This document shows positions 1 to 64,000 of a stretch of DNA of 64,000 bases, piece after piece (within the stretch, counting starts at the first letter, position 1; the number at the start of each line of letters is the position of its first letter). The stretch comes from Roseitalea sp. MMSF_3546 (GTDB taxonomy: Bacteria > Pseudomonadota > Alphaproteobacteria > Rhizobiales > Rhizobiaceae), in NCBI RefSeq assembly GCF_030732865.1, contig NZ_JASHKB010000017.1, positions 1 to 64,000 of the forward strand, given 5' to 3'. The translations under genes and the position numbers were made by a program. The notes under the pieces are model-generated. The model had not been told where the DNA came from, searched no databases, and was given only the letters and a program-made list of their open reading frames with translations.

Positions 1-76
1 GGAGAACGGGAGCCCGTGACTGGCGCCGTCACTCAATCGTCGCCGCGTGAGGCTGGGACGGCCGATCGCGGCGCCA

Positions 77-122
77 CTCTCCCCCCTTGAGGGGGAGATG
101 TCCCGAAGGGACAGAGGGGGGT
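77..122. repeat. intergenic hairpin repeat, Rhizobiales type
   Basis: A run of C's, TTGA and a run of G's forms one hairpin; it is followed by a second small hairpin, TCCCGAAGGGA, and another G tract. Short mosaic hairpins of this kind are common between genes in Rhizobiales genomes, often near DUF559 genes, which is also the context here. I see no gene in bases 1-134. Confidence 0.5.
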
Positions 123-134
123 GTGATCTCAGTG

Positions 135-521
135 TCATGCGCGCCGGGATTCGTCGATGACAGCCACGATGTGCCGGCAAACACCGTCAATATCGCCAAG
201 CACATCATCGTTCCAAAACCGAAGGACCTGCCAGCCAAGGGCATTCAATCGGGCATCACGCTGCCGATCGCGGATCAATTCAGTGTCGAGACCGTGCTGC
301 GAACCATCGAGTTCGACAATCAGCCGGTGCTCTGGACATGCAAAATCGACGATGACCCCGCTAATCGGCATTTGTCGGCGAAACCCCAGGCCCATGAGTC
401 GATGGGCTCTCAGCTCCCGCCAGAGTTTGCGTTCTGCATCGGTCATGCCGCGTCGCATGCGACGGGCATTTGAACGATTGGTCGCTGGTACACGGCGGTG
501 AGGCACCGGGACTACGCTCAC
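135..521 (-). CDS. DUF559 domain protein (restriction-endonuclease-like fold)
   Basis: A 128-residue protein of the DUF559 family, small proteins with a very-short-patch-repair/PD-(D/E)XK-like endonuclease fold and no established role. Visible family features are the N-terminal helix [16 protein letters not shown], the core [21 protein letters not shown] (about residues 56-76, with D59 and the acidic pair E70/D72 as candidate metal ligands) and the closing segment [14 protein letters not shown]. The GTG start overlaps the TGA of nadA by four bases (GTGA), so it is probably translated together with nadA although the functions look unrelated. An ATG at the MTDAERK position would give a shorter protein. 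Family membership is clear; the nuclease activity is an inference. Confidence 0.85.
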
Positions 522-1609
522 TGCTTCAAATTCACCATGCGCTCAACGGCTCCGCGGGCGCGGTCGGCGATGGCCGGGTCGATCGTGACCTCTTCTTTCA
601 TCTCGCACAGCGAGTCGAGGATCTTGGGCAGGGTGATGCGCTTCATGTGCGGGCACAGATTGCATGGCGCGATGAATTCGACCTCGGGCACCTCCGAACG
701 CACATTGGCGGCCATGGAGCATTCGGTGACCATCATCACCTTGGCCGGACGCTGGTCGCGCACATAGTTGATCATGCCCGCGGTCGAGCCGGCATAGTCG
801 GCCATCTCGACCACATCGGTCGGGCATTCGGGATGGGCGATGATCTCGATCTGGGGATCGGCATCCTTGTAGGCCTGCAGCTCCTCGGCGGTGAAGCGCT
901 CATGCACCTCGCAATGGCCCTTCCAGGTCAGGATCCTCACGTCGGTCTGGGCGGCGACGTTCTGGGCGAGATATTCATCGGGAATGCACAGGACGGTGTC
1001 CGCGCCGAAGCTCTCGACCACCTGCACCGCGTTGGACGAGGTGCAGCAGATGTCGGTCTCGGCCTTCACCTCGGCCGAGGTGTTCACATAGGTGACGACC
1101 GGCACGCCCGGATAGCGCTCGCGCAACAGGCGCACATCGGCGCCGGTGATCGATTCGGACAGCGAGCAGCCGGCCTTCATGTCCGGGATGAGAACGGTCT
1201 TTTCGGGGTTCAGCAGCTTGGAGGTCTCGGCCATGAAGTGCACGCCGCACTGGACGATGATCTCGGCATCGACCTTGGTCGCCTCCTTGGCCAGTTGCAG
1301 GCTGTCGCCGACAATGTCGGCCACGCAGTGGAAAATCTCCGGCGTCTGGTAGTTGTGCGCAAGGATCGCCGCGTTGCGCTCGGCCTTCAGACGGTTGATC
1401 GCCGCCACATAGGGCGCATAGACCGGCCACTCGATTTCGGGGATGTGATGGGCGACGCGCTCGTAAAGATGCGCCGTCTCGCGCTCGACCTGGGCGTTCC
1501 ACTCAAGGTCGGGCCGTTCGATCGTGCCGAATCGCTCGGCCGCGCGGCGGCCAGCCCCGGCGTCGGGGCTCGTCGAAACGGGTGCGGGCATGGCGGAGAC
1601 GTCCTTCAT
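518..1609 (-). CDS. nadA: quinolinate synthase NadA
   Basis: Condenses iminoaspartate with dihydroxyacetone phosphate to quinolinate in de novo NAD synthesis; a cytosolic [4Fe-4S] enzyme. The 363-residue protein has the NadA signatures AILAHNYQ near the N-terminus, [17 protein letters not shown] and the C-terminal CNLCPHMKR, which together contain the cysteines expected to ligate the cluster. The start used (MKDVSAM) gives a normal length. A second ATG at 1591 (MPAPV) has a better spaced AAGGA upstream and may be the real one. No nadB or nadC lies next to it. The gene is divergent from arsR across about 120 bp and is followed by the overlapping DUF559 gene. Confidence 0.95.
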
Positions 1610-1709
1610 CCTTTGTCCCTGAAGCTGGGGACCGCGCGTTTCTAGGACAACCCCCCGGTAAAAGGCAAATCGTCCCCCGGCGCGATCGGCGACCTTGACA
1701 CTGATCGAA

Positions 1710-1729
1710 ATATCATGAAGTATTGATAT
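1710..1729. promoter_or_regulatory. probable ArsR operator
   Basis: ATATCA, eight bases, TGATAT: a perfect six-base inverted repeat ending at the base before the arsR ATG. The inner ATCA...TGAT arms resemble known ArsR/SmtB operators. A TTGACA -35-like hexamer lies just upstream at 1695-1700. Binding here would block the ars genes until arsenite or antimonite is sensed. Confidence 0.6.
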
Positions 1730-2062
1730 ATGGACAGGGACCAATCGATCGACGCGCTGTCGGCGCTGGCGCACGCAACGCGGCTGGACGTGTTCCGGCT
1801 TCTGGTCAGGGCCGGTGCGGACGGCATGGCCGCCGGCGAGATCGCGGATACACTCGCGGTGAGGCAGAACACGATGAGCGCCAATCTGGCCGTTCTCAGC
1901 CGCGCCGGGCTCGTGCGGGCCGAGCGGCGCGGGCGCTCGGTGATCTACTGCGCCGACTTCGAAGGCATGCGCGGGCTGCTGGCGTTCTTGATGGAGGATT
2001 GCTGCGGCGGCAATCCGGCGCTGTGCCAGCCCGTGCTCGACGAGATAGCCTGCGCCTGCTGA
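1730..2062 (+). CDS. arsR: ArsR-family arsenic-responsive repressor
   Basis: A 110-residue winged-helix metalloregulator, expected to bind DNA as a dimer and to be released by As(III)/Sb(III). The winged helix spans about residues 8-75 ([17 protein letters not shown], recognition helix near [16 protein letters not shown]). The inducer cysteines are not in helix alpha-3 as in the E. coli protein but at the C-terminus: C91, C92 and C99, plus C108 and C110. A C-terminal CC...C arrangement is known from AtArsR/AfArsR-type alphaproteobacterial and Acidithiobacillus regulators. The palindrome touching its start codon suggests autoregulation. It is first in the plus-strand arsR-arsC-arsH operon. Confidence 0.92.
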
Positions 2063-2070
2063 GGGGGCCA

Positions 2071-2568
2071 ATGATGAGCGAGAAGATCTACAATGTCCTG
2101 TTTCTGTGCACCGGCAATTCGGCGCGTTCGATCATCGCCGAAGCGATCATCAACCGGGTGGGCGAGGGCCGGTTCACGGGCTATTCGGCCGGCTCGCAGC
2201 CCAAGGGCGAGGTTCATCCCTATACGCTCGATCTGCTCAAGGCACTGAACTACAACACAGATTTCGCGCGCTCGAAGAACTGGGAGGAGTTCGCCGCACC
2301 GGACGCGCCGCAGATGGACTTCGTTTTCACGGTGTGCGACCAGGCCGCCGCCGAGGCCTGCCCGGTCTGGCCGGGTCAACCGATGAGCGCCCATTGGGGC
2401 GTGCCGGATCCGGCGGCGGCGACGGGCACCGAAGCCGAACGGCGCTTTGCGTTCGATGACACGCATCGCATGCTCAACGCGCGCATCTCGGTGTTCACCG
2501 CCCTGCCGATCGCTTCGCTCGACAGGCTGTCGCTGCAACAGCGGCTGGATAATATCGGCCGGAACTGA
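2071..2568 (+). CDS. arsC: arsenate reductase, low-molecular-weight phosphatase type
   Basis: Reduces arsenate to arsenite for export. The 165-residue protein belongs to the LMW-PTPase-like ArsC class: the P-loop CTGNSARS (CX5R) lies near residues 13-20 and the acid-loop motif WGVPDPAA near residues 110-117. A further cysteine ([10 protein letters not shown] region) may take part in the thiol relay, but which thiol partner it uses cannot be told. It starts eight bases after arsR, at either of two adjacent ATGs. A one-domain LMW-PTP could act on other substrates, but the arsR/arsH context makes arsenate reduction by far the likeliest job. Confidence 0.92.
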
Positions 2569-2578
2569 AAAGCCGCCC

Positions 2579-3325
2579 ATGACCGACGATACGGACCGGC
2601 GATGGCGCGCCGACCAGGCAATGCCGAACCTTGCCGGCGAATCGCTTGGCGAGATCGATTTCCAGGCGCTGCACAACGCAACCCCCTCGCTGCACAAGGC
2701 GCGCGTGCTGATGCTGTATGGCTCGCTTCGCGAGCGCGCCTACTCACGGCTGCTGACCTACGAGGCCGCGCGCATCCTCGAGCACCTGGGCGCGGAGGTT
2801 CGCGTCTACCACGCCGACGGCCTGCCGCTGGTCGACGACGCGTCCGCCGACCATCCCAAGGTCACCGAACTGCGCGAGATGTCGCTGTGGTCGGAGGCGC
2901 AGGTGTGGTGCTCGCCCGAACGCCATGGCGCCATGAGCGGGGTGATGAAGACGCAGATCGACTGGCTGCCGCTGGCCCCGATCGGCGGCATTCGCCCCAC
3001 GCAGGGGCGCACGCTGGCTCTCATGCAGGTCTGCGGCGGATCGCAAAGCTTCAATGCGGTCAACCAGATGCGCATTCTGGGCCGATGGATGCGCATGCTG
3101 ACCATACCCAACCAGTCCTCGGTGCCCAAAGCCTGGCAAGAGTTCACCGACGAGGGGCGCATGAAGCCCTCGGCGCTCTACAACCGCGTGGTCGATGTGA
3201 TGGAAGAGCTGATGAAGTTCACGCTTTTGACGCGGGACCGTTCGGGCTATCTGACGGACCGCTATTCCGAGCGCGTCGAAAGCGCCGAAGAGGTGCACAG
3301 GCGGGTGAGCATCCGCAGCATCTAG
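2579..3325 (+). CDS. arsH: ArsH, NADPH-dependent FMN reductase / organoarsenical oxidase
   Basis: A flavoprotein of the NADPH-dependent FMN reductase fold. Characterised ArsH proteins oxidise trivalent methylated and aromatic arsenicals to less toxic pentavalent forms. The 248-residue protein shows the flavodoxin-like start [17 protein letters not shown] (FMN phosphate loop), the [10 protein letters not shown] motif and the ArsH-typical [13 protein letters not shown] segment. It follows arsC with a 10-bp gap as the last gene of the operon. Its last four bases overlap the last four of the convergent LysE-type gene. No dedicated arsenite pump (ArsB/Acr3) is visible, so export must rely on a distant gene or an unassigned neighbour. 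Confidence 0.93.
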
Positions 3326-3933
3326 CGCTCCGCCAGCGCCAGCCGCATGCCCAGGAACGCGAAGGCGGCGCCGAACGCGCGCCGCAGCCAGCGCATCACC
3401 GCCGGCTGACGCATCACATAGTCGCGCGCAAGGGCCGCAAAGGCGCCGTAACCGACGAAGACGACAAAGGTCAGCACCATGAAGGTGAAGGCAAGCCCGA
3501 GCATCATCGCGGTCGGCCAGGCGGCGTTTGCCGGCACGAATTGCGGCAGAAACGCCAGGAAGAACAGCGACAACTTTGGGTTGAGAACGTTGAGCGCGAT
3601 GCCATTGGCAACGATCCTTGCCGGTGCGATCGGGCGGCGCTCTGCGCCGACCTCGAGCGCGCCGCCCTGGCGCAGAACCGACCATGCCATGTAGAACAGG
3701 TACAACACGCCCAGATACTTGATGACCTGGAAAGCGACGGCGCTGGCATGCAGCAGCGCCGCCAGCCCGATGATCGAGGCGAGGATATGCGGCACGATGC
3801 CCAGAGTGCAGCCGAAGGCGGCGAGCACAGACGGCCGCATCCCCTGCCCCAGCCCGATGGCGAGCGTGTATAGGACGCCGGTTCCGGGGAGCAGGATCAC
3901 GATGATCGCGGTGATCAGAAATTCGATCGACAC
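3322..3933 (-). CDS. LysE/RhtB-family exporter
   Basis: An inner-membrane exporter of the LysE/RhtB (amino-acid efflux) superfamily. About 203 residues with six predicted hydrophobic segments: residues 3-22, 38-58, 68-86, 110-130, 143-165 and 185-200. The family-typical [17 protein letters not shown] motif is in the middle. I chose the GTG at 3933 ([10 protein letters not shown]) because family members usually begin this way; an in-frame GTG at 3945 adds four residues. Convergent with arsH and sharing four bases with it. Substrate unknown; being beside the ars genes is not evidence of a role in arsenic export. Confidence 0.85.
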
Positions 3934-4071
3934 TTTCCGGCACACCTTCGGCTCGAACCGATTGCGCCAGCAAGCGCCACGCGGACGATGCTGTCAATCC
4001 AGGAAAATTGACTTGGCGCGGGCTGCCGCGCCCCGTACGGTCCTGCCGATCCAAACTGCACGGGTGGTGCC

Positions 4072-5304
4072 ATGACCACGGCGACTGTCCAGCACCGCTC
4101 CGACTATCCCTGGCTGATCATCGCGGCCGGCTGCGTGATCGCGGCGCTGACCTTCGGTCCACGGTCCGCGATGGGCTTCTTCCAGATCCCCATGCTCGCC
4201 GACACGGGCTGGTCACGCACCGATTTCGGCCTTGCCATGGCGATCCAGAACCTGATGTGGGGGCTCGGTCAGCCCTTTTTCGGCGCGGTCGCCGACCGGT
4301 ACGGAACCTGGCGCGTGCTCGCGCTTGCCGGGCTGATGTATGCGGCGGGCCTGTTCATGATGGCGATGCCCCAATCGCTGTGGTTCCTGCACCTTGGTGG
4401 CGGCGTGCTTGTCGGGCTGGCGGTCGCTGCCGGCTCATTCGGCATCATCCTGGCCGCCTTCGCCCGCCATGTGACGGCCGAGCAGCGCTCGTTCGCCTTC
4501 GGGCTCGGCACGGCGGCCGGCTCGACCGGCATGTTCGTGTTCGCACCGTTCAGCCAGGCGCTGATCGGCAGCGTCGGCTGGCAGGATTCGCTGCTGGTGA
4601 TGTCGGCGCTGATGCTGCTGGTCCCGGTGCTGGCGGCCCCGCTGCGCGGCAATTCCTCCTCGGGCAGCCAGAGCCAGGCGCATATCGACCAGTCCATCGG
4701 TGCGGCGCTGCGCGAGGCCTTCGGCCACACATCCTACCTGCTGCTGACGGCGGGTTTCTTCGTCTGCGGCTTTCAGGTCGCCTTCATCACCGCGCATTTT
4801 CCCGCCTATGTCTCCGATATCGGCGTCGATGCGCGCTATGCGGTGATCGGCATCGCCGCGATCGGCTTTTTCAACATCATCGGCTCGCTGGCCTCGGGCG
4901 TGATCGGGCAGCGCTATTCCAAGCCGATCTTTCTGGCGCTGATCTATGTCGGCCGGTCGATCGCCATAAGCGCCTTCCTGCTGCTGCCGCAGACGGGCAC
5001 GTCGGTCGTCGTGTTCTCGGTCGTCATGGGACTGTTGTGGCTGTCGACCGTGCCGCCGACCAATGCGCTGGTGGCGATCATGTTCGGCACCAAGTATCTG
5101 GGCATGCTGGGCGGTATCGTCTTTCTGTCGCACCAGGTCGGCTCGTTCCTGGGCGTTTGGCTCGGCGGCGTCCTGTACGATGCCCTCGGCTCCTACGATT
5201 CGGTGTGGTGGCTGGGCGTCGCGCTGGGGCTGTTCGCCGCGATCGTGCACTGGCCGATCAGGGAAGCGGGTGTGAAGCGAGCGGCGATGCAGGGTGCGCG
5301 GTGA
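4072..5304 (+). CDS. MFS transporter, monocarboxylate/oxalate-formate antiporter-like
   Basis: A 410-residue, 12-helix major facilitator permease. The loop 2-3 motif FGAVADRYGTWR (about residues 70-81) is the MFS signature, and the layout (WSRTDFGLAMAIQNL before helix 2, long Gly/Ala helices 4-5) resembles MCT/OFA-type carriers. No substrate-defining residues are recognisable. It stands alone: separated from the ars operon by the minus-strand LysE gene and convergent with recO 14 bp downstream. MFS carriers do occur in arsenic islands (ArsJ, ArsK), but nothing in the sequence links this one to arsenic. Confidence 0.85.
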   Translation: MTTATVQHRSDYPWLIIAAGCVIAALTFGPRSAMGFFQIPMLADTGWSRTDFGLAMAIQNLMWGLGQPFFGAVADRYGTWRVLALAGLMYAAGLFMMAMPQSLWFLHLGGGVLVGLAVAAGSFGIILAAFARHVTAEQRSFAFGLGTAAGSTGMFVFAPFSQALIGSVGWQDSLLVMSALMLLVPVLAAPLRGNSSSGSQSQAHIDQSIGAALREAFGHTSYLLLTAGFFVCGFQVAFITAHFPAYVSDIGVDARYAVIGIAAIGFFNIIGSLASGVIGQRYSKPIFLALIYVGRSIAISAFLLLPQTGTSVVVFSVVMGLLWLSTVPPTNALVAIMFGTKYLGMLGGIVFLSHQVGSFLGVWLGGVLYDALGSYDSVWWLGVALGLFAAIVHWPIREAGVKRAAMQGAR

Positions 5305-5318
5305 TACCGGCGCGGTGA

Positions 5319-6056
5319 TCAGGCCGCCGCGACTAGCGCCTTGCGCGTTGCGGCGATGAAGGCGGTACGGCTGTCGGGCGCGGCGATCCCGCGCGCCGAC
5401 CAGACGTCGCGATCGAGGAAATGGCCGGTCAGGGCAAACGCGTCGTCGAGATCGCCGGCACCGCATCGCCGGTCGCGCTGGGCGGTCAGAAAGGCGGGCA
5501 GCGGCAGCAGCCGGTCGGCCCAGGGCGCGCCGGTGTCGCGGTTGACGGCGCGGCCGCTTTTCGGCGAGACATAGGCCAGGTCGTCGGTCGCGCCCGAGCC
5601 GGCGCATCGGCTCAGATCGAGCCCGAAGCCGAGTTCTTCCAGAAGGCGCAATTCGAACCGCACCATGAGCGGGCCGGCCAGGGCAGGGTCGGTCAGGTGA
5701 TCGACGAGCACGCAGGCGGCATCATAGAGCGCACCATGCGGGTCGCGCTCGGGCAGAAGCCGCAAATGGCTCGCCATGAGCTGAATGCCGCCGATCGCGC
5801 AGGCGCTCTGCATCAGCCTTGCGGCGGACTGCTCCAGGGGCTCGATCGCATAGGTGCCCAGATGCGCGTCGAGCCGGGCGCGCCATGTCGCCTCGACCCG
5901 GTTGCCGGGCTGCAGCACCGGGCGAAGCCGGCGCGAGCGGCCGCCGCGCACCAGGCCCATATGCCGGCCATGTCCCGCCGTCATCAGTTCGACGATCAGG
6001 CTGGTCTCGCCATGCAGGCGCGTGCCGATGATGATGCCCTGGTCGGTCCACTGCAT
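5319..6056 (-). CDS. recO: DNA repair protein RecO
   Basis: Mediator of RecFOR recombination that helps load RecA on SSB-coated DNA. The 245-residue protein has the family start MQWTDQGIIIGTRLHGET (OB fold), the GRHMGLVRGGRSRR strand, and the C-terminal helical domain with LRLLEELGFGLDLSRC. The zinc-site cysteines found in some homologues are only partly present (C at LSRCAGSG and a second in DRRCGAG). It is the distal gene of the rsh...era-recO minus-strand run, 142 bp downstream of era, as in other Rhizobiales. Confidence 0.93.
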   Translation of the reverse strand: MQWTDQGIIIGTRLHGETSLIVELMTAGHGRHMGLVRGGRSRRLRPVLQPGNRVEATWRARLDAHLGTYAIEPLEQSAARLMQSACAIGGIQLMASHLRLLPERDPHGALYDAACVLVDHLTDPALAGPLMVRFELRLLEELGFGLDLSRCAGSGATDDLAYVSPKSGRAVNRDTGAPWADRLLPLPAFLTAQRDRRCGAGDLDDAFALTGHFLDRDVWSARGIAAPDSRTAFIAATRKALVAAA

Positions 6057-6198
6057 GGCTCAGATGTAGCGCCGGCGCCGTGTTGGCGGAAGCCTGTTTT
6101 TTGGGATGGCAACGCACCCGATTTCGGCTTCGTCGGGATGCGCCGTGCTTCGGCCGGCATGGCGAGACGGCAGCGCGTTGCGAGCTGAAAGCCCGCAC

Positions 6199-7128
6199 CT
6201 AGCCCGAAAAATCGAGCCCCATGGCGCGGTAGCGCTCGGGGTCGTCGCCCCAGCCTTCGCGCACCTTGACGAACAGGAACAGGTGCACGGGCCGGCCGAT
6301 CAGTTCGGCGATCTCGGCGCGCGCGGCCATCGAGATCGCCTTGATCGCGGCGCCGCCCTTGCCGAGCACGATCTTCTTCTGGCTGCCCCGCTCGACATAG
6401 ATCACCTGCTCGATGCGCACCGACCCATCCTTGCGCTCTTCCCATTTCTCGGTCTCCACGGTCGAGGCATAGGGCAGTTCCTGATGCAGGCGCTCATAGA
6501 GCTTTTCGCGCGTGATCTCGGCGGCGAGCATGCGCTCGGGCAGGTCGGAGAGCTGGTCCTCGGGGTAGAACCACGGCCCGGGCCGCATCGCGTCGGCGAG
6601 CGCGTCGAGCAGATCGTCGCAGCCCGAGCCCTTCAGCGCCGAGATCATGAAGGTGCGCGCGAAGGCCATGCGATCGTTGAGCGTGCTGGTCAGTTCCAGA
6701 AGCCGCGGCGGGTCGATGGCATCCACCTTGTTCAGGACCAGCCATTTGGGCTGGGCGACGTCCTCGAGCGCGGTCAGCAGCGCCTCGTCCTCCTCGGTGA
6801 CGCCCTTGCGCGCATCGATCAGCACCAGCACCAGATCGGCATCGCGGGCGCCCGACCAGGCGGCCGAGACCATGGCCCGGTCGAGCCGGCGCCTGGGCGC
6901 GAAAATGCCGGGCGTGTCGACGAACACGATCTGGGTTTCGCCATGCACCGCAACGCCCCGGATCAGCGCGCGGGTCGTTTGCACCTTGCGCGAGACGATG
7001 GAAACCTTGGCGCCGACGAGCCGGTTGACGAGCGTCGACTTGCCCGCATTGGGCGCGCCGATGATGGCGACGAAGCCCGAGCGGGTCTGCGGGCCGGCCC
7101 GGCCGGCATCGGAGGCACCGCCACTCAT
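6199..7128 (-). CDS. era: GTPase Era
   Basis: Ribosome-associated GTPase needed for 16S rRNA maturation and 30S assembly. Residues 1-180 form the G domain: G1 GAPNAGKS (about 22-29), G3 DTPG, G4 NKVD, G5 SALKG. Residues 215-300 hold the KH RNA-binding domain with the VIYVERGSQKKIVLGKGG loop. At 309 residues it has standard length. Its ATG overlaps the rnc stop (ATGA), giving the conserved rnc-era pair. Confidence 0.96.
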   Translation of the reverse strand: MSGGASDAGRAGPQTRSGFVAIIGAPNAGKSTLVNRLVGAKVSIVSRKVQTTRALIRGVAVHGETQIVFVDTPGIFAPRRRLDRAMVSAAWSGARDADLVLVLIDARKGVTEEDEALLTALEDVAQPKWLVLNKVDAIDPPRLLELTSTLNDRMAFARTFMISALKGSGCDDLLDALADAMRPGPWFYPEDQLSDLPERMLAAEITREKLYERLHQELPYASTVETEKWEERKDGSVRIEQVIYVERGSQKKIVLGKGGAAIKAISMAARAEIAELIGRPVHLFLFVKVREGWGDDPERYRAMGLDFSG

Positions 7129-7862
7129 GGCTCGCTCGCCCATTCGGCCGGCCAGATGCCCTCGCGCACCAGCATGGCGGTGGCCGCGCCCTGTTCGGCG
7201 CGGCGCTTGGACGGCCCGCTCGCCTCGGCCGGCTCGCCGTCGCCGATGCGCACCTGCACCTTGAACGAGGGGGCGTGATCGGGCCCCTTCCGGCTGACGA
7301 CGCGATATTGCGGTGTCAGCGCATGGGCCTTGTGCGCCCATTCCTGCAATTCGGTCTTGGCATCGCGCCGCCCGGCCATGGCGTGGCGGGCGCGTTCGGT
7401 CCAGTAGCGGCGGATGAAGCGGCGCGCCGCCTCCAGCCCGCCATCGAGATAGATCGTGGCGATCACAGCCTCGACGACGTCGGCGCGCACGCTCTTCAGC
7501 CGCGCCGAGGACAGATCGCCCATGTCCGAGCCCGAGCGGATCAGCGGCACCAGGTCCATCTCGATGGCGACCTCAGCCAGGGTCTCGGCATTGACCAGCG
7601 CATTGAGCCGAACGGACAGTTCGCCCTCGTCGGCGCCGACGAATTCGGCGAACAGCATCTCGGCCACGCACAGGCCGAGCACGCGGTCGCCGAGAAATTC
7701 CAGGCGCTCATAGTCGACGCCGCTGCCGCCGCGCGCGCTGGCATGGGTCAGCGCGATGTCGAGCCGGTCCAGATCGGCGAAGCGATGCCCGGTCGCCGCC
7801 TCCAGCCGGGTCAGCGCCTGTTCGGACACCGGCGCGGCAGGCGCCCCGTCACTGACCGGCAT
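7125..7862 (-). CDS. rnc: ribonuclease III
   Basis: Double-strand-specific endoribonuclease for rRNA and mRNA processing. The RIIID domain carries the signature YERLEFLGDRVLGLCVAE (about residues 48-65), with the usual Asp and Glu ligands and a distal Asp-Val-Val-Glu segment near ADVVEAVIATIYLDGG. A dsRNA-binding domain occupies the last 70 residues (TELQEWAHKAH ... KRRAEQGAATAML). The common LEFLGDAVL motif reads LEFLGDRVL here, a variant also normal in this order. The 245-residue reading starts inside lepB (14-nt overlap) and ends overlapping era, so lepB-rnc-era are translationally coupled. Confidence 0.96.
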   Translation of the reverse strand: MPVSDGAPAAPVSEQALTRLEAATGHRFADLDRLDIALTHASARGGSGVDYERLEFLGDRVLGLCVAEMLFAEFVGADEGELSVRLNALVNAETLAEVAIEMDLVPLIRSGSDMGDLSSARLKSVRADVVEAVIATIYLDGGLEAARRFIRRYWTERARHAMAGRRDAKTELQEWAHKAHALTPQYRVVSRKGPDHAPSFKVQVRIGDGEPAEASGPSKRRAEQGAATAMLVREGIWPAEWASEP

Positions 7863-8613
7863 CGCTCGTTGCCGAATCGAAGAAGCGGTCGAAACGCAGT
7901 TCGGTCGGCCAGCGCCAGACCTCCAGTGGCGAGGCGCCGCCGGCGATCGAAAAGAAGATGATGTTGGCGCGCCCGACCAGGTTCTCATGCGGCACGAAGC
8001 CGACCGAAAAGCGGCTGTCGGCGGAATTGTCGCGGTTGTCGCCCAGCATGAAATAGTGGTCCGGCGGCACGACGAATTCGCGCGTGTCGTCGCCGATCGT
8101 GCCTTGGTCGAGATCGAGCGTGCGGTAGCTCACCCCGTTGGGCAGCGTCTCGCGATAGACGCGCACCGGCGAATTGCGCTCGGTGATGTCGGCATCGTCG
8201 ATCGTGCCGATCGCCTCGCGCTCGACCGGCTCGCCGTTGATGAACAGCGCGCCATCGCGCATCTGCACGCGGTCGCCGGGAAGGCCGATCACGCGCTTGA
8301 TGTAGTCAAGGCGCGGATTGGACGGCAGCTTGAAGACCACCACGTCGCCGCGCTCGGGCGTGCCAGACCAGATGCGGCCCGAAAAGATGTCCGGGCTGAA
8401 TGGAATGGAGTGCCGGGAATAGCCGTAGGCGTATTTGCTGACAAAGAGATAGTCGCCCTCCAGAAGCGTCGGACGCATGGACCCGGAGGGGATGGAAAAC
8501 GGCTGAAAGAGCAGTGTGCGGATGATCAGGGCCAGGATGAGGGCCTGGATGATCACCGAGACGGTCTCCCCGATCCCGCCGGATTTCTTCTCGGTCTTTT
8601 CTGCCACAGCCAT
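7849..8613 (-). CDS. lepB: signal peptidase I
   Basis: Inner-membrane serine/lysine protease that removes signal peptides from exported proteins. The 254-residue protein has a membrane anchor at about residues 17-37, box B with the nucleophile Ser (SGSMRPTLLEGDYLFVSKYA), box D with the general-base Lys (YIKRVIGLPGDRV) and box E (GDNRDNSADSR). I used the ATG at 8613; the in-frame TTG at 8634 would add seven residues and has no better ribosome site. It sits between acpS (97 bp upstream) and rnc. Confidence 0.95.
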   Translation of the reverse strand: MAVAEKTEKKSGGIGETVSVIIQALILALIIRTLLFQPFSIPSGSMRPTLLEGDYLFVSKYAYGYSRHSIPFSPDIFSGRIWSGTPERGDVVVFKLPSNPRLDYIKRVIGLPGDRVQMRDGALFINGEPVEREAIGTIDDADITERNSPVRVYRETLPNGVSYRTLDLDQGTIGDDTREFVVPPDHYFMLGDNRDNSADSRFSVGFVPHENLVGRANIIFFSIAGGASPLEVWRWPTELRFDRFFDSATSDAGQ

Positions 8614-8731
8614 GGTCCCGTTCTCGAAAATCAAATGGAGCAGATTGTCTGGTGCGCTGTCGATGCGCTCTTAGCGTGTCGGTTTCGTTGCGGCAATGCG
8701 GGCCCCGATCAAACCCCGGTCATCGGCGCGA

Positions 8732-9136
8732 TCACGCGCTCGCGCGCACCGCCTCGATGATCACGAATGCCTGCGCCAGGGGGTGATCGTCGGTTATCGT
8801 CAGGTGTATGGCGGCTTCATGACCATCGGGCAGCAGCGCATCGAGCCTTGCGCGTGCGCCGTTGGTCAGGTGCATGGTCGGCTTGCCGCCGGGCAGGTTG
8901 ACCACGCCCATGTCGCGCCAGTAGACGCCGCGGGCAATGCCCGTGCCCAGCGCCTTGGCGCAGGCTTCCTTGGCGGCAAAGCGCTTGGCATAGGAGGCCG
9001 CGCGCATGCGCCGGCGGTCCGACTTCTGGCGCTCGATCTCGGTGAACACACGTGCGATGAACCGCTCGCCATGGCGCTCGAGCGCCTTTTCGACCCGCCG
9101 GATGTCGATGAGGTCGCTCCCCAGCCCGACGATCAT
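8732..9136 (-). CDS. acpS: holo-[acyl-carrier-protein] synthase
   Basis: Transfers 4'-phosphopantetheine from CoA to the acyl carrier protein of fatty-acid synthesis. 134 residues with the two AcpS signatures: [16 protein letters not shown] at the N-terminus (Asp8 Mg ligand) and [15 protein letters not shown] (the Glu of the FxxKEA motif) in the middle. Its ATG overlaps the stop of the DUF2062 gene (ATGA). A second, Sfp-type transferase is encoded at 39302-40012 beside the polyketide synthase, so AcpS probably serves fatty-acid synthesis only. Confidence 0.95.
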
Positions 9137-9765
9137 GAGTTCTCCTGCGCGTTGGCGGCGGCCGCCATCGGCGCCGTGCCCTGCTGCGCCGTGCCCTGCT
9201 GCGCCTTGCCCTGCTGCGCCTTGACGATGGCCTTTTCGGCCTTGCGCGCGGCGCGCCGGGTCTGAAACCCGATCACCGCTGCGCGTGTGACCGCATAGGC
9301 GACGGCGCCCGCGGCAAGACCCAGCGGGATGCCGCCGACCAGCATCGGCTTGATCCATGGATCCCACAGCGCGGCGAAGCCGCTTTGCGCCCACACCTCG
9401 CCGAAGCGGGCACCATCGGCCTGACCCTCGATGCCCAGGATCCAGCGGCCCGTGCCGAGCGCGCCCGCCCAGATCATCGGAAAGGTCAGCGGATTGCCGA
9501 TCGCCGTGCCGAGCGCGGCCGCGATCATCGAACCGCGCACCAGGAAGGCGACAAGGAAGGACAGGATGAAGTGAAAGCCCATCAGCGGCGTGAACGATGC
9601 GAAAGCGCCAGCGGCAACGCCGGCGGCGATGGCGTGCGGCGTTGCGCGAATGCGCAGCACGCGCTTGCCGTAATAGCGCATCGAACGGGCATAGTTGCGG
9701 CGCGGCAGCAGCCAGACGCGCAGCCGCGTCCATGCATCTTCCCTGTTGCGCCTCTTGAACAGCAT
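9133..9765 (-). CDS. DUF2062 membrane protein
   Basis: A 210-residue DUF2062 protein of unknown function, conserved beside acpS/lepB in Rhizobiales. It has a basic N-terminus, two or three hydrophobic segments (about residues 44-80, 88-112 and 140-165) and the family pattern [22 protein letters not shown] followed by [13 protein letters not shown]. The C-terminal tail is low complexity: three copies of a five-residue Lys/Thr-Ala-Gln-Gln-Gly unit encoded by a tandem DNA repeat, then an Ala-rich end. Translationally coupled to acpS. Confidence 0.85.
9176..9220. repeat. three tandem 15-bp repeats in the DUF2062 gene
   Basis: Three consecutive copies of a 15-base unit (GTGCCCTGCTGCGCC, the third with T at the first base) lie in frame in the 3' part of the DUF2062 gene and encode the AQQG tail repeat. 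Because the unit is a multiple of three, copy-number change would not shift the frame. The repeat ends about 40 bases before the acpS start. Confidence 0.9.
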
Positions 9766-9970
9766 TGCCGCCCCGATTCATCTGTTGTCGGCCAGAACGG
9801 ATCGCACCGATGCCTTTCGGCGCCGGGCACTGGGCCCGTCAAACCCTTTCGGCGCCCCTTACCTACGGAAACCACCCTTGCCGAACCGTTGAAATACGCC
9901 TCGATCGGTTCGGCTTCAAGCAGGGCGGCCAGTGGACGCCCGCCGCTTCGGCGCCAAAGCGCCCCGGCCG

Positions 9971-12271
9971 TCAGCCATTGACCCGTTCGGCGGTCGATAC
10001 CGCCTCGCTGTCGCGCAACTGGCCGAGCAGCCGCGTGAGGTGGCGGATGTCCCAGACCTCCAGATCGAAAATCATCTCGGTGAAATCGGGCGCCGTGCGC
10101 ACCATGGACAGCGTGTGGATATTGGCATCGTTGTTGGCGATGACGGTGGCGATCTCGGCGAGCGAGCCCGGCGCGTTGACGGCGGTGACGACGATCTGCG
10201 CGGGAAAGCGCGTGCGCCGGCTCTGGTCGAGATCCCAACGCACGTCGATCCAGCGGTCGGGCTGGTCGTCATAGGCGGCGAGCGCCGGCGACTGGATGGG
10301 ATAGATGGTGATGCCCTTGCCCGGCGTCGAGATGCCGACGATGCGGTCGCCGGGCACCGCGCCCTCGGGCGAAAAGCGCACCGGCAGGTCGCCGGCCGCG
10401 CCGCGGATCGGCAAGGTGGGATCGCTGCCGGGTTCGTCGTCGCCGGTCGCGCCATCGCCATTGGCCGGTTTGCGTCGCGCGTCGGGAAAGCGGAACATCA
10501 TGCCGCTGGCGTCGGTCAGGTTGAACCAGCCCTCGCCCAGCAGTTCGGCATGGGCCGGCGTGCTCAGGCGCTCGTCCTTGAAGTCGGGAAACACCGCCTT
10601 GATGACGTGGTTGGGCGCCAGTTCGCCCCGGCCGACGGCGGCGAGCACGTCCTCGACCTCCTTGTGGGCCAGCCGCTCCAGCCCGTCCTTGAGGATCTCG
10701 CGCGAAAACGGCCGGCCGGCGCGCTCGAACGCGCGCTCCAGAATGCGGTGGCCGAGCCCGGAATACTGCTTGCGCACGGCCGCGCGCGTCGCCCGCCGGA
10801 TCGCCGCGCGCGCCTTGCCGGTCTTGACCAGGCTCTCCCAGGCGGCCGGCGGCGCGGCACTGCCCGAACGGATGATCTCGACCTCGTCGCCGTTCTCGAG
10901 CCGGGTGACGAGCGGCATGATGCGGCCGTTGATCTTGGCACCGACGCAGGAATTGCCGACATCGGTATGCACCGCATAGGCGAAATCGACCGGTATGGCG
11001 CCGCGCGGCAGCGCGATCAGCCGGCCCTTGGGCGTGAAGCAGAAGACCTGATCCTGGAACAGTTCGAGCTTGGTGTGCTCGAGGAACTGTTCGGGATGGT
11101 CGCCTTCCGAAAGCGCCTCGATGGTGCGGCGCAGCCAGGCGTAAGCGTTGGTGTCCTGAAAGGCGGAGCTGGAAATGGCGCGGCCGTTGCCCCTGGCGCC
11201 GGCCATGTCGATGGCCGTGCCGTTCAGGCCCGCAGCGCCGAAATCCTTGTAGATGGTGTGCGCGGCAACCCCGTATTCGGCCACCTCATGCATCTGGTGG
11301 GTGCGGATCTGCAGTTCCACACGCTGCTTGGAGGGCCCGACAATGGTGGTGTGGATCGACCGGTAGTCGTTCTGCTTGGGCGTGGAGATGTAATCCTTGA
11401 AGCGGCCGGGCACCATCTTCCATTCCCGGTGCACCACGCCGAGCGCGCGATAGCACTCGTCCTCGGTGTCGACGAGAATGCGAAAGCCGAAAATGTCGGA
11501 AAGCTGTTCGAACGACAGGCCCTTTGTCTCCATCTTGTTGAACACCGACCAGGCCTTCTTGCGCCGGCTTTCCACGCGCGCGTGAATGCCGTTGTCGGCC
11601 AGAAGGCCGCGCAGCGTGGTGGTGATCTCCTCGAGCATGCCGGCATGGCGCTCGGCGATGCGCGTCAAGCGGTCGGTGACGGTGGCGTAGGCTTCGGGGT
11701 TGATGTGCCTGAAGGCGAGTTCCTCGAGCTCCTCGCGCATGTCCTGCATGCCCATGCGCCCGGCCAGCGGCGCGTAGATCTCCATCGTCTCTTCGGCGAT
11801 ACGCGCGCGCTTGTGCTCGGCCATGAAGTCGAGCGTGCGCATGTTGTGCAGCCGGTCGGCGAGCTTGACCAGCAGCACGCGCACATCCTCGGCGATGGCA
11901 AGCAGCAGCTTGCGCAGGTTTTCGGCCTGCGCGGCCTTCCTGGAGACCAGATCGAGCCGGCCGAGCTTGGTCAGCCCCTCGACCAGGCGCGCGGTGTCCT
12001 CGCCGAAAAGGGCCTCGATCTCGACGCGCGTGGCCGAGGTGTCCTCGATGGTGTCGTGCAGAAGGCCGACCGCGATGGTGCTTTCGTCCATGTGCATGTC
12101 GGTGAGGATGGCGGCGACCTCGAGCGGATGGGAGAAATAGGGATCGCCCGAGGCGCGCGTCTGCCCGCCATGCTTCTTCATGGCGTAGACATAGGCCTTG
12201 TTGAGCAGCGCCTCGTTGACCTGCGGCCTGTAGCGCTGGACGCGCTCGACAAGCTCGTACTGCCGCATCAT
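9971..12271 (-). CDS. rsh: bifunctional (p)ppGpp synthetase/hydrolase (RelA/SpoT homologue)
   Basis: Makes and degrades the stringent-response alarmone (p)ppGpp. The 766-residue protein has an HD hydrolase domain (about residues 25-180; HSLEVAAIL and LLHDTIEDT carry the HD residues), a synthetase domain (about 240-350; FGFRILVDTEDECYRALG, FKDYISTPKQNDYRSIHT), a TGS domain (about 400-465; VFCFTPKGRLIALPRGA) and a C-terminal ACT domain (last 75 residues). Both active sites look intact, so this is the single Rsh typical of alphaproteobacteria. It lies 115 bp downstream of rpoZ; two adjacent ATGs could start it. The 205 bases between it and the DUF2062 gene show no gene. Confidence 0.96.
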   Translation of the reverse strand: MMRQYELVERVQRYRPQVNEALLNKAYVYAMKKHGGQTRASGDPYFSHPLEVAAILTDMHMDESTIAVGLLHDTIEDTSATRVEIEALFGEDTARLVEGLTKLGRLDLVSRKAAQAENLRKLLLAIAEDVRVLLVKLADRLHNMRTLDFMAEHKRARIAEETMEIYAPLAGRMGMQDMREELEELAFRHINPEAYATVTDRLTRIAERHAGMLEEITTTLRGLLADNGIHARVESRRKKAWSVFNKMETKGLSFEQLSDIFGFRILVDTEDECYRALGVVHREWKMVPGRFKDYISTPKQNDYRSIHTTIVGPSKQRVELQIRTHQMHEVAEYGVAAHTIYKDFGAAGLNGTAIDMAGARGNGRAISSSAFQDTNAYAWLRRTIEALSEGDHPEQFLEHTKLELFQDQVFCFTPKGRLIALPRGAIPVDFAYAVHTDVGNSCVGAKINGRIMPLVTRLENGDEVEIIRSGSAAPPAAWESLVKTGKARAAIRRATRAAVRKQYSGLGHRILERAFERAGRPFSREILKDGLERLAHKEVEDVLAAVGRGELAPNHVIKAVFPDFKDERLSTPAHAELLGEGWFNLTDASGMMFRFPDARRKPANGDGATGDDEPGSDPTLPIRGAAGDLPVRFSPEGAVPGDRIVGISTPGKGITIYPIQSPALAAYDDQPDRWIDVRWDLDQSRRTRFPAQIVVTAVNAPGSLAEIATVIANNDANIHTLSMVRTAPDFTEMIFDLEVWDIRHLTRLLGQLRDSEAVSTAERVNG

Positions 12272-12386
12272 TGGTCGCCAAACCTCACACGCAATGAACG
12301 CGCCGGCCAGCGGCCGACGCGCTCAATATAGGCACGGATTGCAACGAGCGGAACCGCGAGCGGCGCCGATGCGGCGGTCGAGGCGC

Positions 12387-12764
12387 TCAGTCGTCGGTCT
12401 TTTCTGGGGGCACGAGCCCCTCGATGCCGGCGAGCAGTTCCTCTTCGGTCATCTGGCCGCCGCCGAAGGTGATCTGCTCGGGCGCCTCGGGCGCATCGGC
12501 GGTCTCGGGCACGTCCTCGGCCTCGGGCTCGTCGACCTCGACATGCTTTTGCAGCGAGTGGATCAGATCTTCCTCGAGGTCGCCGGGCGACAGCGTCTGG
12601 TCGGCAATCTCGCGCAGCGCGACGACCGGGTTCTTGTCGTTGTCGCGGTCGACGGTGATCGGAGCGCCCTGGGAGATCTGGCGGGCGCGATGGGCGGCCA
12701 GGAGCACGAGATCGAACCGGTTGTCGACCTTGTCAATGCAGTCTTCGACGGTCACGCGGGCCAT
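12387..12764 (-). CDS. rpoZ: RNA polymerase omega subunit
   Basis: Small structural subunit that helps assemble RNA polymerase. The 125-residue protein begins [20 protein letters not shown] with the conserved helix [12 protein letters not shown], typical of omega. The last 60 residues are acidic (Glu/Asp/Pro-rich), as in other alphaproteobacterial forms. A GGAGCG ribosome site lies just upstream. It is directly ahead of rsh, the usual pairing. The 260 bp up to the divergent NYN-domain gene hold its promoter and no further gene that I can see. Confidence 0.95.
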
Positions 12765-13026
12765 GGGGGCGCTCCTTCGTGTCGTAACGGGAATGTTTCG
12801 GAGTTGGGCGGCATATAGCCCGCGTGCGCTGCGCGCGCAAGGCGCCAAGGCTGTGCCATGCATTCAAAACATCGCGAAAATGCGGCAAAGGCCGCGTGCT
12901 GGCGCCGTGTCGTGGAACAAATCCTGGCGATTGCCCGCCAATGCGCTTGATTTGGCCCGCAAGCCATGAAAAGCCAGGGGCAACGGGCCAACCACGATCA
13001 CAGCCATACATTTGACGGGCAAGACA

Positions 13027-13605
13027 ATGTTCGACCAGCGCGAGAAGATCGCACTCTTCATCGACGGGGCAAACCTTTACGCGGCAGCCAAGGCGCTCGG
13101 TTTCGACATCGATTATCGCAAGCTGCTCGAACACTTCCACAAGCGCGGCTATCTCATGCGCGCCTACTACTACACCGCGCTCATCGAAGATCAGGAGTAT
13201 TCGTCGATCCGTCCGCTGATCGACTGGCTCGACTACAATGGCTACAAGGTGATCACCAAGCCGGCCAAGGAGTTCACGGACTCCACCGGCCGCCGCAAGA
13301 TCAAGGGCAACATGGACATCGAGCTGACGATCGACGCCATGGAGCTGTCGGCGGTGATCGACCATGCGGTGCTGTTTTCCGGCGACGGCGACTTCCGCGT
13401 GCTGGTGGACGCACTGCAACGGCGCGGATGCAAGGTCTCGGTGGTCTCGACCATGGCCTCCCAGCCGCCGATGATCGCCGACGATCTGCGCCGCAATGCC
13501 GACCACTTCATCGATCTGAAATCGCTGGAGGGCGAGATCGGCCGCGCTGCGTCGGATCGTGCGGCGGCGCGCGGCGCCGATGAATACGACGCTGTTGATG
13601 GGTGA
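13027..13605 (+). CDS. NYN-domain protein (LabA/DUF88 family)
   Basis: A 192-residue protein of the NYN/DUF88 group with a PIN-like nuclease fold; family members are thought to act on RNA, but this one is not characterised. Visible features: IALFIDGANLYAAAKALG at the N-terminus with the first catalytic Asp, NMDIELTIDAMEL in the middle, and FSGDGDFRVLVDALQRRG carrying two further Asp residues. I chose the ATG at 13027; an in-frame TTG at 13012 would add five residues. Conserved near rpoZ and smpB in Rhizobiales. Confidence 0.9.
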   Translation: MFDQREKIALFIDGANLYAAAKALGFDIDYRKLLEHFHKRGYLMRAYYYTALIEDQEYSSIRPLIDWLDYNGYKVITKPAKEFTDSTGRRKIKGNMDIELTIDAMELSAVIDHAVLFSGDGDFRVLVDALQRRGCKVSVVSTMASQPPMIADDLRRNADHFIDLKSLEGEIGRAASDRAAARGADEYDAVDG

Positions 13606-13638
13606 TGTGGCGTGCGGTTGGGGCGTCGGTCGCAGCGG

Positions 13639-13731
13639 GTCGGTCGTCGGTCGGAAGTCGTAGGTCGTCAAGGCGGCAGGCAAGGCGCTTTCGGTCGGTG
13701 CACGACCGACGAACAACGACCGACGACCGAC
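13639..13731. repeat. long inverted repeat between NYN gene and smpB
   Basis: The 15-base arm GTCGGTCGTCGGTCG at 13639-13653 is perfectly complementary to 13717-13731, and the 63-base spacer contains a smaller seven-base hairpin (TCGGTCG...CGACCGA at 13691-13709). All arms are built from the same GTCG/GGTCG words. It lies between two convergent genes, so it may act as a bidirectional terminator or be a REP-like element; it has no T tract. Confidence 0.75.
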
Positions 13732-13735
13732 TTCT

Positions 13736-14221
13736 CTAACCCTTCTCCCGCAGCAGCCGCGCCTTCTCCCGGTTCCAGTCGCGCTTCTTTTCCGTCTCGC
13801 GCTTGTCGTGCAGCTTCTTGCCGCGGGCGATGGCCAGTTCGAGCTTGGCCCGGCCGCGATCGTTGAAATACAGTCTGAGCGGCACGATGGTCATGCCCTC
13901 GCGGTCGGTGGCATTGACCAAGCGCGCGATTTCGCGCTTGTTCAGCAAGAGCTTGCGGCGCCGTCGCGGGTCGTGGTTGAAGCGGTTGGCCTCCAGATAT
14001 TCGGGAATGTGGCTGTTGATCAGCCACATCTCGCCATCCTCGAAGCTGGCATAGCTTTCGGCGATGTTGGCCTCGCCATTGCGCAGCGACTTGACCTCGG
14101 TGCCGCGCAGCACGAGCCCGGCCTCGACGACATCGCCGATCTCGTAGTTGAAGCGTGCCTTGCGGTTCTCGGCCACGAGCCCGCGGCCGACCGTCGTCTT
14201 CTTCTTTTTCGTTGAGGCCAT
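13736..14221 (-). CDS. smpB: SsrA-binding protein SmpB
   Basis: Partner of tmRNA in rescue of stalled ribosomes. The 161-residue protein has the OB-fold motifs [29 protein letters not shown] and [11 protein letters not shown], and a basic C-terminal tail ([15 protein letters not shown]) that folds into the mRNA channel. It lies 26 bp downstream of dapA on the same strand, the standard dapA-smpB pair. The tmRNA gene itself is not in the window. Confidence 0.96.
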
Positions 14222-14247
14222 TGACGGAAAGTGGACAGGCGCGCCGG

Positions 14248-15159
14248 TCAGTTCAAGAGACCGGCGTGGCGCATCGCATCGTCGATGACCGCTTCGGTGG
14301 CCGGCTCGACCGTCACCAGCGGCGAACGCACGTGGTTGTGCACCCGGCCAAGCCGCGCCAGGGCGTATTTGGCGCCGGCAACGCCGGGCTCGGCGAAGAT
14401 CGCCTTGTGCAGGGGCATCAGCCGATCCTGGTATTCGAGCGCCTTTGCGAAGTCGCCGGCGAGCATGGCATCCTGAAACTCGGCGCACAGGCGCGGAGCG
14501 ACATTGGCGGTCACCGAGATCGCCCCCACGCCGCCATGGGCATTGAAGCCCAGCGCCGTGGCGTCCTCGCCCGAAAGCTGGATGAAATCGGGGCCGCAGG
14601 CCATGCGCTGCTCGGAGACGCGCTCGATCTTCGTGGTGGCGTCCTTGACGCCCCAGATGCTGGGAAAATCCGCCGCCAGGCGGCCCATCGTTTCGGGCAG
14701 CATGTCGATGACCGAGCGCGGCGGGATGTTGTAGATGATGATCGGGATGTCGATCGCCTGGGCGATGGCGGCGAAATGGCCGTAAAGCCCGCGCTGATTG
14801 GGCTTGTTGTAGTAGGGCGTGACGACCAGAAGCGCGTCGGCCCCGGCGCTTTCGGCATGCTGGGCGAAGTCGACCGCCTCGACCGTGTTGTTGGAGCCGG
14901 CGCCGGCGATCACGGGCACACGGCCGGCCGCCTCGTCCACGCACAGTTCGATCACGCGCTTGTGCTCGTCATGGCTCAGCGTGGGCGATTCGCCCGTCGT
15001 GCCGACCGGAACGAGCGCCCGGGTGCCCTCCTCGATCTGCCAGGAGACATGGGCGCGGAAGCCGGCCTCGTCGAGTTCGCCGGCGGCATCGAACGGCGTG
15101 ATCAGCGCGGTCATCGAACCGCGCAGTCGGCTGCGGTCGACCAGTTGCCCGTTTGACAT
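14248..15159 (-). CDS. dapA: 4-hydroxy-tetrahydrodipicolinate synthase
   Basis: Condenses pyruvate and aspartate semialdehyde in lysine and diaminopimelate synthesis. The 303-residue TIM barrel has the pyruvate-binding [14 protein letters not shown] (about residues 43-56), the catalytic Tyr in [14 protein letters not shown] and the Schiff-base Lys in [10 protein letters not shown]. The start at 15159 is preferred over the ATG six bases upstream because GGAG is spaced seven bases from it and only one or two from the other. Divergent from the lytic transglycosylase gene across 278 bp. Confidence 0.95.
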
Positions 15160-15366
15160 GGCCATTCTCCAGTTCCCGGGTCGGCCGAACCCTTCGGCGC
15201 CCAATTCAAACAAAAAGCGCGCGACGGCATGTCGCGCAGCCCCACCGGCCTGCCGGGCGATGTCGGTGCACAATAGAGCGTTTCATGGCCGGATGGAAGG
15301 CTCCGGCATGCACCGATCGGCGCCAGCCCATTGCCGGCGCGGACAGACACGCCATGTTAGCGATCG

Positions 15367-15382
15367 TTAACTCCCGGTTAAC
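15367..15382 (+). promoter_or_regulatory. perfect CtrA-type box (TTAA-N7-TTAAC)
   Basis: TTAACTCCCGGTTAAC matches the full consensus of the alphaproteobacterial cell-cycle regulator CtrA, TTAA-N7-TTAAC, with no mismatch. It lies 56-71 bases upstream of the lytic transglycosylase ATG and about 210 bases from the dapA start. A/T-rich words like TTAA are rare in this G+C-rich DNA, so two at exactly the CtrA spacing are unlikely by chance. Confidence 0.65.
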
Positions 15383-15437
15383 CGCAAAAGACAAACCTGG
15401 TCCCAATGATGCCACGGGGCTCTGGCATGGGCGTGCC

Positions 15438-17516
15438 ATGACACCGATCCGCCTGTTCGTTCTGGCCGGCACCGGGCTGGTCGTGGCCGGCGCCCTCGGG
15501 CTTGGCGCCTGGTGGGCGTTGGCGCCGGCCGGCGCGCCCGAGCAAACGCGCGCAAGGATCGGCGCCGACCCGATGCCTACCGCGGCGATCGAAGACGAAA
15601 GCGCCACGGCGCCCGCCGATCTGCCCCAGGGCGATCTGGAAACGCTCGATGCGGCGCTGACCGCGCTTTACGACGACAGGCTGGACGAGGCCCGGCGGCT
15701 GCGCGACGATCTGCCCGAGGGATCGGCCGACCGCGACCTCGTCACCTGGGCGATCGCGCTTTCGGGCAAGCGGGGCGTCACTGCCGGCGAGATCGCCGAT
15801 GCGACCGAAAACCTGCCCGACTGGCCGCATCGCGACGTTCTGGCGCGCAATCACGAGCGGGCGTTGGCGCGCGGGCTGGTCAATTCCATCCGGCTGCGGG
15901 CGGCCTTCGCCGAGCGCGATCCGGTGACCTTCGAGGCGGCCTATGCACTGGCCAGAAGCCATCTTCTGACGGGCAATCCCGAACGCGCCCATGCGCTGAT
16001 CGCGCCATGGTGGCACAGCGAGCCGCTGAGCGCGCCGATCGAGATCGAACTGGCCAACACCTTCGCCGAGCAGCTCACCCGGGACGACCATCGCCGACGC
16101 TACTTCAACATGATGGCGCGCGACCGCATCCGCTCGGGCGCGCGGATCGCCGAGGCGGCCGGCACGGGCGGGCTGCACAATGCCTGGGCGGCGGTGATCC
16201 GGCGCCAGCGCAGCGCCGACCGGCTGCTCGACGAGGTGCCACAGGAACTGCGCGACACCGAGGCCTTTGTTTTCATGCAGGTCAGCCATTTGCGGCACCG
16301 CCAGGCCTTCGAGGAGGCGGCCGCGCTGATCGCCCGGTTCGACGAATCGGGCATGATCGCCACCAATCCCGATGCCTGGTGGACCGAGCGGCGGATCGTG
16401 TCGCGTTCGATCCGCGAACGCGGCGACATCGAAACCGCCTATCCCATCGTCGCCAACCATTCGGGCGGGGACGCCGAAACGGTGGTCGACGCGGCCTTCC
16501 ACGCGGGCTGGTATGCGTTGCGCGGGCTGGGCGAGCCCGAGCGCGCGCGGGCCCATTTCGAGGTGATCGAGCAGGTTGCGGTGGGTCCCGCCTCGCGGGC
16601 GCGCGGCGCCTATTGGCTGGGCCGGACGGCCGAGGCGGCGGGCGACGATGCGGCCGCGCGAGGCCATTTCGAACGCGCGGCGGGCTTTCCGACGGTCTTT
16701 TACGGTCAGATCGCCGCGCAGAAACTGGGGGCGGATCGCCTTGCGCTGACCGAACCGGAGCCGGGGTCCGCCGCCCTTGCGCGCCTTGGCCGTCAGGCGC
16801 CGTTCGTTGCGCTCGAGCGGCTCGAACGGACCGCCCATGACCGGCTGCGCAACGCGCTCTATTACGGGCTGGCCGAGCACTATGACTCGCCGGCGCACAT
16901 TGCCGCGCTCGCCGGGCTCGCCGCGCGCAACGAGCGCCACACCACCGCGCTGCGCGTGGCCAAGCGCGCGGCGTGGCGCGGCGTCGATGTCGGCTTGCTG
17001 ACCCATCCGGTCGGTGCGATCCCCGCATCGGCCCAGATGAGCCCGCGCGACCGCGCCGTCGCCTATGCGATCGCGCGCCAGGAAAGCGAGTTCAACACCA
17101 ATGCGGTCTCGCGCGCCGATGCGCGCGGTCTGCTGCAATTGCTGCCGTCGACGGCGCGGGCCGTCGCCTCGCGCATGGACCTGTCCTATGCGCCGGCCAG
17201 GCTGACCGACGATCCGGCGTTCAACGCCGCGCTCGGCACGCGCTATCTGGACGAGCAGCTCGCCCGGTTCGGCGGGTCCTACGTGCTGACCTTCATCGCC
17301 TATAATGCCGGGCCCGGCCGGGCGCGCGAATGGCTGGAACGTTTCGGCGACCCGCGCGGGCTGCCGCTCGAGGACACGATCGACTGGGTCGAGCAGATCC
17401 CCTTCCCCGAAACGCGCTTTTACGTGCAGAAGGTGCTGGAGAACCTGACGGTCTACAAGGCGCGCTTCGGCCTGGATCTGACCATCGCCCAGGACCTGAC
17501 CACCGGTTCGGGCTGA
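15438..17516 (+). CDS. soluble lytic murein transglycosylase (Slt family)
   Basis: Cleaves peptidoglycan glycan strands in the periplasm with formation of 1,6-anhydromuramic ends. The 692-residue protein has an N-terminal signal/anchor (about residues 5-27), a long superhelical region of TPR-like helices (about 60-510) and a C-terminal SLT domain whose IARQESEFNTNAVSRADARG carries the catalytic Glu, followed by LLQLLPSTARAVA and FIAYNAGPGRAREWL. The ATG at 15438 gives the cleanest signal peptide; upstream in-frame starts would run through the CtrA box. The CtrA site suggests cell-cycle-timed expression. Confidence 0.92.
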   Translation: MTPIRLFVLAGTGLVVAGALGLGAWWALAPAGAPEQTRARIGADPMPTAAIEDESATAPADLPQGDLETLDAALTALYDDRLDEARRLRDDLPEGSADRDLVTWAIALSGKRGVTAGEIADATENLPDWPHRDVLARNHERALARGLVNSIRLRAAFAERDPVTFEAAYALARSHLLTGNPERAHALIAPWWHSEPLSAPIEIELANTFAEQLTRDDHRRRYFNMMARDRIRSGARIAEAAGTGGLHNAWAAVIRRQRSADRLLDEVPQELRDTEAFVFMQVSHLRHRQAFEEAAALIARFDESGMIATNPDAWWTERRIVSRSIRERGDIETAYPIVANHSGGDAETVVDAAFHAGWYALRGLGEPERARAHFEVIEQVAVGPASRARGAYWLGRTAEAAGDDAAARGHFERAAGFPTVFYGQIAAQKLGADRLALTEPEPGSAALARLGRQAPFVALERLERTAHDRLRNALYYGLAEHYDSPAHIAALAGLAARNERHTTALRVAKRAAWRGVDVGLLTHPVGAIPASAQMSPRDRAVAYAIARQESEFNTNAVSRADARGLLQLLPSTARAVASRMDLSYAPARLTDDPAFNAALGTRYLDEQLARFGGSYVLTFIAYNAGPGRAREWLERFGDPRGLPLEDTIDWVEQIPFPETRFYVQKVLENLTVYKARFGLDLTIAQDLTTGSG

Positions 17517-17608
17517 CGAGCGATCCGTTGGCGGGCTGGCGCGCGCCCGTCGGCGCGGCTATCAAGGTGCCGCACCCGACCGTTCACGCCAGACCGCTCC
17601 AGCGCCAC

Positions 17609-18511
17609 ATGCCCGACACCGCGCCGCGCCACCTGCCCGATTTCGATCCCGGCACCAGCCATTACGTGCCCGCATCCGACGGCCTGCGCCTGCACGTGCG
17701 CGAGTTCGGGCCGCGCGCGGCTCCGGCGACGCCCATTGTCTGCCTGCCGGGGCTGAGCCGCAACGGCCGCGACTTTCTGGGCCTTGCCGATCATTTCGCC
17801 AATCGCGCCGAGCAGCCGCGACGGGTGATCGCGCTCGACTTTCGCGGGCGCGGCCTGTCGGACCGGGATTCCAATTGGCGCAATTACGCGGTGCCCGTCG
17901 AGACGGCCGATGTCGCTGCCGTCCTTTCCGCGCTGGGCATCGGGCGTGCGGCGTTCGTGGGCACCTCACGCGGAGGGCTGGTGGCGATGGTGCTCGCGGC
18001 AAGCCGGCCGGAGCTGATCGCGGCGACGGTTCTGAACGATATCGGCCCGGTGCTCGCGCCCGACGGGCTGGCCATGATCCGTCAATATCTGCCGGCCTGG
18101 CCGCAGCCGGCCGACTGGGACGAGGCCGTCGCCATCCAGAAATCGCTCATGGCGCCGGCCTTCGGCGCACTCACCGAGGCCGACTGGGCGTTCGAGGCCC
18201 ATGGCCGGTTTCGCCGGATCGACGGGCGGATCGTGCCCGATCATGATCCCGCCATCGCCCGGACGCTGGATGCGCTGCCCGCCGATCAGCCGGTTCCCGA
18301 ATTGTGGCCGCAGTTCGCGGCGCTGGCCGAACGCCCGGTCATGGTCATTCGCGGGGAAAACTCGGCTCTGCTGACCGAAGAGACGGTCGGGCAAATGACA
18401 CGGCGTCATGCCGGCGTGACGGCCGTGCGCGTTGCCGGCCAGGGCCATGCGCCCATGCTGCACACCGCCGGCCTTGCCGGGACGATCGAGGCGTTCCTCG
18501 AGGCGATCTGA
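17609..18511 (+). CDS. alpha/beta hydrolase
   Basis: A 300-residue alpha/beta-fold hydrolase, probably cytosolic (no signal peptide). It shows the oxyanion segment VCLPGLSRNGRDF (about residues 46-58), a strand VIALDFRGRGLSDR, the nucleophile elbow GTSRGG (about 117-122) and a C-terminal VAGQGHAPML supplying the catalytic His. The acid is probably the Asp at LNDIGPV or the later ENSALL region. Substrate unknown. It starts 92 bp after the transglycosylase stop; no functional link is evident. Confidence 0.85.
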   Translation: MPDTAPRHLPDFDPGTSHYVPASDGLRLHVREFGPRAAPATPIVCLPGLSRNGRDFLGLADHFANRAEQPRRVIALDFRGRGLSDRDSNWRNYAVPVETADVAAVLSALGIGRAAFVGTSRGGLVAMVLAASRPELIAATVLNDIGPVLAPDGLAMIRQYLPAWPQPADWDEAVAIQKSLMAPAFGALTEADWAFEAHGRFRRIDGRIVPDHDPAIARTLDALPADQPVPELWPQFAALAERPVMVIRGENSALLTEETVGQMTRRHAGVTAVRVAGQGHAPMLHTAGLAGTIEAFLEAI

Positions 18512-18622
18512 CCGCCGGCGGCCGCGGCGCGCTGACGAACCGATTCAACGGGCGCCTGCAAGCCCTTTGACCGGAATCGCTTTTGCCGCTTTGGCGTTTC
18601 GGCCGCACGGCCGTCCGGCCAG

Positions 18623-19441
18623 TCAACTCGAGCGTTTGCCGGTGCCGGTCTTGCGCCTGGAGAACTCGGTCGCGCCGCCCTGCGCCAGGGTTCTTGCCTG
18701 GCCGATCCAGTCCTCGCGCTCGATGCGGCCGGGAAAGGCCAGTTCCTCGCCCCAGCGTTCGGCGTCCGCGTCCGTCCAGCCGGCGATCTGTTCGAAACGG
18801 GTGATGCCGCGCGCGTTGAGCGCCTTTTCGTTCTGCGGGCCGATGCCCTTGATCAGCTTGAGGTTGTCGGGCGCGGCGCCGCCGGCGGCGGCCGCCTTGC
18901 CGGCCGAAGCCTTGCCCGAAGCGGCCCGTTCGGCGGCGGGTCTTGCGGCCGACTTGGCGGGGCCCTTCGCGTCCGCCGGCTTGGCCTTTGCAGCGGATCG
19001 GTTCTTGCCGGCGCTGGCCGACGAGCCGGTCGCCTTGCCGGCGCCGGCCTTGGCCGATTTCGCGCGGCCGGGCTTTGCCGTGGCCGGTTTGCCCGGAGCC
19101 GCTTGGCTGGTTTCAGCCTCGTTCCGACCTGGCGGCGGTGCATCGGCATGCGTGGCCGCATCGTCCGCCGGTTCGGTGGGTTCCCGCGCGGCCTTCGCAT
19201 CGGCTGCCGGCGCGGCAGGTTGCAGGGGCTCACCCGTTCTTGCGGTGGCTGTTGCGTCGGTGGCGGCAATGCCCGCCGGCGCGCCGGTCGGCATTGCCTG
19301 CGGCGCCGCGGCGGGTGCCGTGCCCGTGTCTGCCATGGCGGTGTCCTCGGCCATGAACCGGCGCGCCAGGCTGCCCACCATGCAGCCCACGATGAAGGCA
19401 ATGGCGATCAGGATCGCCGCTTGGAGGATGAAGACGACCAT
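18623..19441 (-). CDS. membrane-anchored helix-hairpin-helix protein
   Basis: A 272-residue protein in three parts: an N-terminal membrane helix (residues 1-28, MVVFILQAAILIAIAFIVGC), a low-complexity Ala/Lys/Pro linker of about 160 residues, and a C-terminal helix-hairpin-helix domain (LKLIKGIGPQNEKALNARG ... FEQIAGWTDADAERW) of the kind annotated as flap-endonuclease-1-like. Such modules are widespread in alphaproteobacteria and their role is not established; the HhH unit could bind DNA at the membrane. Third gene of a probable operon with the 33-residue membrane protein and the BON-domain protein. Confidence 0.75.
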   Translation of the reverse strand: MVVFILQAAILIAIAFIVGCMVGSLARRFMAEDTAMADTGTAPAAAPQAMPTGAPAGIAATDATATARTGEPLQPAAPAADAKAAREPTEPADDAATHADAPPPGRNEAETSQAAPGKPATAKPGRAKSAKAGAGKATGSSASAGKNRSAAKAKPADAKGPAKSAARPAAERAASGKASAGKAAAAGGAAPDNLKLIKGIGPQNEKALNARGITRFEQIAGWTDADAERWGEELAFPGRIEREDWIGQARTLAQGGATEFSRRKTGTGKRSS

Positions 19442-19526
19442 CCGCTGTCTCCCGAAAAGCGCGGCGCACATGCAACCGCGACGCTGCGCCCGAGCGCAAT
19501 CGTCGAACGGCGATCCGCGCCGCCAA

Positions 19527-19628
19527 TCATGAGCGCGATTCCGGACGCGTGCTGCGCCAACCGACCACGCAGCCCAGGGCGAATGCGATCAGCAGCCAGA
19601 TCCAGATCTGCGTGACGATGTACCACAT
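19527..19628 (-). CDS. 33-residue single-span membrane protein
   Basis: A tiny reading frame whose protein is almost entirely one membrane helix (YIVTQIWIWLLIAFALGCVV) with a charged tail (WRSTRPESRS). It starts 13 bases after the BON-domain gene's stop, has a well-placed GAGGA ribosome site seven bases before its ATG, and is on the same strand as both neighbours. It ends in GCVVGWRSTRP, much like the GCMVGSLARRF end of the membrane helix in the next gene, so the two may be related anchors. No family is recognised. Confidence 0.6.
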   Translation of the reverse strand: MWYIVTQIWIWLLIAFALGCVVGWRSTRPESRS

Positions 19629-19641
19629 CGGGCGTCCTCGC

Positions 19642-20763
19642 TCATTCGGATCGGTCTTGGGGAGCCGGGGCGGCGTCCTCGCCGCCTTCGGCGTCCGGAT
19701 TACCCGTGTCGGCCTGCGCATCGGCGTCGCCCGGCGCATCGGCGTCGGCCGGCGCGGGCACGGCGAGCGCGAAATCGATCTCGAACATCTCGCCCGCGGA
19801 CGTGGCGATGGCGTCCTCGACCGCCGCCCGGCGCGCCTCGTCGGCGACGACCCCGCTGACGCTGACCGACCGGCCGGAGAGCTGGATCGCGCCTTCTTCG
19901 AGCGCGGTGACGGCTTGGAGCGCGGCGTCGGCGAAGGCTTCGAACCCTTCGGGCGGATTTGAGGCGATATCCAGCGCGATCTCCACGGAACCGTCGCCGG
20001 CGACCGATCCGGCCCGCCCGGACAGAGCCGCGCGCAACTGACGGCTCGAAACGTGGCCGCCCAGCCGCAGGCCGCCATCGGCCCGTTTGGCGATCACGAA
20101 GTCGAACGGGTCGGCGGCGGGCGGTGCGATGTCGGCCACGGCCAGATTGGCGCCGGCGGGCAGTTCGGCATCAAGACGCGCCAGCTCGTCCTCATAGGCC
20201 GCCGGATCGGCGGCGGTGCCGACGATCGCGTAGTCAGCGTCGGTCAGCGTCACTTCGCCGTCCGTCATGTTGACAAGTTGCAGCACGCCGAAGCGGGCGA
20301 TCGCGTCGAACCCTTCGGGCGCACCGCGCCCAAGGGCGGTCTCGTCCATCACCGCAATGCCGGGATTGGCGGTCTCGGCGGCGGCGACAAGGTCGGCAGC
20401 CAGTTCCGCCGTCGGCACGTGACCGGCCAGCGCAATGCCGTCGGCGCCCTTGCGGGCGGCGAACACGAACGGCTCGATCACCGGCGGCAGGCTCGCCTCG
20501 TTGCGCACGCGCCGGACGCCGGGAACATCGTCGATCATGGCCGCCGCGCCGGCCCGAGCGGCCTCGCTCGGCGCCATGCCCGAAAGCGTGACATCGCGGC
20601 CGGCAACGCTCACCTGCGCCCATCCGTGATCGTCGACGACGGCGGCGCCGGCCCGGGCGGTCAGATCGTTCTCGATGCGGCCGGAACTGACCAGCGCGGC
20701 AAGAAGGGTCAGCACAAGCACAACGACGATGCCCGGCACAATCCATTCGCGCCAATGGGTCAT
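19642..20763 (-). CDS. membrane-anchored BON-domain protein
   Basis: A 373-residue envelope protein with an N-terminal membrane helix (WIVPGIVVVLVLTLLAALV, residues 8-26), a BON-like domain (about residues 45-95, VSVAGRDVTLSGMAPSE), a second BON-like unit (about 260-315, IQLSGRSVSVSGVVADE) and an acidic Ala/Asp/Glu tail. This N-terminal layout is known from OmpA-family proteins of alphaproteobacteria and from Mycobacterium ArfA, but the peptidoglycan-binding OmpA domain expected at the C-terminus is missing; the acidic tail takes its place. First gene of the group with the 33-residue protein and the HhH protein. Confidence 0.75.
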   Translation of the reverse strand: MTHWREWIVPGIVVVLVLTLLAALVSSGRIENDLTARAGAAVVDDHGWAQVSVAGRDVTLSGMAPSEAARAGAAAMIDDVPGVRRVRNEASLPPVIEPFVFAARKGADGIALAGHVPTAELAADLVAAAETANPGIAVMDETALGRGAPEGFDAIARFGVLQLVNMTDGEVTLTDADYAIVGTAADPAAYEDELARLDAELPAGANLAVADIAPPAADPFDFVIAKRADGGLRLGGHVSSRQLRAALSGRAGSVAGDGSVEIALDIASNPPEGFEAFADAALQAVTALEEGAIQLSGRSVSVSGVVADEARRAAVEDAIATSAGEMFEIDFALAVPAPADADAPGDADAQADTGNPDAEGGEDAAPAPQDRSE

Positions 20764-21243
20764 GCTGTCTTTCCCCTCATGGGTCGCATGGCAACGCGCC
20801 CTCCGGTTGCCAGGGCGAGTATTGCCGATCGAAGCCCGATATAGCAATGGGCCGGCTGTGGATTTGTCCGGATCGTCAAGGGCAAATGCCCGGCCGGGCA
20901 GATCGACGCGACGGCTCCGGCGACAGGGCGGGCGAACACAAGGGGATACGTCAGCGTCCGCGTCCGGCGAATGGCCGGCGGCGGGACCGCGCCCGTCTCC
21001 GGGGCGTGGCGTGCCCTCCCTGACCGCCCGTTGTGCGGGATCGACCGATGCCGCCGGCGGCATGGCGGGCCCGCGGGCGACCCGTCGATCCCCATCCGTG
21101 CGGAGCCCTGGCGCACAGATGCACATGCGCGACCCCTCGCCGCAAACGGCAAACGATGGGCTCGGAACCGGGCTGCCGCCAGACCGCCGAGCGCGGTCGA
21201 TGCGATGGCCACAAGCGTTGAGGAGTCCACAGGCGATCGGTTG
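20764..21243. other. intergenic region with no gene seen
   Basis: About 480 bases between the divergent BON-domain and livK-like genes. Reading frames here have no start with a ribosome site and no recognisable product. The right end should hold the livK promoter, next to the palindrome that starts at 21244. Confidence 0.5.
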
Positions 21244-21267
21244 ACATGAATTGTGATTCATGTTTCA
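21244..21267. promoter_or_regulatory. operator A of the TetR regulator
   Basis: ACATGAAT, four bases, ATTCATGT is a perfect eight-base inverted repeat, followed by TTCA. It lies 40 bases before the livK-like ATG. Twenty-one of its 24 bases are the same as those of the palindrome at 29868-29891 in front of the TetR gene, so one repressor probably controls both. The TTGACA at 21241-21246 that overlaps it could be a -35 element, which would suit repression. Confidence 0.75.
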
Positions 21268-21306
21268 TATCGATTACGCTCGGCTACGACAGGGAGGAGA
21301 CCCGAG

Positions 21307-22479
21307 ATGAAGTCCATTCTGGCAACGGCCGCCTTTGCCCTTGCGCTGACGACCGCGCCGGCGCTCGCCGAAATCAAGATCGCCCATGTCTACGGCAAGA
21401 CCGGCCCGCTCGAGGCTTACGCCAAGCAGAGCCATGTCGGCCTGATGCTCGGCCTCGAATACGCCACCGACGGTTCCATGGAAGTCGATGGCGAACCGAT
21501 CACCGTGATCGAAAAGGACACCCAGCTCGATCCGGCCAAGGGCAAGGCGCTGCTCGAGGAAGCCTATGGCGACGACGATGCCGATCTGGCCGTCGGCCCG
21601 GTCTCGTCGGGCGTGGCGCTCGCCATGCTGCCGGTCGCCCAGGAATACGAACGCATCCTGATCGTCGAGCCGGCGGTGGCCGATTCCATCACCGGCGAGA
21701 ACTGGAACCGCTACATCTTCCGGACGGGGCGCAACTCCAGCCAGGACGCGGTGGCCAACGCCATCGCGCTTGGCGGGGAGGACGTCAAGGTGGCAACGCT
21801 CGCCCAGGACTACGCCTTCGGCCGCGACGGCGTCGCCGCCTTCGAGGAGGCGTTGGCGACCACCGGCGCCGAGATCGTCCACAAGGAGTTCGTGCCGACC
21901 GACACGACCGACTTCACCGCCCCGGCCGAGCGGATCTTCAACGCCATGAAGGATGTCGAGGGCGACAAGAAGCTGTTCATCATCTGGGCCGGCGGCGGCA
22001 ATCCGATGAGCAAGATCAACGCCATGGACCCCTCGCGCTTCGGCGTGGAGATCGCCACCGGCGGCAATATCCTTGCGGCGCTGACCGCCTATCGCGAACT
22101 GCCGGGCATGGAGGGCGCGACCTACTACTATTACGAGATCCCGGACAATGACGTGAACGACTGGCTCGTTGAGACCCATATGGAGCGCTACGACAGCCCG
22201 CCCGACTTCTTCACCGCTGGCGGCATGGCGGCGGGCATCGCCATCGTCGAGGCGATCAGAAAGGCCGGATCGACCGAGACCGAGGCGCTGATCGAGGCGA
22301 TGGAAGGCATGGAATGGCAGACGCCCAAGGGGACCATGCGCTTCCGCCCCGAGGACCATCAGGCGCTGCAACCGATGTATCATTTCCGCACCGTGGTGAA
22401 GGACGATGTCGATTACGGCATTCCCGAACTGGTGCGCGAACTGACCATCGAGGACCTGCCGATCCCGGTGCGCAACTGA
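21307..22479 (+). CDS. branched-chain-type ABC transporter, substrate-binding protein
   Basis: A periplasmic receptor of the LivK/peripla_BP_6 family, 390 residues with a cleavable signal peptide (MKSILATAAFALALTTAPALA). Two Rossmann-like lobes are evident: KIAHVYGKTGPLEAYAKQS, DLAVGPVSSGVALAMLPVA in the first and VATLAQDYAFGRDGVAAFEE in the second. A strong GGAGG ribosome site lies 10 bases before the ATG. The family binds many carboxylic acids besides amino acids, including aromatic acids and amides. The neighbouring acyl-CoA ligase and the shared TetR operator point to a carboxylic acid rather than leucine. Confidence 0.92.
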   Translation: MKSILATAAFALALTTAPALAEIKIAHVYGKTGPLEAYAKQSHVGLMLGLEYATDGSMEVDGEPITVIEKDTQLDPAKGKALLEEAYGDDDADLAVGPVSSGVALAMLPVAQEYERILIVEPAVADSITGENWNRYIFRTGRNSSQDAVANAIALGGEDVKVATLAQDYAFGRDGVAAFEEALATTGAEIVHKEFVPTDTTDFTAPAERIFNAMKDVEGDKKLFIIWAGGGNPMSKINAMDPSRFGVEIATGGNILAALTAYRELPGMEGATYYYYEIPDNDVNDWLVETHMERYDSPPDFFTAGGMAAGIAIVEAIRKAGSTETEALIEAMEGMEWQTPKGTMRFRPEDHQALQPMYHFRTVVKDDVDYGIPELVRELTIEDLPIPVRN

Positions 22480-22555
22480 CCGTGTGCCGCGCGGGCGGGC
22501 CGCGTGCCCGCCCTGCCCCGACCTTCGATCGCCTTTCGCACGCGCGGAGCCCGTC

Positions 22556-23320
22556 ATGCACGATGTCGTGCTTGAAACCGACAATCTGACCGCGCGATTT
22601 GGCGGCCATGTCGCGGTCGATCACGTCACCTGCGCGTTCCGCTCGAGCGAACTGACGGCCATTGTCGGGCCGAACGGGGCCGGCAAGACCACCTATTTCA
22701 ACCTCATCTCCGGGCAGGTCGCCGCGAGCGAAGGCACGGTCAAGCTCGACGGCCGCGAAATCACCCGGGTTACCGTCGCCCGGCGCACCGAGATGGGCAT
22801 CGGCCGCGCCTTTCAGCTGACCAATCTGTTTCCCAATCTGAGCGTGCTCGAAAACGTCCGGCTCGTCGTCCAGGCGCGGCGGAACAAGGGCTTCAACCTG
22901 TTCTCCATGGCCGCCAGCCATGGCGAGATCACCGATGCGGCCGAGGCGGCGCTGGGCCGGGTGCGCATGCAGGATCTGGCCGGCCAGACCGTGTCGGAAC
23001 TGTCGCACGGCAATCAGCGAAAGCTCGAGGTCGCGCTGCTGATCGCGCTCGACCCGAAGGTCTACATGTTCGACGAGCCGACCGCGGGAATGAGCGTCGA
23101 CGAGGCGCCGGTCGTGCTCGAGCTGATCGAGGAACTGAAGTCCGATGCGACGCGCACGATCCTTCTGGTCGAGCACAAGATGGACGTGATCGGCCAGCTC
23201 GCCGACCGCATCATCGTGCTGCACAACGGCGCGCTCGCCGCCGACGGACCGCCCGCCGAGGTGATCGCCTCCGATGTCGTGCAGGAGGCCTATATGGGAA
23301 AGGCGCTCGAAGATGCCTGA
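22556..23320 (+). CDS. branched-chain-type ABC transporter, ATPase (LivG-like)
   Basis: One of two ATPases energising the importer. 254 residues: Walker A GPNGAGKTT (about residues 37-45), Q-loop GRAFQLTNLF, ABC signature LSHGNQRKLE (about 155-164), Walker B VYMFDEPTAGMS and the switch His in LLVEHKMD. The signature with SHG in place of SGG is normal for LivG proteins. It starts 76 bp after the receptor gene and overlaps the next ATPase gene by eight bases. Confidence 0.93.
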   Translation: MHDVVLETDNLTARFGGHVAVDHVTCAFRSSELTAIVGPNGAGKTTYFNLISGQVAASEGTVKLDGREITRVTVARRTEMGIGRAFQLTNLFPNLSVLENVRLVVQARRNKGFNLFSMAASHGEITDAAEAALGRVRMQDLAGQTVSELSHGNQRKLEVALLIALDPKVYMFDEPTAGMSVDEAPVVLELIEELKSDATRTILLVEHKMDVIGQLADRIIVLHNGALAADGPPAEVIASDVVQEAYMGKALEDA

Positions 23321-24035
23321 TCCGATCCTGCGCCTGTCCGGCGTGTTCGCCAACATCGCGCAATATCACATTCTGCAAGGCGTCGACCTTGAGGTCCCGG
23401 CCGGCGCGGTGACCATGCTGCTCGGCCGCAACGGCGTGGGCAAGACCACGACGCTGCGCACCGTCATGGGGCTGTGGCGCGCCCATCGGGGCAGCATCGT
23501 CTTTGCCGACCGCGACATCACCGCGCTGCCCACGCCGGCGATCGCCCGCGCCGGCATCGGCTATGTGCCCGAGACCATGGGCATCTTCTCGGACCTGACG
23601 GTGGAGGAGAACATGCGCCTGGCCGCGGCGAGCGGACCCATCGCGGCCGACCGGCTCGACTGGATCTTCGCCGCCTTCCCGCCGCTCAAGACCTTCTGGA
23701 AGAAGGAGGCGGGCACGCTGTCGGGCGGGCAGAAGCAGATGCTCTCGATCGCCCGGGCGATGGCCGAGGAACGCCGGCTGTATCTCATCGACGAGCCGAC
23801 CAAGGGCCTTGCCCCGGCGATCATCGCCACCATGGCCGGTGCGCTGCGCGACCTGAAGAAGCAGGGCGCCTCGATCCTTCTGGTCGAGCAGAACTTTTCG
23901 GTCGCCCGCCTGCTCGGCGACAGCTGCGCGGTGATGGATGACGGCCGGATCGTCTGGTCCGGCGCGATGGCCGAACTGGCGGGCGATGCGGCATTGCAGG
24001 AACGGCTGATGGGCCTTTCGCTGGAGGCGGGATGA
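23313..24035 (+). CDS. branched-chain-type ABC transporter, ATPase (LivF-like)
   Basis: Second ATPase of the importer, 240 residues. Walker A GRNGVGKTT (about residues 36-44), signature LSGGQKQMLSIARAM (about 134-148), Walker B LYLIDEPTKGLAP and the switch His region replaced by LLVEQNFS, where LivF proteins carry Gln-Asn instead of His. It is coupled to livG upstream (8-nt overlap) and to the permease gene downstream (ATGA overlap), so all parts are made together. Confidence 0.93.
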   Translation: MPDPILRLSGVFANIAQYHILQGVDLEVPAGAVTMLLGRNGVGKTTTLRTVMGLWRAHRGSIVFADRDITALPTPAIARAGIGYVPETMGIFSDLTVEENMRLAAASGPIAADRLDWIFAAFPPLKTFWKKEAGTLSGGQKQMLSIARAMAEERRLYLIDEPTKGLAPAIIATMAGALRDLKKQGASILLVEQNFSVARLLGDSCAVMDDGRIVWSGAMAELAGDAALQERLMGLSLEAG

Positions 24036-25063
24036 GCGCGGCACCCGACCATGCGCCGACGATCGTGCGGGCCGGCCTGCGCGACCGGCTGGCACCGCAT
24101 GTGCCGCTGCTGCTGATCCCGGTGCTGATCGTGCTGGGCTTCGTGTCGATCGGCTCGCCCTCGTCCTGGCTGACGCTGACCGTCTCGGGCCTGGCCATGG
24201 GCATGATGATCTTCATCATGGCCTCCGGCCTGACGCTCGTCTTCGGCCTGATGGACGTGATCAATTTCGGCCATGGCGCGTTCGTCTCGGTCGGCGCCTT
24301 CGTCGGCATCACCGTGCTGCTGGCGCTTGGCGGCATGACCGGCTCGCCCTCGCTGGCGCTGAACATGGCGGCGCTGCTGCTCGCCGTCGTCGCCGCCATG
24401 CTCGCCACCGGCATCATCGGCTGGGGGTTCGAGAAGGTGATCGTCGAGCCGGTCTACGGCGCACACCTGAAACAGATCCTGGTGACGATGGGCGGGCTGA
24501 TCATCGTCGAGGAGCTGATCCTGGTCGCCTGGGGACCGGACGAGATCTTCTTCACCCGGCCCGAAACGCTGCAGGGCGCGTTCACCTTCGCCGGCGCTGC
24601 GATCGAACGCTACCGGCTCGTCGCGGTGGTGTTCGGGCTGGCGCTGTTCCTGGCCATGCGCTTTGTGCTGCGCTCGACCAAGATCGGGCTGATCGTGCGC
24701 GCGGGCGTGGAGAACGGCGAGATGGTGCAGGCGCTCGGCTACCGGCTGCGCGCGGTCTTCATCGGCGTGTTCATCGCCGGCTCGGCACTGGCCGGCCTGG
24801 GCGGCGTCATGTGGGCGCTCTACCAGGAAGTCATAACGGCCCATATGGGCGCCGGGATCATGGTGCTGGTGTTCATCGTCGTCATCATGGGCGGGCTCGG
24901 CTCGGTCGAGGGGTGCTTCATCGCCGCGCTGCTGGTCGGGCTGACGCAGAACTATGTCGCCTTCCTCGAACCCAAGCTGGCGCTGATCTCCAATATCGGC
25001 CTGATGGTGCTGATCCTGATGTGGCGGCCGCAGGGCATGATGCCCGTGGTCAAGGCCAAGTGA
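24032..25063 (+). CDS. branched-chain-type ABC transporter, permease (LivH-like)
   Basis: Inner-membrane channel subunit, 343 residues, about eight to nine hydrophobic segments. Family motifs: LTLVFGLMDVINFGHGAFV (about residues 67-85) and GYRLRAVFIGVFIAGSALAGLGGVM (about 235-258), the EAA-like coupling region for the ATPases. The N-terminal 25 residues are a polar extension before the first helix. ATGA overlap with the upstream ATPase gene. Confidence 0.92.
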   Translation: MSAAPDHAPTIVRAGLRDRLAPHVPLLLIPVLIVLGFVSIGSPSSWLTLTVSGLAMGMMIFIMASGLTLVFGLMDVINFGHGAFVSVGAFVGITVLLALGGMTGSPSLALNMAALLLAVVAAMLATGIIGWGFEKVIVEPVYGAHLKQILVTMGGLIIVEELILVAWGPDEIFFTRPETLQGAFTFAGAAIERYRLVAVVFGLALFLAMRFVLRSTKIGLIVRAGVENGEMVQALGYRLRAVFIGVFIAGSALAGLGGVMWALYQEVITAHMGAGIMVLVFIVVIMGGLGSVEGCFIAALLVGLTQNYVAFLEPKLALISNIGLMVLILMWRPQGMMPVVKAK

Positions 25064-25070
25064 GGGCGCC

Positions 25071-26135
25071 GTGCTGATCAGGCTCATTTCCGGCGACACA
25101 CCGCGCAGCCCGATTCTTGCGGCGATCCTGCTGATCATCCTGCTTGGGCTGGCGTTCGCGCCGTTCGTCTTCCCCGGTACGCGCTCGGTGGATACCGCCG
25201 CGCGCATCTGCATCTTCATCGTGCTGGTCGCCAGCTACGACCTGATGCTCGGCTATGCCGGCATCGTCAGCTTCGCGCACACCATGTTCTTCGGCATCGG
25301 CGCCTATGGCGTGGCGCTCGCCTCGATCCATATGGGTCGCGGTTTCGACGCGCTCGTCGTCGGCAGCGTTTCGGGGGCGATCGCCGCCGCCGTTCTGGCG
25401 CTGGTGATCGGCCTTTTCAGCCTGCGCGTGCGCGCGATCTTCTTTGCGATGATCACGCTGGCGGTCGCCTCGGCCTTCGCGGTGCTGGTCAGCCAGCTGT
25501 CCAACCTGACCGGCGGGGAGGACGGGCTCAACTACCAGATCCCGCGCGCTTTGACCGCCGCGCAGCGCTATCTGGAGGAACCGTTCTTCGGCGTGCGCGT
25601 CAACGGCAAGCTGGTCAACTACTATGTGGTGTTCTTCGGCTCGCTGATCGTGTTCCTGATCCTGCTGCGCATTGTCAATTCGCCGTTCGGGCGGGTCCTG
25701 CAGGCAATCCGCGAGAACGACTTCCGCACCGAAGCGATCGGTTATCGCGTGGTCTACTACCGCACAACGGCGACGATCCTGTCGGCGGTCGCCGCGTCGC
25801 TGGCCGGCTCGCTGTTTGCGATCTGGCTGCGCTATGTCGGACCGGACACCACGCTGAGCTTCGACATCATGATCGACATCCTGCTTATGGTCGTGATCGG
25901 CGGCATGGGCACCATGTACGGCGCGATGATCGGGGCGACGATCTTCGTGCTCGCCCAGAACTATCTGCAGAACCTGATGGGCGCGGCCGAGGAAGCGCTG
26001 CAGAGCGTCGGCGTTCCGCTGCTCCCGCTGTTCCTCAATCCCGACCGCTGGCTGTTGTGGCTCGGCATCCTGTTCGTGCTCAGCGTCTATTTCTTTCCCA
26101 CCGGCGTGGTCGGCCGGCTGCGGCGGCGGGGATGA
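25071..26135 (+). CDS. branched-chain-type ABC transporter, permease (LivM-like)
   Basis: Second permease subunit, 354 residues and about ten hydrophobic segments. The LivM pattern is visible as ASYDLMLGYAGIVSFAHTMF (about residues 43-62) and AIRENDFRTEAIGYRV (about 216-231), the cytoplasmic coupling loop. Translation starts at GTG seven bases after the livH stop. Its last four bases overlap the start of the alpha/beta hydrolase gene (ATGA). Confidence 0.92.
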   Translation: MLIRLISGDTPRSPILAAILLIILLGLAFAPFVFPGTRSVDTAARICIFIVLVASYDLMLGYAGIVSFAHTMFFGIGAYGVALASIHMGRGFDALVVGSVSGAIAAAVLALVIGLFSLRVRAIFFAMITLAVASAFAVLVSQLSNLTGGEDGLNYQIPRALTAAQRYLEEPFFGVRVNGKLVNYYVVFFGSLIVFLILLRIVNSPFGRVLQAIRENDFRTEAIGYRVVYYRTTATILSAVAASLAGSLFAIWLRYVGPDTTLSFDIMIDILLMVVIGGMGTMYGAMIGATIFVLAQNYLQNLMGAAEEALQSVGVPLLPLFLNPDRWLLWLGILFVLSVYFFPTGVVGRLRRRG

Positions 26136-26938
26136 CCGAGGCGGACGCGGCGAACCGGGACGGGGCACCGGCGCTCGTTTTCCTGCATGGCTGGACCATG
26201 GATGGCAGCGCGTTCGCCGACATCACCGAACGGCTGCGGGATCGCTTCACCTGCCTGGCGCCGGACCTTCCGGGCCATGGAACCGCTGTCGACCTGCGCC
26301 CCGACATCGAAAGCGCCGCGGACCATGTGCACGCCTTGCTCGAAAGCCGGGACATCGGCCGCGCCGTGCTGATCGGCTGGTCGATGGGCGCGGCGGTCGC
26401 CTGGCGCCTGATCGCACTGCACGGCACGGGCCTGCTCGCCGGGCTGGTGACCGTCGACATGAGCCCCAAGCTCGTCAACGAAGGCGGCTGGACGCTCGGC
26501 CTGACGGGCCAGACCCCGCGCACCATTGCCGCCAACATCGCCCGTTTCGAACGGGACTGGGCGGGCAGCGCCGGGGCCATCGCCGCCGGCATGTTCGCAA
26601 CGCGCAAGGGACCGGCCGGATTCGGCTTCCGCCAAGCGGCCGCCAGGATCGCGGCGAACGATCCGGTCGCGATGAACGCCATGTGGGCCTGCCTGGTGGC
26701 CATGGACGAACGTAAGACCGTGCCGAAGGTCGACGTGCCGTGGCTCGTCATGTGCGGCGAAAGGAGCCGGGTCTATCCGGAAGCGGCGGCCGACTGGCTC
26801 GTCGCGCACGCGCCGGACGCGCGCAAGCTGCGCTTTGCCCATTCGGGCCATTCGCCGCATCTGGAGGAGCCCGACGCGTTCGCCGGGGCGATCGCCCGCT
26901 TCGCCGACCGGGTGGGCGCGCGGCGCACCGTCGCCTGA
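26132..26938 (+). CDS. alpha/beta hydrolase in the ABC transporter operon
   Basis: A 268-residue hydrolase with the oxyanion motif VFLHGWTMDGSAF (about residues 15-27), the nucleophile elbow GWSMGA (about 85-90), a candidate acid in MCGERSRVY and the catalytic His in FAHSGHSPHLEEP. No signal peptide, so it acts in the cytosol after uptake. Translational coupling to the permease (ATGA) says it belongs to the pathway: it could open an ester, lactone or ring-cleavage product, or remove CoA. It ends three bases before the stop of the convergent MaoC gene. Confidence 0.85.
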   Translation: MTEADAANRDGAPALVFLHGWTMDGSAFADITERLRDRFTCLAPDLPGHGTAVDLRPDIESAADHVHALLESRDIGRAVLIGWSMGAAVAWRLIALHGTGLLAGLVTVDMSPKLVNEGGWTLGLTGQTPRTIAANIARFERDWAGSAGAIAAGMFATRKGPAGFGFRQAAARIAANDPVAMNAMWACLVAMDERKTVPKVDVPWLVMCGERSRVYPEAAADWLVAHAPDARKLRFAHSGHSPHLEEPDAFAGAIARFADRVGARRTVA

Positions 26939-26941
26939 ACG

Positions 26942-27715
26942 CTACCGGCCGACATCCCTGACCAGCACCAGCGACCGGCCTTCGCAGACGGTCGTGCCGT
27001 CGGCGCGCTGCGCCCTCGCCCACAGGTCGGCGAGGTGCTTTTGCGGACGCAGGCGCGTCAGTTCGACCCGCGCGGCGAGTGCCTCGCCGATCGGCGCGGA
27101 CGCGCCGAAACGCAGCTCCTGCTTGAGATAGTTCGTGCCGGGCCCGGGCAGCTTCACGCCAAGCAGGTAGGAGAACAGCGCGGCGACCAGCGGTTCGGGC
27201 ACGCGATCGTCCAGCGGGGCCTTGCAACCGGCGAGCGCGGCGAACCGGTCAAGATCGGCGCGCGCCAATGCCCGCCTCACCGACGCCGACTGGCCGACGC
27301 GCAACGCGCCGATGACGCGCTCGGTGTGGTCATCGGGCGGGGCGGCCTCGCTTGCCGCCGCATCGGGCCCCGCCTCGCCGACGAGCAGGTCGGCCCCGTC
27401 GTCCTGGCGGACCGCGCGCATCGCAAGCCGGTCGGCGCCGGCATCGTCGATGCGCAACAGGACCCGATCGCCGACGAAGGTGGGGTTCGGGAACATCAGC
27501 GTGTGTGCCCGGTGCACCGTGTCCGGATGTGTCTGGCGCGCCATCGCCCACAGCTTCGCGTAGATCAGCATGCCGTGCGCGACGGGCCGGCCGAACCGGG
27601 TGCGCGCGCAAAAGGCCGGGTCGACATGGATCGGGTTGTCGTCGCCGGAGATCCCGGCAAAGGCGTCGAACTCGGCCCTTGTCGGCACCCATTGGGCGCT
27701 TGCCAATGCGGTCAT
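26942..27715 (-). CDS. MaoC-like double-hotdog hydratase/dehydratase
   Basis: A 257-residue protein with two tandem hotdog folds, as in MaoC/enoyl-CoA hydratase 2 proteins. The first half (residues 1-115) carries the hydratase motif FAGISGDDNPIHVDPAFCA (catalytic Asp and His) and VAHGMLIYAKL; the second half (about 130-257) is the partner fold with YLLGVKLPGPGTNYLKQEL. It probably hydrates or dehydrates a CoA thioester made by the ligase encoded just upstream, whose stop overlaps its ATG (ATGA). Confidence 0.82.
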   Translation of the reverse strand: MTALASAQWVPTRAEFDAFAGISGDDNPIHVDPAFCARTRFGRPVAHGMLIYAKLWAMARQTHPDTVHRAHTLMFPNPTFVGDRVLLRIDDAGADRLAMRAVRQDDGADLLVGEAGPDAAASEAAPPDDHTERVIGALRVGQSASVRRALARADLDRFAALAGCKAPLDDRVPEPLVAALFSYLLGVKLPGPGTNYLKQELRFGASAPIGEALAARVELTRLRPQKHLADLWARAQRADGTTVCEGRSLVLVRDVGR

Positions 27716-29193
27716 TGCAGCAGCGCCCTGAGCGTGGGCTTGCGCACCTTGCCGGCGGCCGTGCGCGGGAAGTCGTCGAGGATGCGGAAGGATCCGGGCA
27801 CCTTGTAGGCAGCGAGCCGCTCGCGGCACCAGGCATCGAGCGTTGTCACATCGAGGCTGCGGCCGGGACGGACGATCAGGAAGGCGGCGCCGATCTCGCC
27901 CCAGCGCGCGTCGGGCACGCCGACCACGGCGGCCTCCACAATGGCCTCATGGGTGTTCAGCACCCGCTCGACCTCGGCCGGATAGACGTTCTCGCCGCCG
28001 GAGATGTACATGTCCTTGATACGGTCGACGATGTAGTAGTAGCCGTCCGAATCGCGCCGTGCCACATCGCCGGACCGCAGCCAGCCGTCGGCGGTCAAGG
28101 CCCTGGCGGTGGCCTCGGCGTCGCCGAAATAGCCCGGCGTGATCGCCGGCCCGCGCAACTGCAACTCCCCCTCGCCCGGTTCGCCCTCGGCTACCGCGTC
28201 GAGCCGCACCTGGGTGAGCATCTGCGCCTTGCCGACCGAGCCGATCTTGGCGCGCACATGGGCAGGATCCATCAGGAAGGCGGTCGGTCCGGTCTCGGTC
28301 ATGCCGAAGCCGTTGCAGATCAGCGCCCCGCGCTCGGCGAAGAAGCCGATCAGATGTTCGGGCAGCGGCGCGCCGCCACAGGCCATGCGGATCGACGCCC
28401 AGTCGATCTCGCCGACCCGCCCATGCAGGCTGAATGCCTGGAAGATCGCCGGCACTCCGAAGAACTGCGTCACGGCGCCCTGCGCGATCAGGTCGAGGAT
28501 CGTATCGGGCTCGAAACGGGGCACGACCGTCGACGCGCCGCCGAACAGGAACAGCGGCAGCGTGTAAAGGTTGATGCCGCCGGTGTGGAACAGCGGCAGG
28601 AAATTGACGGAAGTGTCCCGGGCCGTCAGATCGATCGCCTGGGCGATGTTGAGCGCGTTCGCCCAGCTCATGCGCGGCGTCTGGATCACCGCCTTTGGCA
28701 GGCCGGTCGTGCCCGAGGTGAACAGCACATACCACGGCGCGGACGCATCGATGCGATCGGACAATGGCGGGCCGTCGGATTGCATCAGCGCCGAAAGGCC
28801 CGCTTCGCCGGCTTGCGGGTCGTCCATGGCAATCGGCATCGCCCCGAGCCGTTCGGCCAGCGCGCGGCCGGTATCGCGATGGTCGTCATCGAACGCAAGT
28901 GCGGCGACGCCGACGCCTTGCGCGACCTGGGCGAGTTCGGCGACCGGCTGGCGCCAGTTGAGCGGCGCCATGATCACGCCGGCCTTCTGGCAGGCGAACA
29001 GCGTGACGAAGAATTCCACGCGGTTGAGGCACAGCACGGCCAGCCGGTCCCCGCGCGACAGGCCCAGACGCGCCAGCCCGTGCGCGATGGCATTGGCGGC
29101 GTGATTCACCTCGGAAAAGGTCCAGCACCGTCCGTTCCGGGCATCGACAAGCGCCGCCGCATCCGGCGTCAGCTCGGCGCGCTTGGCGGCCAT
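27712..29193 (-). CDS. acyl-CoA ligase (AMP-forming)
   Basis: Activates a carboxylic acid to its CoA thioester through an acyl-adenylate. The 493-residue ANL-family enzyme has A3 LFTSGTTGLPKAV (about residues 155-167), A5 NGFGMTETGPT, A7 LRSGDVARRDSDGYYYIVDR, A8 IKDMYISGGENVYPAEVE and the catalytic Lys in PRTAAGKVRKPTLR near the C-terminus. Nothing in the motifs fixes the acid. The reading frame is open a few codons upstream (LFDAVPD...) without a good start codon, so the true N-terminus may be slightly longer. It forms an apparent operon tetR-ligase-maoC facing the ABC transporter operon. Confidence 0.92.
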   Translation of the reverse strand: MAAKRAELTPDAAALVDARNGRCWTFSEVNHAANAIAHGLARLGLSRGDRLAVLCLNRVEFFVTLFACQKAGVIMAPLNWRQPVAELAQVAQGVGVAALAFDDDHRDTGRALAERLGAMPIAMDDPQAGEAGLSALMQSDGPPLSDRIDASAPWYVLFTSGTTGLPKAVIQTPRMSWANALNIAQAIDLTARDTSVNFLPLFHTGGINLYTLPLFLFGGASTVVPRFEPDTILDLIAQGAVTQFFGVPAIFQAFSLHGRVGEIDWASIRMACGGAPLPEHLIGFFAERGALICNGFGMTETGPTAFLMDPAHVRAKIGSVGKAQMLTQVRLDAVAEGEPGEGELQLRGPAITPGYFGDAEATARALTADGWLRSGDVARRDSDGYYYIVDRIKDMYISGGENVYPAEVERVLNTHEAIVEAAVVGVPDARWGEIGAAFLIVRPGRSLDVTTLDAWCRERLAAYKVPGSFRILDDFPRTAAGKVRKPTLRALLQ

Positions 29194-29273
29194 GTCGGGA
29201 ACCGCGTCAAACAGGGCGGGCCTCCATCCTTGCCGGCAGTGCGCTCACCACCACGCGCCACCTTGCGGCCGGC

Positions 29274-29861
29274 TCATGTGCGCAACCCGTTCTCGATCAG
29301 GTCGAACGCCTCGGCGACGACGGTATCGATGTCGACGTCCCGGCGCCACAGGACGAACCGCTCGCCCAGCGTCTTGGCCATGCCCATCAGCGCCCAGGCG
29401 CGGATCTCGCTGTCGCCGGTGCGGATTTCGCCGGCCTGCCCCGCCGCGTCCAGATTGGCCCGGTAGGCCCGCGCGAAGTCGGAAAAATAGGCCTCATAGG
29501 CCTTGGGGTCGACAAAGCGCGCCTCCTCGACGATGCGGTAGAGTTCGGGCCGGTCGGCGACGAAGCGCAGGAAGGCGGCCAGGCCGCGGCGTTCGGCCTC
29601 GAGCCGCGTGGGCGCATCGGCAACCGCCCCGGCGAGCGCGATGCGGGTGAGATGACCCATCTCGCGCACCAGTTCGGAAAAGATCTCGTCCTTGCCGGAA
29701 AAATAGATGTAAAGCGTGCCCTGGGCGGTCTCGGCCTCGCGGGTGATGTCGGAAATCGAGGCTTCGGCATAGCCGAGCCGTCCGAACACGCGTTCGGCCG
29801 CGCGCAGGATCTGCTCGCGCCTTTTCTGGCCACGCCGGGTCTTTGGTCGGATCTGGTCCAT
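29274..29861 (-). CDS. TetR-family repressor of the transport/CoA-ligase regulon
   Basis: A 195-residue TetR regulator: helix-turn-helix at about residues 10-57 (RREQILRAAERVFGRLGYAE, SISDITREAETAQGTLYIYF) and a ligand domain after residue 70 with NADRPELYRIV-like helix alpha-6/7 segments seen in fatty-acid/acyl-CoA sensing members. Start taken at ATG 29861 because the operator at 29868-29891 lies just upstream; an in-frame ATG at 29885 would put the operator inside the gene. Neither start has a clear ribosome site. It probably represses itself, the ligase-maoC genes and the ABC operon, and is released by the acid or its CoA ester. Confidence 0.88.
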   Translation of the reverse strand: MDQIRPKTRRGQKRREQILRAAERVFGRLGYAEASISDITREAETAQGTLYIYFSGKDEIFSELVREMGHLTRIALAGAVADAPTRLEAERRGLAAFLRFVADRPELYRIVEEARFVDPKAYEAYFSDFARAYRANLDAAGQAGEIRTGDSEIRAWALMGMAKTLGERFVLWRRDVDIDTVVAEAFDLIENGLRT

Positions 29862-29867
29862 TGCAAA

Positions 29868-29891
29868 ACATGAATGCTGACTCATGTTTCA
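29868..29891. promoter_or_regulatory. operator B of the TetR regulator
   Basis: ACATGA...TCATGT inverted repeat followed by TTCA, placed seven bases upstream of the TetR start. It matches operator A at 21244-21267 at 21 of 24 positions, reading in the same direction; only the three central positions 9, 10 and 14 differ. Confidence 0.75.
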
Positions 29892-29983
29892 GTAGCATCG
29901 GGGTCGGAGATCGTCAATCTTTCGGGTTCGGCCAGCACCGCACAGCGGCCGGCGTGCCATCGCCATGCGCCGGCAGGACGGGG

Positions 29984-30763
29984 CTAGCGCCCCTCCCCCA
30001 GCAGCCAGTTGCCGATCGGGGCGATCTGCGCCTTGACCATGTCGCGGCCGGTGACGAGCGGCGTGCCGGCCTCGGCCGCCAAGGCCGCAAGGGCGGTGGC
30101 GGGCGGGTCGGCGACGATATCGGCGACAAGCATGGCTCTTGCCACCTGGCTGGCCGAAAACGGGCTCGGATCGTCCGCGGCCATGCCGAGCGGGGTGGCG
30201 TTTACGAGGATGTCGGCGCGGCCCGGATCGGTGCCGGGCGGCATGACCGAAACGCGTTCGGACAAAGGTGCGGCGGCGCGACGGTCCGCGTCCGGTTCCG
30301 TGATCACAAGCGATGAAGGGCTTTGGGCAAGCAGGGCCTCGGCAATGGCCAGCCCGGCACCGCCCAGACCGGCCAGATGCACGGTGCGGCCGGTGACCTG
30401 AAGACCGGCCGCCTTGACCGCCCCGACCAGCGCAATCCCGTCGAACTGGCCGCCGATCAGCTGCCCGTCGGCGGTGCGGCGCACGGCGTTGACGCTGCGT
30501 GTGGTCCGCGCCGCGCCTTCGAGCCCGTCGAGCAGGAGGGCGATGGCGTTCTTGTGCGGCATGGTCACGCAAAGGCCACCGATTGACGGGTCGGCGCGCA
30601 CGTCCGCGACGAAGGCGGTCAGCGCGGCCGGTTCGACGTGGCGGGTTTCAACGCGCGCATCGATGCCGCGGCCGGCGAGGAACGCTTCGAGCAGCGGCGG
30701 CGTGCGCACCGAGGTGACCGGCGCGCCGATCATGACATAGCGCCGAAGCGGGGCGTGCGTCAT
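29984..30763 (-). CDS. shikimate/quinate dehydrogenase-like protein
   Basis: A 259-residue member of the shikimate dehydrogenase family. The N-terminal substrate domain contains GGLCVTMPHKNAIALLLDGL (about residues 62-81), where SDHs carry the catalytic Lys (N-V-T-x-P-x-K); here it reads CVTMPHK, and the Asp partner lies in FDGIALVGAVKAAGL. The nucleotide domain starts with HLAGLGGAGLAIAEAL (GxGGxG-like). It differs enough from biosynthetic AroE, and sits at the end of an ABC transporter operon, so it more likely oxidises an imported hydroaromatic acid such as quinate or shikimate. Its ATG overlaps the ATPase stop. Confidence 0.8.
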   Translation of the reverse strand: MTHAPLRRYVMIGAPVTSVRTPPLLEAFLAGRGIDARVETRHVEPAALTAFVADVRADPSIGGLCVTMPHKNAIALLLDGLEGAARTTRSVNAVRRTADGQLIGGQFDGIALVGAVKAAGLQVTGRTVHLAGLGGAGLAIAEALLAQSPSSLVITEPDADRRAAAPLSERVSVMPPGTDPGRADILVNATPLGMAADDPSPFSASQVARAMLVADIVADPPATALAALAAEAGTPLVTGRDMVKAQIAPIGNWLLGEGR

Positions 30764-31578
30764 TTGAACCGGTAGACGCCGAGCTTTTCGAAGATGTCGA
30801 AGATGCGCCGCGCATAGGTGGAGAATTCGGGATATTCGCCAAGATGCGCCGGGCGCGGACGCGGCAGGTCGATGCGGATCTCCTCGACGATCCGGCCCGG
30901 GCTGGTCGACATGACGAGCACGCGGTCGGACAGGCCGACGGCCTCCTCGATCGAGTGGGTGATGAACAGGACCGTCTTCTTGGTCTCCATCCAGAGCATT
31001 TCGAGGTCGTGGCGGATCTGGGTGCGGCTGATCGCGTCGAGCGCGCCGAAGGGCTCGTCCATCAGCAGCATGGTCGGATCGTGCACCAGCGCGCGGGCAA
31101 TGGAAACGCGCTGGCGCATGCCGCCCGAAAGCTGCCAGGGATAGCGGTCCTCGGCGCCGGTCAGCCCCAGCCGCTCGAACAGCGCGTCGGCGCGGGCGCG
31201 CATTTCGGCGCGGCCCAGCCCGCGGATCTGCTGCTGAAGCATGACATTGTTCATGGCGGTGCGGAATTCGAGCAGCAAATGGTCCTGAAAGACGATGCCG
31301 ACCTCGGAGATCGGCGCGGTGAGCGGCCGGCCGTCGACCGCGACCGAGCCATCGGAGACCGGCTCGAGCCCGGAGACCAGCAGCATGGTCGTCGACTTGC
31401 CGCAGCCGGACGGGCCGATCAGGCTGACGAACTCGCCCGGCGCGATATCCAGATCGATCGGACCCAGCGCGTGAAAGGCCGACGGCCCGCTGCCATAGAC
31501 CTTGGTGAGATTGTGCGCGGTGATCGAGGCGCCGCGCGTCGAGCCGGTGGCGGTGCGAAGGGGCTGCAGCGCGTTCAT
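30760..31578 (-). CDS. ABC transporter ATPase, nitrate/sulfonate/taurine type
   Basis: ATPase of an SsuB/TauB-class importer, 272 residues. Walker A GPSGCGKST (about residues 57-65), Q-loop VFQDHLLLEFRTA, ABC signature LSGGMRQRVSIARAL (about 156-170), Walker B MLLMDEPFGALD and switch His in LFITHSIEEAVGLSD. Coupled to the permease upstream (ATGA) and the dehydrogenase-like gene downstream (ATGA). Confidence 0.93.
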   Translation of the reverse strand: MNALQPLRTATGSTRGASITAHNLTKVYGSGPSAFHALGPIDLDIAPGEFVSLIGPSGCGKSTTMLLVSGLEPVSDGSVAVDGRPLTAPISEVGIVFQDHLLLEFRTAMNNVMLQQQIRGLGRAEMRARADALFERLGLTGAEDRYPWQLSGGMRQRVSIARALVHDPTMLLMDEPFGALDAISRTQIRHDLEMLWMETKKTVLFITHSIEEAVGLSDRVLVMSTSPGRIVEEIRIDLPRPRPAHLGEYPEFSTYARRIFDIFEKLGVYRFK

Positions 31579-32405
31579 GCCGGCCTCCGTGCCCAGGGCA
31601 TCAGCAGGCGTTCGCCCGACATCAGCACCGCGTTGACGGCGAGCGCCAGGAGCGCGGTGGCGATCAGCCCGGCGAACATCAGCGTCAGATCCATGAAGCT
31701 CGAGGCGCGCATGATCAGGAAGCCGAGCCCGGCTTCGGAGGCGATGAACTCGGCGATGATGACGCCCTCGACCGCCTTGACGATGCCGATCTTCATGCCC
31801 GCATAGATGGAGGGCATCGCCGCGGGGATGCGGATGTGGCGCAACTCCTGCAGCGGCGTGGCGCCCATGGAACGCGTGATGTAGGCGAGTTTTGGGTCGA
31901 CGGCCCGAAAGCCGGACATGGCGTCGACCATGATCGGAAAGAAGCACATCAGAAACACGATCAGGACCGAAACGAGCGGGCCGATGCCGAACCAGACGAT
32001 GAGGATCGGTCCGATCACGGTCTTGGGCATGATGTTGAGAAACACGATGACCGGATAGAGCCCGCGTTCGAGCGCGCCGAAGGAAACGATCAGAAAGCCG
32101 GCGGGCACGGCGACGGCAACGCCGAGCAGAAAGCCCAGCACGATCGTGGTGGCGGTCACGCCGGCATGTTCGAGCAGGAGCGGTGCGTCGGTGACGAGCC
32201 GGGCCAGGAAATCGGTGGGCTTGGGCACCAGCCAGATCGGCACCTGATAGATGCGGATCAGCGCTTCCCACAGGCCCAGCAGCACCGTGACGGCGATCAC
32301 CGCATAGACGATCGTGCCCAGCCAGTTCAGCGCCGGCAGGGCGCGGCGCGCCTGCGCCTCGGTGAGGACGGCGGGCGGCGCGTCATGGGCTGCGGGGGCG
32401 GACAC
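31575..32405 (-). CDS. ABC transporter permease 1, SsuC/TauC type
   Basis: Inner-membrane permease of the NMT1-type importer, about 276 residues from a GTG at 32405 preceded by GGGAAG. Six predicted helices; the EAA loop reads TRSMGATPLQELRHIRIPAAMPSIYAG (shown only by its start TRSMGATPLQELRHI). An upstream in-frame TTG at 32462 is possible, but the frame from there would run through the perfect hairpin at 32428-32453, so I prefer the GTG. It resembles the permease encoded at 33513-34277, so the importer is probably a heterodimer. Confidence 0.88.
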   Translation of the reverse strand: MSAPAAHDAPPAVLTEAQARRALPALNWLGTIVYAVIAVTVLLGLWEALIRIYQVPIWLVPKPTDFLARLVTDAPLLLEHAGVTATTIVLGFLLGVAVAVPAGFLIVSFGALERGLYPVIVFLNIMPKTVIGPILIVWFGIGPLVSVLIVFLMCFFPIMVDAMSGFRAVDPKLAYITRSMGATPLQELRHIRIPAAMPSIYAGMKIGIVKAVEGVIIAEFIASEAGLGFLIMRASSFMDLTLMFAGLIATALLALAVNAVLMSGERLLMPWARRPA

Positions 32406-32427
32406 GGTTTCGAGCTTCCCGATGTTT

Positions 32428-32453
32428 CGCCGGCCGGATCGCTCCGGCCGGCG
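32428..32453. terminator. perfect 11-bp hairpin between receptor and permease genes
   Basis: CGCCGGCCGGA, loop TCGC, TCCGGCCGGCG: an entirely paired G+C stem located 16 bases downstream of the receptor gene stop. There is no T tract, so it is more likely an mRNA-stabilising or attenuating structure that lets the receptor be made in excess over the permease, a common arrangement in ABC operons, than a full terminator. Confidence 0.65.
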
Positions 32454-32468
32454 GGCTGGCAAGGCCGG

Positions 32469-33470
32469 TTACGGGCAGGTGACCGGCGTCTCGGGCAGAA
32501 GCTCGAGCGTATAGTAGTCGGTGATCGGCCGGTCCGCCGGGAACTCCATGGCCGTGGTCATCACCTCATAGATCTCCGACCAGGTCTCGTCGGGCGTTGC
32601 GCCGATCGTGTCGCCCGAGCCGCCCGGACAGACCGAGGAGAACGAATAGGTCGCCCCCTGCAACAGCGCTTCCTTTGTGTTCTCGGTCTCGGGGAAGAGT
32701 TCGAGCAGCGCATCGACGGCGGCCTCGGGGTTGTCCATGGCCGCGCGCCAACCCCTGGCGGTGGCATCGATGAAACGGCGGTAGACGTCGGCGTTCTCGG
32801 CAATCTTGTCCTCGCGGGCGATCAGCGACAGGCTGACCACGGGCACGCCGTGATTGTAGAAATACATGTTGCCGACGTCATAGCCCTCCTCTTGCAGCGG
32901 CACGACGGTGTTCTCGGGCGTTTCGGCGATGGCGTCGATCTCGCCGGAGGTCAGAAGGCCGAGCGCGGCGTTCTGGGTGGCCGAGACGATGGTCACGTCA
33001 TCCTCGCTCATGCCGTTGGCGCGCAGGAAGACCGGCACGAGCGGCACCATCGCCGTGCCGGGCGCAACGGCGATGCGCTTGCCCTTCAGATCCTGGGGGG
33101 TCTCGATGCCCGATTCGGCAAGATACTGAACGCCGAACTGGCCCGACTTCCAGATCGTCGAGATGATCTTGATCGGCGCGCCCTGGGCGGCGACGTTGAG
33201 CGCGGCGCCGGCATCGGCATAGCCAAGTTCGCTCTGGCCGGTGGCGACGAGCTGGGCGGCCACGGACGAGCCGCGCCCCTCCTCGAGCGTGACGTCGAGA
33301 TCGGCGTCCTCGTAAAGGCCCTGCTTGACCGCCATGGCAAAGCCCAGATGCGCCGAATCGGCGGTCCAGTTCATCGTCATGGTGATGGAATCGGCGGCAA
33401 ATGCGCCGACCGGCGCCAGGGCGAGGCCGGCAATGGCGACGGCCGCCAGGGGTCTGGTGAGTTTGGTCAT
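32469..33470 (-). CDS. ABC transporter substrate-binding protein, NMT1/THI5-like
   Basis: Periplasmic receptor of the SsuA/THI5-like class, 333 residues with a signal peptide (MTKLTRPLAAVAIAGLALAP ending AFA). The mature part begins ITMTMNWTADSAHLGFAMAV and shows the ligand loop VAPGTAMVPLVPVFLRANG. The NWTADSAHLGF start is close to pyrimidine/thiamine-precursor receptors, though the family also binds sulfonates, phthalates and other aromatics. Two cysteines near the C-terminus (VCPGG, VTCP) could pair. Strong GGAG ribosome site upstream. Confidence 0.9.
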   Translation of the reverse strand: MTKLTRPLAAVAIAGLALAPVGAFAADSITMTMNWTADSAHLGFAMAVKQGLYEDADLDVTLEEGRGSSVAAQLVATGQSELGYADAGAALNVAAQGAPIKIISTIWKSGQFGVQYLAESGIETPQDLKGKRIAVAPGTAMVPLVPVFLRANGMSEDDVTIVSATQNAALGLLTSGEIDAIAETPENTVVPLQEEGYDVGNMYFYNHGVPVVSLSLIAREDKIAENADVYRRFIDATARGWRAAMDNPEAAVDALLELFPETENTKEALLQGATYSFSSVCPGGSGDTIGATPDETWSEIYEVMTTAMEFPADRPITDYYTLELLPETPVTCP

Positions 33471-33512
33471 GGGTCTCCTCCTCGTTTGACTGTCATGTCT
33501 TGCCCGCCGCGC

Positions 33513-34277
33513 TCATCGGCGCCGCCAGGGCAGGAACCAGCGTTCGGCCAGCGCAACCGCGTAGCTGAGCACGACGCCGATGGTCGAGCCGACCACCAGC
33601 ACGGCGAAGATCAGCGTGGTGTCCGACGAATCCATCGCGCGCAGGACCAGATAGCCAAGGCCATTGTTGGAATTGAGCCATTCGACGACGATGACGACGG
33701 TCACCGCGACGACGATGGTGATCTTGAACCCCGAAAAGATGGCCGGCGCGGCGGTGGGCAGTTCGATGAAGCGAAAGGTCTGCCACCAGGAGGCGCCCGT
33801 GGAGCGCGTCAGATAGTAGTGGCGGCGATCGACCGAACGGAAGCCGGCGACCGCATCGACCAGGATCGGAAAGAAGGTGATCAGCGCGGTCAGCAGGATC
33901 TTGGGAAAGTCGGAAAAGCCGAACCAGACCAGCATGAGCGGGGCCAGCGTGATCTTCGGCAGACCCTGGATGAAGACGACGAGCGGATAGAGCAATTGCT
34001 CGCACAGCCGCCAACGGGCGATCATATAGCCCAGCACCAGCCCCGGCACCGCGCCGGCGATGAAGCCGTAGACGATCATCTTCGTCGTTTGGGCACCGTG
34101 ATAGGCAAGCCGGGCATGGTCCTCGGCGATGCGGGCCAGGAAATCGGACGGGGCGGGCAGAAGAAAGCTCGGCACCTCGCCCAGGCGCACCACCCCCTCC
34201 CAGATCACGAGCAGGCCCGCGAACCACAGTGCCGGCTCGAGCACGGCGCGGCCGGTGCGGGCGGCGGCGGCGATCAC
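33513..34277 (-). CDS. ABC transporter permease 2, SsuC/TauC type
   Basis: Second permease, 254 residues starting at a GTG that overlaps the iclR stop (GTGA). Six predicted helices; the coupling loop reads TRSTGASWWQTFRFIELPTA. It contains the family pattern LVVFIQGLPKITLAPLMLVW. Its place directly after iclR and ahead of the receptor gene puts regulator and transporter in one transcript. Confidence 0.88.
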   Translation of the reverse strand: MIAAAARTGRAVLEPALWFAGLLVIWEGVVRLGEVPSFLLPAPSDFLARIAEDHARLAYHGAQTTKMIVYGFIAGAVPGLVLGYMIARWRLCEQLLYPLVVFIQGLPKITLAPLMLVWFGFSDFPKILLTALITFFPILVDAVAGFRSVDRRHYYLTRSTGASWWQTFRFIELPTAAPAIFSGFKITIVVAVTVVIVVEWLNSNNGLGYLVLRAMDSSDTTLIFAVLVVGSTIGVVLSYAVALAERWFLPWRRR

Positions 34278-35113
34278 GAGGCCGCTCCGGCGACCGGGTC
34301 GGCGAGCGACGCCGCGAAGGGACGCCGATGGCGCTGGCGGCGGCGCAGCGGCCACATCGCCGAGATCTGCTCGGCGGTCCGGGCCAGTTCGGCGGCCAGC
34401 GTCTCGTAGCGCTCCGGGCCGATGCGCAGGCGCGGGCCGGCGACGCTGATCGTGCCGGCGACCGGCGCGTCGGGCCCCTCGCCGGCGCGGAACGCCACCG
34501 CGATGGCGGCGGTGCCGATTTCGGCCTCGTCGACGGCGAGCGCGTAGCCGCGCCGGCGGGTCTCGTTGAGATGGGCGCGCAACTCGTCGACCGTGCGCAC
34601 GCAATTGGGCCCGAAATCGGCCGGCCGGTCGAGCCCGCGTGCGCAGGCGATGCGCAGCGCCTCGTTCTCCTCGAGCGCGGCCAGCCATGCCTTGCCGTTG
34701 GCGGTGGCGTGTAGCACGATTTCCTGACCCATGTCCGGGTCGTAGCGCAGGCCCGCCGTCGCGCCCTGCGCGCGGGCCACCCAGATCAGGTTTTCGCCCT
34801 CGAGCACGGCAAAGCGGCAATATTCGCGGGTGCGGGCGGCCAGCCCGTCGAGCGCGGTCTGCACGATGTCGGGCGCAAGGCGCGCATCGAGATTGCGGAA
34901 GGCGAGCGTGGAGAGCCTGAGCGACAGGGCGTAGTTCTGGCTGGCCGGATCCTGCACCACCCAGCCGCGCTCGGAGAGCGTGGTCAGGATGCGGTGGGCG
35001 GCACTGGCCGGCAGGCCGGCGCGGTCGGCAAGCTCGGACAGGCTGACCGGCTCGACCGCACCGGTCAGCGCCTCGATGAGGCCGATACAGCGCTCGACCG
35101 CCGAAACCGTCAT
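34274..35113 (-). CDS. IclR-family regulator
   Basis: A 279-residue IclR-type regulator. Winged helix at residues 1-65 (ERCIGLIEALT, LSELADRAGLPASAAHRIL) and an effector domain from about 75 to 250 with LIWVARAQGATAGLRYDPDMG and the typical GTISVAGPRLRIGPER. Relatives with known ligands (PcaR, PobR, CatR-like) sense aromatic and hydroaromatic acids, in line with the dehydrogenase-like gene at the end of the same operon. It heads the operon and is divergent from the gene at 35239; the palindrome at 35157-35177 lies between them. The C-terminal 25 residues are a basic, Ala-rich extension. Confidence 0.9.
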   Translation of the reverse strand: MTVSAVERCIGLIEALTGAVEPVSLSELADRAGLPASAAHRILTTLSERGWVVQDPASQNYALSLRLSTLAFRNLDARLAPDIVQTALDGLAARTREYCRFAVLEGENLIWVARAQGATAGLRYDPDMGQEIVLHATANGKAWLAALEENEALRIACARGLDRPADFGPNCVRTVDELRAHLNETRRRGYALAVDEAEIGTAAIAVAFRAGEGPDAPVAGTISVAGPRLRIGPERYETLAAELARTAEQISAMWPLRRRQRHRRPFAASLADPVAGAAS

Positions 35114-35156
35114 GGGCCCTCTTCCCTATCCGGCGATCAGCATATAGAACCGATTT

Positions 35157-35177
35157 TGAAATTGGAACAGGATTTCA
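35157..35177. promoter_or_regulatory. probable IclR operator
   Basis: TGAAAT, nine bases, ATTTCA: a perfect six-base inverted repeat in the only A/T-rich stretch of the 125-bp divergent region between iclR and the gene at 35239. It could control both directions. Confidence 0.5.
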
Positions 35178-35238
35178 GAAAATTCTGCCGGCCCGCGAAA
35201 TCGCGGTCCGGAGGTGCGGACGGACAGGGGAACGCAAC

Positions 35239-35922
35239 ATGGGTCTGCTGGGAACCGGCGCGGTCGCGATCTGGCACGACATCGCGCCGGAGGGGCGCGA
35301 GGAATTCTACGCCTGGCACGGGCGCGAACACATGCCCGAGCGGGTGGCCATTCCCGGCTTCCGGCGCGGCAGGCGCTATGTCGCCATCGAGGCGGATCGC
35401 GAATTCTTCAACCTGTACGAGGCCGAAGCGCCCGATGTGCTGACCGGGCCCGACTATCAGGCGCGGCTGAACGATCCGACCCCGTGGACGGTGGCGACGG
35501 TCAGACATTTCCGCGGCGTTGCGCGGTCGCTGTGCGCGGTCGCCGCCTCGGCCGGCGAAGGCGGCGGCGGGCTGGCGGCGACCTTTCGATACGATGTCGA
35601 CCCGGCCGCGCACGACGGCCATGTGAAGGCTCTCGGCCTCCGCTTCGCGCCGCTGCTCGCCTCACCGCATGTGGCGGGCGCGCATGTGTTGCTCGCCGAT
35701 ATCGCTGCGAGCCGCGTCGACACCGCCGAGCGCAAGGCGCGCGAGGAGCCCAACACGGTGCCGGGCGCGGTGGTGGTGATCGAGGGCTGGGGCGATGAGG
35801 CCGCGTTCCTGGCGGCGCTCAAGGCGCATCTGCCGCCCGACGCGCTTGCCAAGGACGGCGCGCGGGAGCCGATCGCCGGCGGGGTCTACCGGCTGCAGGC
35901 GACGGCGCTGGCGCCACCTTGA
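35239..35922 (+). CDS. uncharacterised protein, EthD/dimeric-barrel-like
   Basis: A 227-residue protein of unknown function. The first 95 residues look like a ferredoxin-like dimeric alpha+beta barrel: WHDIAPEGREEFYAWHGREH followed by MPERVAIPGFRRGRRYVAI, a pattern with a conserved His in WHxREHMPER. The second half (about 110-225) seems to repeat the same fold with lower similarity. No signal peptide or membrane helix. Divergent from iclR and close to its putative operator, so it may belong to the same pathway. Assignment to the EthD-like fold is an inference from pattern only. Confidence 0.65.
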   Translation: MGLLGTGAVAIWHDIAPEGREEFYAWHGREHMPERVAIPGFRRGRRYVAIEADREFFNLYEAEAPDVLTGPDYQARLNDPTPWTVATVRHFRGVARSLCAVAASAGEGGGGLAATFRYDVDPAAHDGHVKALGLRFAPLLASPHVAGAHVLLADIAASRVDTAERKAREEPNTVPGAVVVIEGWGDEAAFLAALKAHLPPDALAKDGAREPIAGGVYRLQATALAPP

Positions 35923-35965
35923 CGCCCGTTGGCGCACCGATGGCCGGCGAAAGGCGCGGCCGGCG

Positions 35966-37330
35966 CTACCGGCGCAGATCGCGCACGCCCAGTTCCTCCC
36001 ACATCCATCCGAAATCATAGGTAGCCATGGGATCGGCGGCATCGGGCTGCCGGGCGGACTGGTTCTCGAGATATTTGAGCCATTGGGCCAGCCTGGTGCG
36101 ACCGGCCGGGGTCCTGGCGGCCTGTCGCGGGGACATGTTGCCCAGCATCGCAACGGGCTCATCGAGCGTTTCCCTGTAATGCTGGTCCATATAGGCATGG
36201 ACCGCCTGTTCGGCCATCTCGGGCGGCAGGTCCGGGTTATCGGCCCGGTCCTGGCCCGGCGCATCGGCTTCGGCCATCATCTGCTCGACGGTTCGGATCT
36301 CGGTGAGCGGGGTGCGGATGCGCTCGCCGACAAGCGCCTGCAGCAGGGCCGTTCCGGCCTGGGCGCGCGCGGCCGAATTGGTCGAAAGGTGCAGAAACCG
36401 GCCCTTCAGCTCCAGATTGCCCAGAACCCGCGCGCCGCTGTCCATGGTCGTATCGAAGACGGTGGCACCGGCCCGTTTGGCCTTGTCCGCGGCCGCGGCC
36501 GCGGGCGCCTGCTCCAGCCAGTTCCAGAACTTCGCGGTTTCCCGCGACATGGCCGGCACGGCATCGAGGCACTCGGCGATGTCGGCCTGCCGGACGCCCT
36601 TGGCGAGCGGGAAGCGGACATTGTGGAAGACGAGTTCGTCGCCTTCGGCGTTGTGGATCTGCGGCGTTTGTGTGGCGCGTTCGAGGGTGTCGGACAGCCA
36701 TGTCAGCGTGAAAAGGGGCGCTGCGGCCTGCAGATCGGCATCGGCGATCGGCGGCAGCGTCGTCGCGCCCCGCTTGCCGAACATGCGCCGCAGGCCGTCA
36801 AACAGCGCCTGGCTGGCCTCGGGCGAAAACGCCAGGAGACCGCCGGCGAGGACGTGGCCCCCGCGCACGGATACGATGCGCGCGGCGATCCGGTCCCAGG
36901 GCTTGAGGGTACGGGTGGCCGTGCCCTCGCTGACGGCAACGGGCTCGCCGCCGCGAACGACGTCGCGCGCCATCAGCGACTTGCCCGGCACGATGTCGCT
37001 GACCTCGTAAAGGCTCATCACCGAGCCGCGCAGCCCCTCCATATAGGCCCGGGCCTGGGCGCTTTCCTTCCAGCCGCGGCGCTTGAGATAGTCGTCGACG
37101 ATGTTGCCGCCCTTGACGTCGAACTGCTGGGTCAGGAAATCCTCGAAGGCGCAGCCCCACAGCGTCATGGCCAGATCGTCGCCCAGCAGGTCGGCAAGGT
37201 CCTCGAACGCCATTTCGCCGGCATCGAGGACCGGGCCGAGATGGGCCTCGACAACCTCGTCGAGACATTCGCGCCACGGGTCGCGATCGAGGAACTTCAT
37301 GAGTCCGGCAAGATCGTGGCTGGTCGGCAT
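35966..37330 (-). CDS. uncharacterised 454-aa protein with MbcA/ParS-like C-terminus
   Basis: A 454-residue soluble protein that I do not recognise as a whole. It is acidic, with no signal peptide or membrane helix. Residues about 385-430 (PVAMLGNMSPRQAARTPAGR, then RLAQWLKYLE) resemble the toxin-binding domain of MbcA/ParS antitoxins (DUF2384), which usually reads LGGxSPxxxAxTPxGR. No toxin gene of the RES or MbcT type lies beside it, so an antitoxin role is unlikely. The central part contains MFGKRGATTLPPIADADLQA and a WLSDTLERA helix of unknown meaning. It stands alone between an unrelated plus-strand gene and the integrase remnant. Confidence 0.7.
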   Translation of the reverse strand: MPTSHDLAGLMKFLDRDPWRECLDEVVEAHLGPVLDAGEMAFEDLADLLGDDLAMTLWGCAFEDFLTQQFDVKGGNIVDDYLKRRGWKESAQARAYMEGLRGSVMSLYEVSDIVPGKSLMARDVVRGGEPVAVSEGTATRTLKPWDRIAARIVSVRGGHVLAGGLLAFSPEASQALFDGLRRMFGKRGATTLPPIADADLQAAAPLFTLTWLSDTLERATQTPQIHNAEGDELVFHNVRFPLAKGVRQADIAECLDAVPAMSRETAKFWNWLEQAPAAAAADKAKRAGATVFDTTMDSGARVLGNLELKGRFLHLSTNSAARAQAGTALLQALVGERIRTPLTEIRTVEQMMAEADAPGQDRADNPDLPPEMAEQAVHAYMDQHYRETLDEPVAMLGNMSPRQAARTPAGRTRLAQWLKYLENQSARQPDAADPMATYDFGWMWEELGVRDLRR

Positions 37331-37507
37331 CGGCGTCCTCCGGGCCTGGGATAACCAGGCGACAGTGCCCTATGGGCCCGATCCGTCCTAAAGGCTCGAC
37401 GGGGACAAGGCAATCACGGGCCCGGGCCGCGCTTGTGGACGGCGCAATGCCGGGCGGTTCTGTACGTTATCGGCGGGCGGCACGTAAGGCGCTACCCGAG
37501 CTGAATA

Positions 37508-37771
37508 AATCTCGGCATGACCCTTCGTCACGCCGTAGAAGAACCGCAGCGCGCACACTGTCTGGTTCAGCGCCGGCCACGAGATTCCGGTCGAAACCAG
37601 GTGTACCTGGAAAGCGCGTACATCCTCCAAGCCAAGCCGGTCGGTGGATCGGTCAAAGTAGCACTAAAACTTCGCCGTGGCATGCACATAGGATCGTTGC
37701 GTGGCCGGCGACAGATTGCGGATCGTCATGTCCTCGATCATGCGCCGGCGAAGCGGGCTTAACTCGGCCAT
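37508..37771 (-). pseudogene. tyrosine recombinase (integrase) fragment, nonfunctional
   Basis: Reading from an ATG at 37771, the frame encodes MAELSPLRRRMIEDMTIRN, then SPATQRSYVHATAKF, an in-frame TAG stop, and continues in the same frame with RLGLEDVRAFQVHLVSTG and CALRFFYGVTKGHAE. This is the N-terminal SAM-like domain of a phage-type integrase. The catalytic domain is gone: similarity stops at about 37508. So the gene is killed both by a nonsense codon and by truncation. Bases 37331-37507 and 37772-38010 hold no gene I can recognise, and the latter is less G+C-rich than the surroundings. It marks an old mobile-element scar at the 3' end of the polyketide operon. Confidence 0.8.
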
Positions 37772-38010
37772 CTCATTACTCCTGTTCTCAAGATTGCGCT
37801 TCAACAATCGCAATCCTTCAAAACAGAAGCCTCACCCGCAATCCGGCCCGCCAAATGCCGCGGCAGCGGCTTCGTTCATTCCCTCTCGATTCATTCCGCT
37901 CGAGTAGCGCTCCAGAAGTGTTTTTCGGCACCAATACTCAAACAAAACATCTTTCAATTTTGGGAGAGCTTACAACACGCAGATCAATAGCCTTGCGTCG
38001 ATGACGAACC

Positions 38011-39294
38011 TCAGAAGAACTTCGTAATCTTTCCAAAAACGAACGAATCTTCATGAGGGATTGCGAATGCCGAGGCAGGCATATCCCAGAATGTCCGGCC
38101 TTCAATCGACAGCAGGAGATCGTCACGTAGCCTTGTCTCGAAATCAACTGACAACGACTTGGCGGCATTGTCGAGATCGTAGGTGAAGCCGGCCTTAAAC
38201 TGTGTCCCGCCGACATCATTAAGGGAGAGGCGCAATCCGCCGAACAGATCGTTCTGGAACGCGGTTGGTGGCGCAAGAGCCGGATTGGAGGGCCGGCCGT
38301 CATAGAGATACTCGCCCAAAAAACCGATGTCGACGCCACCGGCGGCGTCGGTGAAAACTGTGTACTCAAAGCCTGCGACAGTTGCCAGAAAGTCGAGGTT
38401 GTTGGCATGCCGCCAGATCCCCTCGAACTTCAGCTGGAGGTCGCCAGTCGCAAACACCGCGTCGACGCCGACTTGATCCATCACGTCGTAGAACGGCACC
38501 ACATCGGGACCGACCATGACAAAGCGTGGCTCACGGCTTGTGCCATGGAAATATTGGACCCCAAGATCGAGCCCGCCGGCACCAAGGTCGAAATGGTTTG
38601 CATAGCGCGCGGCGAATCCCAGATGACGCGCGGTGCCGCCGGCTTCGAACATCGCCGCGGAATCGTTGATCACCATGGCAGGGCGCAAACGGTCCGCCAT
38701 GTCCGGATGATCCCGTGTCCGAAAGCCGAACATGCCATATACGCTGAACGTACCCGCCCCGGGCGAGGACCAGTTCAAATTCACCATGGGCTGACCGAGC
38801 GCCCGATCCTCGACGACATCGTCGCCCAGATCGCGCTGGTTGATGACATTGACGAGATTTCGCGCCTCGGTCACGCCCCAAAACAGCGTGTGAACGCCTG
38901 CCAAAATGTCCCAGTTGTCGCCGCGATGAAGAATATAGGCATCGCGGAGGTCGATCACGTCGTTATCGGCGCGCAGGTCGAGACGGCCGTAGGGCTCGAA
39001 AACGACGCGATTCTTGCCGTCATCAGATTCATAGTCGAGGCGGACCGAGCCTTCCAACAAGGGCATCAATCCATCGACCTGGCCGGGGAACTGTGGCGGC
39101 CCGAAGTGGAGACGCGCACCGACCGATAACTCGCCGGAAACGCTGACATTGCCACCGTCCGCGGCCTCGATGCGCTCGTTCCCTTCCGACGTTACTGTCT
39201 CCGTAAGGAAATCCGAGGCTCGGCTCGAGAGCATCGAAACGGACAGGGTCAAAATGGCGGCTGCTGCACGATACCCCATTCGCATTGAAAACAT
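38011..39294 (-). CDS. outer-membrane beta-barrel protein of the polyketide operon
   Basis: A 427-residue exported protein with a signal peptide (about residues 1-25, ending SSRA) and a long series of alternating-residue strands rich in Tyr/Phe/Gly, ending in FGKITKFF, the C-terminal aromatic signal of outer-membrane barrels. Segments such as RVVFEPYGRLDLRADNDVID and LRDAYILHRGDNWDILAGVH look like paired porin-type strands. I used the ATG at 39294; a GTG precedes it by one codon. It starts seven bases after the phosphopantetheinyl transferase stop, as last gene of the operon, and could be the outer-membrane exit or docking site for the polyketide product. Family not firmly identified. Confidence 0.78.
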   Translation of the reverse strand: MFSMRMGYRAAAAILTLSVSMLSSRASDFLTETVTSEGNERIEAADGGNVSVSGELSVGARLHFGPPQFPGQVDGLMPLLEGSVRLDYESDDGKNRVVFEPYGRLDLRADNDVIDLRDAYILHRGDNWDILAGVHTLFWGVTEARNLVNVINQRDLGDDVVEDRALGQPMVNLNWSSPGAGTFSVYGMFGFRTRDHPDMADRLRPAMVINDSAAMFEAGGTARHLGFAARYANHFDLGAGGLDLGVQYFHGTSREPRFVMVGPDVVPFYDVMDQVGVDAVFATGDLQLKFEGIWRHANNLDFLATVAGFEYTVFTDAAGGVDIGFLGEYLYDGRPSNPALAPPTAFQNDLFGGLRLSLNDVGGTQFKAGFTYDLDNAAKSLSVDFETRLRDDLLLSIEGRTFWDMPASAFAIPHEDSFVFGKITKFF

Positions 39295-39301
39295 CACCCC
39301 T

Positions 39302-40012
39302 TCAGCAGTCTAATGCTCCCGCCATAGTCGGCAACCTGCACTCTAGGTCAGACCAATCCACACGATATACGCGGGGTTCTGGAGCAGTCGATCGAATCGC
39401 GACGGCACAAACGTACTGGCAGTCGATGTCAATATCCATGACAGATAGCCGGAGATGGGCGGAACGCGCCGTCATGTTGCCCACGGGTAACACCCGAGAC
39501 TCGGCCTTGGCGAGCACGTCGCGCATGGTCAAGCCGAGGCACTTGACCACTGCTTCAAGACGGACCCAAACATCAATGGCGGCACCAGCGCAGGCCGCGC
39601 GCCTTGCGCCAATGTCGTCGCCCATGAGCCCCGAAAGTGCAGTCCGCAGCTGACTTGTCATGGCATCGGTGATGCGCGCCATTCTCCGCACTTCGAGATC
39701 AATCCCGATCGGTCCGCCCTTCGAAATGGCGACAGCAGCGCAGGTGCCGGCATGGCTGATGCTGAATTGTGGCCCCCGCGGCAAGAAAGGCTTGCCGGCG
39801 CCCGAACGCCATAGGCCCTCCAGCGCATCGTGGTCGCAGCCGTCTTGGACCAAGGCGTAACTCAGCAGCAAGCGGGACGCCGTTATAAGGCGCGACCGCA
39901 GTGCCAAATGCGCTCGGTCGTCCTGCCGGTCCGGGGAGCCGGGCACATGGGCCGTGTCCACATTTACGATCCAGATCGTCACCGGCTGTCCGCCCGCCCG
40001 GTCGCCCATCAT
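39302..40012 (-). CDS. Sfp-type 4'-phosphopantetheinyl transferase
   Basis: Adds the phosphopantetheine arm to carrier proteins, here most likely the ACP of the adjacent polyketide synthase. About 236 residues. Motifs: GKPFLP (about 73-78), FSISHAG (83-89), GIDLEVRR with Mg ligands D105 and E107, and WVRLEAVVKCLG (149-160), where the usual W-x-x-K/R-E-A helix reads W-V-R-L-E-A with the third acid E153. The ATG at 40012 has GGGGAG eight bases before it; the frame could open earlier at GTG 40057. The presence of a dedicated transferase beside AcpS (8732-9136) fits a secondary-metabolite carrier. Confidence 0.88.
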   Translation of the reverse strand: MMGDRAGGQPVTIWIVNVDTAHVPGSPDRQDDRAHLALRSRLITASRLLLSYALVQDGCDHDALEGLWRSGAGKPFLPRGPQFSISHAGTCAAVAISKGGPIGIDLEVRRMARITDAMTSQLRTALSGLMGDDIGARRAACAGAAIDVWVRLEAVVKCLGLTMRDVLAKAESRVLPVGNMTARSAHLRLSVMDIDIDCQYVCAVAIRSTAPEPRVYRVDWSDLECRLPTMAGALDC

Positions 40013-40069
40013 CGGCCCTGCTCCCCCGATGGCTGTTGCAGGTGCGCGTGCCCGCACATCGCAGCGGCG

Positions 40070-40828
40070 TCAGCGCGTCAGTTCGAGCGCCCGGGTGGTG
40101 AAGTCACCTGATCGCAACGCGGCGCCAAAGCGGTAATTGCTCCACGTTAGCGTCGTTGATTTGTCAGTCAGCAAATTGCGCATGTGCATCGTGCGTGGCC
40201 GCCATGCCGGGCCGTAGTTGCGATACCCGGAAATATCCATGGTTTTGACCCATGCGTTGCGACGATCGTAATAGTCGATGCGCTGCGGCAGGTTCGTGTT
40301 GCGGTCAAACCAGACAACGTGCTTTGTGTATCCAGACGAAAACCGAGGGTAGCGCTCGACGATGTTGCAGCAAACCTCGGTGCCAACAAGTTTGTAGGTG
40401 AAGCTGTCCAGTTCTTGGTCAACCATATCTTCATAGGCAAATTCGCTGCCTACGAACGCCCCTGAGCGACCCGATGAGCTGATGCGCTTGACGCGCCGGT
40501 TCGCGGCAAGGAAGACCCACTGGCTATCGCGTGCACCGTCCTTGGTATGGGTCAGGAGCGCCGTGCCGCGAATGTCACCGGGCCATTCGAACCGCAGCAG
40601 GCTGCGACTGCCGCCACCGACTTCCAGGCTTTTGAAGTCGAACCGGCGTGTTGCAGTGCCCCCGCCCCTGAGAACCATCTCCCCGCTCGCAGTCAAGCTG
40701 CCATACCCGGTGGTCATCGCATCGGCGCGCCGCGCAAGTTCGTAACCGTGTTGTTCGGCCGACTGCGCGAAGGCCGTCGCCGCGATGACCAGGACGAAGA
40801 AGACGGCCAGAAATGCTCTATTGATCAT
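40070..40828 (-). CDS. LolA-like periplasmic lipid-carrier protein
   Basis: A 252-residue exported protein (signal peptide residues 1-21, MINRAFLAVFFVLVIAATAF) of the outer membrane lipoprotein-sorting-like group (LolA/LppX-type half-barrel). Typical strands: GEMVLRGGGTATRRFDFKSL, SLLRFEWPGDIRGTALL, RRVKRISSSGRSGAFVGSEF with YEDM next, and a long C-terminal sheet. LolA-fold proteins hold lipids in a hydrophobic cavity, and members encoded beside MMPL transporters are thought to carry the exported lipid. An excellent AAAGGAGG ribosome site lies seven bases before the ATG, inside the mmpL stop region (11-nt overlap), so it is made together with the transporter. Confidence 0.85.
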   Translation of the reverse strand: MINRAFLAVFFVLVIAATAFAQSAEQHGYELARRADAMTTGYGSLTASGEMVLRGGGTATRRFDFKSLEVGGGSRSLLRFEWPGDIRGTALLTHTKDGARDSQWVFLAANRRVKRISSSGRSGAFVGSEFAYEDMVDQELDSFTYKLVGTEVCCNIVERYPRFSSGYTKHVVWFDRNTNLPQRIDYYDRRNAWVKTMDISGYRNYGPAWRPRTMHMRNLLTDKSTTLTWSNYRFGAALRSGDFTTRALELTR

Positions 40829-43175
40829 CGATAGGCCTCCTTTCGGCTAGGATGAGCACCGGCGGCAACAACAGCAAGTCGGCCGCAAGAGCCGCGGCGA
40901 TCGTGATCGCACACAGCATGCCGACATGCTGATTGACGGCAAAACCCGATGTCGCCAGAACACCAAATCCCATGATCAGGGCAAGTGACGTTAGAACGAG
41001 CGCCGGGGCGACGGTCGTGAAGGTCTGCCGCACGGCATCGGCCGGCGACAGGCGATCCTGACGGCGCGCCCGCAAGTACTTTATCAGAAAATGCACGCTG
41101 TCATCGACAACGATTCCCAATGTCATAGTGGTGACCACCGAAGACGCAAGATTGACTTGCCCCACCCAAAAGCCCCAGACGCCGAACGCGAGCACCGCCG
41201 GCACCAGATTTGGAAGCAGGCTTAAAAGCCCGACACGGATGTCTCGGAGCACCAACAGCATGATCATCGAAATCAGCACCAGCGCAAAGACGGTCCCACC
41301 GACCATGCTGCGGATATTGCGTTCGGACAGATACGCAAATACCATGGACATGCCGGTCGCTTGGGTGAACTGGTCGGGGGCGTTTTCGATTAGCCATTGC
41401 TCGCCTTGATGGCCCAGTTCGCGTACACGCGCACTCGTGACATCACTTAGCACTGCCGTGACACGCGAATGTGACCGATCAATGGATATGAGAGTGGTCA
41501 GGTCGTGCCCGACAGGCAGGCCAAGCTCGTAGACGAACAGGTTTTCGGCGTTGAGTTCGCGTGTGTCGGCAATGCGGAAGTAGGCGGGGTCATCGCCGTT
41601 GACAGTACGATTGATGCGCTTGAGGACTTCGGCCAAAGAATCCACCGACACGACATCGTCCTGTTCGGCCAGCCATTGGGCAAACGCGTCCACGTTGCGC
41701 AAATAGTCAGGATCAAAGACACCCCCCTCGGTACCGGCGGGAACGGAGTATTCGATAACATTGAGGCCGGTCAGCCGGTCCTCGGTAAATTCGGCCGACT
41801 GGCGGAACTCGAACCGCATGCCGAAGTATCGGATGTAATCGTCATCAAGCGCAATCCGCGAGATGCCGACGGCCGCCAGCGGCAGCAGCATGGCAAACAG
41901 CACGATCAGCGCCCGGCGCCGGGCGATGACAAATTCGCCCAGCCGCTGCATCGCCGGGACGAGCGAGAACCGCTCGGTCATTCGGGGCGGCACGAAGCTG
42001 ACAAGGCATGGAAGTGCGGTCAGGCACAGCATCATGCCGACCACCACGCCGAATGCAACTACGTTTCCTAAATCACGCATTGGCGGCGACGGGCTGAAGT
42101 TAAGGCACAGGAAACCGATCGCCGTGGTCACGCAGGTCACCCCGATCGGCACGGCGTTCTGGGCCCAGGCCCTGATCAGGCTGCGGCGATCATCGCCGGT
42201 CCGGCGCGCAAGACGCAGCCAGGTGGTCAAAAGATGGACGCATGAGGCAAGTGTCAGCACGATGATGCTGACCGGCGCGCCGGCCGTCGCGCTGTTGAGC
42301 AGCATGCCCGCCCAGCCGGCGAACCCCATCGCGGCCGCCGAGGTCGCCGCCAAGACCGCAACCGTCGACACAGTGGCCCAGAACGAGGAGAACCCGATCA
42401 GAAGCGCAAGAAGGGTCAATACGCCCATCACAGGCATGAGCGTGGCCATATCGGCCTGACCGGCCTCGGCGAACGAGACATCGGCAAGGACGCTGCCCGT
42501 CAGCCGGATCTCGAATTGCGGGTGATCCTGACGCCATTGGGCAGCCATGGACCGGGCATGGGCCGCAATCTCGACGACCTTTTCGCCGCCATCATCGGGC
42601 TTGATCACGTTGACGTTGATGCCGACTACATCGCCATTGGGCGAGACCAGGCGATTGAGCAACTCCTCCTGCCCCAATGCGGTTCGGCGGATCTCCTGAG
42701 CACGCTCAATGGTTATCGTTTTTCCAGTCGGCACCAGCGGGTCGAGGAGGATCTCATCGCCTCGGGCGCGGACATTGTTGAAGTTGGCCGGCGAATCGAC
42801 CCGCAAGGTGTTGGGTATCTGCCAGGCCTGTTCGGTCATTTGCGCCAAAGCCATGAGCGCTGCAGGCGTGTATATATCACCGTTTCGGGCAGCGATGACG
42901 AAGAGGACATTGGCCGATGCTGCGTAGGTGTCCTCGAACTCTTGCAGCGCGATGCGCTCTGGATTTTCGGTTCCGAAGAACAGCCTGCTGTCGGGATTGA
43001 AGCGCAGATTGAGCGCGCCGGCGGCAATGACCAGCACCAGCACGGTCGACAGCGCCAGAACGATCCAGCGCGATCGCAGCAATGCCGCCGCGACGCCTTC
43101 AAGCGCGACAGGGTCGATGCGCGGGCGCCACGTTCGGTTTCGCCCGGCCGCCGCATTGGGATGTTCCGCGGTCAT
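40818..43175 (-). CDS. MMPL/RND-family lipid transporter
   Basis: A 785-residue inner-membrane transporter of the RND superfamily, MMPL/sterol-sensing type. It shows two repeats, each one helix, a periplasmic porter domain and five helices: TM1 at about 36-54, porter domain to about 225, TM2-6 to about 385, then a second copy beginning ARRRALIVLFAMLLPLAAVG. The TM4-like segment LGIVVDDSVHFLIKYLRARR carries the acidic pair used for proton coupling. Close functional parallels are MmpL (mycobacterial lipids) and HpnN (hopanoids). It starts 150 bp downstream of the polyketide synthase stop, the largest gap in the operon. Confidence 0.9.
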   Translation of the reverse strand: MTAEHPNAAAGRNRTWRPRIDPVALEGVAAALLRSRWIVLALSTVLVLVIAAGALNLRFNPDSRLFFGTENPERIALQEFEDTYAASANVLFVIAARNGDIYTPAALMALAQMTEQAWQIPNTLRVDSPANFNNVRARGDEILLDPLVPTGKTITIERAQEIRRTALGQEELLNRLVSPNGDVVGINVNVIKPDDGGEKVVEIAAHARSMAAQWRQDHPQFEIRLTGSVLADVSFAEAGQADMATLMPVMGVLTLLALLIGFSSFWATVSTVAVLAATSAAAMGFAGWAGMLLNSATAGAPVSIIVLTLASCVHLLTTWLRLARRTGDDRRSLIRAWAQNAVPIGVTCVTTAIGFLCLNFSPSPPMRDLGNVVAFGVVVGMMLCLTALPCLVSFVPPRMTERFSLVPAMQRLGEFVIARRRALIVLFAMLLPLAAVGISRIALDDDYIRYFGMRFEFRQSAEFTEDRLTGLNVIEYSVPAGTEGGVFDPDYLRNVDAFAQWLAEQDDVVSVDSLAEVLKRINRTVNGDDPAYFRIADTRELNAENLFVYELGLPVGHDLTTLISIDRSHSRVTAVLSDVTSARVRELGHQGEQWLIENAPDQFTQATGMSMVFAYLSERNIRSMVGGTVFALVLISMIMLLVLRDIRVGLLSLLPNLVPAVLAFGVWGFWVGQVNLASSVVTTMTLGIVVDDSVHFLIKYLRARRQDRLSPADAVRQTFTTVAPALVLTSLALIMGFGVLATSGFAVNQHVGMLCAITIAAALAADLLLLPPVLILAERRPIDDQ

Positions 43176-43325
43176 TCAATCAACCCAGACGCTGGCCTCG
43201 TCGCTGTGTCAATCCGCCCCGGGCGATTGCTGAAACCAAGCCGCCGCCATTGCGCGCCGACAGTGGCCCGGGGCATGCACCTCGATCCGAGGTGGTCGTT
43301 GGGGCTCGACACCCGAAGACGGCCG

Positions 43326-46300
43326 TCACTCGTGGTGCTCCATCATCGTTGCCGTGCCATGCGTAAGACTCTTTTCCGATTCCTGGGGCTCATAGGTTGC
43401 GCCGACCTTCAGCTCCGGCGGCTCCACCCCCATTTCCTGCAGGCTTTCCACCGCAAATTGCAGGGCCTCTCCGACTCCATAGGCCGACGGATCCCACATT
43501 GATCGAAACATGCGGCTCTTGCCAGTGTGAAGGCTGCGCCACTGGTATTCGTAACGGGTAACATCGACGAGCGTGGGATGGTGCAGCGGCTCGACCATCA
43601 GGCCGCCAAAGGACGCGCGGGCACCCGGCGCGGCGAACATGACAGGCGCGAGCGGCGAGCGGGCCATCACGGATTTCGGAAACGTCTGGCTGACCTCGAA
43701 TTGCGGCAGATAGGCGCCATCGGCCCTGAGCTGCTCGGCAAGTGCGCGCTGACGGGTGAAATTGCCCGGCGCTCCCATCGCTGCGGCTGCCCTTAGCTGT
43801 TTACCTATGTCACGGGCGACTGCCTCAAGATCATGATATGCGCTAAAATCGCATCTCAGCATGGTCATGTTGGCCACATAACCCACATAGCTCTCTAGCG
43901 CCGGGGTGGTTCGTCCTGCCATCTCGCAATTGACGTAAATGCCATCGGCGCCGCCACGCCGGCAGATTACCGAGGCAAATGCGGCGATCTGAAGTGCCGT
44001 CTCTGTCACACCGGCTCTCCGCAGTCGCTCGTCGAGTTCGCGGTCCGCCCGATCGGACGTCTCAATGTCCAAATTGCCGCTTCTGCCGAAATTCAGGCGT
44101 TCGGAATCGAATTGATCTCCGGATGCCGCCCAACCGATACGTGGCGGCGTCAATGGCGGCAGCAGCGTTGCGCTATAGTGCGCTTGGGCTGCCTGTGTTG
44201 CACCGACGTCACCAACTCGCTCGACCTCCCGCAGATAGCGTTCGAAGGTCATTTCGGGTTTGGGGCCGATCGGCATGCCCATGTAGGCCGCAAAAAGCTC
44301 GTTCATCACAATTGCAAGGCAATAGGCATCGTGGACAACATGATGGCTCCATAAGTGGAACACATCACCATCGGACCCGCAGCGCAGCAACGTAACCCGG
44401 AATAAGGGACCGCTCTCGAAATCAACGTCCGTTCGGCCAAGCTCGCTTAATTGTTCTTCCAGGGCACTGGCCGAAACCGCTCCAAGATCGCGCACGGCAA
44501 ATGCATCGGGCGCATCGGCCGGTATGGTAACGCGCCAATCACCCTCCAGCCTGACAAAGCGCATGCGGAGCGACTGATGCCGCCCGACGACTTGGGCGAC
44601 GGCGCGGCGCAACCGGTCGACATCGAGCCCCGGCCGAATGCGGAGCGCCCGCATGCTGACCCAATAGGCGTTGAGCGAATTACCATTCCTGTTGTCTGGC
44701 CCGATGTTGAGGCATGCCAATTGCTGCGCCGTCACGGGCAGCGATTCCTGCCGCCCATTTGACTTTGGCACTGTGGGCCGCCTAGCCTTTGACGACGCAG
44801 CGCGAATGCCGGATTGGTGCCGGCCCACGGCCCTCTCCTTGGGGTCGAAGCGTTTGATGGCTATTGCCTCGCCCAGCGTTTCAGCAATTGTCTCCAGCAG
44901 CCCGCTTGCGGTTTCCTCGTCGACCACATCGGCGTCAAAGGCCCACAGAAGCTCAAGCGCGCCATCGCGCTCGACCGCCGTCAGGCGGATTTCATTGACC
45001 GCGCGTGTGGCCGCATCGTCAAAAATCGCATCAAGCATGTCCGGGTCGAGGTCGGCGACGGTGGCATGATCGATGAACGCAAAGCCGATCTGCGCGGGAT
45101 TGAGACCGGCCTTGTCGAACCGGTCGGCCAACAACGCGGCACAGGCAGCCGCGTCGAAACGCCGGTGATGCAGGCAGGTGCGCAGGCGGCGGCTGATCGC
45201 ATCGCTGTCCCACTCGTGACCTGCATGGCGCTCGACAAGTATTGGCAGCGCATCGGCAAAGGGCCCAACGACGTCCTGTCGATCCGGCTCGCGACGCACC
45301 AGATCGGTACGCTCTACGATCATCCGATGCTCGCCAAAGCGGCATTCCAACGCGCCCGCCATCGCTGAAAGCAGTCGGCCTTCGGATACGATCGGATCAT
45401 CGGCCGATGTCCAACTTGCGATCCGAGTGCTCAGCGTCACAATGGAGCCCGCATTCCACCCCATGCCGACCGGGGCCGTCGCCCGCGAACGACTGGTGAA
45501 GACGATCGGCTGGGGCAGATCATGCAGGACTTCCTGCCAGAAGGCCTGGTCGCGCAGGCTCGCTTCATTGTCGTCGACCACACAGTCGGAAGCAATGGCA
45601 CAATAGTCGGCCGGGGGCTGCTCGGTCTGCCCTTCGGCCAGTTCCTTCAGCCGCTGCGACACAAATTGAACGGACCAGCGATCGCCGGCCGCCGTGTGAC
45701 AGGCAATGTGGACTTCGGCGCCGTCATCGCGTGAGCGCCAACCGAACCGCCACAGCGCGCCGCTTTGCCCCGAAAGCGTTTCGTCCGGGCCAGGCTCGCC
45801 CAACGGAACAAGGGCCGGCGGCTCCTGCGAGAGTTCGAACGTCGCCTCCGAACCTTGGCCGAGCCGAAGGCGCAGGGCCGGCTGTTCGCGCGCCAGCGCC
45901 TCGAGCGCCGCGCCGACAGCGGACATGGCCACGCCTTGATCCATGGTCAGCGTCGCCCGGAACCACTGGGCGTGGCGCGCCATTTCGGACGACATCAGCC
46001 CCTTGTCGACGGCAATGGCCGCGAGCTGGCGCGGCATGACCGGGAAGGCATCGGGCGCTGCGCCGTCACCCTTCGATTGCGGGCTCGCGGAGAGGCCGGC
46101 CTGCTCAGTGCGCGCCGTGTCGGCTTCGATCGCCCTGACAATGACGTCGGACAGTCCGCCCACGGTCGGAGCCTGCAGGAACTTGCCGACGGGTATCGCG
46201 ATGTCCAGTTCGGCCTCGACACGGTTCTTGAGCTCGAACGATGACAGGGAATCGAGCCCGACCTCGGCAAGGGCACGGTCGAGCGGCACCGAGGCGGCCT

Positions 46301-49300
46301 CGACCTTGAGCACGCGCGCGATCTCGCCCTGGATGAACTCCGAAAGGAGCGCGGGCCACTGGCTCTTGTCCGTTGCGGCGAGCTGGGTGCGAATCTTCGT
46401 GCCGCCGCGTCCGGCGCCGGCCAGCAGACCGCGCATGCGCGGTGCATTCGCGCCGGGGCTGCCCCGGGTGATGCTCTGCCAGTCGACCTTGGCAAAAGCG
46501 GCCGTCGGCAAAGCGCTCATTATGAACTGACCAAGGGCCTCGCAGGCGATATCGTCGCCGATCGGCTTCATCCCGACGCTGTCGAGATAGCTGGCCATCG
46601 CGTCGCTGCGCGCCACAAAGCCTGATTCGCCCAGCGCACCCCAGTCGATCGTCTGTGCCGCCCGGCCCCCGGCGCGACGGTAGCTGGCGAATGCATCCAG
46701 GAACGCATTTGCGGCGACATAGTTGGACTGGCCCTGCGAGCCGATCATCTGCGCAAGCGAGGAGAAGCACACGAAGAAATCGAGCCCGGCGCCCCTTGCC
46801 TCCAGCGCACGGTGCATGTTCCAGGCGCCCTTGATCTTGGGCCGCAGAACGGCGGTGAACTGATCGTCGGTGAGCTGGCCGATAAAGCCGTCCTGAAGCA
46901 CCATGGCGCCATGGACGATGCCGCGCAGCGGCTTGTCGTGCGCAACCAGATCGCCGATCGCCGCATCGACGGCGCGCGCATCGGTGGCGTCGAGCGCCAG
47001 CGGGACGATTTCGGCGCCTTGGGCGCGCATCGCCTCGACGCGGGCGGCGTCCTTGCTTCGGACCGCGCCCTTGCGGCCGGCGAGCACGATCCGGCCGGCG
47101 CCGTTGGCGGCCATCCATTCGGCGACCGCCAGCCCGAAACCGGACAGGCCGCCGGTGATCAGGTAGCCTGCCTCGGCGTCCAGTGGGGCGGGCTTGCGCA
47201 TATCGGTTTGCACGTCCACGTGGGCGTCGTCAAACGTGATGACCACCTTGCCGATATGCTGAGCCTTGGCCATGTGGCGAAACGCTTCAACCACGTCGGA
47301 CACCGGAAAGACAGCTTGCGGCAGCGGCTGATAGCTGCCGTCGCCCAGGCGCTCGGATACGGTTTCGAGCAATTGGGTGATCAGGCCCGGTCTTTCATCT
47401 TCGAAGACCGACAGGTCAACGACATGAAAGCTGTTGTTATAGTAAAGCGATTTCAGCCCGATAGGCTTGTCGGCGAACAGGTCGCGCTTGCCAATTTCAA
47501 TGAACCGCCCGAACGGCGCAAGGCACTCCAGCCCCTTGTCGATCGCCGATCCGGCAAGGGCGTTCAGTACCAGATCGACGCCGCGTCCGCCTGTTGCCTT
47601 GCGGACACCGTCGGCGAAATCGACGCTGCGGGAATCACCGACAAATGCTATGCCCATCTCATTGAGGTATTGACGCTTTTCGGGCGTTCCGGCCGTCGCG
47701 AACACGTTCGCCCCGATGTTGCGCGCCACCTGGATGGCGGCAAGGCCGACACCGCCGGTCGCGGTATGAATCAGCGCAGTTTCGCCTTCGCTAAGTCGCC
47801 CAAGTTCCTCCAATGCATAGCAGGCTGTCATGAACCCGACGGGAAAGGAAGCGGCGTCCGCATAAGAAACATCATTGGCGATGCCCACAACCGCTTCTTG
47901 TTTTGTGATGGCGTAACGGCGCAAAAATCCCTTGCCCATGCCCATGATGCGGTCGCCGGGACGGTACTTCGTGACGCCGGAGCCGACGGCTTTGACACGG
48001 CCCGAATACTCAAAGCCCATATTGCGCCACCAGGCGCCGTCGCCCTCGATCTCGTCGGGCAGGATGCCGGTGGCGACCATGATATCGCGGAAGTTGAGGC
48101 CGACGGCCATCACCTCAATCAGCAGTTCGTCGGGACCCGGCTGCGGCGTCTCGGCCTCCCGCAGCACGATGTTGTCGACCGAGCCGGGTCTGGTCATGGT
48201 GACGACGAAATTGTCGTCGCAGGCCGACAAATCGATCCGGCGCATCCTCGGCGGCAGGTCGGCGGTCTCCATCTGCTGCACCCGCGAGACATGGATGTCA
48301 CCGCCGCGGAGGACAATCTCGGTCTCCTCGCCGTTGGCGATGAGCAAGCGGGCGAGTGTCACCGGTGCGGAAACCGCAGCCCGATCGACGTCGGCCAGGC
48401 GGATATTGAACTCGGGAATCTCGGCAGACAGTGTGCGCGCCAGCCCGACCACTCCTGACTGCGAAAGGCCTGCCTCTGTGAGTGCGTCGCTGTCGGCAGC
48501 GACCCTCGCGCCGTTTGTGATGATCCAATAGGGTCGGGACTTACCGATCTCACGCAACTGGTCTAGCGCCCGGCCGGCATCGGCCAAATTAAGCACATTG
48601 CGCTCGGCTGCCTCGACGAGGTTGTGTGCTGACACCTGTTCATCGAACGCAAGCGAGCGGAGATCAACAATGCCGGCGGGCCGCAAATCATCGTCCAAGA
48701 AGTCGGCAAAGGCCTCCGCAAGCCTGTCAGGACCGCTGTCGGCGATCGGAGCGCCCGAAACGGTCATGGCGGTTGCGCCGCACGATCGCAGAGCCTCGGC
48801 AAGCGCCGCCCCGGGGCCTGACCCGTCATCGAGCACCAGCCAATCGATGACTGCGGTTTCGCTTTTCCCGTCATGGAGTTCGGCGCCAGCAGTCTCGGAG
48901 AGCAAGTCAAGCGACTCGACGTGAAAGACCGGCTTCACGCTGGCAGCTGTCGACGACTGATGAGCAGCCAATTGCTTCATCCTGAAATTGTCGATGGTGA
49001 CCAGCACCTGGCCGTCGGGGCCGGTTATCCGGTAGACACCGCCCATCTCGGTGCTCGAACCGTTCACTGGAACTGTCCTGAAGTCGACCCACATCTGGTG
49101 GGGCAGTTGGTCAACGACGGCAAGGCGTTCGATGCCGATCGGAAGCATCAATGGGAAATGGCCTTCCTCGTCGGTCTCGGGTATGCTCCTGGATGGGTCC
49201 CAGACGCCCGCGTCGATATCGATCAGCGGGATCGGTGCCTGAAAGCAGGCGTCCAACAGGGCCGGATGTGCAATATAGCGCTGTGCACTCAAATCGACGC

Positions 49301-52300
49301 CGTGTGGCGCCGAAACTTTGGCAACGCATCGATCGCCGTCGCACCAGGCCGCGTCGATTCCTTGGAACAAAGCCCCATAATTAAGCCCATGCAGGGCGGT
49401 CAGCCGATAGAAGTCGGACTTGCCAATGGACGGCTCTCGACGCTCAACCATCGCGGCGGCATCGACCCGTTCGGCTTCGAGCGGCCGGCGCAGCACATAG
49501 GCGTCGGCGCGCAGGCGCCAATCTTCCTCGTAATCGCGGGTCCGGCTGTAGATGCGCACGATGCCACGTTCGATATCGAGCGTTGTCTCAAGCATCACCC
49601 AATCGTCATTGCCGATTGACAGCGCGTCAAGGAAGCGGACGTTGCGCAGCTCGACTGGTCCGGCGCCGAAATGGTCGCGCGCTGCGGCAACCATCATCTC
49701 GATGTATCCGGCCGCAGGAAAGACTGCCGATTCCTCGACACGGTGGTCGTTGATGTATCCGAACGCCTTGAGCGTGATCTCATTCGTCCAGGCTGGCGCG
49801 GCTCGGCCGGCACGTCGACCCAGAAGCGGATGGACCTCCGCCGAGAACAGCGTGCGCCTGGCCTCTTCGGGCGAATTCCACAATTCCTCGCGCGCCCATG
49901 GGTATAGCGGCAAGGCCAGGTCGCGGCGGCCTGGACCGGAGTTGATCTTGCGCCAGTCGAGACTGGTTCCGTGCGTGTGCAGTATCGCCTTGGCAACGGC
50001 AAGCGCATCGTAGTCGTCCTGCTCGCGATGCAAAGAATGTACGATCGCCGCATTGATGCCGGCATCGTTGACGATTCCCGCCGTCAGAGGTGCGAGCGTC
50101 CGGTGCGGCCCCATCTCCAGGAACGTGTCGGCGCCGCTAGCGAGAGCGAAGCGCATGGCCTGGTCGAACGCGACGGGCTCGCGTAAGTTTCGCCACCAGT
50201 AGTCCGTGTCAAACCGTGTCTCAAGCCGTCCGGTAACTGTCGAAACGACGGGCAGATTCGGCGTGGACCACTCGATCTCGCCAAGCGTCTTGCGGAACCA
50301 GACCTCGCCGGAATCCAGCTGCGGCCCGTGCCAACCGAAATCCATCTTCAAACGGCGGACCAAGGCGTTGGGGAACTGCGCCTCGACAGCAGCAAGCAGC
50401 CGCTCGACGCCATCGATCTCACCTGACACGGTCTGCAGCGCCGGACCGTTATAGGCCGCAACCACGACACTGCCGTCATCTGGCAGGAAGGCGGCGAGTT
50501 CGTCGACGCTCAGGCCTACTGCGGCCATTGCCCCCACTGATCCGATGGCATCGCGGATCATGCCCCGGGCGTGGATCAAACGCGCGGCGGTCGAAAGGCT
50601 GATCGCGTCGGCAATATAAGCTGCGGCTACCTCGCCGAAACTGTGACCGATCAGCAGGTCCGGCTCAATACCCCATTTGCGCCACAGCGCCATCAGACCG
50701 ATCTGGTTGGCAAAGATCGCCGGCTGGGTAACATCTGCATCGTCGATCCGTGACGAAGCCTCATTGGAGAGCATGGCATCGACCACGGACCAGCCACTTA
50801 CATTTCGGAACAGTGCATCGAATTCGTCGACACTCTGCCGGTAGACCTGATCGCATGTCAGAAGGCGCCGGGCCATACCCCACCACTGGCCGCCCTGACC
50901 GGCAAAGGTGACGGCCAGTTTCCCAGATGCGCGCGCGCGACCGCTCACAAAGGGCGGGATCGCGTATCGATCTTCGGTTGCTTGCTCCTCGCCGGCAGCA
51001 ATCATGTCCAGGCTTCGGCGCAGGTGCTGTCGGTCGGAGGCCAGGACAACGGCCCGCTCGGCGAACTGGTCGCGGTGGAGCGCGAGAGTTGAAGCCAGGG
51101 AAGCGATCGGCTCGGCCGCAAGGCTGCCGTCATCGACCAAGGCCGCCGAAAGATCCGCGGCGACCTGGCGCAGTTGCGGCTCGCTGCTCGCCGAAAGGGG
51201 TACGAGGATCGGGCCAAAGTCGTGGCGGGCGAGCACTGCTCCGGGGGTCAGACGGGCGCGGGCATTGCCACGATCGCCGCCAGACCAGTTTTCCAGCAAT
51301 GCCGAAGCGTTGGTGCCGCCAAAGCCGAATGCGTTGACGGCGGCAAAGCGCGTCGCACCGTCGTGCGATGGAAGCTCAGTCGTCGCCACGGGCACGGCGA
51401 TGTTGAGCGCGTCCATTGGAATCGCAGGATTGGGCGTGTCAAAGTTGCGATTGGGTGGAACCGTACCATGGTAAACCGTAAGCGCTGCTTTAATAAATCC
51501 GCAAATGCCCGCGCCCGATTCCAGATGGCCGACATTGGGCTTGACTGTTCCGACGAGAGCCGGGCCGCCGGGACGGCCGGTGCCAAACACCCGCCCTATG
51601 GCCTTAGCCTCGATCGGATCGCCGATGGGTGTGCCGGTCCCGTGTGCTTCAATGAAGCCGACGTCCACCGGATCAACGGAGGCGCGCCGGCACAGGCCCT
51701 TGAGCATCTGCATCTGAGACTCAAAATTGGGCGCGGTGAGCGTGCTTGTTCGACCATCCTGGTTGACGTTGGTCGCGCGCACGATCGCATAGATGCGATC
51801 GCCGTCCGCGAGCGCTTTGTCCAGCGGCTTAAGCAGCACCGCGCCGACGCCCTCGCCGCGCACGAAGCCGTTAGCGCGCGCGTCGAATGACGATATCTCT
51901 CCGGTCAAGGACAGCATGTTGGCCTTGCTGAACACCACGAACGTATCCGGGCTCAGCATTATGTTGACACCGGCAGCCACCGCGGCGTCGCAGGCACCGT
52001 CAAGAATGCTGCGGCAGGCAAGATCGACCGAAACCAGCGACGATGAGCACGCGGTGTCGACGGCGACCGAGGGTCCGGTGAAATCGAAGCGATGGGAGAC
52101 CCGGTTGGCCGCAATCGAATAAGCAGAGCCTGTGCCTGCCCAGATCTCGTCGGACGAGCGACGCATCCTAAGATTGAGCCCATAATCGCTGGTCGAGATG
52201 CCGACAAAAACGCCAGTGCGCGCGTTCTGCGCTTCGGCGATAGTGGTTCCGGCGTCCTGAAGCGCCTCATAGGTGGCCTGAAGCAGCAACCTTTGTTGCG

Positions 52301-52589
52301 GGTCCATTGAGGCCGCTTCTCGTGGGGAGATGTCAAAGAACCCCGGGTCGAAACTGCGAACATCGTCGAGAAAGCCGCCCCATTTGGAGGTCGATTTGCC
52401 AATCGCCGATGGATCAGGATCGAAGGCAGCCGTAAGGCTCCACCGATCCTCGGGGATCTCACGGATCCCTCTTCCTTTCTCGTTGAGGAAACGCCAGAAC
52501 GACCCAGGGCTTTCCGCCCCGCCGGGGAAGCGGCACCCAATGCCAACCACAGCAATGCCATAGCCCGATCCCGATACCGTCGCGTCCAT
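43326..52589 (-). CDS. type I polyketide synthase KS-AT-DH-ER-KR-ACP with two C-terminal condensation-like domains
   Basis: A 3087-residue fully reducing synthase. KS 10-435 (C181 in VDTACSSSL, H316 in EAHGTGTPIGDPIE, H355 in KPNVGHLE). AT 557-860 (S650 in GHSFGEVAAA; the substrate-pocket tetrad reads FGWH at 751-754, neither the malonyl HAFH nor the methylmalonyl YASH form). DH 918-1210 (H949, D1113). KR structural part about 1225-1450. ER 1465-1787 (LNFRDIMV, GGVGLAAIQVA). KR 1805-1995 (YLITGGLSGFG, S1943/1944, Y1957). ACP 2080-2155 with S2114 in GLDSLSSFEL. Condensation-like C1 2185-2580 has CHTAAGD (2297-2303) where HHxxxDG is expected; C2 2615-3040 has an intact HHVVHDA (2749-2755). No methyltransferase, thioesterase or adenylation domain. 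One elongation module of this type can work iteratively, making a saturated chain; C2 probably releases it by esterification or amidation to an acceptor. AGGGA lies nine bases before the ATG. Confidence 0.93.
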   Translation of the reverse strand: MDATVSGSGYGIAVVGIGCRFPGGAESPGSFWRFLNEKGRGIREIPEDRWSLTAAFDPDPSAIGKSTSKWGGFLDDVRSFDPGFFDISPREAASMDPQQRLLLQATYEALQDAGTTIAEAQNARTGVFVGISTSDYGLNLRMRRSSDEIWAGTGSAYSIAANRVSHRFDFTGPSVAVDTACSSSLVSVDLACRSILDGACDAAVAAGVNIMLSPDTFVVFSKANMLSLTGEISSFDARANGFVRGEGVGAVLLKPLDKALADGDRIYAIVRATNVNQDGRTSTLTAPNFESQMQMLKGLCRRASVDPVDVGFIEAHGTGTPIGDPIEAKAIGRVFGTGRPGGPALVGTVKPNVGHLESGAGICGFIKAALTVYHGTVPPNRNFDTPNPAIPMDALNIAVPVATTELPSHDGATRFAAVNAFGFGGTNASALLENWSGGDRGNARARLTPGAVLARHDFGPILVPLSASSEPQLRQVAADLSAALVDDGSLAAEPIASLASTLALHRDQFAERAVVLASDRQHLRRSLDMIAAGEEQATEDRYAIPPFVSGRARASGKLAVTFAGQGGQWWGMARRLLTCDQVYRQSVDEFDALFRNVSGWSVVDAMLSNEASSRIDDADVTQPAIFANQIGLMALWRKWGIEPDLLIGHSFGEVAAAYIADAISLSTAARLIHARGMIRDAIGSVGAMAAVGLSVDELAAFLPDDGSVVVAAYNGPALQTVSGEIDGVERLLAAVEAQFPNALVRRLKMDFGWHGPQLDSGEVWFRKTLGEIEWSTPNLPVVSTVTGRLETRFDTDYWWRNLREPVAFDQAMRFALASGADTFLEMGPHRTLAPLTAGIVNDAGINAAIVHSLHREQDDYDALAVAKAILHTHGTSLDWRKINSGPGRRDLALPLYPWAREELWNSPEEARRTLFSAEVHPLLGRRAGRAAPAWTNEITLKAFGYINDHRVEESAVFPAAGYIEMMVAAARDHFGAGPVELRNVRFLDALSIGNDDWVMLETTLDIERGIVRIYSRTRDYEEDWRLRADAYVLRRPLEAERVDAAAMVERREPSIGKSDFYRLTALHGLNYGALFQGIDAAWCDGDRCVAKVSAPHGVDLSAQRYIAHPALLDACFQAPIPLIDIDAGVWDPSRSIPETDEEGHFPLMLPIGIERLAVVDQLPHQMWVDFRTVPVNGSSTEMGGVYRITGPDGQVLVTIDNFRMKQLAAHQSSTAASVKPVFHVESLDLLSETAGAELHDGKSETAVIDWLVLDDGSGPGAALAEALRSCGATAMTVSGAPIADSGPDRLAEAFADFLDDDLRPAGIVDLRSLAFDEQVSAHNLVEAAERNVLNLADAGRALDQLREIGKSRPYWIITNGARVAADSDALTEAGLSQSGVVGLARTLSAEIPEFNIRLADVDRAAVSAPVTLARLLIANGEETEIVLRGGDIHVSRVQQMETADLPPRMRRIDLSACDDNFVVTMTRPGSVDNIVLREAETPQPGPDELLIEVMAVGLNFRDIMVATGILPDEIEGDGAWWRNMGFEYSGRVKAVGSGVTKYRPGDRIMGMGKGFLRRYAITKQEAVVGIANDVSYADAASFPVGFMTACYALEELGRLSEGETALIHTATGGVGLAAIQVARNIGANVFATAGTPEKRQYLNEMGIAFVGDSRSVDFADGVRKATGGRGVDLVLNALAGSAIDKGLECLAPFGRFIEIGKRDLFADKPIGLKSLYYNNSFHVVDLSVFEDERPGLITQLLETVSERLGDGSYQPLPQAVFPVSDVVEAFRHMAKAQHIGKVVITFDDAHVDVQTDMRKPAPLDAEAGYLITGGLSGFGLAVAEWMAANGAGRIVLAGRKGAVRSKDAARVEAMRAQGAEIVPLALDATDARAVDAAIGDLVAHDKPLRGIVHGAMVLQDGFIGQLTDDQFTAVLRPKIKGAWNMHRALEARGAGLDFFVCFSSLAQMIGSQGQSNYVAANAFLDAFASYRRAGGRAAQTIDWGALGESGFVARSDAMASYLDSVGMKPIGDDIACEALGQFIMSALPTAAFAKVDWQSITRGSPGANAPRMRGLLAGAGRGGTKIRTQLAATDKSQWPALLSEFIQGEIARVLKVEAASVPLDRALAEVGLDSLSSFELKNRVEAELDIAIPVGKFLQAPTVGGLSDVIVRAIEADTARTEQAGLSASPQSKGDGAAPDAFPVMPRQLAAIAVDKGLMSSEMARHAQWFRATLTMDQGVAMSAVGAALEALAREQPALRLRLGQGSEATFELSQEPPALVPLGEPGPDETLSGQSGALWRFGWRSRDDGAEVHIACHTAAGDRWSVQFVSQRLKELAEGQTEQPPADYCAIASDCVVDDNEASLRDQAFWQEVLHDLPQPIVFTSRSRATAPVGMGWNAGSIVTLSTRIASWTSADDPIVSEGRLLSAMAGALECRFGEHRMIVERTDLVRREPDRQDVVGPFADALPILVERHAGHEWDSDAISRRLRTCLHHRRFDAAACAALLADRFDKAGLNPAQIGFAFIDHATVADLDPDMLDAIFDDAATRAVNEIRLTAVERDGALELLWAFDADVVDEETASGLLETIAETLGEAIAIKRFDPKERAVGRHQSGIRAASSKARRPTVPKSNGRQESLPVTAQQLACLNIGPDNRNGNSLNAYWVSMRALRIRPGLDVDRLRRAVAQVVGRHQSLRMRFVRLEGDWRVTIPADAPDAFAVRDLGAVSASALEEQLSELGRTDVDFESGPLFRVTLLRCGSDGDVFHLWSHHVVHDAYCLAIVMNELFAAYMGMPIGPKPEMTFERYLREVERVGDVGATQAAQAHYSATLLPPLTPPRIGWAASGDQFDSERLNFGRSGNLDIETSDRADRELDERLRRAGVTETALQIAAFASVICRRGGADGIYVNCEMAGRTTPALESYVGYVANMTMLRCDFSAYHDLEAVARDIGKQLRAAAAMGAPGNFTRQRALAEQLRADGAYLPQFEVSQTFPKSVMARSPLAPVMFAAPGARASFGGLMVEPLHHPTLVDVTRYEYQWRSLHTGKSRMFRSMWDPSAYGVGEALQFAVESLQEMGVEPPELKVGATYEPQESEKSLTHGTATMMEHHE

Positions 52590-53061
52590 CTGCCAATTCC
52601 CTCGCCACGCACGCCGCTAGAGCCAGCCTCGCTGATGCGGATTTGGCCAGGCCCTGGTAACTTGCGGCTTGCTCTTTTACCCCCTCGGAACACTAGATGA
52701 ATTGTGTCAGGTAGACAAACGCTGAGGCCTCATTGACCAACCAGATTTCTGACGAATCAGGTCCCATTCGCGCCGGAAATCGGCTCCAGCGCAGCAGGCT
52801 TTGGTGTCATGGCATCGGAGCCCGTTCCGATTTGGATACGAACGCCGAACGCGCGATGGCGGACACCGATCACGATTTGCGATTGCTTGGTCCCACCGCC
52901 ACACACTGGCTGAGCCGCAACAATTCAGTCCGCTTCGAGCTGGCTCAGGTGCCGCCAGAGCAATCAAACGGAACTGTGAGCTGAGCGCAGGTATCGTATA
53001 GGCTATGGTTGTCGTTGCGACCGTGCGGAGCAGCGGCGAATATGAGTTTGAGGATGAATCG
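52590..53061. other. intergenic region upstream of the polyketide synthase
   Basis: About 470 bases between the divergent synthase and lipoprotein genes. It should contain both promoters. A plus-strand frame at 52733-52984 could encode 83 residues, but it has no ribosome site, family resemblance or conserved neighbour, so I do not call it a gene. No clear operator palindrome was seen. Confidence 0.5.
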
Positions 53062-53361
53062 ATGTCACGACTTTTCTTGCTCACCCTACCGGCCAGCGTG
53101 ATGCTCGCAATGGCCGGCTGCACCGGCGCGGGACAAGGCAATATCATTTCACCTGTGTCGGTCAGCCATGCCGGCCAGCGCAGCACGACCTTGGAGGCCA
53201 GATGCATCCGCGAAGCCCGCCAGGCGGCCTTGGCGGCGGTCCAGAAGCACCCGGGTTCGGGACCCTATGGCTGGCCGGCGGCCGGTGATGTCGACATCAA
53301 CGCTTTATACAGGCAGGTCGAGCGTAGAACCTACCGCGATTGCATCAACCGAGCACATTAG
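53062..53361 (+). CDS. small lipoprotein
   Basis: A 99-residue exported lipoprotein: signal peptide MSRLFLLTLPASVMLAMAGC with the lipobox LAMAGC (lipidated Cys at residue 20). The mature part has two further cysteines (ARCIREAR and YRDCINR) that could form a disulfide. The ATG at 53062 is preceded by GAGGATGAATCG, a usable ribosome site; a longer in-frame reading from 53005 would bury the signal peptide. Function unknown. It is divergent from the polyketide synthase but nothing links it to that pathway. Confidence 0.75.
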   Translation: MSRLFLLTLPASVMLAMAGCTGAGQGNIISPVSVSHAGQRSTTLEARCIREARQAALAAVQKHPGSGPYGWPAAGDVDINALYRQVERRTYRDCINRAH

Positions 53362-53543
53362 GATCTGTTGCGCATCACCGGGCGGCGTGTCCAACTGGAA
53401 CAATGCATGCCGAGGAGCCACGTCGTCGGACGTCGAAACGAACAGTTGGCCCTTGTCTGCGTGGCGCCGGCGGACACGTCATCCCGTCCGCTCTCTAAAC
53501 CTTGAATGCCGGGTAAAAGGTCGTTGCCGCCCAGCGTCACCGG

Positions 53544-53831
53544 TCAATCATCGATCGAACCGAAGCCGACCTGGAAGCGCACATAACCGCTGATGCGGAT
53601 GCAGGTCTCGGTCGACCCGATCTTCTTGAAACCGGTCCCGGCGCGCTCGCATGCCTCAACGGCCTCCGGGTCTGTTTCCGCGATGACCGTATCGCCCTGT
53701 TCCGCCTCGGGCAGCTGAAGCTGGTCCTTGATGTCCCAATCGGCGTCCGTGGCAAGCGCCATCGGAGTCGAAGCCACAGCTATTGCAAAAGCCATAGCGG
53801 CAATCGGTTTTGTTGCTTTCTTGTCAAACAA
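53544..53831 (-). CDS. miniature porin-like exported protein
   Basis: A 95-residue protein starting at TTG 53831, which has GGAGA seven bases upstream (an ATG at 53882 in the same frame is possible but leaves no clean signal peptide). Signal peptide about residues 1-27 (ending PMALA). The mature part ends ACERAGTGFKKIGSTETC then IRISGYVRFQVGF, which is the N-terminal Cys-x(n)-Cys plus first-strand signature of Porin_2 porins: the full porin next door has [18 protein letters not shown] then [11 protein letters not shown] at the same place. The frame stops seven residues after the first strand. It is either the 5' remnant of a duplicated porin gene or a real small protein made from a porin start. 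Confidence 0.6.
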   Translation of the reverse strand: MFDKKATKPIAAMAFAIAVASTPMALATDADWDIKDQLQLPEAEQGDTVIAETDPEAVEACERAGTGFKKIGSTETCIRISGYVRFQVGFGSIDD

Positions 53832-53940
53832 GGCAGATCTCCAATCTCCAACGTGCACTGCGCCCAGCACCTTTCCGATCATCTGGCATGGACCGACAAG
53901 TCACGCAAGCACTGGCCAATCACATCGAACGAAAACCCGG

Positions 53941-53974
53941 ACAAAGAAAAGACCCGGCGGTCGCCCGCCGGGTC
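53941..53974 (-). terminator. rho-independent terminator of the porin gene
   Basis: On the minus strand, GACCCGGCGG, loop GCGA, CCGCCGGGTC, then TTTTCTTTGT: a perfect 10-bp stem followed by a T-rich tract, starting 29 bases after the porin stop codon. Confidence 0.9.
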
Positions 53975-54002
53975 AGCATGTCGAATGGATCAGGCGACTG
54001 GC

Positions 54003-55805
54003 TTAGAAGGAACCTTCAAAGCGCAGGAAGCCCGCCCAGCCATCGACCTTGGCAATACCGTAGTCGTAGCTCTGGTACTGAAGGTCGGCCTTGATGTCGA
54101 AGCCCGGAACCAGCTCGTGGTCCACCGTGATGCCTGCTTTCCAGCCGTCATCGTTGAAGCCGGTTGCATCACCCCAGGTCTGGCTACCGACCAGGAAGCC
54201 GTTCAGGTACTGACCGCCGACGGTAACGGTGGTCGCTTCGGTCGCATCGAAGGCAACGCTTGCGGCAGCCGACCATTCATAGTCGTTGTCGTAGAAGCTC
54301 TTGCCCGAGTTGTAGATGCCCATGGCCTGGAAGGTGGCGGCGCCAAAGCCAGCCGAAGCGATCAGCTTGGCACCCCAGGCATCGTCGTCCTGACCGTTGA
54401 CCCACGTCCCGGCCGGACCGGCACGCATGACGCTGTTCTGAACCAGCGCATCGTTGCTGCCGCCAGCATCGTAGTCATCGTAGTAGGCGAAACCGGTCAT
54501 GGTGATGCCGCCGAGCTCGACCATCGCCTTACCGACGATATTCGGCATGTAGTCGACATTGTTGTCTTCGTTTTCGATCGACAGTCCGAACGACGATGCG
54601 CCAGCATCGAAGGTGTAACGGATGTGGTTGATATCCGCACCGCCCGACTGATCGAACTCGCCGTTGATGCCACCATCCCACAGCGTATCATCATAACCGA
54701 GCTGCAGGCCACCGAGACCGATCGTGGCTTCCTGAAGACCCAAATCGCCGCCGGCAGTACCGCCGAGCTGCATACGGGTGGTCAGAGCGCCGAGCTCGGA
54801 ATCGTTCCAGGTTTCGACGACAAGGCGGGCCGAGGTGGTGGTGTCCCAACCGTCATTGGTGGTCGTCGGCTGGAAGCCGAGCAGGCCGGCAGCCGTGCCA
54901 ACTGCGGCACCGGTTGCGTTTGCCCACGCAGCGTCATTGTCGAACCCGACCAGGCCATCGAACACACCGATATCGCCAAGCGTCCACAGCAGCTGCTGGT
55001 AACCAGCATTGCCAAGATTGGCCTTCAGATTGGCGATCACGTCATCGGACAAAAGGTCGATGGCTGTTGGAACGATCGGCAGAAGGAAGGTCGGATCGAG
55101 AACCAGCGTCGCCTTCAGGGCAGCTTCGAGCTGCGCATAATACGCATCCGCCTGAAGACCCGTGAACTCTTGTGCCAAGCCGCCAGGATTGTTGACGTTG
55201 TATTCTTCGCCCAACAGACCAAAGACGTCACCCTGATTGGCAGGAACCTGATCGTTACCAGCCGGCGTCAGGGCCGAAGCACCGGCGCCTACTGTGTAAT
55301 AAGCCTGAGCCGCGGGCGTCAGAGCCTGAAGGATGGCAAGTGCACTGGGATTATCGACAGGGCCAGCATCATCAGGAACAGTGAAGTTCAGACCCGATGT
55401 ATCGAACGCGTCATAGTAGTTGAAATAGATCAACGCAGCCTGCCCAACACCGGCCGCCTTCGTCAACGTAACCGACGAACCGGGAGCTGCCGGCGGGGAC
55501 TGCAGACCGTCTTCGATCGTTGCAGGCAAGATCGAATTGAAGGAGAACCCTTCCTGAACTGCCGCCACGCCGGCAGGATCGATGTCAACATCGAGGTCCG
55601 ACGCGTCGATCTGCATGCGCACATAGCCTGAGAACTTCAGGCAGACTTCCGTGCCGGGAATATACCAATAGCCGGTGCCGGCCGCGTCGCAGACACGGAC
55701 ATATTCCACCATTTCCGGCTCGGGGATGATGATGTCGGCGGCCATCGCCGACGGTGCAGCGATCAGAGCCGCCGCCGAGCCGAGAAGAAGGCTCTTGATT
55801 TTCAT
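54003..55805 (-). CDS. porin (Porin_2 family) with a large insertion
   Basis: General diffusion porin of the outer membrane, 600 residues, family of Brucella Omp2 and rhizobial RopA-like porins. Signal peptide [20 protein letters not shown] (cleaved after AMA), then [20 protein letters not shown] with the two conserved cysteines and the first strand [13 protein letters not shown] (about 56-68). The last strand ends [11 protein letters not shown] with the terminal Phe. Relatives have about 340-420 residues; here about 245 extra residues (70-316), with helical, Ala/Gly/Asn-rich character, separate strand 1 from strand 2 ([20 protein letters not shown]). A GGAGG site precedes the ATG by seven bases, and a strong terminator follows. 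Confidence 0.9.
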
Positions 55806-56437
55806 GATTGACCTCCAGTCAGAGTTTGAAGCGGGTCTGGGTGCTCCGAAGGACACTAGTTCCGAAGGACCTCTTGTCCCATCCCCTACACAGAAACAGG
55901 CAGACCCGCCCGTTTCCTCGTCCGTTCATGACCGATGCGCCAACGCCGCGCAACAACCAAGTGGGCTCGGAGAACCCCACTTTGACCGGTTCGCCAGGCG
56001 ATGTTGCACAAATGCCACTATTTAGCCAACGGTCGCGATCGGGCTGGCAGTCTTTGGCGGCGTGCTCGCCACCACGAGGGGCCAGATCGGCGGCTACGCG
56101 GGCACTTGTTGCGGCGGCGGAGGAGGGATTGGCGCAGGTAAGTGCCATCGGCCAATTGGCAGCGAAGAGCCACTCATCGGACGTACTGGTGAACCGTCAT
56201 TGCGGGCCCACAAGCCTTTTTTCGTCGCTCGTTCCCGGATTTTAGCCGCCCGCTCAGCGATCTGTCGGCTCTGGAATTCCGGGACACCCGCAAAATGCAT
56301 GAGTATAGGCAGGTGCCGGGACGACGAACTGATTTAGGCAGGAAGGTCCTAGGGAAGAACCCAGGCAGCAAAGGCCGGGCCGGCCAACGTGCCCGATTCG
56401 CAGATCGCAATCCGTTCAGTGAACAGCGGCCGAATCG
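55806..56437. other. intergenic region upstream of the porin gene
   Basis: About 630 bases between the porin start and the stop of the lipoprotein gene, both on the minus strand. It must contain the porin promoter and leader. Frames in it have no recognisable product. A long untranslated leader or small RNA is possible here, as is usual upstream of porins, but I see no clear structure to support one. Confidence 0.5.
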
Positions 56438-57127
56438 CTAGCGCGATGCCGACGATGGCACGGGCACATCGCCCGAATCGGACAGTCCTTCGACGGGCGG
56501 CTGGTAGGAGACAAGCTCGGTTTGGAGCAGATTGCCATCGGTATCCCTGACCAAGCTCCGCGCGATCCAACCGATCTCGGGCACCCACCAGTCCGCGCGC
56601 TCGGCTCGGTAACGGGACCCGTCGATGCCGGAGACGACGCGCGCGCGCAAGACGACCGCCTGGTAGCGGACGCCACCGACGGTAACCGGCTCAGCCTCGG
56701 CGACAATGATTGACTGACGTGCGACGGCGCCGTTGCGCAGCAGCATGTTGAAAGTCACCGTCTTGCCGATCTGCAGCGGCCAGAGCGTGGCATATTCCTT
56801 TTCGTCGAACCCTTGCGCGCTACTGCACCCCCAACAGCCCGGAACAAGGCGTACCGTCGAGCCGTCCGCGGCCGACAGGCGCCCCTCCACGCCGTCCGGC
56901 GCGGCAGCCACATAGGCGCGCTGGATAGTCTGACCGTTTGAGGACGCGCGGAACTCGAGCCGCGCACCTTGCTCCGCAAAGCGCAGGGCCGGCGGGTTGG
57001 GCAATGATTGTCCAGCGTTCGAACGTCCTTCCACAGGTGAGGAGCGGCCCGACATCACCGAATCGACCATCGACGTGCAGCCACTGACCAAAGAGGCCAC
57101 CGCAATCAATACCGCGAACCTGGTCAC
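56438..57127 (-). CDS. exported lipoprotein of unknown function
   Basis: A 229-residue lipoprotein. The GTG at 57127 has AGGAG spaced seven bases upstream and is preferred over the TTG at 57145. Signal peptide VTRFAVLIAVASLVSGC with lipobox LVSGC, lipid-modified Cys at residue 17. The mature part contains VPGCWGCSSAQGFDE (a CWGC pair), strands around VTFNMLLRNGAVARQSIIVA and a final WWVPEIGWIARSLVRDTDGN. The second half is rich in short strands, as in small beta-sandwich lipoproteins. No family identified. Confidence 0.75.
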   Translation of the reverse strand: MTRFAVLIAVASLVSGCTSMVDSVMSGRSSPVEGRSNAGQSLPNPPALRFAEQGARLEFRASSNGQTIQRAYVAAAPDGVEGRLSAADGSTVRLVPGCWGCSSAQGFDEKEYATLWPLQIGKTVTFNMLLRNGAVARQSIIVAEAEPVTVGGVRYQAVVLRARVVSGIDGSRYRAERADWWVPEIGWIARSLVRDTDGNLLQTELVSYQPPVEGLSDSGDVPVPSSASR

Positions 57128-57565
57128 GCTTGCGCTCCTATTCAAACTGACGCTGGCGCATGCCCTACATCAAGACCAGATCGAATGAAACCGAGCGCTG
57201 CATTGTCCGCCTGCAAAGTCGATTCGCCCGCGCCGGTTCGGCCATAGAACTGTACCCGGCGGGAGACGAAGCCCTGTATCGACGCAGTCGGCAGCCAACT
57301 GTGTCCGAAGCGCAACACAGGCGCGCATATCGACACACCGCCATCCGAACGGAGCCATGTCGTCACTTCTATTTATCTGAATTGTCACAATTAAATGCGG
57401 AATCGGCCTTGCTTGCCCGGCCCGTTCGGATGCACCGGTCCGGTTGACCCGTTGCGCTACATATGAGATCAAACGAAGGTGTTCGCGGGCTCGAAGCGGA
57501 TTGTGGTGTCGTGAGCGAGCGCCGGGAGAGGGATTTTGGTCTGAACAATCTGCGAGGACGACAAC
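57128..57565. other. intergenic region with a short palindrome
   Basis: About 440 bases between divergent genes. At 57380-57392, AATTGT-C-ACAATT is a six-base inverted repeat in an A/T-rich patch, a possible operator. No gene was recognised. Confidence 0.4.
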
Positions 57566-58072
57566 GTGAAACAGAAAACGACGATGATTCTGGTCGGTGC
57601 GGCCGCAATTGCGCTGGTTACGGGCGGGAGCGCTTTGGCATTCGACGCATGGCCCGGCAACGGCGGCTTGAATGGCGGATGCGGCTATTGCGAACCCATT
57701 TGGAACGATTTCCCCGGGAGTCCCAATTTCGGTGAATTGCCGGAGCCGCCGACCAATGGGGGCAGCTATAATTTCGGTTCTGGCGGCTGGGTCGGTGACT
57801 GGCCGTCGATGGATAATGGCGGCGGGCCGGGCGATCCGAATTTCGGTGATCTGCCTCCTGGTCCCAACGGTGGATCCTACAACTTCGGTGAAGGCAGCGA
57901 CATCGGGTATCCAGAGAAGGGGAATGACGGTTGGCCCGGAATGCCGCCGATGGGTGATCTGCCGGAGCCGCCTGAAAACGGCGGAAGTTACAACTTCGGC
58001 AACTTCGGCAAGTGGTCAAACTTCGGCTATGTCTGCGATGCACAGTGCCAGGAGCATTCTGACCCCGTCTGA
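57566..58072 (+). CDS. exported Gly/Asn/Pro repeat protein
   Basis: A 168-residue exported protein starting at GTG with AGGA about nine bases upstream. Signal peptide MKQKTTMILVGAAAIALVTG to about residue 25 (SALA). The mature part has three imperfect repeats: PNFGELPEPPTNGGSYNFGS, PNFGDLPPGPNGGSYNFGEG and PMGDLPEPPENGGSYNFGNF, the first two about 40 residues apart. The core GGSYNFG is identical in all three. Cysteines occur as a CGYC pair near the start and a C-x(3)-C pair near the end, bracketing the repeats. No family is recognised; the composition fits a secreted or cell-surface structural protein. A strong terminator follows directly. Confidence 0.8.
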   Translation: MKQKTTMILVGAAAIALVTGGSALAFDAWPGNGGLNGGCGYCEPIWNDFPGSPNFGELPEPPTNGGSYNFGSGGWVGDWPSMDNGGGPGDPNFGDLPPGPNGGSYNFGEGSDIGYPEKGNDGWPGMPPMGDLPEPPENGGSYNFGNFGKWSNFGYVCDAQCQEHSDPV

Positions 58073-58138
58073 TAAGTCGTTACGAAATACTGCGTTCAAT
58101 GGCGGACGGCCTGACCGGCGCCTAGTTCGAAATCGAGA

Positions 58139-58170
58139 CCCGCGGCGTGTAGCGCCGCGGGCTTTTTCTT
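58139..58170 (+). terminator. rho-independent terminator after the repeat protein gene
   Basis: CCCGCGGCG, loop TGTAG, CGCCGCGGG, then CTTTTTCTT: a perfect nine-base G+C stem and a T tract, 67 bases after the stop. It separates the repeat protein gene from the gene at 58205. Confidence 0.92.
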
Positions 58171-58204
58171 CCTCCGTATCACAACGCAATGAGACATCGA
58201 ACAC

Positions 58205-59437
58205 ATGAAGACGTTGGGCATACCGCTGGCAGTGCTGGCTTCGGCCTCGCTTCTCGACCTCCCTGCCGCCTGGGCGCAGGACGCAAATACCCAAGCGGAA
58301 GCGGAGGGATTCTTTCGATACCTCGCCGAGGACCGCGCCTATCCTTACCAGGATAATTCTACCGAGTTCACCGGCGGCCGGGGAAACTACTTTCTGTTCG
58401 TTTTTCGCGACATTAACCGCAACGGCATCTATGACATCGGCGACCGCCCGCTGCCCGCCATTGCCGTGCGCTTGACCAAGCCCGATGGCGAGACGACGAC
58501 CAACCGGTCGAACCTGAACGGTTTTGCCGCCTTTCCCGGGTCCGTCCTGAACGATGAGGCGGTGATTCGGCATCCAGGCGCCTACGAGCTGGAGCCCGTT
58601 GTCCCGCGCGGCTGGTCGCTGACGACCGGCAATGCAAAGCAGACGCTCAACTTCCGGACCCGACCAGGATCGATCGCCGACATGGTCGTCGACCGGATGC
58701 CCGATCCCGTAGGCCTTGTCCAGGACCTCTATGTCACCGGCACGATCGCTTTCAGTGGCACAGGCGAAGTTCCGGACGGCGAAATCGCCGCCGCGGCAAG
58801 TGCTCCGGGCAAGCCGGACGTCGATATCTCGGTGGCGCTCGACGGCAGCTACCTGACCTTCCTGGCACCAGGCGATTGGCAACTCACCTTCGAGCATGCG
58901 GAATCCGGCGAGCGCGCCGAGCGGACGATTGCGGTGCGCGATGCGCCGGTCCATGTCTCGACCATAACGCTGGGCGCCGATCCGAAACCCGAATCGACCG
59001 GTGCCGTGACGATCGATTTCGAAGACATCACCGGCTCCAACCTGGCCGAACTGCCGTCAGGCGTCGCCGGTCTTTACTGGCACAACATGGTCGCCACCGA
59101 TTTCCTGTTCTATGGCGGGCCCGGCTACATGAACAACAGCATGTCTGGTAAGTTCGTCGCCTACAGCAGCGGCGGCCATCCGGTAACGCTGTGGCGCGAT
59201 GAACCGTTCGATTTCGCCGGCGCCTATTTCGGGGTCGCTTGGCCGCAGTCCCAAGGCGAGTCATTGGTTGCCCGCGCCTGGGCCAACGGGCAATTGGTGG
59301 CCGAAGACCGCATTCGGCTTTCGGCGCTTGGCCCGGTTTGGTTCGATGCCGAATATCGCCAGGTCGACAAGATCGAGCTGTCGACCGAAAATTTCTGGCA
59401 GTTTGTCACCGACGATTTCGTGGTGCGCGTACCCTGA
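58205..59437 (+). CDS. large exported protein with Ig-like/calcium-binding segment
   Basis: A 410-residue exported protein, signal peptide about residues 1-24 (ending AAWA). Residues 67-85 read FRDINRNGIYDIGDRPLPA, a DxNxNGxxDxGD calcium-loop pattern like that at the start of SdrD B-type repeats, followed by an Ig-like unit (IAVRLTKPDGETTTNRSNLN, NGFAAFP). A second carboxypeptidase-regulatory-like unit covers about 205-260. From residue 266 a new domain begins (VTIDFEDITGSNLAELPSGV, then a YWHNMVATDFLFYGG strand) that resembles the jelly-roll/PEP-CTERM-type sugar-binding segments of secreted proteins. No membrane or anchor signal at the C-terminus. Function unknown; probably cell-surface or secreted. 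Confidence 0.75.
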   Translation: MKTLGIPLAVLASASLLDLPAAWAQDANTQAEAEGFFRYLAEDRAYPYQDNSTEFTGGRGNYFLFVFRDINRNGIYDIGDRPLPAIAVRLTKPDGETTTNRSNLNGFAAFPGSVLNDEAVIRHPGAYELEPVVPRGWSLTTGNAKQTLNFRTRPGSIADMVVDRMPDPVGLVQDLYVTGTIAFSGTGEVPDGEIAAAASAPGKPDVDISVALDGSYLTFLAPGDWQLTFEHAESGERAERTIAVRDAPVHVSTITLGADPKPESTGAVTIDFEDITGSNLAELPSGVAGLYWHNMVATDFLFYGGPGYMNNSMSGKFVAYSSGGHPVTLWRDEPFDFAGAYFGVAWPQSQGESLVARAWANGQLVAEDRIRLSALGPVWFDAEYRQVDKIELSTENFWQFVTDDFVVRVP

Positions 59438-59580
59438 CGTCCGCCCCGCCGGGCGATTGCATGCGCGCGCGCGCTGGCGCACAATGACCATCGGCGGAAA
59501 GGACCATCGGCGGTAAGCGAGCCGGCGCGCGGGCCGGTCCGCCGCCGGCGGCAGCGTATTGCGGGAGTTCAACGGGCACG

Positions 59581-60609
59581 ATGAGTCACAAGGCACAAAG
59601 CGCGCCGGATTCGGGCCCGGCGCTGGTCACGGCCCAACCCGTCGCCGCGCACGGGCGCAACGACCGGCGCAATCCGGGCATGGCGCTCGCCCCGGAGATG
59701 TTCGAGGGCCATGCGGTCAACCGCTCGGCCGCCGAGCGCCGCGCCGAGACCATCGTCAAGCGCCGTTCGGTCAAGAAGGAGAGCCAGGCGGCCTGGCTGA
59801 TCAATGCGATCCGCTGCATGGACCTGACCACCCTCGCCGGCGACGACACGGCCGGCCGCGTGCATCGGCTGTGCGCCAAGGCGCGCCGGCCGCTGGCGCC
59901 TCATCTGGCCGAGGCGCTCGGCATCGCCGGGATGGGGCTGACGGTCGGGGCGGTCTGCGTCTATCCGACCATGGTCGCCCATGCGGTGGCCGCGCTCGAA
60001 GGGACATCGATCCCGGTCGCCTCGGTCGCCACCGGCTTTCCGGCCGGCCTGATGCCGCTGAAGCTGCGGCTCGAGGAGATCGGCTATGCGGTCGGCGAAG
60101 GCGCGCACGAGATCGACATCGTGATCACGCGCGAGCATGTGCTCACGCGCGACTGGAGCGCGCTTTACGACGAGGTTGCGGCGATGCGCGAGGCGTGCGG
60201 GCACGCCCATCTGAAGGCCATCCTCGCCACCGGTGACCTGGAGACGCTGCGCAATGTCTATGCGGCCTCGATGGTCGCCATGCAGGCGGGCGCCGACTTC
60301 ATCAAGACCTCGACCGGCAAGGAGGGCGTGAACGCCACCCTGCCCGTCTCGCTGATCATGGTGCGCGCGCTGCGCGACTACGGCCTTGAAACGGGCCACA
60401 AGGTCGGCTTCAAGCCGGCCGGCGGCATGAAGACCGCCAAGGACGCGCTCGCCTGGCAGATCCTGATGAAGGAGGAACTGGGCAATGACTGGCTTACGCC
60501 CAAGCTGTTCCGCTTCGGCGCGTCCTCCATGCTCGCCGATATCGAGCGGCAACTCGAACACCACGTCACCGGCCGCTATTCGGCCGGCCACCGCCACGCG
60601 CTCGCGTGA
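59581..60609 (+). CDS. deoC: deoxyribose-phosphate aldolase
   Basis: Cleaves 2-deoxyribose 5-phosphate to glyceraldehyde 3-phosphate and acetaldehyde in deoxynucleoside breakdown. The 342-residue TIM barrel carries the Schiff-base Lys in DFIKTSTGKEGVNATLPV and the second Lys in VGFKPAGGMK, with VCVYPTMV and EIDIVITREHVL earlier. It is longer than the short E. coli form (about 260) owing to an N-terminal extension of about 65 residues and an extra C-terminal segment, as in other long-form DeoC proteins. It precedes the fused aldehyde dehydrogenase gene by 25 bp, so the acetaldehyde product is probably oxidised by its operon partner. Confidence 0.94.
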   Translation: MSHKAQSAPDSGPALVTAQPVAAHGRNDRRNPGMALAPEMFEGHAVNRSAAERRAETIVKRRSVKKESQAAWLINAIRCMDLTTLAGDDTAGRVHRLCAKARRPLAPHLAEALGIAGMGLTVGAVCVYPTMVAHAVAALEGTSIPVASVATGFPAGLMPLKLRLEEIGYAVGEGAHEIDIVITREHVLTRDWSALYDEVAAMREACGHAHLKAILATGDLETLRNVYAASMVAMQAGADFIKTSTGKEGVNATLPVSLIMVRALRDYGLETGHKVGFKPAGGMKTAKDALAWQILMKEELGNDWLTPKLFRFGASSMLADIERQLEHHVTGRYSAGHRHALA

Positions 60610-60634
60610 ACCGATTGCGTAAGGAACGACTGAC

Positions 60635-62998
60635 ATGAGTTCGATTGCCGAACTGGTCGAGACCATGGACTACGGTCCGGCGCCGGAAAGCCCGCAGATC
60701 GTCAATGACTGGCTGGCCGGGCATGCGAACGGTTTCGGCCACTTCATCGACGGCGGCTTCACCGAGCCGGGCGAGACCTTCGAGGTCATCAGCCCGGCGA
60801 CCGGCGCCACCATTGCGCGCGTCACGCAGGGCTCGGCCGCCGATGTCGATGCGGCGGTCAGGGCGGCGCGGTCGGCGCAGGGCAAATGGGCGGCGCTGTC
60901 GGGCCATGAGCGGGCCCGCTGGCTCTACGCGCTGGCGCGGCGCATCCAGCAGCACACGCGCTTTCTGGCGGTGCTGGAGACCATCGACAACGGCAAGCCG
61001 ATCCGCGAGGCGCGCGACATCGACGTGCCGCTGGTCGCCCGGCACTTCTATCACCATGCCGGCTGGGCCGAACTGGTCGAGACCGCGTTTCGCGACGCGA
61101 AACCGGTCGGCGTGTGCGGGCAGATCATTCCGTGGAACTTCCCGCTCCTGATGCTCGCCTGGAAGATCGCCCCGGCGCTGGCCGCCGGCAACACGGTGGT
61201 GCTCAAGCCGGCCGAATACACCCCGCTCACCGCGCTCGCTTTTGCCGCGATCTGCGAGGAGATCGGCCTGCCCAGGGGCGTTGTCAACATCGTCACCGGC
61301 GACGGGGCGACGGGCGAGGCGATCGTCGGCCATGAGGACATCGACAAGATCGCCTTTACCGGCTCGACCGAGGTCGGCCGGCTGATCCGGCGCGCGACGG
61401 CGGGCACGGGCAAGGCTCTGACGCTGGAGCTTGGCGGCAAGAGCCCGTTCGTCGTCTTCGCCGACGCCGATCTGGACGCCGCGGTCGAGGGCGTGGTCGA
61501 TGCGATCTGGTTCAACCAGGGCCAGGTGTGCTGCGCCGGCGCGCGCATCCTCGTCGCCGAAGCGGTGGCCGACCGGTTCGGCGCGCTGCTGCGCGAGCGC
61601 ATGACGCGTCTGCGCGTCGGCGACCCGCTCGACAAGTCGACCGATGTCGGCGCGATCGTCCATCCGGTGCAGCTTGCGCGCATCCGGGAACTTGTCGCGA
61701 AGGGCGTCGCCGAGGGCGCCGAACTGTACCAGGGCACCGCGCCCGACGGGTGCTTTTATCCGCCGACGCTGGCGACCGGCGTCGAGCCGGCCTCGACGCT
61801 CGCCACCGAGGAGATCTTCGGGCCCGTGGCGACGCTGACGACGTTCCGCACGCCAAAGGACGCGATCGCGCTGGCCAACAACACGCGCTACGGGCTGGCC
61901 GCCTCGGTGTGGTCGGAAAACGTCAATCTGAGCCTGTCGATCGCCAGCCAGATCAAGGCGGGCGTTGTGTGGATCAACTGCACCAATGTGTTCGACGCCG
62001 GTGCCGGTTTCGGCGGCTATCGCGAAAGCGGCTTCGGGCGCGAGGGCGGGCGCGAAGGCATGTGGGCCTATCTCGCCGTGCCAGGACCGAAGCCGGCCAG
62101 GAGCGACGACGCGCCGCCGTCGATCCCCCCCGCGCCGGGGCTGGGCGGCGCGGTGGTCGGCATCGACCGCACGGCGAAACTCTATATCGGCGGCAAGCAG
62201 AAGCGCCCCGATGGCGGCTATTCCTATCCGGTCACCCATTCCAGGGGCGCTGCGCTCGGTCTTGCCGGCCATGGCAACCGCAAGGACATCCGCGATGCGG
62301 TCGAGGCGGCGCACAGCGCGTCCGGCTGGGGTGCCGCGACCGGCCACAACCGGGCGCAGGTGCTTTACTACGTTGCCGAGAACCTGGCCGCGCGGGCCGA
62401 GGAATTCGCCAGTCGCATCAAGAGCTTCGGGGCAAGTTCGGCGAAAGCGAATCAGGAGGTCGAAGCGGCGGTCCGGCGCTGCTTCTGGTACGCCGCCCAG
62501 GCCGACAAGTTCGACGGCGCGGTGCACCAGACCAAGTCCGCCCATGTCACGCTCGCCATGCACGAACCGCTCGGCGTCATCGGCATTGCCTGTCCGACAC
62601 CGTTCCCGCTGCTCGGCTTCGTCTCGCTCGTGCTGCCGGCCATCGCGATGGGCAACCGGGTCGTGGCGATCCCGTCGCAGACCCACCCGCTGGCGGCGAC
62701 CGATCTATACCAGGTGTTCGACACGTCCGACGTGCCGGGCGGCGTGGTCAACATCGTCACCGGCGAACGCGACGATCTGGCCAGGACGCTCGCCGATCAT
62801 GACGGCGTGGACGGGCTGTGGTATTTCGGCTCGAAGGCGGGCATTGCCATGGTCGAGCAGCGCTCGGCCGGCAACCTCAAGCAGAGCTGGTGCGAGAACG
62901 GTGGGGCGCGCGACTGGTCCAAGTCCGAGGGCCAGGGCCGGGTGTTCCTGCACCGGGCGACGCAGGTGAAGAATATCTGGGTCCCCTACGGCGAATAG
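60635..62998 (+). CDS. aldehyde dehydrogenase with a second, partial ALDH domain
   Basis: A 787-residue NAD(P)-dependent aldehyde dehydrogenase. Residues about 25-490 are a complete ALDH: IIPWNFPLLMLAWKIAPALA, FTGSTEVGRLI, general base Glu in LELGGKSPFVVF and nucleophile Cys in QGQVCCAGARIL. Residues about 515-787 are a second, truncated ALDH unit (LYIGGKQKRPDGGYSYPV, SASGWGAATGHNRAQVLYY, GVIGIACPTPFPLLGFVSLV) that stops before the catalytic-cysteine region, so only the first half should be active. This fused form is a known partner of long-form DeoC, oxidising the acetaldehyde to acetate. AAGGA precedes the ATG by nine bases. Confidence 0.92.
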   Translation: MSSIAELVETMDYGPAPESPQIVNDWLAGHANGFGHFIDGGFTEPGETFEVISPATGATIARVTQGSAADVDAAVRAARSAQGKWAALSGHERARWLYALARRIQQHTRFLAVLETIDNGKPIREARDIDVPLVARHFYHHAGWAELVETAFRDAKPVGVCGQIIPWNFPLLMLAWKIAPALAAGNTVVLKPAEYTPLTALAFAAICEEIGLPRGVVNIVTGDGATGEAIVGHEDIDKIAFTGSTEVGRLIRRATAGTGKALTLELGGKSPFVVFADADLDAAVEGVVDAIWFNQGQVCCAGARILVAEAVADRFGALLRERMTRLRVGDPLDKSTDVGAIVHPVQLARIRELVAKGVAEGAELYQGTAPDGCFYPPTLATGVEPASTLATEEIFGPVATLTTFRTPKDAIALANNTRYGLAASVWSENVNLSLSIASQIKAGVVWINCTNVFDAGAGFGGYRESGFGREGGREGMWAYLAVPGPKPARSDDAPPSIPPAPGLGGAVVGIDRTAKLYIGGKQKRPDGGYSYPVTHSRGAALGLAGHGNRKDIRDAVEAAHSASGWGAATGHNRAQVLYYVAENLAARAEEFASRIKSFGASSAKANQEVEAAVRRCFWYAAQADKFDGAVHQTKSAHVTLAMHEPLGVIGIACPTPFPLLGFVSLVLPAIAMGNRVVAIPSQTHPLAATDLYQVFDTSDVPGGVVNIVTGERDDLARTLADHDGVDGLWYFGSKAGIAMVEQRSAGNLKQSWCENGGARDWSKSEGQGRVFLHRATQVKNIWVPYGE

Positions 62999-63026
62999 CC
63001 GCGGCCGGCGAGGATGCCGGCCGATG

Positions 63027-64000
63027 TCAGAGCGCCAGCTTCGTCCAGGCGGCGTTGCGTTTTGACGAACGCACGCAGGCGTCGATGAAGGCCATGCCGG
63101 CGAGCCCGTCCCGTATCGTGGGAAAGGTCACCGCCGCTTCGGGCGCCGTGCCGGCGCGGCGGGCACGGATCGCCGCCGCCGCCTCGGCATAGATGTTGGC
63201 AAAGCCTTCCAGATAGCCTTCCGGATGGCCGGCGGGCACCCGGCTCAGCCGACCCGCCGCCGCGCCGGCGCCCGCTCCGTTGCGGGTGATCAGGCGCTTG
63301 GGTTCGCCCAGCGGGGTGAACCAGAGGCGGTTCGGCTCCTCCTGATGCCATTCGAGCCCGCCCCTGTCGCCATAAACGCGCAGCTTGAGCCCGTTCTCGC
63401 TGCCCGGCGCCACCTGGCTGCACCACAGCGTGCCCCGGGCGCCGCCGCGAAAGCGCAGCATGACATGGGCATTGTCGTCGAGCCGGCGGCCCTCGACAAA
63501 GCTGTGCAGATCGGCGGCCAGTTCGTCCACCTCAAGCCCGGTGACGAACTGGGCCAGATTGAAGGCGTGGGTGCCGATGTCGCCGGTCGAGCCCCCCGCC
63601 CCCGAACGCTCCGGATCGGTGCGCCAGCCGGCCTGCTTGAGGCCGGTATCCTCGACCTTTTCGGACAGCCAGTCCTGGGCGTATTCGACCTGCACCAGCC
63701 GCAGCGAGCCCAGATCGCCGTCCTCGACCATGGCGTGCGCCTGCCGGACCATCGGATAGCCGGTGTAGTTGTGCGTGAGCACGAACAGCGCCTCGGACCG
63801 CTCGGCCAGCTTCACGAGCTTTCTTGCGTCGGTCAGCGTTGCGGTCAGCGGCTTGTCGCAGATGACATGGATGCCGCGCCTGAGAAATTCGCGCGCGGGC
63901 CGGTAATGCATGTGGTTGGGCGTGACGATGGCGACCGCCTCGATGCCTTTTCCCAGCCGCGCCTCGCGCCTGGCCATCTGCGCGAAATCGCCATAGATGC
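63027..64000 (-). CDS. Gfo/Idh/MocA-family oxidoreductase (5' end outside the window)
   Basis: C-terminal part of a NAD(P)-dependent sugar or inositol dehydrogenase; the frame is open to the window's last base, so about 324 residues are visible and the N-terminal Rossmann start lies beyond. Visible: AVAIVTPNHMHYRPAREFLR, VICDKPLTATLTDARKLV with the catalytic Lys of the EKP-like motif (here DKP), and STGDIGTHAFNLAQFV with the usual Asp and His of the active site. Convergent with the ALDH gene. Substrate unknown. Confidence 0.9.
   Translation of the reverse strand, partial: IYGDFAQMARREARLGKGIEAVAIVTPNHMHYRPAREFLRRGIHVICDKPLTATLTDARKLVKLAERSEALFVLTHNYTGYPMVRQAHAMVEDGDLGSLRLVQVEYAQDWLSEKVEDTGLKQAGWRTDPERSGAGGSTGDIGTHAFNLAQFVTGLEVDELAADLHSFVEGRRLDDNAHVMLRFRGGARGTLWCSQVAPGSENGLKLRVYGDRGGLEWHQEEPNRLWFTPLGEPKRLITRNGAGAGAAAGRLSRVPAGHPEGYLEGFANIYAEAAAAIRARRAGTAPEAAVTFPTIRDGLAGMAFIDACVRSSKRNAAWTKLAL

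Follow-up and report, generated by a model that had tools for sequence, protein, structure and literature searches.

What does a run of five genes, on the minus strand between positions 52589 and 38011 of a 64,000-nucleotide stretch of alphaproteobacterial DNA (the window), make, and where does its product go? A sequence-only reading saw here an operon that builds a polyketide chain and moves it to the outer membrane. The open reading frame list of the window indeed holds five genes of the kinds then named, at that place: a polyketide synthase (PKS), an MMPL/RND transporter, a LolA-like periplasmic protein, an Sfp-type PPTase, and an outer-membrane barrel (OMP). We consider it probable that the operon is an alphaproteobacterial lipid synthesis-and-export unit, functioning like the mycobacterial MAS/Pks2-Pap-MmpL loci without being one of them. 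Those loci, for sulfolipid-1, PDIM and the acyltrehaloses, hold Pks2 or Mas, Pap acyltransferases, MmpL8, MmpL7 or MmpL10, and LppX, which has the LolA fold.

The synthase (43326..52589, 3087 amino acids, assigned by Pfam, motifs and a PDB match) is a fully reducing type I PKS with a single fully reducing module, in the order KS-AT-DH-ER-KR-ACP-C1-C2; Pfam gives this order through the ACP, and then sees one condensation stretch, at residues 2643-2935. By Pfam and motif, the KS (51294..52556) has the active site DTACSSS, the DH (48951..49832) has its HPALLD motif intact, the KR (46629..47168) is recognisable, and the ACP (46140..46337) carries its serine in GLDSL. The ER (47238..48137, Pfam) has TGGVGLAAIQ, read from the sequence, and the AT (49968..50906, Pfam and alignment) has GHSFG and the tetrad FGWH. 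No thioesterase stands among the Pfam matches of the PKS.

Two textbook tetrads are used to read AT specificity, with YASH marking the methylmalonyl type; FGWH is neither. Here, FGWH aligns with the YASH of DEBS, the methylmalonyl-type YASH is absent, and prediction of an extender unit was dropped because the tetrad is non-canonical. The nearest solved structure to the PKS is mycocerosic acid synthase (MAS; 9d2y, 971 bits over residues 12-2164). The best NCBIfam model is Pks2 (NF041183), which scores 1202.3 bits over residues 12-2150 against a cut-off of 2400; membership of the mycobacterial Pks2/MAS family was rejected on that shortfall.

The PKS was said to end in condensation domains, in the plural. 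This holds fully for C2 (43440..44663, motif HHVVHDA), which matches PF00668 at 6.9e-35 and keeps HHxxxD as HHVVHD. C1 (44730..46079) has no Pfam match, reads CHTAAGD where HHxxxDG would stand, and gives no relevant match when its single sequence is searched against the PDB; it was therefore rejected as an ordinary condensation domain and retained as a degenerate relative. That kinship is seen by profile only, with hhalign against C2 at 98.4 and weak PDB matches to condensation domains (best 0.00025). Domains related to C1 form the C-terminal end of the PKSs of a Sulfitobacter and of genome G639, and one lies N-terminal to C2 in G191:C16. The C2-type enzyme is a separate neighbouring protein in Sulfitobacter and G639 and is fused in some other loci; the C domain of G191:C5 is without the HH pair. 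In a PDB profile search with the condensation domain, NRPS condensation domains came nearest, and no Pap protein was found among the best 60 of 70 matches.

Members of the Sfp/AcpT superfamily are marked by the metal ligands D, E and E and by WxxKE. The 251-residue product of 39302..40057 has no Pfam match and a weak NCBIfam match to AcpT (5.7e-05). In its motifs, IGIDLE and WVRLEA, the acidic D, E and E positions are kept and the lysine of KE is replaced. It is taken as a putative, divergent Sfp/AcpT-like PPTase on the AcpT match and on motifs in common with four PPTase-like genes that adjoin sister PKSs; the PPTase-like neighbour of G191:C5 carries WTAKEA.

The transport half begins with the 785-residue MMPL protein (40818..43175; Pfam 1.1e-25). 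Its best NCBIfam model is HAE3 (TIGR00921), at 158.5 bits against a model cut-off of 351.9. The actinobacterial MmpL model (TIGR00833) gives 91.8 bits, below its cut-off of 874.7, and membership of that family was rejected on this score. The LolA_like protein (40070..40828, 252 residues) matches PF17131 at 1.3e-47, with LolA_like and DUF1329 its sole Pfam matches at 0.001; the LppX family is not matched at that threshold. Its two best solved matches are 3bk5 (7.2e-46) and 4Z48, its N-terminus reads like a signal peptide, and inspection by eye found no lipobox cysteine.

The last product (38011..39297, 428 residues) has no Pfam match, DUF1302 included, and its alignment profile has no match in the PDB. 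It is homologous to 85 other OMPs from stretches that carry the same MMPL-LolA cassette, and its AlphaFold model is a beta-barrel (pLDDT 63). Foldseek places that model near porins at a TM of about 0.45 and an rmsd of about 10 A, and the claim is therefore held to what the model indicates, that the product is a porin-like beta-barrel.

How closely do the known systems resemble this set? As in the mycobacterial loci, a MAS/Pks2-type single-module reducing PKS stands with a condensation-fold acyltransferase, an MMPL protein and a carrier of the fold known from LppX; one relative, G639, also has a sulfotransferase. Unlike those loci, the window has a Gram-negative barrel, a PF17131 protein without a lipobox, a transporter nearest HAE3, and condensation domains that are fused to the PKS and nearest the NRPS type; neither a fatty-acyl-AMP ligase for the starter nor an acceptor gene was recognised among the neighbours scanned. 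Because the PKS and MMPL fall below the mycobacterial cut-offs and the LolA protein belongs to another Pfam family, the likeness of the whole is one of analogy, not kinship. In mycobacteria, MmpL7 is reported to bind its PKS (PMC1238737).

By analogy, the transport half resembles the AmeABCD kind. This HAE3 cassette of Castellaniella defragrans is described as monoterpene efflux (PMC6394551); AmeA is given as DUF1302 and AmeB as DUF1329, and the paper lists 3BK5 and 4Z48 as structures solved within the AmeB superfamily. Set beside that description, the window likewise joins an HAE3-like RND protein, a LolA-superfamily protein with the 3BK5/4Z48 link, and an OMP; it differs in having a PKS, no AmeC-type fourth gene, no DUF1302 OMP, and a LolA protein that is mainly PF17131. 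The sterol transporter BstA and the hopanoid transporter HpnN (TIGR03480) are also RND-type lipid transporters of Gram-negative bacteria, and their models match the MMPL weakly, at 22 bits (cut-off 1400) and 88.8 bits (cut-off 751.85). Aryl polyenes, heterocyst glycolipids and other polyketide-derived envelope lipids of Gram-negative bacteria also place a polyketide-type chain in the envelope through dedicated genes; by description, their synthases and exporters are others.

Is the set one unit? From the ORF coordinates, the distances PKS/MMPL/LolA_like/PPTase/OMP are 150, -11, 12 and 4 bp. The last two had been given as 57 and 7 bp, which in our reading holds only with later in-frame ATG starts (PPTase at 40012, OMP at 39294); the first two were exact. 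A hairpin scan found no terminator-like site on the operon strand in the 150-bp PKS-MMPL gap. After the upstream porin gene, it found a terminator-like hairpin (53951..53974, minus strand) of 10 pairs, 9 of them G-C, which likely separates that gene from the PKS transcript. Both sigma-70 promoters (2 found, 3.8 expected) and terminator-like sites (16 found, 14.2 expected) occur at chance level, and therefore this single strong hairpin alone is taken as evidence.

The unit was also compared with others like it, sought in 385 genomes from the same class and in further sets of related genomes (in large genome sets, 2 to 6 candidates were scored per genome). Condensation-ended PKSs (PKS-C) form one clade, 9 of the 25 rows of the KS-AT tree, with support 98/96; L182, which has no KS-AT, was left out. 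An MMPL gene adjoins the PKS or lies at most two genes away in seven of the nine (the window, Sulfitobacter, G364, G897, G899, G639 and G191:C5), against none of 16 other reducing-PKS loci (Fisher 7e-05). By lineage, in our own grouping, this is 5/7 against 0/12, with two paralogue pairs counted apart in the latter (p 0.002). The 16 are those inspected with flanks among 23 non-clade places; G133, G389, G457, G379, G285, G465 and G175 were left out, and in six of these genomes the scored MMPLs (two each) lie on contigs other than that of the PKS, with none in G133 at 1e-80. As to the two PKS-C rows without a cassette, none is seen in the 1.9 and 7.7 kb flanks of G191:C16, whose genome has five MMPL matches, all off contig 16, and none adjoins the PKS of G331 (taken without about 1000 C-terminal residues), a genome whose best MMPL scores 3.8e-28. 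Within the window's genus, the MMPL is absent at E<=1e-30 from the other four genomes.

Searched from the other end, the MMPL-LolA-OMP cassette is widespread. Within the same stretch, at least 97 of 132 MMPL stretches have a LolA match and at least 87 an OMP match, these being lower bounds because many stretches stop at contig ends; KS-AT is found in 4. Outside G000 there are 123 separate MMPL places; as two stand in tandem, they give 122 stretches, of which 120 were taken in (G495 and G738 were left out). Since the cassette is mostly without a PKS, other cargo is possible.

The core order PKS-MMPL-LolA-OMP is common to the window, G364, the Sulfitobacter plasmid and G639, and the genes are inherited together. 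In the MMPL tree, the window, Sulfitobacter and G639 group with support 99, and with G364 at 97, in a branching that matches the PKS tree; the LolA tree joins the first three at 97. The OMP of G364 falls outside the group of the other three OMPs, and long-branch warnings attach to the Sulfitobacter and G639 rows in the OMP and FastTree MMPL trees. Proteins under 600 residues and two rows lost at trimming were left out of the MMPL tree; a reduced tree (49 of 132), made after two long-branch rows were dropped, holds the 36 nearest rows, the PKS-linked ones, and one in eight of the others. Core order and tree agreement support a unit of operon type that has been conserved in distantly related alphaproteobacteria.

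The claim that no described alphaproteobacterial system has this exact set is not supported as worded. In G364 all five genes recur in unchanged order, the PPTase preceding the OMP as in the window, and Sulfitobacter dubius DSM 109990 has PKS, MMPL, LolA and OMP on a plasmid, where galE precedes the OMP and no PPTase is recognised nearby. In the literature searched (most subscription papers and bioRxiv preprints lay outside its scope), the gene set is undescribed. Of the interpretation as a whole, the operon-like unit and the MAS-nearest PKS are supported, and so is a set of parts that reaches from the inner membrane across the periplasm to the outer membrane; the uniqueness of the set is not supported as stated.

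How would such a unit work? The PPTase would arm the ACP. From what is known of these families, the single-module PKS would then iterate, extending an acyl starter until a long saturated chain is formed. C2 would release that chain by passing it to an acceptor with a hydroxyl or amine group, with the degenerate C1 helping, perhaps by docking or gating. The MMPL protein, driven by the proton gradient, would lift the product from the inner membrane outward, the LolA_like protein would shield it through the periplasm, and at the outer membrane the barrel would receive it, to be inserted there or exposed. A product of this kind, its chain length, its acceptor and its surface location are what we infer.

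Could the PKS and a general hydrophobe exporter instead be independent units, neighbours by accident? The frequency of the cassette without a PKS, and the two of nine PKS-C rows without a cassette, would suit such an accident, which was already disfavoured and which we hold to be very improbable: the seven of nine against none of 16, the agreement of PKS and MMPL trees, a core order shared by four lineages, and at least one further joining (G191:C5) all speak for association. The sequence-only reading had itself held that PKS homologues rarely found beside the other genes would mean a chance neighbourhood; the search found no such rarity. Chance was rejected on searches from PKS to cassette and from cassette to PKS, and on the trees, though the cassette is not PKS-specific.

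A more serious contender, still unlikely, is that what the operon makes is no structural surface lipid but a hydrophobic natural product, such as an antibiotic, a signal or a surfactant, that leaves the cell freely diffusing or in vesicles, with the cassette as efflux route. The nearest characterised cassette found is AmeABCD, with its described role in monoterpene efflux (PMC6394551), a cassette of the same kind in G744 adjoins an NRPS-PKS with a thioesterase, and the Sulfitobacter system is plasmid-borne, as accessory products often are. However, a MAS-like fully reducing module with a condensation-type ending fits a long acyl chain on an acceptor, the window's PKS lacks a thioesterase match, and the sulfotransferase that stands with the C protein after the PKS in G639 recalls an amphipathic lipid. 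Import by the cassette, or modification by the PKS product of another envelope molecule that the cassette then carries, is quite improbable. In Thalassolituus, long-chain alkanes raise both a protein with MMPL and LolA-like domains and one that resembles porins, which the authors discuss under alkane transport (PMC6304351), and sequence gives no direction of transport. Against this reading stand the cytoplasmic place of the synthase, encoded in one operon with the cassette, and the outward movement of substrate by those RND/MMPL proteins whose direction is known.

If the lipid synthesis-and-export reading is right, the mycobacterial combination of PKS, condensation acyltransferase and MMPL would be a convergent design. 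A broader claim is more tentative, if quite possible: that these operons, transferable and of five to seven genes, make and export an undescribed class of alphaproteobacterial outer-membrane polyketide lipids, sulfated in some lineages, that arose independently of the PDIM/sulfolipid loci and have a dedicated route for bulky lipid from MMPL to LolA-type carrier to barrel. The cassette is common and has few known cargoes. Here, it is paired with a synthase that would make a product within reach of mass spectrometry, and therefore cargo, carrier and barrel could be tested together in a cultured strain, Sulfitobacter dubius DSM 109990, which is not known to have been reported as a pathogen. The pairing may have further instances; G191:C5, where megasynthase and cassette stand in a different gene order and the MMPL is a long branch of unsure placement, and G744, where the cassette is of the same kind, seem to be two separate further joinings of a megasynthase to it.

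The operon is real and recurring. The sequence-only reading had claimed five minus-strand open reading frames at 52589-38011, and all five are present there, in that position and on that strand. The leading gene encodes a polyketide synthase (PKS) of 3087 aa, in which Pfam recognises KS, AT, DH (in two halves), ER, KR, ACP and one condensation stretch. It is followed by an MMPL protein (785 aa, by Pfam MMPL) and a LolA-like protein (252 aa; PF17131 at 1.3e-47, DUF1329 at 6.5e-10). The last two products, a PPTase and an outer-membrane barrel (OMP), have no match in a Pfam scan. Family-model searches give the PPTase a weak likeness to AcpT, and its acidic metal-ligand positions are kept in an alignment with four PPTase-like genes that adjoin sister PKSs. 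The usual KE lysine varies in the same five-gene alignment: the window reads WVRLEA, and G191:C5, one of two PKS places on separate contigs of genome G191, reads WTAKEA. The OMP is predicted to form a beta-barrel (AlphaFold model, pLDDT 63, pTM 0.60), and porins are the solved structures that best match this model. A terminator scan found no minus-strand terminator-like site in the 150 bp that separate the PKS and MMPL genes; a strong terminator-like hairpin lies at 53974-53951, 3' of the upstream porin gene.

Within the reducing module, the KS, AT, KR and ACP motifs read as intact. The DH keeps HPALLD; its first motif is HRVEESAVFP, E standing in place of the usual G. The AT tetrad is FGWH, opposite YASH of DEBS in the alignment, and the extender unit therefore cannot be called. 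The operon is analogous to the mycobacterial PKS/MmpL lipid loci, not a member of them. Mycocerosic acid synthase (9d2y) is the top solved-structure match of its PKS (971 bits, residues 12-2164) and Pks2 the top NCBIfam model, but the Pks2 score of 1202 bits is below the 2400 required.

Two condensation-fold domains, C1 and C2, lie in the C-terminal third of the PKS. C2 carries HHVVHDA and matches PF00668 at 6.9e-35; when seven C2-type sequences were combined into a profile and searched against the PDB, NRPS condensation domains came closest. C1, with CHTAAGD, was identified by comparing its profile with that of C2 (98.4). Its H-xxx-GD pattern recurs in Sulfitobacter and genome G639, with HFSVADD instead in G191:C16. 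The PKSs of Sulfitobacter and G639 stop after C1; a C2 with HHxxxDG is encoded close by as its own protein. That C2 is fused in some loci and split in others argues that it would act on the adjoining PKS. A single C domain was detected in G364, in G191:C5 and in the compared part of G331. In G191:C5, EQVVIDG replaces HHxxxDG, so this domain may be weakened.

The transport half, MMPL-LolA-OMP, is a common cassette, and the operon is a PKS-loaded variant of it. A survey of 385 genomes of the class at E<=1e-80 yields 60 with an MMPL relative, and one of 398 from the phylum yields 39; at E<=1e-30 such relatives occur in 5 of 101 genomes among the window's relatives (surveyed genome G000 is counted in all three) and in 0 of 4 other genomes of its genus. 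Among 132 MMPL stretches (120 around places in class and phylum, 12 earlier, the window excluded), 97 have a LolA match, 87 an OMP match and 4 a KS-AT match: a Sulfitobacter dubius plasmid, G364, G639 and an NRPS-PKS of G744. Stretches around six MMPL matches in named genomes (five Nitrosomonas, one Thiotrichaceae) hold no PKS match. With the window included, its OMP homology group is found in 86 of 134 cassette stretches; the largest further group there, TetR-like by its one scanned representative, is shared by 34. A 23.9-kb Pseudoalteromonas plasmid (L019) has the cassette adjoining GmtY/GmtX mobile-trio genes. G744 links another megasynthase to a cassette of this kind: an NRPS-PKS hybrid (nitroreductase, KS, C-A, TE), then a DUF2306 protein, the cassette and an AMP-binding enzyme (stretch L149).

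G364 has the window's gene order, PKS-MMPL-LolA-PPTase-OMP (PPTase: ACPS 1.5e-05). The PKS occurs in 3 of 7 genomes searched in this genus (G364, G897, G899), with MMPL directly 3' of it in the latter two. Plasmid pDSM109990_a of S. dubius has PKS-MMPL-LolA-galE-OMP, preceded by two condensation proteins and a Mur-ligase protein. This last (1021 aa, 5410-8475 of stretch L018, between condensation protein and PKS) has a long N-terminal part without Pfam match, and is possibly an acceptor-making enzyme. Sulfitobacter sp. DSM 110093 has two plasmids on which this PKS recurs at 98.5% identity, followed by MMPL. The order in G639 is PKS, condensation protein, sulfotransferase (PF13469 4.3e-30), MMPL, LolA, OMP; that in G191:C5 is LolA-OMP-MMPL-PKS-C, where the opposite strand carries a PPTase-like gene. 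The stretches examined around G191:C16 (PKS-C1-C2 and PPTase) and G331 (3615-aa PKS, PPTase-like neighbour) hold no cassette; none of five G191 MMPL matches is on contig 16, and the G331 genome has no close MMPL.

The proposed genome search for co-occurrence bears out the association: 7 of 9 condensation-ended PKSs (the PKS-C clade) have MMPL beside them or within two genes. For the other fully reducing PKSs of the class, 16 loci out of 23 places were searched (L175-L190; flanks of 0 to 8.8 kb each side), and none has a cassette hit. Fisher's test gives 7e-05 by rows, those of one genus not being independent, and 0.002 by lineage (5/7 versus 0/12, lineages grouped by our own judgement). The Sulfitobacter and G639 rows were found via MMPL, which favours the adjacency count. 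Among the six found via the PKS or its C-terminal part (G191:C16, G191:C5, G331, G897, G899 and G364, the last found both ways), four have MMPL.

In the KS-AT tree (25 rows), the nine PKS-C rows form one group (98/96). Here, G331 branches first, followed by G191:C5 and next by the G364 genus (81/73), leaving (window, G191:C16) with (Sulfitobacter, G639). A mixture-model MMPL tree (49 rows) joins the window to (Sulfitobacter, G639) at 99 and G364 at 97, the same branching as the PKS. The four MMPLs also group in a 131-row FastTree (support 51, long-branch warning), as do their LolA proteins (59, three of them at 97; 91 rows). Three OMPs group at 95 with a long-branch warning; that of G364 is placed elsewhere. 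The unit was therefore mostly inherited whole, and the association probably arose more than once. The G191:C5 MMPL falls outside the four-locus group, on a long branch of unsure placement, and its joining to a PKS thus looks separate.

In the mechanism that we propose, the PPTase would arm the ACP, and the single PKS module would iterate to elongate an acyl starter, with full reduction giving a saturated chain; these steps follow from the domains being intact. C2 would then move the chain onto an acceptor, by condensation-domain chemistry. The product would be carried outward via MMPL, LolA-like protein and barrel, a direction and surface delivery that we infer. The model has a gap, as neither starter ligase nor acceptor gene was recognised among the scanned neighbours of the operon. 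A mycobacterial study gives precedent for a PKS binding its MmpL (PMC1238737). AmeABCD, a characterised cassette of this transport type, is described as monoterpene efflux, its deletion lowering tolerance (PMC6394551). Thalassolituus shows raised levels of two proteins on long alkanes, one with MMPL and LolA-like domains and one porin-like (PMC6304351).

The G+C content is 62.2% in the operon, 67.3% in the preceding 38 kb and 68.6% at 60-64 kb; the low stretch extends to about 58 kb. This, together with absence from congeners and carriage on Sulfitobacter plasmids, points to horizontal gain. Adjoining the operon is a long, diverged Porin_2 protein (617 aa, 54003-55856, minus strand). Over roughly its first 89 residues it matches porins of congeners at 67-81%; the sole match reported for the remainder is at 31%. 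Between its gene and the PKS, at 53540-53840 (minus strand), a short porin-like N-terminal fragment with a stop was seen by eye, and looks like a remnant.
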